IMG/VR virus record: IMGVR_UViG_3300014501_000882
Span: 1 to 33,368 of that record
Direction: 5' to 3' (one strand)
From: a virus
Length of the DNA: 33,368 nt
Below the pieces are notes generated by a model. It saw only the letters and a list, made by a program, of their open reading frames with translations. It was not told where the DNA came from and did not search any database. This document shows, piece after piece, positions 1 through 33,368 of the stretch (its first letter is position 1; each line of letters starts with the position of its first letter). The translations under genes were made by a program, and so were the position numbers.

Positions 1-60
1 CGGTGGCAACAACAGGTCTTGTGCCGGCAGGTAGGTTCGGTAGCTCTTTGCCACAGAACA

Positions 61-2442
61 TTATGGACTGCTTTTGTTCCGTTTGGACCCGTAAAGTTGA
101 AGAATATTCGGACAGGCTCCTAGGACGGAACGCTTCGCCGCGTTCTCTTCCCTCGATATTCGCTCCGCTTCAATGCCGGCCAACTGGACCGCCAGATCGA
201 GCCTAGTCTGGTACGCTTGCTGCGCCGCCGCCACCTCTTTTCGATCTGCCCGCTCCCGCTTTTCGGCCTCGGACATCGCCACGGGCGTTTCCTGACCGGC
301 AGTCAGTTCCGCCATCCGCCCAGATCGCGCCGCGCGCCGCCGAGCCTCTTCACGCTCTGTCTGGACTCCGATGTCCTCGATCTTTTCCTGCGCGGCGAAG
401 CCTTCCTCCCACTCTTTCATTTGCTCCTTCGATGGCATCATGAGCGCGAGCATCTTCTTGCTCTGCCCGGTTGCTTCCTTGTCGGCGTACTTCTCAAACT
501 CCTCCCACGCCTTCTTGTACAGAACGGCCGCCTGCTCATCCGCCGACTTGCGGATCGCGGCAATCTCCGCTTCCGACGCCTTCACCTGCGCGGCCTGTTT
601 CAGAAGCTGGTCGCGCTGATAGTAGATCTTCCCGGTCGCGTCCAGTTCAGATTCATCGCCTTTTTTCTCGAACTCGGCCGCCTGGCGCCGGAATTCCCGC
701 AATTGCTCCGCGCCCTTCGTCACCGCATCCAGTGCCGCTTTGCGCCTCGTCTCGTTAGCTTCCGCGACCCGGAGTTGTTGGCCCAGATCCTGCGCCTGCA
801 CCTTCGTCAACGGCTTGTCCGGTTCGAGCAGTTGTTTCTGGAGCCGCTCGACATCCTTCTTGGCATCGGCGTATGCCTTCTCCATGCCGTCGTGAGTACC
901 GAAGAAGCGAGCGCGAATCCGATCCGTCTCTTCCTTCCCCTCATGCAAATCTTTCCGCTTGGTGGCTGCCTCGGCGTCCTCTAGCATCTTCTGCAACTGC
1001 TGGACCTGGCCTTGGATGTCCTCCGCGCGTTTTGATCGGGCCTCTTCATCTCGGGTTGGAGCGATCGCTTGCAGAAGACCGAAACCGCCGGTCAATCGTT
1101 CCTGCTCAGCCCGCAAATCCTCGATGCGTTTCAATGTGGCGTCACGGTTTTTCATGATGTCCGGCGCTTGACGTTCCATGTCAGCCACTTCCTTGCGGTG
1201 GGCGCTAACGGACACGCTCGCGCCGTAACCACCCAACGCCTTGATCTGCGCGGCGTCCTGAAGCGCCTGAATCTCTTCGCGGTGTTGCCGCTCATCGTCG
1301 CCGGCAGTTCCGATGTTGTTGAGGAACCAGTCGACGCCCTTCCCCACCCACGTCACGGTGACGACCAGCCCTTCTTTGAACTTGCGGACCAGCGCATCCC
1401 ACTTGGTTTCGAGCACCGTCACTTCGCGCTGGTATTCGGTAAAGCGGTGGATGTCCTCCTCGGTCGGCCCGAAGCCCTGCTCGTGGGCGACGCGCAGGTT
1501 CTCGTTGAGTTCCGTCATGAATGGAATCGCCTCGATACCGATCTTCTTAAACAGGTCCATCGCGGCGGCGTCCCGCTGCAACCCTTCCGGGAGCTTGTTC
1601 AACCCCTCGGAGATCTCCGTCAGAATCTCGGAGGTGGGTTTCATCTCCCCGGTGGCGGTGTGAAAATCGATGCCCATCGCGCGCAAGGTTGCCCGCGCCT
1701 TCTCGCCTTCCGTGGAATTGTCGTTCGCCGCCTGCGAAAGGCCGCGCATTAGGCGCTCCACAATCGAGATGTCCTGCCCGACCGCCCGCGCCGCGAAACC
1801 GAACTGTCCAACTTCCTTCGCGGTCAAACCGGTGCGCAGTTCCGCATCCTTCACGCGCGTGCCGTACTCGCCGAGACTCTTCGCCGCTTCAAATGCGGAC
1901 GCCGCGATACCGCCAAGCACCGCAGCGCCAGCCGTGACAGCGATTCCAAAGGGACCAAGAGCGGACAGCACGGACGAGACTGCGCCCTTCGCTCCCTGGA
2001 GCGGATTCTCCATGAACTGGCTGACGCGATCGCCGAACGATGTGACCGCTTCGGCGTGCTTCCGCAGGGCCTCTTCGGCTTCCTTGGCGGCCTTGACCGC
2101 GAGAGCTTCGCGCGCGACCTTCTCTTCAGCGGCGATCATCTTTTCGTAGGACTTTGTGATCGCGTCAATGGCCTGCGGCTCGCGGTTGTATCGCTGCAAG
2201 AGCTGATCCCGCTGGGTGATCAGCCGATCCACACCGCTCTTGCCATAGGTCTCGGCCTGTTTTTCTAGCGACGCAATCAGCCGCTGGACGCTGGTCCGGG
2301 TCTGATCCGAAATCCGGATGACCTTGCCGTGCGACGATTCAGCTTGCTTCTCGAATCTGTCCAGCCCGGCGTTGGCCTTGTCCACTACCGGGCTGACTAG
2401 GTCCTCGGCTTCGAGGATTACGCGCTCTGCTTGATCCGCCAT
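61..2442 (-). CDS. phage tail tape measure protein, 3' end possibly altered
   Basis: A tape measure protein sets tail length and sits inside the tail tube of long-tailed phages. The 793-residue product is rich in Ala, Glu, Lys and Arg and is mostly predicted coiled coil. It has one small-residue hydrophobic stretch near residues 163-185 (GIAVTAGAAVLGGIAAS), as expected for this family. The start lies one base after the stop of the preceding morphogenesis-like gene. Position downstream of the tail tube and chaperone-like genes fits. The last 20 or so residues (ACPNILQLYGSKRNKSSP) do not look like tape measure sequence, and base composition drops to about 51% GC below position 125. The natural C-terminus may therefore have been replaced by an insertion or rearrangement. 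The family call is by composition and context, not by a conserved motif. Confidence 0.75.
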   Translation of the reverse strand: MADQAERVILEAEDLVSPVVDKANAGLDRFEKQAESSHGKVIRISDQTRTSVQRLIASLEKQAETYGKSGVDRLITQRDQLLQRYNREPQAIDAITKSYEKMIAAEEKVAREALAVKAAKEAEEALRKHAEAVTSFGDRVSQFMENPLQGAKGAVSSVLSALGPFGIAVTAGAAVLGGIAASAFEAAKSLGEYGTRVKDAELRTGLTAKEVGQFGFAARAVGQDISIVERLMRGLSQAANDNSTEGEKARATLRAMGIDFHTATGEMKPTSEILTEISEGLNKLPEGLQRDAAAMDLFKKIGIEAIPFMTELNENLRVAHEQGFGPTEEDIHRFTEYQREVTVLETKWDALVRKFKEGLVVTVTWVGKGVDWFLNNIGTAGDDERQHREEIQALQDAAQIKALGGYGASVSVSAHRKEVADMERQAPDIMKNRDATLKRIEDLRAEQERLTGGFGLLQAIAPTRDEEARSKRAEDIQGQVQQLQKMLEDAEAATKRKDLHEGKEETDRIRARFFGTHDGMEKAYADAKKDVERLQKQLLEPDKPLTKVQAQDLGQQLRVAEANETRRKAALDAVTKGAEQLREFRRQAAEFEKKGDESELDATGKIYYQRDQLLKQAAQVKASEAEIAAIRKSADEQAAVLYKKAWEEFEKYADKEATGQSKKMLALMMPSKEQMKEWEEGFAAQEKIEDIGVQTEREEARRRAARSGRMAELTAGQETPVAMSEAEKRERADRKEVAAAQQAYQTRLDLAVQLAGIEAERISREENAAKRSVLGACPNILQLYGSKRNKSSP

Positions 2443-2443
2443 T

Positions 2444-2902
2444 TCACGCTGCCTTGAGCATTACGAAGGGACGCGCCTGGAACGCGGCGAGAACCGCCTG
2501 CCGGTCATGCGGCGAAACACCCCACTGCGCCTCGCGCCGGTTGTTGAAGGCGGCGATCTGCGAAGCCGTTTGCCGCCGGCCCGGAAGAGCCTCGTCGAGA
2601 AACCCGATCGCCGCGCGATTCTCGTTCGCGGTCAGGACCTTGAGGCATCGCAATGTGTGCCCGCTCCAGGTCCAGTCACGGATGGGCTTCAAACCGCGCG
2701 CCGATTTGTAATCGGGGTAACCGCGTCGGCCCGACTGGCCGGGCTTCAGCGGCGCGGCCGACTGGTCGTAGATATTCTGTCCGCTCTGTATGCGCGCCCG
2801 GATCGAATCAGCCAGCGCCTGCGCGAATCCCTGCATCTCGGTTGCAGTGTATGGCGAGTAGACAAATCTGGCGCTTTTGATGACGGTTTGGAATCTGGCC
2901 AT
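2444..2902 (-). CDS. phage morphogenesis-like tail or head completion protein
   Basis: 152 residues. The pattern resembles the Mu gpG 'virion morphogenesis' group: an N-terminal helix, a Gly/Pro-rich basic centre (KPGQSGRRGYPDYKSARG), a W-S-G-H-T motif near residue 75, then a strand with an N-x-A-A-I-G-F segment and a C-terminal half reading NNRREAQWGVSPHD. The likely role is neck or tail completion. The start was placed at the Met of MARFQTV instead of 19 codons upstream, because the upstream part reads like untranslated leader. The stop TGA is one base from the tape measure start, so the two are surely cotranscribed. The family assignment is by pattern recognition only. Confidence 0.6.
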   Translation of the reverse strand: MARFQTVIKSARFVYSPYTATEMQGFAQALADSIRARIQSGQNIYDQSAAPLKPGQSGRRGYPDYKSARGLKPIRDWTWSGHTLRCLKVLTANENRAAIGFLDEALPGRRQTASQIAAFNNRREAQWGVSPHDRQAVLAAFQARPFVMLKAA

Positions 2903-2968
2903 GGCTACTTTCGGGGGGCAGTTCGCCAAACCTCCCGGACCAAGCTTCTGCAGCAACACTCAAAGTGC

Positions 2969-2998
2969 TTGACTCTGGGGTTCAAAAGCTGTTAGAAA
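2969..2998 (+). promoter_or_regulatory. sigma70-type promoter for the rightward cargo pair
   Basis: TTGACT (2969-2974) and TAGAAA (2993-2998) are separated by 18 bp, matching the -35 consensus at 5 of 6 and the -10 at 4 of 6. The -10 ends 12 bp before the ATG at 3011, so the transcript would have a leader of only about 5-6 nt and no Shine-Dalgarno. It lies in the gap between the leftward tail genes and the rightward cargo. Inferred from sequence only. Confidence 0.45.
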
Positions 2999-3010
2999 CA
3001 ATTCGGGCTA

Positions 3011-3523
3011 ATGGCGCGGCAGAGCATATCCGGATCGGACGAGCGGGCTTGGCCTGCCGTGATTCGAGCAGTCCAAGGAATCTTGGGACTCTCGGCGCTG
3101 GCGATTCTAGCCCTCGTTCCGATCGCAACGATCGCCCTATACAACAGTGCCGGCGGCACCGACCGCGCTGTAATTCTCTTCGGGCTCCTTGTGTTTCTCG
3201 TGGTCATCGTTTGTGGGAACATGTTCTACCTTTATCGCGTAGAGGCAACCGAGATAACTTTTCGTGTACGGGTGGCTCGATCCGTGAATGGGCAACAAGA
3301 GCCATGGGAGGGCGCTCTCATACGAGTGTTCAAGAACAATAGGCAGTTCCGCGAAGAAGCATCGGATGAGAATGGGGACGTCGCCTTTCGAGTCCAGGTC
3401 AAGCGCACCGACGACCTGCACGTAGTCGTCTTCGACCCCGGCACACAACAAGTGCGATCGAGCAAGGCGGCCCTTTATTCCCAGGGGGAATGCCGGATGA
3501 TCAAGACCATCACGATTCCCTAG
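3011..3523 (+). CDS. small membrane protein, prophage cargo
   Basis: 170 residues of unknown function. Two hydrophobic segments lie near residues 23-45 (GLSALAILALVPIATIAL) and 53-74 (AVILFGLLVFLVVIVCG). They are followed by a soluble C-terminal domain of about 95 residues rich in beta-strand character, with ITFRVRVARS, WEGALIRVFKN and DVAFRVQVKRTDDLHVVVFDP, which suggests an Ig-like or carboxypeptidase-regulatory-like sandwich. It is transcribed opposite to the surrounding tail genes, behind its own promoter. It is immediately followed by a SUMF1-fold gene on the same strand, so the two form a cargo unit ('moron') in the tail module. A role in surface modification or exclusion is possible but not shown. 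Confidence 0.65.
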   Translation: MARQSISGSDERAWPAVIRAVQGILGLSALAILALVPIATIALYNSAGGTDRAVILFGLLVFLVVIVCGNMFYLYRVEATEITFRVRVARSVNGQQEPWEGALIRVFKNNRQFREEASDENGDVAFRVQVKRTDDLHVVVFDPGTQQVRSSKAALYSQGECRMIKTITIP

Positions 3524-3531
3524 TCACAATA

Positions 3532-4236
3532 ATGTCTGAGCTCAAAACCCACGATAACGCCGAGATGATACTAATACCGGAGGGACCATTCACTTTTGGT
3601 GTCACCGATGAACAACTCCGTTCACTCGGCTACGATGCAGCCACGACTAAAAAATGGCGGCAACAATACAATGAACGCCCTGCCTCGCAAGTGCACCTGC
3701 CCGGGTACTACATCGACAAGTACCCCGTTACGAACCATCAGTATCGGCAATTCATGACGGCGACTAATCGCGGACGAAAGCCCCGGCTTCTTGACTCTAA
3801 CCTCTGGGGTGAGCCAGACCAACCCGTCGTATCCGTCAATTGGGATGATGCGACCGACTATGCCAACTGGGCCGGCAAGCGCCTGCCCACCGAGGCGGAA
3901 TGGGAAAAAGCCGCTCGCGGCACCGACGCCAGACTTTTCCCCTGGGGCAACGATTTTGCGGCACCATGCTGTAATTGTTTTGAAGCAGGACTCGACTGTA
4001 CTTCGATTGTTGGTGCCTTCCCAAATTCCGCCAGCCCGTATGGTGTCCATGACCTCGCGGGCAACGTCTGGGAAATGACGACGGACCGGTGGGACGACGA
4101 GAGTTTTGCCATGCGAGGCGGCGCTTACTTAACCTACCTGCGCTTCTGCCGCACCACCTCGCGATGGGCCCCAAGCGACGAAGAACTGCGCCGCGGTCCA
4201 GCGTGGCTCGGCTTCCGTTGCGTTCGGAACGCTTGA
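3532..4236 (+). CDS. SUMF1/FGE-sulfatase fold protein (C-type lectin-like), prophage cargo
   Basis: 234 residues matching the formylglycine-generating-enzyme/SUMF1 fold. Family landmarks in order: MILIPEGPFTFG near the start, YYIDKYPVTNHQYRQF, PVVSVNWDDATDYANWAGKR, LPTEAEWEKAARG, FPWGN, GVHDLAGNVWEMTTD, MRGGAYLTY and the closing GFRCVRN. True FGE enzymes carry two active-site cysteines in a C-H-x-S-Y-C block. Here the matching block reads T-Y-L-R-F-C, so only the second cysteine remains, which argues against canonical formylglycine synthesis. Family members also serve as binding or sensor domains, and some are diversity-generating retroelement targets. No reverse transcriptase is in the window. 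An upstream ATG at 3490 would overlap the previous gene by 34 bp; neither start has a well-spaced Shine-Dalgarno. Confidence 0.85.
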   Translation: MSELKTHDNAEMILIPEGPFTFGVTDEQLRSLGYDAATTKKWRQQYNERPASQVHLPGYYIDKYPVTNHQYRQFMTATNRGRKPRLLDSNLWGEPDQPVVSVNWDDATDYANWAGKRLPTEAEWEKAARGTDARLFPWGNDFAAPCCNCFEAGLDCTSIVGAFPNSASPYGVHDLAGNVWEMTTDRWDDESFAMRGGAYLTYLRFCRTTSRWAPSDEELRRGPAWLGFRCVRNA

Positions 4237-4282
4237 TTAACTTCGTCGCTTGGCCGCTTATTCGACAAATTGAGCCCAGGCA

Positions 4283-4648
4283 CTACCGAAAGCGGTGATT
4301 TTCACCGTCCCCATTTTTGATCTGCTCTTGGCGCTCAGCCTCGATCAGTTCCAGCACCCGGAATTCCTCCTCCGTGATATCCGCGAGCGTGATCGTCAGC
4401 CCGATGCTCTTCGCGTTGAGAATGCGGAAGCACCGCCGAACCAGAGCGCCGTTCGGCGTGTCCATCGCATCTTCGAGCCGGTTCCGTGGGCAGCCCGGCC
4501 CGTGGCTGACGTCGATTGCCTTCCAATCCGCGTCGCAGCCGGGACAACCACTCAACTCAGTCTGCGCTGAGTAGCCGCACTTCCGGCAGCGGAAGATGCG
4601 GTCGGGGCAGTCTTCCTCACGTCCGCACAGCGCACCCTGGTGCAACAC
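4283..4648 (-). CDS. zinc-ribbon phage tail-region protein, possible frameshift product partner
   Basis: 121 residues from a GTG. The N-terminal half has cysteine pairs typical of a zinc ribbon: C-x5-C, then RCRKCG and CPGC. The C-terminal half is charged and helical (ITEEEFRVLELIEAERQEQ). No ribosome binding site is visible at this GTG, and the reading frame stays open upstream without ATG, GTG or TTG into the end of the preceding gene, to which it lies in the -1 frame. It occupies the place of the lambda G-T type second tail chaperone ORF between tail tube and tape measure. It may be made as a -1 frameshift extension of the 4702-5310 product. Function is otherwise unknown. Confidence 0.6.
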   Translation of the reverse strand: MLHQGALCGREEDCPDRIFRCRKCGYSAQTELSGCPGCDADWKAIDVSHGPGCPRNRLEDAMDTPNGALVRRCFRILNAKSIGLTITLADITEEEFRVLELIEAERQEQIKNGDGENHRFR

Positions 4649-4701
4649 CGACCGGATCAGGAAACGAACGCCCGGCTCTTCCGGCCAGTCGCCGGGCGCG
4701 G

Positions 4702-5310
4702 CTATTCCGGATCTTCGTCGGCCTCGATGGCAAGTTGCGCGATCACTTCGGACACCGCGGCCGACTTGTGAACAATGGGCACGGCCCCGGCATAGCCATC
4801 GTGCGAGACATGCAGCTTATCGTAGAGCGCGCCGCTCGGCTCCAGGAACGCGCGTGTCTCGACGGACCTCCGCGCGGCGACGACGCTGGTCGAACCGCGT
4901 TCGTGGTCCTGCATCTCCTTGGCGGTCGGCATGCGCAGCACGTGAACTACGCGCGCGCCGGGGACCTTCATCTCGATCCTGTAGTTGATGCCTTCTCGCT
5001 CGACATGGGCCACTGCACACCGCTCGATCCGACCGATCACCATGCCGGCCTCAGCGTCATCGAATTCGGGACCGTCTTTGTCTGTGCGGATCTTGGCGAA
5101 CAACTCCGCGTTGATCTTCGGCAAGTCCACATCCTCGCTCTGCGATTTCCCACGCCCGAGGAAGTGCCGCACAGTGCGTTGTGCGCGCGCCCATGCGCAC
5201 CACTCCTCGTCCGAGGGGAACCTGACCTCGCAGGTCTTCTCGCCGCCCGAGAGGATCGGCACTACAAACGGCTTCGACGCATCGAAGCCCGCTTTCTTTT
5301 CGTTTTCCAT
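4702..5310 (-). CDS. probable tail assembly chaperone
   Basis: 202 residues. It starts at ATG with a strong Shine-Dalgarno AGGAGG four bases upstream, nine bases after the tail tube stop. The sequence is acidic and mixed alpha/beta, with a helical C-terminus (AAVSEVIAQLAIEADEDPE). Position directly after the tail tube gene and before the tape measure is the standard place of the tail assembly chaperone in long-tailed phages, which holds the tape measure soluble during tail growth. The next ORF continues in the -1 frame, another hallmark of this locus. I recognise no conserved motif, so the call rests on synteny. An alternative is an unrelated tail accessory protein. Confidence 0.6.
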   Translation of the reverse strand: MENEKKAGFDASKPFVVPILSGGEKTCEVRFPSDEEWCAWARAQRTVRHFLGRGKSQSEDVDLPKINAELFAKIRTDKDGPEFDDAEAGMVIGRIERCAVAHVEREGINYRIEMKVPGARVVHVLRMPTAKEMQDHERGSTSVVAARRSVETRAFLEPSGALYDKLHVSHDGYAGAVPIVHKSAAVSEVIAQLAIEADEDPE

Positions 5311-5319
5311 TCAAGCCTC

Positions 5320-6348
5320 CTATTGGCAGATACCCGTTTGCGGCGTGATGATCGTCATTGTCACCAGCCCGTTTGTGGGGTCGTAGAGCTGGACCCCGGT
5401 GATTTGAAGCGTCACGATGCCGTCCGTGTTCCCCAACTCAGCGACGTTGAAGCCCATCTTCTGGATGAGCATCGTGAAGGAATTGTTGGAATCGCGCGTC
5501 ACGGTGACCGTGGCTGTGCCGGTGGTCAGGTTGATCAGGTTGGAATACTCGGTTGATCCGTACTGGACGCGCACCACAAACTGCACCGCGAAGACACGGT
5601 CGCCCCATTCGAAGCGTCCCTGGATCTGGTAGCCGTCCTGCGAGCCCGAGCCGGGAAAGAAGCCGGGGCGGAAGTTGTTTTCCCACGAAGCTTCCATGGA
5701 CACGAACTGCTTCGCGCTGCCGCCGGAGAGGTAGTTGATGCCGTTGAAGGTCAGCGCACTGATCATCCCGGCGTTGAATTCATGCGGCGTGTAGACGGCT
5801 GGAAGCGTGATGCCGCTGGGCGAAGTGTACTGGCCAGTAGTCACGCATTCCGCCGAGCACATCGCGCTGGCGCGGCCGGGGGAGTTCTTAATGGACAGCT
5901 TCCAGGACTTGACGGCGCATCCCACCAGCATTTCATCGAGCACCGCCGAGCCGCCGGGTCGGATCTGCTGCACGAAGGAGAAGTACGGCAACTCGAGGCC
6001 GGTCGCGTTCGTGGCTCCCAGGGCCGGAACGATGACATATGTGTAGGGACCGCTACCGCTCAAGGTGACATTGCCCAGAGCGAAGGACATCGCCCAGGCG
6101 AGAATCTCCGACGAGGCGTACTTGGAAATCTCAAACGGCGGCATGTTGTAGTGCGACTTGAAAAGTTGCGTGGGGAATTCATGGCCCTTGCCGATCTCCG
6201 CCTTGTCGTCCTCGTTCACCGGGACTTTCGCCCACGGTTTGGTTGTGAGGTTGGTGTGCCGCCAGATCGTCCCCGACGTGTTGGCGGTCCCGATGGCAGT
6301 CTGTTTGCCGAAGCCCCAGCCCTCCATCAATTCGTTGATGCTTGCCAT
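5320..6348 (-). CDS. phage tail tube (major tail) protein
   Basis: 342 residues, predominantly beta-strand, resembling siphovirus tail tube proteins. The N-terminus MASINELMEGWGFGKQTAIG leads into a TIWRHTNLTT segment. There are many short Gly/Ser/Thr-rich strands (VTLSGSGPYTYVIVP, GTATVTVTRDSNNSFTM) and a conserved-looking WKLSIKNSPG strand in the middle. The protein polymerises into the tube through which DNA leaves the capsid. The start has a very strong Shine-Dalgarno (GAGGAGG about 8 bases upstream), consistent with a highly made structural protein. It follows a 52-aa gene by one base and precedes the chaperone-like gene. Confidence 0.8.
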   Translation of the reverse strand: MASINELMEGWGFGKQTAIGTANTSGTIWRHTNLTTKPWAKVPVNEDDKAEIGKGHEFPTQLFKSHYNMPPFEISKYASSEILAWAMSFALGNVTLSGSGPYTYVIVPALGATNATGLELPYFSFVQQIRPGGSAVLDEMLVGCAVKSWKLSIKNSPGRASAMCSAECVTTGQYTSPSGITLPAVYTPHEFNAGMISALTFNGINYLSGGSAKQFVSMEASWENNFRPGFFPGSGSQDGYQIQGRFEWGDRVFAVQFVVRVQYGSTEYSNLINLTTGTATVTVTRDSNNSFTMLIQKMGFNVAELGNTDGIVTLQITGVQLYDPTNGLVTMTIITPQTGICQ

Positions 6349-6349
6349 G

Positions 6350-6508
6350 CTACTTTTCCTCCTCAGCCGGGGCTACCGGGTTCTGAGCTATCGGCTCCGG
6401 TGCGGGAACCTGATGCCAACCGGCTACCATCAAAATCGTCAACTGTTCGGTGGTCGCCTCGACTTCCCTCACTTCGCCCTCGGGCGATCTCATGTGTACC
6501 GTCTGCAT
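6350..6508 (-). CDS. 52-aa phage structural-region protein
   Basis: A small gene between the neck gene and the tail tube gene. It begins MQTVHMRSPEGEVREVEATT, continues with EQLTILMVAGWHQVPAPEP and ends in a Glu/Lys tail. The start ATG has GAGG about 5 bases upstream, and that motif overlaps the end of the preceding gene, whose stop is 8 bases before this ATG. The stop lies one base before the tail tube start. The 'MRSPEGEVxEV...L...GW' pattern looks like a short phage protein family seen next to tail tube genes. No function is known to me. Tight packing and good translation signals make it a real gene. Confidence 0.65.
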   Translation of the reverse strand: MQTVHMRSPEGEVREVEATTEQLTILMVAGWHQVPAPEPIAQNPVAPAEEEK

Positions 6509-6515
6509 GTTGTCC

Positions 6516-7019
6516 TCACTCACCTCCGGGATTGCCTTGCTCCACCAACGTTGCCTGAACTTCGAAGTAATCGAGCGTTGCGCCGTCCGCGCTCACCACC
6601 ACTGTGTTTCGCTGCGCGGACGGAAGATCCAGATCCATCGGGTAGCAGTCGTGATCGATCTGGAAATGCAAAAGCGATGACCACGACGGAGCGCCCGCTG
6701 GTACAGCGCTCACCACCAGCCAGAACAGATCGGCATACGTCGCCGTGGCGTTCTGTTCTGGCGCGCGCAGGTAAATCGAGAAGCGATGCGCGAAGTGCAG
6801 CGCCCCGCCCGTGAGACGCCGCGGCGTGGTGCCGTTCCACGCGACTAGGATCGAGCCGGGCTGCATCTGCAGGATGGCAAGCCGCAGGTTGTTGTCGGTC
6901 GCCAGCCCTTCCAGAAATGCCCGAATGCCGGCGGGGTCCCCACCGATCCCGGCTACCAAGTCGGGGCACGATTGGAGCGCGGTGACCCACTCGCCGAGTA
7001 TTGTTGTGGGATTGATCAC
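6516..7019 (-). CDS. probable tail terminator or neck protein
   Basis: 167 residues from a GTG whose last two bases form the stop TGA of the previous gene (GTGA overlap), indicating coupled translation. A longer reading from 7112 would run deep into the preceding gene and was rejected. The product begins V-INPTTILGEWVTALQ and contains a beta-rich middle (GSILVAWNGTTPRRLTGG, HRFSIYLRAPEQ). It ends with a strand-rich tail (RNTVVVSADGATLDYFEVQATLVEQ). Size and place between the head-tail joining gene and tail tube fit a tail terminator or minor neck protein. No diagnostic motif is visible; the assignment is by synteny. Confidence 0.6.
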   Translation of the reverse strand: MINPTTILGEWVTALQSCPDLVAGIGGDPAGIRAFLEGLATDNNLRLAILQMQPGSILVAWNGTTPRRLTGGALHFAHRFSIYLRAPEQNATATYADLFWLVVSAVPAGAPSWSSLLHFQIDHDCYPMDLDLPSAQRNTVVVSADGATLDYFEVQATLVEQGNPGGE

Positions 7020-7339
7020 GAGCGTTGAAGAAGTGTCAAAGCGATCATGCCGTAGGCATCGGGCTGGCGTAGAGCCGTCACCACGTACTGCGCGCCCCAG
7101 GCGGTCACCCAATCGCCTTTTGATGGTGGGTTAGTAAAGTCCGACGGATTGACCGAGATCTCCTCGAACCCCGCCATCGCGCCCGACTCCTCGGGCATCC
7201 GGGCATGGCGAACCGCCGTAATCGTCAGTGGAGCACCCACCTGCGCGCCAGCTTCGACGGCTTGATACACGACCGGCTCACCGAACGTCTCCTGCATGAC
7301 GGCGTTTGCCGCCATATCGAGTGCAGACCAGCTGGACAT
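7016..7339 (-). CDS. head-tail joining protein (gpFII-like)
   Basis: 107 residues. The N-terminus MSSWSALDMAANAVMQETFGEPVVYQ has the helix followed by F-G-E-P-V-x-Y typical of small head-tail connector proteins. It is followed by a strand-rich domain with GFEEISVNPSDFTNPPSKGDWVTAWGAQYVV, a pattern also known from the gpFII-like and ATP-binding sugar transporter-like phage families. It joins the filled head to the tail. No clear ribosome binding site is seen upstream. The 3' end overlaps the next gene by four bases. A second small reading frame (7278-7415) overlaps its 5' end. Confidence 0.65.
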   Translation of the reverse strand: MSSWSALDMAANAVMQETFGEPVVYQAVEAGAQVGAPLTITAVRHARMPEESGAMAGFEEISVNPSDFTNPPSKGDWVTAWGAQYVVTALRQPDAYGMIALTLLQRS

Positions 7340-7415
7340 TGGGAAAAGGGGCGGCGCTGGTCAGTTCAAAACGCCTCAGAAAGGCCGCCGCTTCCAAGAT
7401 CGCCGTCGGGCACAT
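7278..7415 (-). other. possible small ORF overlapping the head-tail joining gene
   Basis: An open frame of 45 codons starting MCPTAILEAAAFLRRFE. The frame stays open upstream to a TAA immediately after the small membrane protein gene, adding NAERATLIVLLARSDCE. The amino-acid pattern looks protein-like and not random. It overlaps the first 20 codons of the gpFII-like gene, and no Shine-Dalgarno is visible. It may be the remaining 3' part of a phage gene cut by insertion of the membrane-protein cargo at 7474-8052, or chance. Confidence 0.25.
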
Positions 7416-7473
7416 TTCACAATCGCTTCGTGCAAGCAAAACGATCAGGGTCGCTCGTTCGGCGTTGGGTTAG

Positions 7474-8052
7474 TCAGTCTTCTTGCACGAGTCCGAGGTC
7501 GCGTCTACCAAAGTCAACCACTCTGTCACGAGCAGCAGTAATTAACTTCTTTGAGGTTGCCATCTCGTCCTCTGTGCAAGACGCAGGATCGAAGGGATCG
7601 ATGGCGCGCAGCAAACGACCAATACCTGAGATCACATCAGGAGGCAGAATCAGCCTCGCGAGGGCGCGGGCACGACGAAACTCCAAAATCGCTTCCTCGC
7701 CACGCTGACGGGCTTCCGCTCGCGGAGTACCGTCAGCCGCTCTGCGAAGACTGCTCCTTTGGAGCTGGATGTTTTCGAGCGCATCAACCAATCGCGCGTA
7801 ACAATCGCGCTTTTGAGTCAAATGCCACTGCTGCTGCCATAGGCCGCCGGATATTTCGGCCTTGATGATCTCTGTCTCCCTTGTGACCGCCCGCACCTGC
7901 TCCAAGACATTGTCAATGTCCTCTTTCGTGGCGAGCCGTTTACCTTTTTCTTCAGCATAGGCCTTCAGATAAGGTTTTAGGACTATCTCGCCGAGAAAGC
8001 TAATGATGATCACGGCAATACAGGCGATCCAGCCGATCCAGCCAGGATTCAT
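7474..8052 (-). CDS. small membrane-anchored coiled-coil protein, prophage cargo
   Basis: 192 residues, beginning MNPGWIGWIACIAVIIISFLGEIVL. This is one N-terminal transmembrane segment (about residues 5-25) followed by a soluble helical body with the frequently seen K-G-K-R-L-A-T-K-E-D-I motif near residue 40, and coiled-coil Glu/Arg repeats. The ATG at 8052 was chosen because GGAGG lies five bases upstream; an in-frame TTG at 8064 would place that site inside the gene. It sits between decoration and head-tail genes, where no phage structural protein of this type is expected. It has AT-richer flanks and a possible promoter of its own, so it is best read as a cargo gene. The biochemical role is unknown. 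Confidence 0.65.
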   Translation of the reverse strand: MNPGWIGWIACIAVIIISFLGEIVLKPYLKAYAEEKGKRLATKEDIDNVLEQVRAVTRETEIIKAEISGGLWQQQWHLTQKRDCYARLVDALENIQLQRSSLRRAADGTPRAEARQRGEEAILEFRRARALARLILPPDVISGIGRLLRAIDPFDPASCTEDEMATSKKLITAARDRVVDFGRRDLGLVQED

Positions 8053-8087
8053 GTCAGCCTCCAAATCCGTAAATCTAGCTGCTCAGG

Positions 8088-8116
8088 AGCATAGCGTAAT
8101 TTCGATTCTCCCGTAA
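8088..8116 (-). promoter_or_regulatory. weak candidate promoter for the membrane-protein cargo gene
   Basis: Read on the minus strand, TTACGG and TATGCT are separated by 17 bp, with the -10 box 35 bp before the ATG at 8052. The -10 matches consensus at 4 of 6 and the -35 only weakly. Upstream in the same gap, the sequence ATGGCTTGAA occurs twice. A cargo gene needs expression from the silent prophage, which makes a private promoter likely. Confidence 0.3.
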
Positions 8117-8190
8117 TTCTCCTCGGGAAGCGGGCCGGGCTTTTCAAGCCATTTCAAGCCATTAACAAGAGCCAGGGAAAGATGGGCAAT

Positions 8191-8991
8191 TTACCCGAGC
8201 GTGATCACGCTGTAGTACGCGGTCACGATCATCGTGCCGTTGCCGGTAGCGAACGCAGCCGTGGCATTGGTGATATCGATGCCGGTCGCTGCGGGCGGCT
8301 GGTAGCCCGCCGAAGGAGGCGCCAGCACGTTGACGGTCGCCGTGCCGCTGTTCACGGTCGCCGCCGCGAGGTTACCAGCGTGCGGATTGACGCTGGTGCC
8401 GTGATACTGGAACGTCAAGGCGCCGCCACCGGTGAAATTCGTCCCGCCCGGTTTCGTCTGGATCACGAACTGATCGGGCACAACCACCTGGCCCGCAAGC
8501 GGCGCGGGAATGATATTGACCGGCGCGCCATTCATGGCTTCGATCTGCGCTGCCGTAAGGACCACGGTGATTTTCTGCAACAGGCCGGGGTCCATGTCGG
8601 AGGAAGTCACCAGGCCGATGGAGCAGAGGTTCAGTCGCACGCGGACGGTCGGGTCCGCCGTCAGGCCGCCCGGTGCGTTGACGCCGCTCGCCTGATTGAG
8701 GTCGGCGACGCCGATCTCGCGATTTCCGGGAGTCGTGGACGGCGAAGCGGGCGGAGCGGACGTGGCCACGAGGTTGACGTTGTCCCAGTAAACCTTGTCG
8801 CCGGGATTGAACGTGCTCGCATCCTTCGCGAGGTCGAAGACGCCCCACGTGACGATCTCCAGCGACGCGCCCGAAGCCGCGCTGAATACCGCGACGCCGA
8901 AGATGTTTCCGGCAAGAACGCCCTGGCCGGTAACGACCGTGTAGGGCGCGGTGACGGTGAGGGTTTCCCCTCGGTGTACATAATTCTGCAT
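8191..8991 (-). CDS. capsid decoration protein, DUF2190 N-terminal domain
   Basis: 266 residues. The first 95 or so match the DUF2190 pattern: MQNYVHRGETLTVTAPYTVV, GQGVLAGNIFGVA, a TWGVFDLAKDASTF segment and KVYWDN. This family includes small trimeric proteins that cement phage capsids. The C-terminal 150 residues are an added beta-rich domain (NIIPAPLAGQVVVPDQFVI, ALTFQYHGTSVNPHAG) not needed for the basic fold and possibly exposed on the capsid. The start has AAGGAG 8 bases upstream. It lies directly downstream of the protease-capsid fusion, as usual for decoration genes. Confidence 0.8.
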   Translation of the reverse strand: MQNYVHRGETLTVTAPYTVVTGQGVLAGNIFGVAVFSAASGASLEIVTWGVFDLAKDASTFNPGDKVYWDNVNLVATSAPPASPSTTPGNREIGVADLNQASGVNAPGGLTADPTVRVRLNLCSIGLVTSSDMDPGLLQKITVVLTAAQIEAMNGAPVNIIPAPLAGQVVVPDQFVIQTKPGGTNFTGGGALTFQYHGTSVNPHAGNLAAATVNSGTATVNVLAPPSAGYQPPAATGIDITNATAAFATGNGTMIVTAYYSVITLG

Positions 8992-9021
8992 GATCTGTTC
9001 TCCTTTTTCCTGTTGAGATTT

Positions 9022-11202
9022 CTATGCGCCCGCGCTCTTTTGCAGGCCGCGATAATCGATTGCCGCCGCGCCGAAGTCCATGCGCGCTTTGATTTCGACG
9101 CCGTCCACTTCGAAGCCCTGGCGGGTTTCGATGTACACACCCTGCTGACCTTCGAGGTAGCAGTATTCGAGCGTATCGATCAGCGCCGGATCGGTGAATA
9201 GGAACCAGTTGGTCGCCGTGCCGGTCGCGTTATCGAGACGCGGCTCGACAATCGGAACCAGCGACCGGACCCACTCCGGCACCACCTTGGTCTGATCCGA
9301 AGACGCGATGTTGATCGGGTAGATCAACTGGAGCGCGTAGGTTTCGAGCGACGGCGGCACCGCCATGAAGCGGGGAATCAGGTCGAGAGGCGTCCCCTGC
9401 GGAGCCTTCTGGAGCCGCATCTGCACGCGGGCTTTGGCAAGCGCCGTCAGCGGAGCGGCGTTGGTCACGGTGGGATCGATGCTGGTCGCAACACCTGTCA
9501 GCAGGTTGCTGTGAGCGGTGTGGAAGATCGCTTTGTTGTCCAGCGTCATCACCGGGTTGCTGGTGATCAGTGCCCAGACCGTATTCGATTCGAGCTGCGC
9601 GGCCGCCACGCCCAGAATCGCGGGAATGCGCGTCATGGCCTGGAGATCGTCGTTGATGATGACCTTGCGCGTGATGGCCACGACCTCGCCGAAAGTCTGC
9701 AGCGAGTAGTTCGTGTTCATGTCGGTGAGGTTCGCCCGGTGATATTCGCCCTTTTCATTCAACTGCTGGAGGACTGGGGCGTCGCTCAACTGAACGCGAT
9801 TAATGGGCTTGAAATCGGGCGCGGTGACTTGCCGGCAGAAAGGCTGGAACGTGCGCGGGTACGCCTCGTAAGCTTGGCGCAGCGTCTTGTTGGCGACGTT
9901 CGCCAGGATCGCGGGAAAGTCCGAAGTCGATTCCGCGCCGCCCCCGAAGAACTCCGCGCCCCGGCTCGGGGCTTGCAACGCGAGTTCGGCAATCCGGTTC
10001 TTGTTCATCCCCCGGTGGTTGATGCCGCGGATTTCAAGAGACTCGCGGGCCATCTCCATGAGCGACAGGCCCACGTACTCGCGCCCCATCTCCTCGGCGC
10101 GCCGCTGGTGCTCCTGGCCGCATCCGCTCAGCATTTCCCCGGTCTTGGGATGCTTCGCCAGGAAGAACTTCGGATCGTGGCGAAGCAACATGGCGTTCTG
10201 CATCGCAGCCAGCCGCGTCTCCCCACCGTCACGCGTGATGCTGAATTCACTGCGAATCGGCCTTTCCTCGCCACCCACGGTTTGCTGTCCCTTGGCGCTC
10301 AGCGCCTCGAATGCATCGACGCTGAACTGATCCGCCGTCTTGCCGTCGGCGATGGCTTTGCGGACAAAATCATCTCCGAGAATGGATTTGAAGCGAGTAG
10401 CGCGATGTTCGATTTCAACGACGCGCTCTCGCTCCAGCTTTACCGCCTCGCCGCGCGCTGCGACGAGTTCCTGTTCATTCATACGGGCCTCTACGCCCGC
10501 CGCCCCATCCGTTAAATGCTTGGTGCTTTCTGCCATGGCAGGTTTCTCCTTTTGTGGGCTTGATGCCCGTGCTGCTTCGCCGCCGCTGCTCTTTGTGGAC
10601 AAAGCGTCGGCGGACAAAAACGTTGCGTTGAAATCGGCGGGAACCGGAACGACGGATATCTCAAACGGTTCCCAATCGGTCGCCGTGAACATGCCGATCT
10701 CGTTCGGGTTACTGTACGGCGGCTTGCCTTCCGGCATGCCTTCTGTCTGGGCCTGGACTTTCGTTTTCTCGCGGTTGTAGATCCACGCTCCGAAGCTCAG
10801 GTTCTGCACGATCCCGCTGGACACCTTGCGGAACAGATCAGCGCCGTCTTCGTCGCCGAGGTCGAACTTCAGCGTCGCCATACCATTCGCACCGTCGGCC
10901 CAGGCTTTGTTCACGACGCCAACTTGCGCCTTGGTGCCGGCCTTCCCTGCGGCCACGGACTTGTAGTCGTCGCCGGTGAAGTGCGTGTCGAAGATGGGAG
11001 CGCCGGCGTTCAGCCGGTCCAGTCGCGCGCCGTCCATGTCGAGCGTGAGCATGTACGGCTCGCCTGTATCGGGATCTTTCCTCGGAACCTGCGCGCCGGT
11101 ATACCAGACGACATCGATCGTGCCGTCCTTCTCGTTCGCCGTGCTGGCGACTGGCTTTGCATCGGACGCGGCGAAAAACTCAAGCGCCTGATCTGCTTTC
11201 AT
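9022..11202 (-). CDS. prohead protease-major capsid protein fusion
   Basis: 726 residues. Residues about 25-200 are an S78-type prohead protease: APIFDTH (His74), NLSFGAW (Ser136) and DWEPFEISVVPVPAD. A Lys/Glu-rich linker and helical scaffold-like stretch (about 220-400) follow, then a capsid domain from about residue 415 to the end (DFPAILANVANKTLRQAYEAY, TRKVIINDDLQAMTRIP, RQGFEVDGVEIKARMDFGAAA). The fused arrangement combines maturation protease, scaffold and coat in one polypeptide, as known for some phages. An internal ATG at codon 223 has its own Shine-Dalgarno and could make scaffold-capsid (504 residues) without protease. The start is the Met of MKADQALEFF. Confidence 0.9.
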   Translation of the reverse strand: MKADQALEFFAASDAKPVASTANEKDGTIDVVWYTGAQVPRKDPDTGEPYMLTLDMDGARLDRLNAGAPIFDTHFTGDDYKSVAAGKAGTKAQVGVVNKAWADGANGMATLKFDLGDEDGADLFRKVSSGIVQNLSFGAWIYNREKTKVQAQTEGMPEGKPPYSNPNEIGMFTATDWEPFEISVVPVPADFNATFLSADALSTKSSGGEAARASSPQKEKPAMAESTKHLTDGAAGVEARMNEQELVAARGEAVKLERERVVEIEHRATRFKSILGDDFVRKAIADGKTADQFSVDAFEALSAKGQQTVGGEERPIRSEFSITRDGGETRLAAMQNAMLLRHDPKFFLAKHPKTGEMLSGCGQEHQRRAEEMGREYVGLSLMEMARESLEIRGINHRGMNKNRIAELALQAPSRGAEFFGGGAESTSDFPAILANVANKTLRQAYEAYPRTFQPFCRQVTAPDFKPINRVQLSDAPVLQQLNEKGEYHRANLTDMNTNYSLQTFGEVVAITRKVIINDDLQAMTRIPAILGVAAAQLESNTVWALITSNPVMTLDNKAIFHTAHSNLLTGVATSIDPTVTNAAPLTALAKARVQMRLQKAPQGTPLDLIPRFMAVPPSLETYALQLIYPINIASSDQTKVVPEWVRSLVPIVEPRLDNATGTATNWFLFTDPALIDTLEYCYLEGQQGVYIETRQGFEVDGVEIKARMDFGAAAIDYRGLQKSAGA
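10534..10551 (-). promoter_or_regulatory. internal ribosome binding site and start within the protease-capsid fusion
   Basis: On the minus strand, AAGGAG (10546-10551) stands nine bases before an in-frame ATG at 10536, the Met of MAESTKHL. The site falls precisely in the linker between the protease domain and the scaffold/capsid part. Use of this start would give an excess of 504-residue capsid precursor over the full fusion, the ratio a capsid needs. It recalls the nested lambda C/Nu3 genes. Inferred from sequence. Confidence 0.5.
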
Positions 11203-11214
11203 GTGAACCCCTTT

Positions 11215-12888
11215 CTACGAGCGATAAATCCTCGAAGGAGAATCCCAGGACCGCGTTGCAGGCGTCCCCGAGAACAACTCCGCGATAGTTTCGGCGTCGG
11301 CATTCGAAACGGCGGGGACCTTCGTACCGGCGACGGTGGGTTTCGAACTCGGTGTGCGCTCGTCGCTCGCGGCGGGCTGCTCCTGGCCGCGATCCGTCAC
11401 GTTGCGCGGATCGCAATCCAGAATGATTTCGAGCTTGTCGAGAATCTTGTTGATGCGCGCGATCTTCTGTAGCCGCTCTTCCGGGTCGTAGCCATTGCGC
11501 GAGATCGCCTCGAACAGATCGAGCGTTCCGGTCCGAATCATCTTCAGTTCCGCCGCCGCGTCCTTCACCGGATCGACGCTCTCGAACTTTGGCGCGGTCC
11601 ACTGCACCGCATGTACAGCGACCTTTGGGTCATCCAGCGCCTTCTGCGGAATCCTGCCCTGGAGGATCAGTGTGTCCACGAATCGCCGCCACACCGGCAT
11701 GCAGAACAGCGGGATCAACGTCAGCCAGCGATAAGCCTCCACGGTGTTGCGGAACCCCAACATGCCGCCGCGCCAGGACGAGTAATTCACCTGCGACATG
11801 TCGCCCGTGCCGAGTTCGTACGGCAGGCCAATGCCCGCCATGATTCCCTGCAACTCGGTCATCTTGTATTCGCGGTAGCCGCCCGCCGCCGGAGGGTTGT
11901 TGAACTTGATCTCCTGTCCCGGTTTCAGGTACTCGACCATTCCCGGTTGGAATGTTTCCACGGGAGCTTTAGTGACAGGGTCCGTACCCGAAATGCCCAG
12001 CGGGTCGCCTTCGATGCCTTCCGGTTGCTGCACGAAGGCGGTGACGCAGGCTTCCACTTTCTTGCGGACCCGCTCTGCGTCGCAGTAGTCATCGAGGTCC
12101 CGGAGCGCCATCATCACCGGCGATAGCCACGGCACACCCCGGACCTGGCCCGGCCGCAGCACGCGATAGACGTGCATGATCTGATCGGCTGGCACTGGCT
12201 GGCTGATGATTCCGCCGCGCGGGTTCAGAATCAGTACGCCGCCCGGGTGATACGTGAACAGCCAGTAAGCGACGCGGCGGCCCAAGTCGTCGAACTGCAC
12301 GCCCTCCATCACGTGGCCATTGATCAGCCCCATCGTTCGGGACTGATCCAGGAAGTCGGCTTCGAGCATTTGAAGCTGAAGCGGAACGCGCAAACCAGCA
12401 GCGGCAAGACGCGGGCGAAACCGCACGATCGCTTCGCCGCTTTCTGCCATCGTTCGGATGGCCAGCGTCTGCATGCCATAAAAGTCCAGTCGCTGCGGCG
12501 TGTCGCAGGCATCTGCGAAGAACGGCCACTCGGCGTCGATGATCTTGTCGATCGCGGCATTGCCAGTCTTCGCCTTCGGCACGATCCCTGTTCCGACGAC
12601 GTTGCCGGACAACTCTTCGATCGCGCGCGCCGCATACGGATTGTTGCGGATAAGATCGCGGCTCCGGTTGCGGAGCCAGGTCAGCGACCCCATCAGCTCG
12701 ACGTTGGCGTCGGTCGAGGCCGCGTACCAGCCATACGTGCGCCGGCCTGCGGTCGCGCCTTCGTAACGGAATCGTTGCGCGTGCCGCTCCAGGTAATCCT
12801 GAATCAGTTCCAGCGCCACACGGTTCCGCACGCGTTGGAGCGCGAGCCGTGGCGCCACCGCACCGATGGCTCTGTCGAGGAAATTCAT
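11215..12888 (-). CDS. phage portal protein, lambda gpB family
   Basis: 557 residues, the dodecameric ring at the packaging vertex through which DNA enters and leaves. Family landmarks: YGWYAASTDANVE, WLRNRSRDLIRNNPYAARAIEELSGNVVG at residues 72-100, RTMAESGEAIVRF, LQMLEADFLDQ, GVQFDDLGRRVAYWLF, the DQIMHVYRVLRPGQVRGVPWLSPVM core and the NYSSWRGGMLGF motif. The length is usual for lambda-type portals. The C-terminal 60 residues are polar and probably disordered. Its ATG overlaps the stop of the small upstream gene as ATGA. It lies between the gpW-like gene and the protease-capsid fusion, the canonical order. Confidence 0.92.
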   Translation of the reverse strand: MNFLDRAIGAVAPRLALQRVRNRVALELIQDYLERHAQRFRYEGATAGRRTYGWYAASTDANVELMGSLTWLRNRSRDLIRNNPYAARAIEELSGNVVGTGIVPKAKTGNAAIDKIIDAEWPFFADACDTPQRLDFYGMQTLAIRTMAESGEAIVRFRPRLAAAGLRVPLQLQMLEADFLDQSRTMGLINGHVMEGVQFDDLGRRVAYWLFTYHPGGVLILNPRGGIISQPVPADQIMHVYRVLRPGQVRGVPWLSPVMMALRDLDDYCDAERVRKKVEACVTAFVQQPEGIEGDPLGISGTDPVTKAPVETFQPGMVEYLKPGQEIKFNNPPAAGGYREYKMTELQGIMAGIGLPYELGTGDMSQVNYSSWRGGMLGFRNTVEAYRWLTLIPLFCMPVWRRFVDTLILQGRIPQKALDDPKVAVHAVQWTAPKFESVDPVKDAAAELKMIRTGTLDLFEAISRNGYDPEERLQKIARINKILDKLEIILDCDPRNVTDRGQEQPAASDERTPSSKPTVAGTKVPAVSNADAETIAELFSGTPATRSWDSPSRIYRS

Positions 12889-13076
12889 TCGGGCACATCG
12901 GAGCCGAAGTATTCCGCGCCCGGCCTTTCGGGCAGTCCCCGGCGAAGCTCTCTGATGATCAGGCTCAGTGCCGTATCGCTCACGACCACGTACCGCGCGC
13001 CCTCGGGATCATCCACGGCTGCGCCTTGGCGCGGCGAGCGTTCGAGAGGGTCGATGAGTTCAGGCAGCCGCGTCAT
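12885..13076 (-). CDS. small phage protein of unknown function
   Basis: 63 residues, beginning MTRLPELIDPLERSPRQG and ending GAEYFGSDVPE, with a central segment DDPEGARYVVVSDTALSLIIREL of mixed strand and helix. It lies between the gpW-like gene (three-base gap) and the portal gene (ATGA overlap), so it is part of the late operon. I do not recognise a family. The packing makes it a convincing gene, but its function cannot be assigned. Confidence 0.6.
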   Translation of the reverse strand: MTRLPELIDPLERSPRQGAAVDDPEGARYVVVSDTALSLIIRELRRGLPERPGAEYFGSDVPE

Positions 13077-13079
13077 TCG

Positions 13080-13334
13080 TCACCACCGGTCGTCGAGCGT
13101 TGGACCCGTGGGACCGTCTCCACGCTTGTGTTGCGCGAGAGTGACGCGGCTCCCGGTCTGCCCGCTGGTCTGCCGAATATCCTCTTCAATCTCGGCCTTC
13201 GCCTTTCGTAGATCGTCCACGGAGCGATAGGTCACCACGCGCCCGTCCGGGAACCGCACCTTCAACGTAGGATTGCCGAGCGCCTGATTAACAGCGTCCA
13301 GGTTCGCTTGCAACTGCTGAAGCGTCAGAGCCAT
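13080..13334 (-). CDS. gpW-like head-tail joining/packaging protein
   Basis: 84 residues from the ATG of MALTLQQLQANLDAVNQAL. The pattern of an N-terminal helix, then VRFPDGRVVTYRSVDDLRKAKAEIEEDI, matches the small gpW-type protein that follows the large terminase in lambda-like phages and plugs the connector after packaging. A longer reading from 13502 would lie inside the terminase gene and was rejected. GGGAG stands about 8 bases upstream of the chosen ATG, which is one base from the terminase stop. The C-terminal 25 residues are polar and likely flexible. Confidence 0.7.
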   Translation of the reverse strand: MALTLQQLQANLDAVNQALGNPTLKVRFPDGRVVTYRSVDDLRKAKAEIEEDIRQTSGQTGSRVTLAQHKRGDGPTGPTLDDRW

Positions 13335-13335
13335 G

Positions 13336-15264
13336 TCAACTTCTCCCGAACCAGTTACGCCGTGGCACCCAATCGTCAGCGCGATCAAAGGGCGCGGAAG
13401 TTCGTCCCTCGGCGGACCGTTCGGATTGCCCGGCCTGCGCCACGACCACCGCCGGAGGAATCGACTGCATCTCTTTTCGCCGCGAGCGCGCCATCTGCGC
13501 AAATCGATCGCAATACGCGTTCATCTTCAAACCGCTCGCGTAGAGCGCTTGCAGTGCGGCGTACGCATACACGCGGCAGTCGAGCGCCTCGTTCCGCGCG
13601 GCGGGAGGCTTGCGCCATTCCTGCTTGGGATAGCCGTGGTGATATCGAGTGAACTTCCGCTCTGCCGTGAGTTGATCGAAGTATTCCTGGTCGCGGCCGA
13701 TCGGGAAGTGACAATATCCCGGCCCGGCCTCCCTGATCTTCAGGCGGTCATACAGCGCCGTCTTCGCGGCGTCCACTCCGACCATGAAGAACGGCGTCTG
13801 GTTCTTCCGGCTGGGCTTTCGCGGCCAGATGGGAGACTCGCCCGCGCGTCCCTTCACGGCGTATACACGGCGCGCATAACGGTCGCGCGTGAACCGCAGC
13901 ACAGTGGCATCCTTGAACCCGCAATCGATGCACGCCGCAACGATTCGCAGCGGCTGACTGGAGTCGTGCATACACTCGGAGAGGAGCAATCCTTCGAGGT
14001 GATCCCAGACCTCCTTGCGCGTCACGTCGCCGGGGATCACATGATGCGCGATCGACCAGGACTCCTCGTCGCGCCCCCAGCCAACGATTTCCACCTCAAG
14101 CCGGTCGGCCTGCACGTCCACTCCCGCCGTGACCAGCGCGACTCCGTCCGGCGCCTCAGCTTCAAACGGCTCGCAGCGATTCCACAAGGCCCGCGCATCG
14201 GTCGGCACCTCGTGGTGCTCTTCCCACAACTCCGCGAGCACCGTGTTCATGAACGCCTTCAGGGTCTCGGGCGACTTCTTCGCCGCGATGAACTCGGTGG
14301 CGATCGAACCCCAGGCGCGCTTCAGTGAGACCAACTGCGAAATGCGAAAGCCCGGAATCGGCGACGCCGGATTCTGAGCGCGATACTCGCCACGCTCGAC
14401 CATCCACGCTTTCTCGTGCGCTGGAATCAACTCGCGGCACCCGGCGCAGCGGTACATGGCATCTTCGGGTTTCCCATCCGGCCACACCAAGCCAGGCCCC
14501 GTTCCGTCTCCGAGCACGAGCACCTGGTAGTTGCCGCACTTGGGACAGGGCACGAAGTAGTCGCGCTGGTCGCTTTCTTTCCACGCCAGCTCGATCCGGC
14601 TGATGCCCTTGATCGTCGGCGTGGACGCCATGACGATCTTCTTGTTGTGCTGGAACTCCGCGGTGCGCTGGACGGCGAGTGAAACCGGATCGCCCTCCGT
14701 GCCCGCACTCGCCGGGTAACGGTCCACCTCATCCAGGAGCGCGTAGCGGATCGGCCGCATAGCCAAACCCGATGGCGATATCGCCCCGGTGAACGTGATG
14801 TGCCCCGCGCCATTGACGAAAACCTTGTGCAGCGTCGTGTTGTTGGAGTCGCGCGACTTGACCGGCGCGATCTTCCCGCGCAAGCTCGGCGTGCTCTTGA
14901 ACATGGGCGCCACGCGGTCCTTCGAGAGCGCCTTGGCATCCTCCGTGCGCGGCTCCACCACCAGCACCGGCCCCGGATCGACGTCGGCGATGAAGCCGAG
15001 GAAGTTCAGCAGGACCTCGGTCTTCATCATCTGCGCCGCAGACAGCAACACCACTTGCCGGCACGGATGGCCGGGGCTGAGCACGTCCATCGGCTCGCGC
15101 TGGTAGTGGCGTGTGCGCCACTGGCCCCGCTCTGCCGCAGCGCCTCCGGTGAGGACGCGGTTCTCATCGGCCCACTGCGAGACCAGGATGTCTCGCGGCG
15201 GCAGCATCGCCGCTGCGCCGACTTCGTGAATGGAGAACGATTGCATCTTTTGGAACTCGCGCAA
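13336..15264 (-). CDS. terminase large subunit, GpA family
   Basis: 642 residues, the DNA-packaging motor and nuclease. The ATPase part has a variant P-loop SAAQMMKTE at residues 75-83 (Lys81) and Walker B YALLDEVD at 174-181. A zinc finger of the GpA type is formed by Cys240/Cys243 (CPKC) and Cys273/Cys276 (CAGC). The nuclease domain begins at about residue 375, with VTAGVDVQADRLEVEIVGWG carrying the first metal-binding aspartate (Asp383), and a later IDCG segment. The first codon is TTG at 15264; an ATG six codons in (15246) is an equal choice, and neither has a good Shine-Dalgarno. It follows the Nu1-like small subunit by 32 bases. Confidence 0.92.
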   Translation of the reverse strand: MREFQKMQSFSIHEVGAAAMLPPRDILVSQWADENRVLTGGAAAERGQWRTRHYQREPMDVLSPGHPCRQVVLLSAAQMMKTEVLLNFLGFIADVDPGPVLVVEPRTEDAKALSKDRVAPMFKSTPSLRGKIAPVKSRDSNNTTLHKVFVNGAGHITFTGAISPSGLAMRPIRYALLDEVDRYPASAGTEGDPVSLAVQRTAEFQHNKKIVMASTPTIKGISRIELAWKESDQRDYFVPCPKCGNYQVLVLGDGTGPGLVWPDGKPEDAMYRCAGCRELIPAHEKAWMVERGEYRAQNPASPIPGFRISQLVSLKRAWGSIATEFIAAKKSPETLKAFMNTVLAELWEEHHEVPTDARALWNRCEPFEAEAPDGVALVTAGVDVQADRLEVEIVGWGRDEESWSIAHHVIPGDVTRKEVWDHLEGLLLSECMHDSSQPLRIVAACIDCGFKDATVLRFTRDRYARRVYAVKGRAGESPIWPRKPSRKNQTPFFMVGVDAAKTALYDRLKIREAGPGYCHFPIGRDQEYFDQLTAERKFTRYHHGYPKQEWRKPPAARNEALDCRVYAYAALQALYASGLKMNAYCDRFAQMARSRRKEMQSIPPAVVVAQAGQSERSAEGRTSAPFDRADDWVPRRNWFGRS

Positions 15265-15296
15265 AACGGAGTGGGGCGCGCCGCACCCTGTGCGCT

Positions 15297-15815
15297 TTAC
15301 AGACCCGCGTCCGCGACTGCCTTGCTGACCTTCCGCAGCGCCGCCGAAACTTCGGCGACCAACATTCGATGAATCGCTTTCTCGTCATCCACCGCCGCGA
15401 GCATCGGCGCGAGGCGATCCGGCATGGCCATCAGACCGTCCTTGACGATCGAAGAAAACCCTGCGGCATACTCGGCCGCGCGCGCCGCCGGGATCAGTTT
15501 GCCGGCGCGCTCCTCATATTCCAGTTGGGCGGTCCGCGCCGCGAAGCTCTCCTTGACCGCCCGCGCCCTTAAGTACGCGGTGACCGGATCTCCCGATCCA
15601 GCCACGGACTCGTGCATCGGAAGCCGCTCCGGTGCGACGGCGGTTTCACGGATCGTCTGCCCCGCGAAGGTGTTCTTCGCCCACTCCCGGTTGGCGCGCT
15701 CCGCATCGATGGTCCCGTCCGCGAGCGTTGTAATCCGCTTGCCGGAGATCGCCTTCTGGACAGCGGTCAGGCTGCAACCGCGTATCCGCGCGTATTCCCT
15801 AAGCGAGACGCCCAT
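15297..15815 (-). CDS. terminase small subunit, Nu1-like DNA-binding protein
   Basis: 172 residues. The N-terminus MGVSLREYARIRGCSLTAVQ is a winged-helix/helix-turn-helix of the phage Nu1 type, continued by KAISGKRITTLADGTID and ANREW. A long helical region (AYLRARAVKESFAARTAQLEYEERAGKLIP) follows that would bind the large subunit and dimerise. It recognises the packaging site and delivers DNA to the large terminase. The ATG at 15815 was preferred to a start 35 codons upstream because the HTH normally begins at the N-terminus. The upstream 130 bp form the divergent region with the DUF3489 gene. Confidence 0.8.
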   Translation of the reverse strand: MGVSLREYARIRGCSLTAVQKAISGKRITTLADGTIDAERANREWAKNTFAGQTIRETAVAPERLPMHESVAGSGDPVTAYLRARAVKESFAARTAQLEYEERAGKLIPAARAAEYAAGFSSIVKDGLMAMPDRLAPMLAAVDDEKAIHRMLVAEVSAALRKVSKAVADAGL

Positions 15816-15947
15816 CACCGAACCTGTCCAACCTGGATAAAGGCATATTCTTTTTCTGAAGATTCCACTTGCATTCGGGTTCAAACGGAGTGATGAATCG
15901 TGGTGCGCGAAGACGCGCAAGCTACTGATCAGAAAGGATTAACTACC

Positions 15948-16355
15948 ATGACAGACAACACCACGACCACCAAAGCCGCCGCCGTTGCGGAACAGGGCGC
16001 CCACGTCGCGCCGGAGAAGGCCCCCTCGAAGAAGGGCGCCAGCCAGAAGAAGGGCGCGCCCAAGGGCCAGAAAACCGCCAAGGGTGCCAAAGCCAAGGCC
16101 GCCGCGCCGAAGAAGCAAGCCAAGGCCGCCCCCGCGAAGAAGACCAGCGCGCCACGCGCCGAAAGCAAAGGCGCGAAAATCCTGGCGATGATTGGACGGG
16201 CCAAGGGCGCGACTCTTGCCGAGATTATGAAGGAGACATCTTGGCAGGCTCATAGCGTGCGCGGGTTCATCTCCATCGCCGCCAAGAAGCACAGCGTCAA
16301 CATCGAGTCCTCGAAAAACGAAGCCGGCGACCGCGTTTACAAAGTCACCAAATAG
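15948..16355 (+). CDS. DUF3489 domain protein with basic Ala/Lys/Pro tail
   Basis: 135 residues. The first 75 are a low-complexity Lys/Ala/Pro-rich region resembling histone H1 tails (KKGAPKGQKTAKGAKAKAAA). The last 60 form a DUF3489 domain: SKGAKILAMIGRAKGATLAE, then TSWQAHSVRGFIS and DRVYKVTK, a predicted winged helix. Such proteins are common on phages and mobile elements and probably bind DNA. The start ATG has AAAGGA nine bases upstream; a GTG at 15900 in the same frame lacks a comparable site. It is transcribed against the neighbouring packaging genes and ends before a GC-rich hairpin. Confidence 0.75.
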   Translation: MTDNTTTTKAAAVAEQGAHVAPEKAPSKKGASQKKGAPKGQKTAKGAKAKAAAPKKQAKAAPAKKTSAPRAESKGAKILAMIGRAKGATLAEIMKETSWQAHSVRGFISIAAKKHSVNIESSKNEAGDRVYKVTK

Positions 16356-16378
16356 AACTTCCCACCTGCCTCACCAAG

Positions 16379-16408
16379 CCGCCGCCGGGTTCAACGATCC
16401 GGCGGCGG
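16379..16408 (+). terminator. GC-rich hairpin, likely terminator of the DUF3489 gene
   Basis: CCGCCGCCGG (16379-16388) and CCGGCGGCGG (16399-16408) form a perfect 10-bp stem with a 10-nt loop, 23 bases after the DUF3489 stop. It is followed by TTCTG and not by a long T run, so termination may be partial. The stem also lies within the 3' end of the degenerate ORF on the other strand. Confidence 0.5.
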
Positions 16409-16541
16409 TTCTGCATCTGCTTCCAGAATCCTCAACTCCGCAGACCAGTCCGAGAGCGCCAGGCAGAGCCCCTTGCAGATCGGGATGCCCCGAAAGGATC
16501 AGCGATTCTATTTCCGCGACCTCGCGGTAGCAGCGGGCGAT
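16391..16541 (-). pseudogene. degenerate or frameshifted 50-aa ORF downstream of the methyltransferase
   Basis: Directly after the methyltransferase stop, one frame reads IARCYREVAEIESLILSG then HPDLQG. At a GGGG run (minus strand) coding character switches to another frame, LCLALSDWSAELRILEAD, ending at a TGA at 16391-16393. Removing one G of the run joins the two parts. An ATG overlapping the methyltransferase stop is also out of frame by one base: removing an A from ATGAATC gives MIARCYREV. Two single-base changes would therefore restore a compact gene. It is either a decayed phage gene or contains sequencing indels. Function is unknown. Confidence 0.45.
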
Positions 16542-17891
16542 TCATGACGCGCTCCCCATGCGTTCAGCTTTCACCTGCTCAAACGTGCGGCCATCGCCAT
16601 CGAGCGTGGCCTGCTCGCCGGATAGCGATTGCCAGCGGAGGATCGCAACGTCCACGTACTTTGGATCGAGTTCCATTCCGCAGAAGACGCGCTCGGTCAA
16701 CTCGGCAGCAGCGAGCGTCGTTCCGCTTCCGAGGAACGCGTCGTACACCAACTCGCCGGTTCGAAGGTGATTCAGGATCGGGCGCCGCATCAGCGCGACG
16801 GGCTTTTGCGTTGGATGGTCGAACTTCTCCTCGCCCGAGCCGCCCATGATGAACTTCGGGCTGGGCGAATCCCAGATCGTCGAGTTTTCACCTGGCTTGC
16901 CGAACCACGGCGCGTTTTTCTTTCGGACGTACCAGCAGGGTTCATGCTGGAACCAGTAGTGCGTGCGCGTCAGCACGGTCCGCTGCTTATTCCATATGAT
17001 TTGCTGGTGATGCAGAAAGCCAATGCGCAGCAGGCCGGCGAGCACCTCGGACGTAAACTTCGATGCGTGAAACACGTAGGCGACCTCGAGGCTCGGCACA
17101 AGCGCGAAAGCATCCGACCAGTCGGCCCGCGTGTCGCCCGAGATCGTCGTCTCGGTGTGCCCTTCGGTGCGATGCTTCAGATACGACGGCTCGGCTGGTC
17201 CGCAGCCATTGAGTCCAGCGCGGTCACGCCATTCTGAATCAAGCTCGATGCCGTATGGCGGATCGGTGACCATCAGAAGCGGTTTGCGCTCGCCGAGGAG
17301 CTTGGCGACAGCTTCAGCAGACGTGGCATCGGAGCAAAGCACCCGGTGTTGATGGGGCGGATTGCCGCAAACCCACAGGTCGCCCGGCCGCGTGACTGGC
17401 TCGGCTGGCGGCTCCGAAACCACGTCCTCTTCCGCGCTGGCTTCGTCCGCCGGATACAGATACGCGTTCAATTCTTCCTGGTCGAACCCGGTCAACGCCA
17501 GATCGAAATCGACATCGAGTTCCTGGATGCTCTGGAGTTCCGGCCCGAGCAGATCCAGATTCCACGTCGCCTCGTCGTGGCTGCGGTTATCCATCAACCT
17601 GTACGCCCGCACTTGGCTGGGCGTGAGATCGTGCGCCACGTGAACGGGAACCTCGCCCAGCCCCATTGACTGCGCGGCCAGTAGCCGCACGTGGCCAACC
17701 ACGATCACGCCGTCGGCATCCACCACGATCGGCTGCCGCCACCCGTAGGCTCGAATTGAGGAGGCGACCTTCTCGATCGCGGACGGCGGAATCACCCTGG
17801 CGTTGTTCGGATATGGCTTCACGCGGCCAGTCTTCCGCCACTCGATGGCGAACGTCTGGGTCTCGGGTTTGATCTGTTTGGGGAGCTTCAT
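16542..17891 (-). CDS. ParB-domain DNA methyltransferase (phage-encoded)
   Basis: 449 residues. The N-terminal 110 are a ParB/Srx-like domain (YPNNARVIPPSAIEKVASSI, then VVGHVRLLAAQSMGL and YRLMDNRSHDEA). The methyltransferase part carries TDPPYG at residues 209-214 (catalytic motif IV) and later DAFLGSGTT at 384-392 (SAM-binding motif I). This beta-type order is typical of N6-adenine or N4-cytosine enzymes. It modifies DNA, probably protecting phage DNA from host restriction or marking it for regulation. The start is the Met of MKLPKQIKPE; the longer frame to 17987 runs through a hairpin. Ten bases upstream lies a 12-bp inverted repeat, a likely control element. Confidence 0.88.
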   Translation of the reverse strand: MKLPKQIKPETQTFAIEWRKTGRVKPYPNNARVIPPSAIEKVASSIRAYGWRQPIVVDADGVIVVGHVRLLAAQSMGLGEVPVHVAHDLTPSQVRAYRLMDNRSHDEATWNLDLLGPELQSIQELDVDFDLALTGFDQEELNAYLYPADEASAEEDVVSEPPAEPVTRPGDLWVCGNPPHQHRVLCSDATSAEAVAKLLGERKPLLMVTDPPYGIELDSEWRDRAGLNGCGPAEPSYLKHRTEGHTETTISGDTRADWSDAFALVPSLEVAYVFHASKFTSEVLAGLLRIGFLHHQQIIWNKQRTVLTRTHYWFQHEPCWYVRKKNAPWFGKPGENSTIWDSPSPKFIMGGSGEEKFDHPTQKPVALMRRPILNHLRTGELVYDAFLGSGTTLAAAELTERVFCGMELDPKYVDVAILRWQSLSGEQATLDGDGRTFEQVKAERMGSAS

Positions 17892-17900
17892 CTGATTTGG

Positions 17901-17990
17901 GGGGTGACAACCTGGGATTTCGAGGTTGTCACCCAGGCTGGGTCGAAGAATCAATGGCTTAGGTGCCCGACAACCGGGGGGTGACAACCT
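17901..17990. promoter_or_regulatory. three copies of GGGTGACAACCT forming hairpin/operator before the methyltransferase
   Basis: GGGTGACAACCT occurs near 17902-17913, its exact reverse complement AGGTTGTCACCC at 17923-17934, and a third copy in the first orientation at 17979-17990. The first pair forms a perfect 12-bp inverted repeat with a 9-nt spacer that ends ten bases before the methyltransferase ATG. It can be a dimer-binding operator in DNA or a hairpin in the 5' leader that hides the ribosome binding site. No consensus Shine-Dalgarno is seen. The third copy argues for a DNA-binding protein. Confidence 0.6.
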
Positions 17991-18249
17991 GCTAAAAACT
18001 CACTAACTAGGCAAACTGCGCAGTATTTTGACCCGCGGCCGCGACCTCGCGAGTCAGGTCCCTGAAATGGCCCGTCGCCATGCCGGGGGCTCTACCCGTT
18101 CGCGCCCGGGTGGCCCGTGTCGCGCCGTCTGGCTCCGGGTTGGCCGGTTGGTCCACCGGGTTCCTCGGGCGCGCCTTGGCCGCCCCTGACCGCTGACCAG
18201 CCGACCGCCGCTTTTTGAGTCCTGTGCCCGCATCAGTGTCTCGTGCCTA

Positions 18250-18624
18250 TCAGCTTGTTCGGTGGTCGGTACTGGCCGCTTCGGGCGTGGCCGATCGCGC
18301 CATGCAACCGCTAACGACGCTCAGGAAGATGCCACGCGTTTCCGGTGGCGCAAGGGTCGAATCGGAGCGCCCACCTTGCAGCGGTCGGAGCTTCCAACAG
18401 TGATGCCCGTCTGCGAGCGGTTGCTCGAACGAGTATGCGCTGCCTTGATAGTCTCGCGCCGTGGACGGAAGGGGATCGTCCGGGCGGCGATAGAAGACGA
18501 CTCGGTTGATGTGCCCCTTGTGGCGCACCACTTTCGCAAGCCCACAATCCTCTAAGCGCAGCGCACGTTTGTCGCTGATGAAATCCAGCAGAGCAAGATC
18601 TGATGAGTAGAGCGGAACGGACAT
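18250..18624 (-). CDS. small prophage protein of unknown function
   Basis: 124 residues beginning MSVPLYSSDLALLDFISDKR and containing CGLAKVVRHKGHINRVVFYR and DYQGSAYSFEQPLADGHHCW. AGAGG stands seven bases before the ATG. The first 95 residues look like a folded, strand-rich protein; the last 30 are Ser/Thr/Ala-rich and may be read into non-conserved sequence. It is the first gene after the attachment region on the prophage side and is transcribed toward the methyltransferase. I do not recognise the family. The 260 bp between it and the methyltransferase leader hold no gene I can support. Confidence 0.5.
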   Translation of the reverse strand: MSVPLYSSDLALLDFISDKRALRLEDCGLAKVVRHKGHINRVVFYRRPDDPLPSTARDYQGSAYSFEQPLADGHHCWKLRPLQGGRSDSTLAPPETRGIFLSVVSGCMARSATPEAASTDHRTS

Positions 18625-18734
18625 AGCGATGCCTCTGGCTCGCTCGTTTCCGCTTTATGGTTTCTCTCGAAGGCGCTGGCTGGATTAACTGCTCGGAAGG
18701 TACACGCCTGTTATGCGGATGCGGGAAGGAGTTT

Positions 18735-18911
18735 TTAATCGAGGTATCCCGGCACCTCGCACTTAGCTAATTCAATCTTCTCAGAAACATAGTCGCCGGT
18801 CAATGTCTTTTCGTCGCTGGGCGCCAGCCTGTCGCGAACCCTGCGCCCGACATCTTCAGCAGCTTTCTCAAGCCTCTGCTTTGGGGCGATGGGAGGCGTC
18901 GGGGCAGGTCC
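18735..18911 (-). pseudogene. C-terminal coding fragment without start codon
   Basis: A 58-codon open frame closed upstream by TAG and ending at TAA. It reads PTPPIAPKQRLEKAAEDVGR, then RVRDRLAPSDEKTLTGDYVS and EKIELAKCEVPGYLD. The amphipathic, charged helical pattern looks truly coding, yet no ATG, GTG or usable TTG exists in the frame. It is probably the tail of a gene cut at its 5' side by recombination next to the attachment site. Family unknown. Confidence 0.3.
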
Positions 18912-18921
18912 CTATATGGGA

Positions 18922-18936
18922 GAGACAAGTTGTCTC
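18922..18936. promoter_or_regulatory. 15-bp palindrome GAGACAAGTTGTCTC
   Basis: A perfect palindrome around a central G, typical in size of a repressor or excisionase dimer site. It lies just upstream of the coding fragment and left of the decamer repeats. The protein that binds it is unknown. Confidence 0.4.
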
Positions 18937-18958
18937 CCCAACGGCGAACGTCATCGAA

Positions 18959-19052
18959 ATGGCTACCACGGCCACCATGGATACCAAGCGATTCAGAATT
19001 CAACGGTTCGTGAGAAGACGATGGCTACCACGGGAGTGGTGCCAGTGGTGCC
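18959..19052. repeat. direct repeats near the attachment core
   Basis: ATGGCTACCACGG occurs at 18959-18971 and 19021-19033, 62 bp apart, and AGTGGTGCC is present twice in tandem at 19035-19052. They stand immediately left of the decamer pair and could be further recombinase or excisionase sites. Confidence 0.5.
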
Positions 19053-19089
19053 AGCAGACGAGGAGCAGCTATTCGAGTGAAAACCGAGT

Positions 19090-19360
19090 TTGGACTCCAT
19101 TTGGACTCCAGTGATGCTTGTTTTGGGCGGGAATTCCCCGTAAGTCTATGACGGTAGTGGTGGCCAGGGACGGAATCGAACCGCCGACGCCAGCCTTTTC
19201 AGGGCTGTCGGATCAATCACTTACAAAGCACTCTCTCGCGGTTTCATGGAGTTACGGGCGTTTGATTTGGACTCCATTTGGACGCCAGACGCCATCTCTA
19301 TCGAGGTTGGACTCCACTCGGACTCCACTTTTCGAGGGGTGTTGGACTCCACCAGACTCC
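19090..19360. repeat. paired TTGGACTCCA decamers flanking the tRNA core (integrase arm-type sites)
   Basis: Exact copies at 19090-19099, 19101-19110, 19267-19276, 19307-19316 and 19342-19351. One-mismatch copies lie at 19278-19287 and 19318-19327, and a weaker partner near 19353. In each pair the second copy starts exactly 11 bp after the first, one helical turn, on the same face of the DNA. One pair lies left and three pairs right of the tRNA-Phe fragment, all in the same orientation. This is the arrangement of arm-type sites bound by the N-terminal domain of tyrosine integrases around a crossover core. Confidence 0.65.
19158..19207 (-). other. 3' half of tRNA-Phe(GAA): attachment-site core
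   Basis: On the minus strand the segment folds as an anticodon arm (stem CAGCC/GGCTG, loop CTGAAAA with anticodon GAA), a 5-nt variable loop, a T arm (GGCGG-TTCGATT-CCGTC, one G-U pair), the 3' acceptor strand CCTGGCC, discriminator A and encoded CCA. No D arm or 5' acceptor strand (GGCCAGG) follows upstream, so this is not a working gene. Such 3' fragments are the usual trace of integration into a tRNA gene. By orientation, an intact tRNA-Phe should lie to the right, beyond the window, if the element carrying the defence genes integrated there. Confidence 0.8.
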
Positions 19361-19561
19361 GCTCTCGCCGCCCGGCTCGGTTGCCGTGGTGCCACACGTG
19401 CTTCGTGTGCGCGCGGTTGAGAACGCTTCACAAAATGCCGCCCTTCGCGAGACAAATGTGGGTCCTTATATAAGGAGATCGGCCCCGACGGCTACCCGTG
19501 GCTCCCCCCACGGACCGAGCAGATTCAGTTGGTCCTCGGCCAGACGCTGGCGCGGATCGCT

Positions 19562-22264
19562 TTACCATGCTTCCGACAACCTCTCAAGGACATCCTTTCT
19601 CGCCAAAACGCGGGAGCATAGCTCCCATCGATCCTTGTTGGGGTCGATTGTTTCCTTGTATCGGAGTTCGAACACGTCCCGGGCTTTCTGGCGCAGATGG
19701 ATGAACTGGTCCATCATCGTCTCCAGCCTCTCCACACTTTCGATCCACTCATCTTCGATGGTATCGGGCAGGCCCCCAAAGATGTCGAACTTGTCCTTCA
19801 GCCGGCGTGAAATCACCTGGTAGACCTGTTCGTCCTGGGTATCGTGATAAACGAGATTCAGCATGTCCACGGTCCGGCGAGCCTGACCAAAGCGCTTGAT
19901 ACGTCCCAGTCGCTGCTCCAGCCGAGAAGGATTCCAGGGCAGATCCACGTTGATGAGCGTGCCGAGCGTTTGTAAGTTGAGACCTTCGCACGCGGCATCG
20001 GTGGCGATCACCAGACGAATCTCCCGATGCTTAACGGCCTTCTTGATGCTCTCGCGCTCCACTGAGGCGAAGGAATCACCTCTGAATATTCCGCTCTTGC
20101 CCGCACCAGCATAAACCGCAATCGGTTCGCCAGTCAGAATACCGGCCAACTCAGAGGCGATCCAACGCACCGTGTCATAGTACTGACTGAAAACGATGCA
20201 GCCGTGCTCCAGCCAAGTCTTGCCTTCCGTGCGGTGTTCCATCAGGAAGTACTTGACCGCCGCCAACTTCGGATCGCGCGCTTCCGGCCGCGACAACTCT
20301 TCTATGATGGTCCGCAGGCTGGTAATTTCCACCGACGTCAGGTCCGCTACGACTTCCGCGAGAACCCGCGCGTCCTCTTCCTCTTCGGGAACGTCGCCAT
20401 GTAGAAGCTTATCGGCGGTGGAGCGACCGGATGCAAAGCTGGAACAAATCCGTTGGAGCAGAAGCGTTCTCATGAAGCCGGCCCCCTGTTTGCGCTTTTG
20501 CAACGCGTCTGTGAAATCTTCCGCCGCTTGATAGGCCAGATCAAAGGGGTGGTTGGTGCGTAACCCCAATCCGTCAAACCCGACTCCGGGATATGTCGCG
20601 CCGGAGTTTGGGTCAGGGTGGACCGCTACCGCTGTGGGTTCCAGCAGACCTGCTTCTTCGAGCGTCTTGCGGTGCCGCAATACGGTATGCCGGAGAATGG
20701 GGTTGTGTTCTCGGTAGAAACCAGGGGTCAGCGTCCCCAGCAAGACTTGCCGCTCGAAGTACCCAAGCGAACCGAAACCCTTGTCCGTGAAGAATGAATT
20801 GTCGGAAACGCCGAGTTGAAGGCGTAAGCTGGCGAAGTTGGGATTCTCGTCTCCCGGAGGCAGAGGATTGCGCAGCCACTCCCAGGACGCGCGCTCGTCG
20901 GAGGGAATTTCGTCGCCGCGCACAACGGGGAGGGCGCGCCGCCAGTCAGTCCAATTGCTGAGTGCCGGGCGGCCCAAGACGAAATCGATTCCGGAATTCA
21001 AAATACTCATTAGGTCCCAAACCTCGGAAACCTGGGTTTGAATCGGCGTCGCGGTGCCCAGCAGGATGTGTTTGGTGCGCGGACCTATGCGGAGCATGAA
21101 GTCCAACAGGTTATTGGGCTCGTCCTTTCGCTCTCCCAAACCGCCGCGCCGACGGGCCTTGTGGGCTTCATCCAACACCACCGTTCCGTACCTGCGATCC
21201 AGAAGGTGTTGGCGCTCCTCGGAGTCGTGGAAGATCAGCCCCGTCGAGACGATCGCGATCCGGAAGGGACATCGAACGATGTCCTCGGGACCGCGAGTCT
21301 TGATGATGTGTTCATTCTGGTCCTGCCAGACCTTCTTGTTCGAAATCCAAACCGCGCTGGGGACTCCGAGCCTGTCTTTGAGTTCCACCTGCCATTGAAA
21401 GGTAAGAGTGGACGGGCAGAGAATGAGCACGGGACCGTCATCCAGCAGAGCGGCGAGCATGGCGCTGGCCGCTAGGGACAGGGTCTTGCCAACGCCCACC
21501 TCATCTGCCAGTAGCAGCCGCGCTCTTCCATAGGTCTGCCGATGCTTCAAAAAAATGGTGACGAAAGAACGCTGCCATGGCTGGAGCTCTTCGCCGCCCC
21601 GATAGATCGGACTTTCAGCTAGGGCCGCGGCCGCCAGTTCGGTCTGATCCACTTCTCGGAATGCGAGTTCCACCCGATCGGCGACGCGCTTGATTTCTTC
21701 GATGATGGCATCGGGCAGCGGGAATGAGTCCTTCCAAAGCGCCTCGAACTCTTCCTCGACCCACTTCACGCCCTCTGGCGAGGTGTCCTCCCAGAGAATC
21801 TCGTAGTTTGCCGCGAAGGCGCTTTTTGTTTCGTTTATTGAACCAAGGAAACAGGTCTTGGCGCCGTCCGCGCCCTCAATTACGCCCGCCTTTCCGTGGA
21901 CAAATACCTGGTCCTTGGCGACCACGCGGATCTGGACCCGGCCACTGCTCAGCAGTTCATAGAGCCGCCGATACCGGTCGCGATAAAGCAGCGCTTCGAC
22001 TTCTGCAGGTGCCTGGTTCCAGCGTTCCTTGAGGGCAGTCTCGCGGACGTGCTTCGAAACGGTGACATCCGCTGCGTCCAGTTCGCTGTTGCAAACGATC
22101 CGGACATCCGCGATGCTGGCAATCTCCTCGCCGACCAGTTCAAAGATCGAGCTGCGGAAATAGCCGGCGATTCGAATATAGGACTTTGCCCCTTTGAGCC
22201 GTTTGGCGAGAAAGGCGTGATCGAGCCGCCTCCGGCGAGAGGAGAAACGGTTGATGTCGGCCAT
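19562..22264 (-). CDS. PLD-SNF2 helicase of the DUF499/DUF1156 defence system
   Basis: 900 residues. An N-terminal phospholipase D-like domain (about 15-190) shows one HxKx4E motif (H-G-K-A-G-V-I-E, residues 123-130), followed by CFLGSINETKSAF. A SNF2-type helicase follows: LLLADEVGVGKT (Lys260), DEAH at 365-368, LLGTATP near 404, then the second RecA half with ATDAACEGLNLQ and PSRLEQRLGRIKRFGQ (about 780-793). It probably translocates on DNA and recognises or cuts invading DNA. The start at 22264 was chosen for AAGGAG seven bases upstream, seven codons inside the longest frame. It is the last gene of the defence operon, 17 bases after the DUF1156 stop. One PLD motif implies dimerisation if the domain is catalytic. 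Confidence 0.9.
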   Translation of the reverse strand: MADINRFSSRRRRLDHAFLAKRLKGAKSYIRIAGYFRSSIFELVGEEIASIADVRIVCNSELDAADVTVSKHVRETALKERWNQAPAEVEALLYRDRYRRLYELLSSGRVQIRVVAKDQVFVHGKAGVIEGADGAKTCFLGSINETKSAFAANYEILWEDTSPEGVKWVEEEFEALWKDSFPLPDAIIEEIKRVADRVELAFREVDQTELAAAALAESPIYRGGEELQPWQRSFVTIFLKHRQTYGRARLLLADEVGVGKTLSLAASAMLAALLDDGPVLILCPSTLTFQWQVELKDRLGVPSAVWISNKKVWQDQNEHIIKTRGPEDIVRCPFRIAIVSTGLIFHDSEERQHLLDRRYGTVVLDEAHKARRRGGLGERKDEPNNLLDFMLRIGPRTKHILLGTATPIQTQVSEVWDLMSILNSGIDFVLGRPALSNWTDWRRALPVVRGDEIPSDERASWEWLRNPLPPGDENPNFASLRLQLGVSDNSFFTDKGFGSLGYFERQVLLGTLTPGFYREHNPILRHTVLRHRKTLEEAGLLEPTAVAVHPDPNSGATYPGVGFDGLGLRTNHPFDLAYQAAEDFTDALQKRKQGAGFMRTLLLQRICSSFASGRSTADKLLHGDVPEEEEDARVLAEVVADLTSVEITSLRTIIEELSRPEARDPKLAAVKYFLMEHRTEGKTWLEHGCIVFSQYYDTVRWIASELAGILTGEPIAVYAGAGKSGIFRGDSFASVERESIKKAVKHREIRLVIATDAACEGLNLQTLGTLINVDLPWNPSRLEQRLGRIKRFGQARRTVDMLNLVYHDTQDEQVYQVISRRLKDKFDIFGGLPDTIEDEWIESVERLETMMDQFIHLRQKARDVFELRYKETIDPNKDRWELCSRVLARKDVLERLSEAW

Positions 22265-22281
22265 GCATGATCTCCTTGATC

Positions 22282-25200
22282 TCAACCCAGCCGTTGGTTC
22301 TTCACTAGGTCCCGCAGAACGCGCGCGGAACTGGCTTCTTCGGGGCGAAGCGTTTCCAGCTTTTTCGCCAGATAGTCCGCAAGCCCTACAACAAGGTCGC
22401 GCTGATTCTGGTTGGAATAATAGTCCGTTACATTGAACGTGAGGTGGGCGAGCACATCTCCACCGTCCACATCTTTTACCAGCTCCATAAGTGCGTAGAG
22501 AGTGGCACGAAGGACGGATTGATGAAGCTCAGAGCCTTCTGCCATTTCGCTCTTGCCAAATTCAGCCGCGCTTTTGAGCCGCGCTTGGTTGGCCTTTTCG
22601 CTGGCCATGAGGGCGCGGAAGTTCCGCACCTTGAACGCCTTCGCAAAGTTCTGGTAGTTGTCGAGAGTTTTGAATCCCTTTGCCTCCAAGTCGAGGAGCT
22701 TTAGGTAAAACCGCTCGGCCCCAGTGAGCCGATCCCAATGTGCGCTGGGGATGCCTCCCGGCACGAGGCATTGGTTTGCGGTGTCAACGGCGAAAGCGAT
22801 CAGGGTATCTACAAAAGTGACTTCACCTTTGACTCTCGGCCGTATTGCCTCAAGGGTCATATCACGGCCGTCAATCGTTGCGTAGCGGGTGAGGACCCGC
22901 AACGCCGCGGCGTAACCTGCCATTTGGACGTCGGCATCCTCGAAGACGTTCTCATCCCGGTACAGCCCCTTAGCATCCTGGTTGAGGCCGGTTAGGGAAT
23001 GGACCTGCTCTCTTACTTCTTCCTGGATTTCCCAGGCGAGGTCATCGCGCGTGGTCTTGAGCGATCCCGCCCGTTTTCGGAGAACCAGCAGAACCGTGCC
23101 TTTCACGTTATTACCCTGACGCAAGGCGCTCTCGGTCTCTGTGACCACATACCAGGCAGCGGTGACTCGCAGACCAGAGGCCCACACGATGTTTGCCATG
23201 TCGGCCCAAATGCTCCCAGACTGGTGGGTAAACATGATGACTTGAATACCGTTGGCCGGCATGCATTCTGCCATTCGCTTGTAGGCAGCGACCATGCCAC
23301 GACGGAAGTCCTCGTCCTCACCCTTAATTGCTAGTGAACGGCGGCTGTCCCAGATCCAATTCGCGAACTCGGGCGGCGGGTTCTTGCGCAGCCAACCAAT
23401 AAAGAACTCCAGAATCTCCTCGTACTTCACTGCGTCGCCATAAGGCGGGTCGGTTACGAAGATGTCTGACACTTCCGCCAGGGCGCTCGCCGGGTGGCTA
23501 CCGATCGTGAGCGATAGCCCTGGGTGGAGCGGATAAGACTTCAATCGGAGATTGACAAGATCAAGGGCAAAGCGAGATCCGCGAACACCGTAATTAAATA
23601 ATGTATTCAGCGCTTGATTGTCGAAGGTCCCTTTCACCCCACCTGTCCTGTTGTCCCCGTCACCTAGGCTCCAACGAGTGAGGCGCGAACTGGAGTTCAG
23701 CACTTGTGCCAAGCTCAATTTCAGTGGCGCACCAGCGTACCTATTAACAAGCCCGGCCACCAACAACTGCCGCGCGCTGAACAAGTGATGCCAGTAGGTC
23801 CATCCTCTCGTCCGGATTGGTTCATCGGTCTTGTCACCTGGCTCGATGCGCATGTCCGGCAGCCAGCCCTTGACCTGCCAGTCGGCGAGGTTGTCGGCAA
23901 TGAAATCATCTACTACTTTTTCCCGCTTCAGATCATCATCGGTTATCGAGCGGAACTCATAATCGTCGGTCTTGCGGTTCGCCTTGGGCCGCATCCACTG
24001 GATGCAGTACAACCGCTCTTGGAACAGATCGTCAGGCCGGGGCTTGAAGTCTTGTTTTTCCCACTGCCGCAAGTGATTGCCTGTTTCGCCGTCATCTTTT
24101 CGATAGTCGCCGCGCAGCGTCGAAATCTTGGTTCGATATTCCGTGCCATTTACTGTGTGGACGAGATACGGATCCTGGCCACGGCCATCCGTCCTTACAG
24201 TGCCCTGAGCGGCGGCCGCCAGTTCCGTTTCCGTCACCCCGGATCGGACGACGATCTCGTAGCGCTTGTGTAGGGCATCCGGAACCAATTCAACAATAGT
24301 GCGGTATCCCTTGCTCACCATCCGGGTCGGCAGGAGAGGAACCAGCCAGCCGCCACTCTGCTGGCAGCGCGCTTCCACACAATAAAGGAATACCTTGGCC
24401 CGCCAGCCCTCGCCGTCGACCTCCACTCCAAGTTGGTCGATTTCAGCATGTACTCGCCGCAGAAGGTCATCCTGCTCGCCCTTGAGCGTGTCGTGGCTCT
24501 CCTTGGTTGTTCCTACAATGTTGAGGGCACCCCACGTGAGCATGCAGGCCACGGGGCTGAGGTCTGAGGCATAGACGTCGCAACCGAGCCGCGCTGCCTC
24601 GAACGGGATCTGGCCGGAGCCGCAGAACGTGTCTGCAACGCGAGGACGGTGACCGTAGCGCATGAAGCCAAGCTGCTCGACGAGTTGTGGAAACGACTGA
24701 GCCTGAGTGCCTAGATGGGCATTGACTGCTTCCCAGATATGATCATGGACAGAGTCCATGACCTCCTCAGGACGTTGTGCCTGATCTACACGCTCCCGGT
24801 ACGGTGCTTTCGGGAGCATCTGCGCCTCTAGGCGGCGACGCTCCAGTTCTGGAAGGTCCTCGCGCCACGCGACACGCACGCCATCGTAAATAGGCTGGGA
24901 CCAATCCACCGGTCCAATAGCTGGCAATATTCCCTCAGGCTCCGAGGTGAAGTAAGCGGCGACGTCCGCAATGGAGAGGGTTCCGAGAATTTCCTTCGGT
25001 TTCGGTCGTCGCTTCCAGCGGATGACGAACGACTCGTCATCCATCGCCATCAACTTCTCGAAGATCTCCAAATCACGCGCCCTATCCTGGGTCGCCGGCA
25101 TTAGACTGCCGAGGATACAAGCCTTGGCTAGGATGAGCGGCTTCCGGCCTTTCCAGTAGCTCCCAAGTGCGGTGAGGGTCTTACCCTGCACAGCCATCTG

Positions 25201-25299
25201 CTCTTTGTAGGCCTCGGAGGAAAGTTTTTGCACGGGCAGCAGGCACTCAATAAGCGCAGGTGTGTCCTTGAGAGAAAAAGGCGTTACGGATTTCTTCAC
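22282..25299 (-). CDS. DUF1156 adenine-specific DNA methyltransferase, anti-phage-associated
   Basis: 1005 residues. It belongs to the large COG1743/DUF1156 methyltransferase type. The N-terminal DUF1156 part has SLKDTPALIECLLPVQKLSS and SYWKGRKPLILAKACILGSL. SAM motif ADTFCGSGQIPFEAARLGCD lies near residue 222 and the catalytic VTDPPYGDAVKYEE near 615. The zinc-ribbon segment (YCVEARCQQSGGWLVPLLPT) keeps only part of its usual cysteines. The start GTG at 25299 overlaps the DUF3780 stop as GTGA; the open frame runs 39 codons further but inside DUF3780. It is expected to mark self DNA in the defence system, while the ATPase and helicase act on unmodified DNA. Confidence 0.9.
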   Translation of the reverse strand: MKKSVTPFSLKDTPALIECLLPVQKLSSEAYKEQMAVQGKTLTALGSYWKGRKPLILAKACILGSLMPATQDRARDLEIFEKLMAMDDESFVIRWKRRPKPKEILGTLSIADVAAYFTSEPEGILPAIGPVDWSQPIYDGVRVAWREDLPELERRRLEAQMLPKAPYRERVDQAQRPEEVMDSVHDHIWEAVNAHLGTQAQSFPQLVEQLGFMRYGHRPRVADTFCGSGQIPFEAARLGCDVYASDLSPVACMLTWGALNIVGTTKESHDTLKGEQDDLLRRVHAEIDQLGVEVDGEGWRAKVFLYCVEARCQQSGGWLVPLLPTRMVSKGYRTIVELVPDALHKRYEIVVRSGVTETELAAAAQGTVRTDGRGQDPYLVHTVNGTEYRTKISTLRGDYRKDDGETGNHLRQWEKQDFKPRPDDLFQERLYCIQWMRPKANRKTDDYEFRSITDDDLKREKVVDDFIADNLADWQVKGWLPDMRIEPGDKTDEPIRTRGWTYWHHLFSARQLLVAGLVNRYAGAPLKLSLAQVLNSSSRLTRWSLGDGDNRTGGVKGTFDNQALNTLFNYGVRGSRFALDLVNLRLKSYPLHPGLSLTIGSHPASALAEVSDIFVTDPPYGDAVKYEEILEFFIGWLRKNPPPEFANWIWDSRRSLAIKGEDEDFRRGMVAAYKRMAECMPANGIQVIMFTHQSGSIWADMANIVWASGLRVTAAWYVVTETESALRQGNNVKGTVLLVLRKRAGSLKTTRDDLAWEIQEEVREQVHSLTGLNQDAKGLYRDENVFEDADVQMAGYAAALRVLTRYATIDGRDMTLEAIRPRVKGEVTFVDTLIAFAVDTANQCLVPGGIPSAHWDRLTGAERFYLKLLDLEAKGFKTLDNYQNFAKAFKVRNFRALMASEKANQARLKSAAEFGKSEMAEGSELHQSVLRATLYALMELVKDVDGGDVLAHLTFNVTDYYSNQNQRDLVVGLADYLAKKLETLRPEEASSARVLRDLVKNQRLG

Positions 25300-25871
25300 T
25301 GGTTGGTCTCGAACAATGACAGGGTCGTGATATCGTTCTCGATCGGACGGCGGCGTTTCCGGTTCGCGGGTGGCTTCTCGCCGTCGGACAGTGCGAAAAA
25401 CAGAGCGCGCCGCCAACCACGCTGCGCGTCATCTGGCAGACCCGCCTCCGCGACGGTCATAGAGAAAAGCCACCAGCGTTCTTCGGCGCGTAGCGCGGCC
25501 CATTTGTTGCAGATCACAGAAATCTGGTCTGGGGTAGCCGTTTCGGCGGCCCAAGCAAGAACACAGAGTTCCTTGCCGAGAAGACGATCCACCAGATTGG
25601 TACCGGCGTGCCAACGGCCCGTCGAGACTTTGGCAGCTCTCAGCCGCTCATTAAACTCGCGACGAGCAGTATCCGCTATCCCCGACCAAACCGAGCGTGC
25701 TAGGATGGCCCGCTCCTCGTCGCGCGGAATGCCGCCTTCGAGGCCGCGATAACCGTAGTCCTCGATAATGTAAACGGACTCAGTCTTCGAAGGCGGGATT
25801 TCGACGCGAATCACATGGGCACCAAAATCCGTTGAGGCACCAAAGTCCACGGTCTTGATGGGCTCACTCAC
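25296..25871 (-). CDS. DUF3780 protein, anti-phage-associated
   Basis: 191 residues matching the DUF3780 family found only beside DUF499 and DUF1156 genes. Recognisable parts are GAHVIRVEIPPSKTESVYI, WSGIADTARREFNERLRA, the core LGKELCVLAWAAE, and PDQISVICNKWAALRAEERWW. The C-terminus is basic (PPANRKRRRP). The biochemical role is unknown; it may join methyltransferase and ATPase. The GTG start overlaps the DUF499 stop as GTGA, and its own stop overlaps the DUF1156 start in the same way, so the three are translated as a coupled series. Confidence 0.88.
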   Translation of the reverse strand: MSEPIKTVDFGASTDFGAHVIRVEIPPSKTESVYIIEDYGYRGLEGGIPRDEERAILARSVWSGIADTARREFNERLRAAKVSTGRWHAGTNLVDRLLGKELCVLAWAAETATPDQISVICNKWAALRAEERWWLFSMTVAEAGLPDDAQRGWRRALFFALSDGEKPPANRKRRRPIENDITTLSLFETNQ

Positions 25872-28800
25872 TGCTCCACGTCTCCGGTCTGGAGTTCGAT
25901 TCCGAGCTTGGCCGCGAATTCCTTGAGGTCATGCCCGGAGGGAAAATTTGCCCTACGGAAGGTCATAGTGACTGGTGTCGCCGGCTCGAACTTCTCCAAC
26001 ACCAGCTTAAGAATCGCTTCGATGAAGGCTCCGTCCACCTTGATCTCGTGGACCATGACCTGGACAGCTTGAGCATCCTTACCGATCGTAAGTGCGACGT
26101 TCTCAAAGGTGGCTGATTTTTCGACCGCTTGTTTCAAGCCATCAAAAGTTTTGGCGCGTGAGTCGAGCTTCCGGCCCGTGCGGGATACGATCCGTCCTGG
26201 CTTGACTTCGTCAATCTGCACTCCCTTCTTGCCTATCGCAGGCCAGCGAAAATCTTCCTTCGCTTCAAGGCCGGAGGCCTCCGCGAAAACGCGTAGGATC
26301 ACGTCACCATCGCCAATCTCGACAGGATTCTGGTATGGAATACCCTCGCGCGGTTCCGCGCCATCGAGCGTGTAGCGAATGTTTCCCTTGGGAGCCACGA
26401 ATAGTTCGACCGCCCTGGTCCCGTTATTTTCGTGCAGATAGTTGCGGAGAACGAGCTTGTTCGACCAGGTCGCCACATCCCCGGTCTCGTACTGGCTGGA
26501 TGGGTCGACTACTAAAAAAGTCACGCGAAGAGCGTTTGTGAGGAGTGTCTGATCTTTAATCTGCGGGCTTGCGTCGGATACCGTTGCGTCCTCGGCATAG
26601 TGGATGCGGGGCGCCGGTCCGGCATTTTGGGGATTGATGCGGAGCCGGACCTGTCCGCTGTCATCCGGCCCGGACTCGACGATGACCTGAACGGAGGTTG
26701 TTTTCTTCTTGGGCCGCCTGGTGATATAGCCGTTGCTCAGATCCTCCCACAAGCCGCGGTTGCACGCTATCGCCTTCAGAGTTTCAAGACCTTTCGGAGG
26801 CAACCATGGCATTCCTGACTGTTCGGAGTATCGGTCGACTACGTCGGCCCAGCGCGCATCGTCCTGGTTTTCCGGCCAAAGAAGATCCTGCGCCTTATCG
26901 CAAATCGGGTCGAAGTCTTTTTCTACATCGAGGTAGAGCTTCAAGGGATTCGAAGTAAGGGTCTTCTCGATCTGGTTCTCTCCGTCAAACGCTTTTGTGG
27001 AATCGCGGGTCATGTCCAGCGGCTTGTTGGCAAGTTGCGCCGCCTTGCCGGCGCGCTGGATCGGAAAAAGGACTTTGTCGAAAAGGTTCAGAACCGTGGC
27101 GTTGAAGTCTTGCTCGTAAGTTTGTTGCTTGCGCTCCAGGTCTTCGCGCTGGGGGTGCCCTTTGGGTATGCGTCCATCGGCTTTCTGGGCGGCATAGAGT
27201 TGCCGCGCAGCTTTCTCAACGCTAGCCATCGCGGTCTTATCGCCTGTAAGGACGCAGAGGTTGTTTTTCTGACTCAGCCCGTCGAAGAACTTCTGCACTT
27301 CCTCCGGCGGAATCTTAGAATCGGGGCTGACGATCAGAAGTACTCGCCCTCTGCGGACGCGGTCGGCCACGTCCTCAAGACGAGGCAGTGGGAGTACTTC
27401 ATCATAGGCCGCCTTCCGGCTGGGTTTGAACATCGACGCAAGGCGGTGGCGAATGAGATCATCCACCTGATTCTCGGGAGCATCGTGGGCCAGACTCTGC
27501 AAGAGCTTGGTGAGGTTCTCCTGGCGATCGAAGTAGTAGCGCCCCTCCGGAGTGTGGTGAATGTACCAGGCCACCTTCTCCAACTCATCGAAAGCCGAGA
27601 GGAAATCCGAAGCATCGCGGAGCGGCGAAACCAGGCACTCGACCATCTCCTCCCGAGTGAGCCCCTTAACGGCATTTACAGCAGTGGAAAGGCTGGAAGT
27701 CAAGAGCAACGAACCGACCTGGGTCGCGGCCTCCTGACCGGACTTGAGATCCACGACTTGTGCGTGAGCCGAGGAGTTACCATCCCACAAGTCTTTCGCG
27801 ATGACATCGCGCATGCCTGAAATCTCGGTAAGTTTGTCGCGCACCTCCTGGATGGAGAGGTCGAAATGCTGGGGGCCGATTAGGAAGACATCGTTAGATT
27901 TGCGTTCCCAAACGGAGCGGAGAAGGCGGGACACCAATTCGATCAGGCCGCGCGTTTGCTTGAACTGCTCGTTTTCCTTGAACAGCGCGACAACATTCTT
28001 GAGACGTGGGTGGAAAGGATAGGTAGCTGCGATCTCGTCGGCGATCGCTTCGGCGCCACGGTTGGCCACTTTTGACTTGCTGGCCTCCTCCAGTTTTTTG
28101 CCGTAGGAAGCGGCGATGTCCGCCCTCTCTGCAGTGTCGGGCAACGATTTAAAGAGCCGCTTGCGGAGGATGTCGTAGATCTCATTGGAGGCAAGGTCAA
28201 CGGGCGTGATGTTCCGCTCCTGCCGACCTAATTCCTGCCGAGCATCCTCCAGTGCTCGGTTGATGAGTCGAGTGCCCGTGTCATATGTCGCGGCGAGATC
28301 TGAAACCACCACGCAGACATTACTCTTCTTCCCGGCTGCCGTCAATAGATTCGCGAACGCCCGGGTCGCGATATCGGCAACAGTGCCGTTTCCTACCTTC
28401 TGAGTATCCAGGTAATGAAAATATGGCGGCATCTCGTCGAACAGGATCAAGATAGGCTCGCCGCCGTCGAAGAGTTGCAGCCAATCCTTTTCGTCCGGTG
28501 CCTTGGGGCCGCTGGTCCAGAAGGATTTGAACTGCTCGCCTTTGCCCAGTTGGCCGGCGATCTCGCCCCAAAAAAAGTGATCCGGGTTGTTGCGTCCGTT
28601 GAATGCTGCGGTCCTGGCGCTCCCAAACGCTGATCCGTAGAGTGTTCCTCCGCAGTACCTCTTCCGAAGTTCAGGATGCTTGGCGAGAAGGCCAAAACCG
28701 ACAAGCAGGTGGGTCTTGCCGCCACCCATGGCCTGCTTCAAATGAAAGATGGCTTGCGCGGATGCCCCGGCGAGGCGTGCAACTCCCTCGCTAATGAGAT

Positions 28801-28951
28801 CCTGCATGCCCTGTGTAATCTTGGTCTTGTCGAAGAACTCAGCCCCATCGCCCTCGGCTGTGATCAACTGGTCGAGTTGCTCGATCTGATCGCTGAGCTT
28901 GATCGAAAGCGCATTGGGCTGGAGTTCGCAAGCATCTCGGACAGTCTTCAC
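25868..28951 (-). CDS. DUF499 AAA-type ATPase, anti-phage-associated
   Basis: 1027 residues of the COG1483/DUF499 type. The N-terminus has FFDKTKITQGMQDLISEGVA, then the P-loop QAMGGGKTH (Lys79) and Walker B ILILFDEMPPYFHYL (Asp172, Glu173). A middle region, RRGRVLLIVSPDSKIPPEEV, is followed by VLFPIQRAGK. The C-terminal 300 residues are beta-rich (NIRYTLDGAEPREG, then VILRVFAEASG), like chitobiase-type CHB_HEX repeats that often bind partners. It is probably the energy-driven sensor or loader of the system. The GTG start overlaps the stop of a 33-aa ORF (GTGA) and has GGAG eight bases upstream. Confidence 0.9.
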   Translation of the reverse strand: MKTVRDACELQPNALSIKLSDQIEQLDQLITAEGDGAEFFDKTKITQGMQDLISEGVARLAGASAQAIFHLKQAMGGGKTHLLVGFGLLAKHPELRKRYCGGTLYGSAFGSARTAAFNGRNNPDHFFWGEIAGQLGKGEQFKSFWTSGPKAPDEKDWLQLFDGGEPILILFDEMPPYFHYLDTQKVGNGTVADIATRAFANLLTAAGKKSNVCVVVSDLAATYDTGTRLINRALEDARQELGRQERNITPVDLASNEIYDILRKRLFKSLPDTAERADIAASYGKKLEEASKSKVANRGAEAIADEIAATYPFHPRLKNVVALFKENEQFKQTRGLIELVSRLLRSVWERKSNDVFLIGPQHFDLSIQEVRDKLTEISGMRDVIAKDLWDGNSSAHAQVVDLKSGQEAATQVGSLLLTSSLSTAVNAVKGLTREEMVECLVSPLRDASDFLSAFDELEKVAWYIHHTPEGRYYFDRQENLTKLLQSLAHDAPENQVDDLIRHRLASMFKPSRKAAYDEVLPLPRLEDVADRVRRGRVLLIVSPDSKIPPEEVQKFFDGLSQKNNLCVLTGDKTAMASVEKAARQLYAAQKADGRIPKGHPQREDLERKQQTYEQDFNATVLNLFDKVLFPIQRAGKAAQLANKPLDMTRDSTKAFDGENQIEKTLTSNPLKLYLDVEKDFDPICDKAQDLLWPENQDDARWADVVDRYSEQSGMPWLPPKGLETLKAIACNRGLWEDLSNGYITRRPKKKTTSVQVIVESGPDDSGQVRLRINPQNAGPAPRIHYAEDATVSDASPQIKDQTLLTNALRVTFLVVDPSSQYETGDVATWSNKLVLRNYLHENNGTRAVELFVAPKGNIRYTLDGAEPREGIPYQNPVEIGDGDVILRVFAEASGLEAKEDFRWPAIGKKGVQIDEVKPGRIVSRTGRKLDSRAKTFDGLKQAVEKSATFENVALTIGKDAQAVQVMVHEIKVDGAFIEAILKLVLEKFEPATPVTMTFRRANFPSGHDLKEFAAKLGIELQTGDVEQ

Positions 28952-29049
28952 GTTTCGTTCTCCGTGGGAATTATAAGGGTAACCTGCACAGGCTCCCCGA
29001 ACATGGGGCCGCGTGCGTTGATGTTGGGTTTCAGGTCTCTTGGATTCAT
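28948..29049 (-). CDS. 33-aa protein at the head of the defence operon
   Basis: A very short gene reading MNPRDLKPNINARGPMFGEP, then VQVTLIIPTENET. Its stop overlaps the DUF499 GTG as GTGA, the same junction used by the next two gene pairs. Its ATG stands ten bases after the HTH gene stop, with AGGA about ten bases upstream. The pattern 'LKPN...RGPMFGEPVQVTLIIP' resembles the small beta-barrel opening of some helicases in DISARM-like systems, which suggests a detached domain that binds a partner. That similarity is from memory and unproven. It could also act only as a leader that couples translation into DUF499. Confidence 0.6.
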   Translation of the reverse strand: MNPRDLKPNINARGPMFGEPVQVTLIIPTENET

Positions 29050-29059
29050 CCTGGAATTC

Positions 29060-29308
29060 CTACCTGCTCTTCCGCCGTCGAGGCATTTCGCCGACGGCGC
29101 TGGGGATGTTGGCAGGTCCGCCGCCTCTCACCCATGCGTCCACCTCTGACAACTTGCACTTCCACAGACGACCGACTCGATGGGCCGGCAACGCCTTGTT
29201 CTCGATCCAGCGGTACACAGTATCAGCGGCGACCCCCAAGTGTGCGGCGACTTCGTTCACGGAGTACCAACGCAACTCGCCGGATGGGTTGCTGCCTGAA
29301 ATCGACAT
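29060..29308 (-). CDS. helix-turn-helix (HTH_17/excisionase-type) regulator of the defence operon
   Basis: 82 residues with a MerR/excisionase-type winged helix: WYSVNEVAAHLGVAADTVYR, then WIENKALPAHRVGRLWKCKL and SEVDAWVRGG. It has a short polar N-terminus and a basic C-terminus (PRRRKSR). The start at MSISGSNPSG was chosen because the HTH begins soon after; 13 more upstream codons are possible and neither start has a clear Shine-Dalgarno. As first gene of the operon it likely controls it, or assists the recombination of the element. Its 5' side faces the divergent 724-aa gene over 216 bp. Confidence 0.75.
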   Translation of the reverse strand: MSISGSNPSGELRWYSVNEVAAHLGVAADTVYRWIENKALPAHRVGRLWKCKLSEVDAWVRGGGPANIPSAVGEMPRRRKSR

Positions 29309-29524
29309 CGATCGACTATTGTGGCAGAAAATCGGAAAGAAGTGCATTCGGATAATGCGCTCTTGGACCCATACCTCCGTAGCCCGGCGCGCTTGGTAGT
29401 GCTCATGGCGTTCTGGTAATCTAGCGGGCGAGCCGCCCTAGCTCCTGTCTGATCAACCGGAGCGAAGGCTGGGAACCCTGCCCAGGGGCGGCTACTTCGT
29501 GTTTGGGGAGTCGCAAAGGGAGCG

Positions 29525-31699
29525 ATGGCACACCATGAATTGCCCCGGGCCTCTGCCGAGCGGGTCCGAGCGGAAATCGACAAAGCCGACTTGTGGCTGA
29601 CGAACCATACCAAATGGCTTCCCACCGAACTGCAAGACGGCAAGAAAACCCGAGAGGAGGTTGATGCGATCCTCTGTCAGGAATCGAAGGACTGGGCTTG
29701 GAGCGTGTTCGTCACCATTCTTCGGGAATGGGCCACAATCGGCATACCGCCCGAAGACTTCGACGCCATCGCCCAAGATCAGATTGAAAATTTGTCAAAA
29801 CATGCGGAGGAGAGGGTCGCCGCGTTCGTGGAGGGCTTTCATCTCACTTCTGGCAACGTGCTGCAATCGGTTCGTCAACTGTTACCGGGGCTGATTCCGC
29901 CGTACCGGGAAGAGAACCGTTTCCGCTTTGAGTCTCTATCTGCGAGACCCGCAGAACGCGCTCAGGCGTCGGCGGAATCGCCGCACGCGCAGCCACGCTC
30001 GGCAACCGTATCGGACGTGTCCGAACCGAAACCGACTCCGCATCCTATTTCCGAAGCTGAACACGCGGCCATCCCAGATCGGCCGGACACCGTTCCCGGA
30101 CGCACTGCCGAACCGCAGGCAAGGCCACGTATACGCACCAAACGCGGGGCGAGTGGTGATCGTGCCGCCAACCCCATCCTTGTTCGAGAAAAAGCAAAAG
30201 GATCGATGGACCGGCCTGCACAAACAGATCCGATCTGGATAACAACGGTCACTCAGAAAGAACCAATACCCGTCACCCGGTTGACCGGCGAAGTTGAATG
30301 GATAAATACGTCCGCGACAAACGAACCGGACGATGCGGTTTTGGCGTCTGAAGATGAGTTACGCATAGCTGAGGTAACTCTGACTGGTCGGTCTGAATTA
30401 AGAAGTGAGCTTCAGACGGTGTTCAGCGGTCCAGACTGGCCGCAGGCCAGCGCCATCATTGAGTCGTTCAGACGGTATGCGACAAAGGTGTTCGATGTAA
30501 ACGCGATGGCTTATCGTAAAGCCGCTTCGGTACAAGAGAAGGACTCAAACGAGGCTCTCAATGCGATGGCTCGCAATTTGCTCAGTGACGTTTTTGGGAG
30601 TGAATGGGAAAGCAGTCCCGGTGAGCAAGTAATCCGAATAGACTGGCAACACGGCGTCGAGGGATGGAAGGGCCGCGAGGTCGTTGTGATCGCAGGAAAT
30701 GATCCAGACAAAAATTGCCGGTATCACGAACTGATTAGCGACGCGATCAAGTATCGTTACCGTTTTCATGCCGTCCCGCCGGAACCCATCCCTGGGGAGC
30801 CGCCGGGAATCAATCTATCGAACCCGGAGTGGTGGCAGTACATCGGGCTGAAAGAGCGTCATAACCTGGCGATGGCCATCAAACCGTACCTCGAAGATCG
30901 CGTGGCCCATTGGCAGCTCGTCTACGAGGCGTCTAGCTCAACCGATGCGGGCTCCAGTATCGAAACAGCGCCTGAGCAACGACGACCGGCAACCTCATCG
31001 GACCCAACCGAACCAAGACCGACCAAAGCCGCTGATCCGAGTACAATCCGCGTCCTGCCGAGATCCGAATATCGAGCGTGGCTCAAGAAGCTCAAGTCTT
31101 TGGCTATGCTCGGGTTGAGATATCGCCGCAGGTCCAATGTTCCAAGCGTATCCGCGTTGCAACGGCTTCATGTCGACGCTATGGATCTCTTCCTTCGGAT
31201 CGGACCGTCAGTTTCAAGAATCCGGGAAGAACTACAGGATCTGAGACTAGCCAATTACGGCTCCCAGCGTGAGGACTGGCGCGAGGCGCACGTGTATCCG
31301 GGGAAGATCAGGCGATTCACAAAGCTGCTAATAGCCGCCCACCGCTTACTCGAACGAGAACATCGGGCGAGCCGCGTAACGGCCACGGACCGCGCCCAAA
31401 CTTTCCAGGACCAGCGACCAGCGGTAGAGAACACTGGCGCTCTCGGTGTCAGTTCCGATGGAGCACAACGGGAAGACATCAAAAATCCGCCGGGCAAGAC
31501 GCGGAAAGGCGACGCGACCCTCCTTCACGGAAAGCGTTCGGTCACGTTCGCGACGGCTGAGGAGTACCTTGGCATCAGCGAAAGGCAGCGGCAGAAACTC
31601 ATGAACAGCGGAGCGTTGAAAGTGGAAGGACAGGGCCTGAACCGAAGAATCACGACTGAATCCCTGAAAGCGTACCTCCCTCCAGAAATTCCGAACTGA
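29525..31699 (+). CDS. 724-aa modular protein of unknown function with C-terminal HTH
   Basis: I do not recognise this gene. Four parts can be seen. An N-terminal helical domain (about 1-135) includes RAEIDKADLWLTNHTKWLPT and EFHLTSG-like segments. A disordered Pro/Arg/Glu linker follows (about 140-260). A middle domain (about 270-480) has SELQTVFSGPDWPQASAIIE and SNPEWWQYIGLKERHNLAMA. A second disordered linker leads to a helical domain (about 520-630) and a final HTH_17-like module (VTFATAEEYLGISERQRQKL, then RRITTESLKAYLPP). This layout suggests a scaffold or regulator that binds DNA. GGGAG is only two bases from the ATG. It is divergent from the defence operon. Its last codons form the first copy of a 10-bp repeat array. 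Confidence 0.65.
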   Translation: MAHHELPRASAERVRAEIDKADLWLTNHTKWLPTELQDGKKTREEVDAILCQESKDWAWSVFVTILREWATIGIPPEDFDAIAQDQIENLSKHAEERVAAFVEGFHLTSGNVLQSVRQLLPGLIPPYREENRFRFESLSARPAERAQASAESPHAQPRSATVSDVSEPKPTPHPISEAEHAAIPDRPDTVPGRTAEPQARPRIRTKRGASGDRAANPILVREKAKGSMDRPAQTDPIWITTVTQKEPIPVTRLTGEVEWINTSATNEPDDAVLASEDELRIAEVTLTGRSELRSELQTVFSGPDWPQASAIIESFRRYATKVFDVNAMAYRKAASVQEKDSNEALNAMARNLLSDVFGSEWESSPGEQVIRIDWQHGVEGWKGREVVVIAGNDPDKNCRYHELISDAIKYRYRFHAVPPEPIPGEPPGINLSNPEWWQYIGLKERHNLAMAIKPYLEDRVAHWQLVYEASSSTDAGSSIETAPEQRRPATSSDPTEPRPTKAADPSTIRVLPRSEYRAWLKKLKSLAMLGLRYRRRSNVPSVSALQRLHVDAMDLFLRIGPSVSRIREELQDLRLANYGSQREDWREAHVYPGKIRRFTKLLIAAHRLLEREHRASRVTATDRAQTFQDQRPAVENTGALGVSSDGAQREDIKNPPGKTRKGDATLLHGKRSVTFATAEEYLGISERQRQKLMNSGALKVEGQGLNRRITTESLKAYLPPEIPN

Positions 31700-31740
31700 C
31701 CCGAACCAGCCCGAACCGATCCGAACTAACCCGTAATCTA
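31691..31740. repeat. five tandem 10-bp repeats, CCGAAC core (iteron-like)
   Basis: Five consecutive decamers: CCGAACTGAC, CCGAACCAGC, CCGAACCGAT, CCGAACTAAC and CCGTAATCTA, the last degenerate. The period is exactly ten bases, close to a helical turn. The first copy includes the stop codon of the 724-aa gene. The array ends about 70 bp before an excisionase-like gene, over AT-rich sequence (TTATTATCATC). It may be a binding array for a regulator or a replication initiator. Confidence 0.65.
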
Positions 31741-31811
31741 AGTCCTTTCCAATCCAACTCTTAGCTCTTATTATCATCTCGTAGCATCACTTCTCAAAAA
31801 GAGAGCAGGAG

Positions 31812-32027
31812 ATGGGAGCGGTTCACAACACATTCGAAGACTTGTTGGACGAGCATGATCTTGCTCGAATGACCAAGCGAAGCGTGGCGTCAGTTCGTCG
31901 CGATCGGCTTCTGAGGAAGAACTGCCCGTTCATCAAAATCGGAAATTCCGTCAGGTACTTGCGATCAGACGTTGAAGACTGGTTGCGGTCTCTGCCGAGG
32001 CGCGGTGGGCAACAGGAGAAGCCATAG
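31812..32027 (+). CDS. excisionase-like helix-turn-helix protein
   Basis: 71 residues with a winged HTH of the excisionase/MerR type: LARMTKRSVASVRRDRLLRK, then NCPFIKIGNSVRYLRSDVED and WLRSLP. It probably binds attachment arms to direct excision, or the upstream repeat array to control transcription. The ATG stands directly behind AGCAGGAG with AGAG further up, so ribosome binding is plausible. It is followed after three bases by the IS110-like gene and belongs to the rightward replication and transfer operon. Confidence 0.75.
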   Translation: MGAVHNTFEDLLDEHDLARMTKRSVASVRRDRLLRKNCPFIKIGNSVRYLRSDVEDWLRSLPRRGGQQEKP

Positions 32028-32030
32028 CCG

Positions 32031-32906
32031 ATGCCTGAAAGAACCGACCTCGCTGATCGTATCGCCGTCTTTGGTGGTACCAGCAGATCACTCCTTCAGG
32101 AGATCCCCAACGAAGCGGCGGCTGCATCCCGCCGCCTCAGTCGCGATCTGCTGAGTGCGGCAGCGACATTGACCGTCAAGGAAGCCAGGTATCTGGTAAA
32201 CGCGTACTTCGCCATGCAGGAAGGCCGGGCGGCTGCAGGGAATCAGATCCGAGCACTTTCCCAGACCGATCAGCCGCACGCCGTGATCGCGTGGCTCCAT
32301 AGTCAGAACGCGACCGTCGAGAAGCAAATCATGAGGGCGCTGGATGCATGGAGCGACTCAATTCCGATCGCGCACTGGGCCAAGGGTGTGGGCATAGCGC
32401 CCGTGATCGCGGCAGGCCTCTCGGCACACATCGATATGGGGCGCTGTCCAACCGTGGGACACATCTGGCGGTTCGCCGGCCTCGACCCCACGCAGGAGCG
32501 GCAGAAGGGAACGAGGTGCCCGTGGAACGCCGATCTCAAGGCGCTCTGCTCAAAGATCGGTGAGTCCTTTGAGAGACCCGGAAACGACAGCGATTTCTAC
32601 AGGCGGTTGTATCTGCAGCGTCAGGCACAGGAGGCGGCGGCGAACGATGCCGGAAAGTTCGTGGAGCAAGCGCAGCGCAAGCTGGAGCACTTCAAACTCA
32701 CCGGAAATACCGATGCGCGCACGTCGTACTCGCTAGGTAAGCTCCCGCCAACTCATGTCCATGCGCGCGCCAGGCGTTGGGTCGTGAAGCTTTTTCTGTC
32801 CCATTACCACGAGGTCGCCCTACGGCTCGCAGGCCAGGCACCGGTGAAACCTTTCGGCACCGCGATCCTAAGCGGTACTCACTACATTGCGCCGCCGAAC
32901 TTCTGA
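32031..32906 (+). CDS. protein with IS110/IS116-type HhH region, catalytic domain not seen
   Basis: 291 residues. The centre (about 120-165) reads WAKGVGIAPVIAAGLSAHID, then HIWRFAGLDPTQ, the helix-hairpin-helix-like pattern of the C-terminal Transposase_20 domain of IS110-family enzymes. The N-terminal 110 residues are helical and do not show the DEDD nuclease motif expected of an IS110 transposase. No insertion-sequence ends are visible around the gene. It therefore looks like a domesticated relative serving the element, perhaps in DNA branch binding. It lies between the excisionase-like gene and a small ORF ahead of the primase. AGGAG is about 12 bases before the ATG. Confidence 0.6.
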   Translation: MPERTDLADRIAVFGGTSRSLLQEIPNEAAAASRRLSRDLLSAAATLTVKEARYLVNAYFAMQEGRAAAGNQIRALSQTDQPHAVIAWLHSQNATVEKQIMRALDAWSDSIPIAHWAKGVGIAPVIAAGLSAHIDMGRCPTVGHIWRFAGLDPTQERQKGTRCPWNADLKALCSKIGESFERPGNDSDFYRRLYLQRQAQEAAANDAGKFVEQAQRKLEHFKLTGNTDARTSYSLGKLPPTHVHARARRWVVKLFLSHYHEVALRLAGQAPVKPFGTAILSGTHYIAPPNF

Positions 32907-32924
32907 TCGCGAGGAACTGTGCCT

Positions 32925-33056
32925 ATGAAGTCTGATTTCAAAAGTCGCTGCCTGTTAGCGTGCCAGCGCGTGCCAACGGGGCGGGAGTTGCTCGCTCCTT
33001 CGCATCCCGCCATCGCGGAAAAGGAGTTTCCGCACCGCTGCCGAGCCACCAGATGA
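32925..33056 (+). CDS. 43-aa ORF overlapping the primase start
   Basis: Starts MKSDFKSRCLLACQRVPTGR, then ELLAPSHPAIAEKEF, and ends in a basic tail. GAGGA lies eight bases before the ATG and the stop overlaps the primase ATG as ATGA. Signals are good, family unknown. It may serve as a translational leader for the primase, which lacks a nearby Shine-Dalgarno. Confidence 0.45.
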   Translation: MKSDFKSRCLLACQRVPTGRELLAPSHPAIAEKEFPHRCRATR

Positions 33057-33368
33057 CGCCGCTCGATTTCCTCACTCTCCTATGGCAGCTTAAGCCGGAA
33101 GAGCTTTACGTCCTGTTGTGGACGCTCCCCGACAAGCAGTCTCACTGGTACCGGGACATCGCCGCCGCCGCAGAGTTCGTCTCGGATGCGCGCGACCTGG
33201 ACGTGTACGTTGGCGTTGGGCTGTCCAGAGTGGATTACGGTCCGGCGCGGCGCTGCGCGTCGGGAGAGATCGCGGGCATCAGCGGGCTTTGGGCTGATTT
33301 TGATCTCCGGTCGGACGCGCACAATAAAAAGGCGCTCCCAGCTACGATTCCCGACGCGCTCTCCGTCA
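33053..33368 (+). CDS. primase-polymerase (PrimPol-type) N-terminus, cut by window end
   Basis: 105 codons visible, open to the edge. It reads ELYVLLWTLPDKQSHWYRDI, DLDVYVGVGLSRVDYGP and GEIAGISGLWADFDLRSDAH. The block L-W-A-D-F-D provides the two catalytic aspartates of the archaeo-eukaryotic primase fold seen in plasmid and phage primase-polymerases, which are commonly fused to a helicase downstream. It would start DNA replication of the element. The start ATG overlaps the stop of the 43-aa gene. Only the N-terminal part of the primase fold can be judged. Confidence 0.75.
   Translation, partial: MTPLDFLTLLWQLKPEELYVLLWTLPDKQSHWYRDIAAAAEFVSDARDLDVYVGVGLSRVDYGPARRCASGEIAGISGLWADFDLRSDAHNKKALPATIPDALSV

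Follow-up and report, generated by a model that had tools for sequence, protein, structure and literature searches.

A candidate lambda-type attachment site with paired arm-type decamers around a tRNA-Phe core in a putative Bryobacterales phage

The attP site of phage lambda, organised as P-H-COC′-H′-P′, carries arm sites on both sides of its core, with IHF-type sites between the arms and the core. Paired or tripled direct arm sites have been described for mycobacteriophages, and in the tRNA-targeting phage Pixie a pair lies on the left and three sites lie on the right (PMC3203893). The cluster K phages CrimD and Pixie, as well as L5 and Giles, have such paired direct repeats around a core derived from a tRNA gene. 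The attP of the conjugative element ICEMlSymR7A (integrase IntS) holds five arm-type sites within 283 bp (PMC11963761), and a reference cited in that paper gives phe-tRNA as the target. Finally, tRNA-dependent lysogeny has been described by Guerrero-Bustamante and Hatfull in 2024 (PMC10865867).

The locus described here lies in what we call the window, the whole 33,368-nucleotide stretch of viral DNA that was analysed (IMG/VR record IMGVR_UViG_3300014501_000882; this 33-kb record only). On sequence comparison, and with a rough probability of 0.88, we read the locus as a complete attachment site of the lambda type (POP′, attP-type), belonging to a temperate phage that infects Bryobacterales, soil Acidobacteriota, and would insert into the host's tRNA-Phe gene. 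Like lambda attP, it has arm sites on two sides and IHF-type sites between arms and core, but it differs in its tRNA target, its arm sequence, the 11-bp phasing of its arm pairs and the lack of an integrase gene within the window. With the mycobacteriophage sites it shares paired direct arm repeats around a tRNA-derived core, so the pair design, which a preliminary description of the locus had called unusual, has clear precedent; what sets it apart from them is its sequence, the host phylum, the IHF-like sites and an arm code common to four tRNA targets. ICEMlSymR7A likewise combines multiple arm-type sites in attP with a phe-tRNA target, but its arm consensus (TGKTGGTATC) is unrelated in sequence, and it is a conjugative element rather than a phage. 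As far as our tools reach, the arm code, its use at four tRNA targets and a group of elements that split tRNA-Val while supplying a replacement copy are new.

The decamer TTGGACTCCA occurs on the plus strand in five exact copies, starting at 19090, 19101, 19267, 19307 and 19342 and all lying within 270 bp; two more plus-strand copies, at 19278 and 19318, have one mismatch each. Both these counts and the arrangement in pairs with a start-to-start period of 11 bp, one pair to the left and three to the right of a tRNA-Phe fragment, bear out the preliminary description, with the amendment that the last member is degenerate: the eighth decamer retains GACTCC alone (19355–19360), 10 bp after the previous GACTCC. 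ARAGORN found no intact tRNA in the window. The part of tRNA-Phe(GAA) that lies between the left and right pairs is identical, at 44 of 44 nucleotides, to the 3′ half of an intact tRNA-Phe at a related prophage end (L004). The features of the putative site are as follows.

19090–19110, plus strand: P-arm pair, two exact decamers, in the same position as the single pair of left-type prophage ends
19140–19152, minus strand: left IHF-like site GTAAGTCTATGAC, a weaker match than the left sites of relatives
19158–19207, minus strand: 3′ part of tRNA-Phe(GAA), the core identity block, running from the CCA end into the anticodon stem, as far as its 5′ side
19191–19207, no strand assigned: anticodon stem-loop, in which a 7-nt loop is enclosed by a 5-bp inverted repeat; core-type sites and the overlap region probably lie here
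19212–19224, plus strand: right IHF-like site (H′) ATCAATCACTTAC
19267–19287, plus strand: P′-arm pair 1
19307–19327, plus strand: P′-arm pair 2
19342–19360, plus strand: P′-arm pair 3, second member degenerate

Immediately to the left of the P arm there is also a 13-bp direct repeat (ATGGCTACCACGG; 18959–19033), whose copies are 62 bp apart; the left ends of relatives have different short repeats in its place.

The five exact decamers compare with 0.047 expected under a first-order Markov model of the window (both strands, 33 kb). No other, unrelated 10-mer occurs three or more times within 300 bp anywhere in the window, and the decamer is not enriched in the window outside the site. In the genomes of relatives, the pair pattern matched 35 times across 19 genomes and 55 times across 24; reading the pattern backwards as a control gave 0 and 1 matches, respectively. 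Because these genomes were picked for holding a pair, these counts show rarity rather than prevalence. The pair is largely restricted to Bryobacterales. The preliminary description had named, as the finding that would speak against it, a decamer common throughout the genome and unrelated to integrases, or one belonging to an unrelated repeat family; we reject the reading as a genome-wide repeat family because the pair is rare, with each genome containing between one and five matches, and because the reversed pattern yields almost none. Pattern matches in contigs of Bacteroidales, Thiotrichaceae, Thiodictyon and Myxococcales have no nearby tRNA and look like chance. A literature search for the decamer returned matches from unrelated fields only, and blastn of the site found nothing but a tRNA-Phe gene among phage records and no match among plasmids.

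Among viral contigs, two relatives matched with exact pairs. One, L004, is the end of a related prophage, in which 73 bp separate the pair from an intact tRNA-Phe; beyond the tRNA lies a gene that on reading its sequence we take to be a host fumarase; the other, L005, is a related prophage adjoining tRNA-Val. A scan of viral contigs for additional Phe-type sites yielded none. Scanning one genome per species gave 58 loci, the majority of them in Bryobacterales or other Acidobacteria. In 31 loci of this set, the window included, the pair flanks a tRNA or a fragment of one, always on the same side, and its spacing from the tRNA 3′ end is 46–50 bp in 28 and 72–73 bp in 3. The targets are tRNA-Ala(GGC), tRNA-Pro(GGG), tRNA-Val(GAC) and tRNA-Phe(GAA). 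The link to tRNA-Phe suggested by the preliminary description stands insofar as the pairs do occur at tRNA-Phe, but it is not exclusive, because the arm code is shared by at least four tRNA targets.

The ends found in this way are of two kinds. Left-type ends have one pair and, in most cases, an intact tRNA. At right-type ends, a displaced fragment from the 3′ part of the tRNA is accompanied by the 13-mer ATCAATCACTTAC and by two or three pairs. Pairs at both ends were found on one contig in three genomes, 13.6 kb apart in G002, 14.3 kb in G016 and 37.6 kb in G015. When Phe-type sites are aligned, the window follows the left-type ends until the anticodon stem and the right-type ends from the anticodon arm onward, and it therefore has the joined form, POP′; the block gacgccagccttttcagggctg is common to both kinds of end and to the window. 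In relatives, the identity of the core to the bacterial target is seen split across both ends of integrated elements, and in the window arm-type repeats are present on both sides of the core. The two shorter spans (L065 in G002 and L066 in G016) are short elements between P and P′ ends. Near P′, none of the small number of proteins checked is a phage gene, and these elements may be satellites or islands that exploit the sites of the phage.

IHF recognises the consensus WATCAANNNNTTR, and the 13-mers flanking the core fit this consensus in inverted orientation. The right site has 0–1 mismatch in 11 of 16 scored junctions; of the five exceptions, four (L022, L034, L053, L061) are in fact left-type ends that had been misclassified as fragments, and among true right-type junctions the figure is 11 of 12. 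For the left site, a single mismatch was counted in 19 of 31 cases, and about 1% of random stretches match the consensus equally well. By consensus, then, IHF-type bend sites are present between core and arms, with the window's left one weak, and we infer that IHF or HU would occupy them.

As the preliminary description had anticipated, no integrase was found in the 33-kb window. Whole genomes of relatives were searched with PF00589 and then with the L069 integrase (434 amino acids) as family query, and the latter search revealed one tyrosine integrase family on their arm-bearing contigs. The distance from arms to integrase varies: the gene lies 82 bp past the last arm site in L092, about 0.4 kb away in L081, 1.5 kb in L101, 2.1 kb in L069, 5 kb in G033 and G035, and 9–10 kb in G001 and G010. 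In G047, where the gene occupies positions 10001–11245 of L097 on a contig that itself carries these arms, the distance is about 2.3 kb. The protein matches the Pfam family Phage_integrase, and its conserved residues R256, K290, H360, R363, H386 and Y395 (L092 numbering) are taken for the catalytic set. In a structure model of modest confidence (mean pLDDT 67.8), the N-terminal domain is predicted to have three strands and one helix, and Foldseek matches the model to full-length lambda integrase; the relatives' integrase would thus share the lambda fold together with an N-terminal domain of the arm-binding type. Most integrase relatives found by protein alone, G045 among them, have no decamer pairs on their contigs, so that either the arm code is not family-wide or the pairs lie beyond those contigs.

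In the mechanism that we propose, the N-terminal domain of the tyrosine integrase would bind the decamers, IHF or HU would bend the DNA, and the integrase would then bridge arm and core. Strand exchange would probably take place within the 22-bp anticodon arm, as the point at which left- and right-type ends diverge suggests, and insertion would consequently leave the tRNA whole. That the pairs are arm-type sites of a tyrosine integrase, the central proposal of the preliminary description, is supported by a search for them beside tRNA and integrase genes, which revealed fixed spacing from the tRNA, placement at both element ends and contigs shared with the integrase family; binding itself is predicted from these patterns.

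Two other roles for the pairs have to be weighed against this one. Direct repeats at one-turn spacing are typical of replication-origin iterons and of repressor operators, and the decamers could, in principle, be either. Such elements would not account for repeats that are divided between both ends of the element and distance-locked to tRNA 3′ ends, and this explanation seems very improbable. Alternatively, the pairs could be bound chiefly by another factor, an excisionase or a regulator, with the integrase using sites that we did not recognise. In the attP of the rhizobial element, the excision factor RdfS binds near arm sites (PMC11963761), and some integrase relatives are without pairs, both of which would fit such a role. 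Yet the pairs are in both arms at all junctions, where they are the sole repeated sites seen, and the integrase has a predicted domain of the arm-binding type that needs such sites; we regard this second role, too, as unlikely.

The window may represent either phage DNA or a junction between integrated prophages, a question on which the genes flanking the site bear.

13336–17987, minus strand: phage genes for packaging, next to the P arm: both terminase subunits (large and small) and ParB/DNA methylase
18250–18624, minus strand: small ORF without a family match, conserved in related prophages at their P end
19562–29347, minus strand: defence-type operon by the P′ arms (PLD helicase, DUF1156 methylase, DUF3780, DUF499, HTH), context outside the attachment site
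32960–33367, plus strand: ORF cut by the right edge; in relatives, its homologues precede the integrase by about 3.5 kb

The right-edge ORF has no family match, and 'primase' as its name is a guess of ours. In nine relatives its homologues lie 3.4–3.6 kb (once 4.3 kb) upstream of the integrase on the same strand, and the window's integrase is accordingly predicted near 36.5 kb on the plus strand, about 3 kb beyond the right edge. The closest relative, G045, has 70–88% DNA identity to the window's structural module and 80–89% to its right-edge module, and on one 41.7-kb contig, which ends before the expected arm position, it carries relatives of both window flanks together with an integrase. 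This is how the two flanks should be arranged if they were parts of a single phage genome, the size of which we estimate at roughly 50 kb. Beside the right-edge ORF lies a transposase-like gene (phrog_4285; 32031–32906), which is conserved there in several relatives and so may belong to the phage's resident genes and not to an insertion sequence.

We lean toward free or concatemeric phage DNA as the source of the window, and consider this somewhat probable. The competing explanation, in which the site is the junction of two different elements integrated in tandem at tRNA-Phe, with arms that come from different elements and the same mechanism, falls somewhat short of even odds. Just such an arrangement exists at tRNA-Ala in G047 (L097, L106, L107), an 85.6-kb viral contig with two related prophages in tandem at 0.6–60.1 kb. 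There, an intact tRNA-Ala with a P arm lies at 0.6–0.7 kb and a POP′ junction at 60 kb, delimiting a 59-kb prophage, and the second element, behind the junction, begins with 2.4 kb that are 96.5% identical to the start of the first. Bacterial assemblies, too, contain POP′ sites (L016, L041, L054, L092). Against two different elements, G045 unites relatives of both flanks on a single contig, as one phage genome would, although its layout is still compatible with two tandem copies of one phage. The right-edge ORF is directed away from P′ in the window, opposite to its direction in G047, L070 and L071, which weighs against our main reading. We dropped this as a sign of two elements, as in G045 the module is likewise inverted and adjoins the same structural module. 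In a separate observation, a type I restriction-modification system lies between the P′ arms and the integrase in L070 (12832–17919); the segment adjoining P′ seems to take up defence genes, with two cases (the window and L070) being too few for a rule.

The relatives at tRNA-Val constitute a side finding that may matter more than the attachment site itself. With the same arm code, these elements have the 5′ half of tRNA-Val(GAC) on the P′ side (L112, L032) and the 3′ half on the P side (L036, L042, L025), the two ends of one element being read from different contigs. An intact tRNA-Val lies immediately behind the P′ arms. The Val-type positions are 478–554 in L112, 12016–12092 in L076, and 355–431 and 3929–4005 in L093. 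In G033, a pattern search found two tRNA-Val(GAC) 5′ parts, corresponding to the split host gene and the intact copy borne by the element, and additionally one tRNA-Val with loop CAC; this is a draft genome, from which a further copy may be missing. Insertion of these elements fails to rebuild the tRNA, and they carry the cognate tRNA gene, so that they look like a case of tRNA-dependent lysogeny as defined earlier (PMC10865867), here in Acidobacteriota hosts and with tRNA-Val directly behind the P′ arms. The window's Phe site is not of this type, as it would restore its tRNA.

In a broader reading, to which we give about even odds, a single integrase family would keep its arm code and bend sites constant while its core is switched among Phe, Ala, Pro and Val targets, with the Val branch representing tRNA-dependent lysogeny outside Actinobacteria. 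Across eight arm-linked integrases, the core-binding domain is the one that differs most from target to target: its mean identity is 40% between targets and 71% within them, compared with 57% and 69% for the arm-binding domain, and one Ala/Val comparison retains 67% in the core-binding domain; with so few sequences, phylogeny confounds the comparison of the two domains. The arm sites are tied here to a defined integrase family in Bryobacterales, in a natural series in which arm recognition is fixed while tRNA targets vary, and the Val elements suggest that tRNA-dependent lysogeny reaches Acidobacteriota. The combination of decamer pairs, IHF-like 13-mers and tRNA spacing also provides a sequence rule by which prophage and island ends can be recognised in Bryobacterales genomes. 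A more distant case is seen in L104 and L109, where a 30%-identical integrase lies beside other paired repeats, of the GTCCCGTTTYGTCCCA type, together with the same GTAAGTGATTGAT and a tRNA-Val fragment despite the different repeats, as though the integrase and its arm code had diverged in step.
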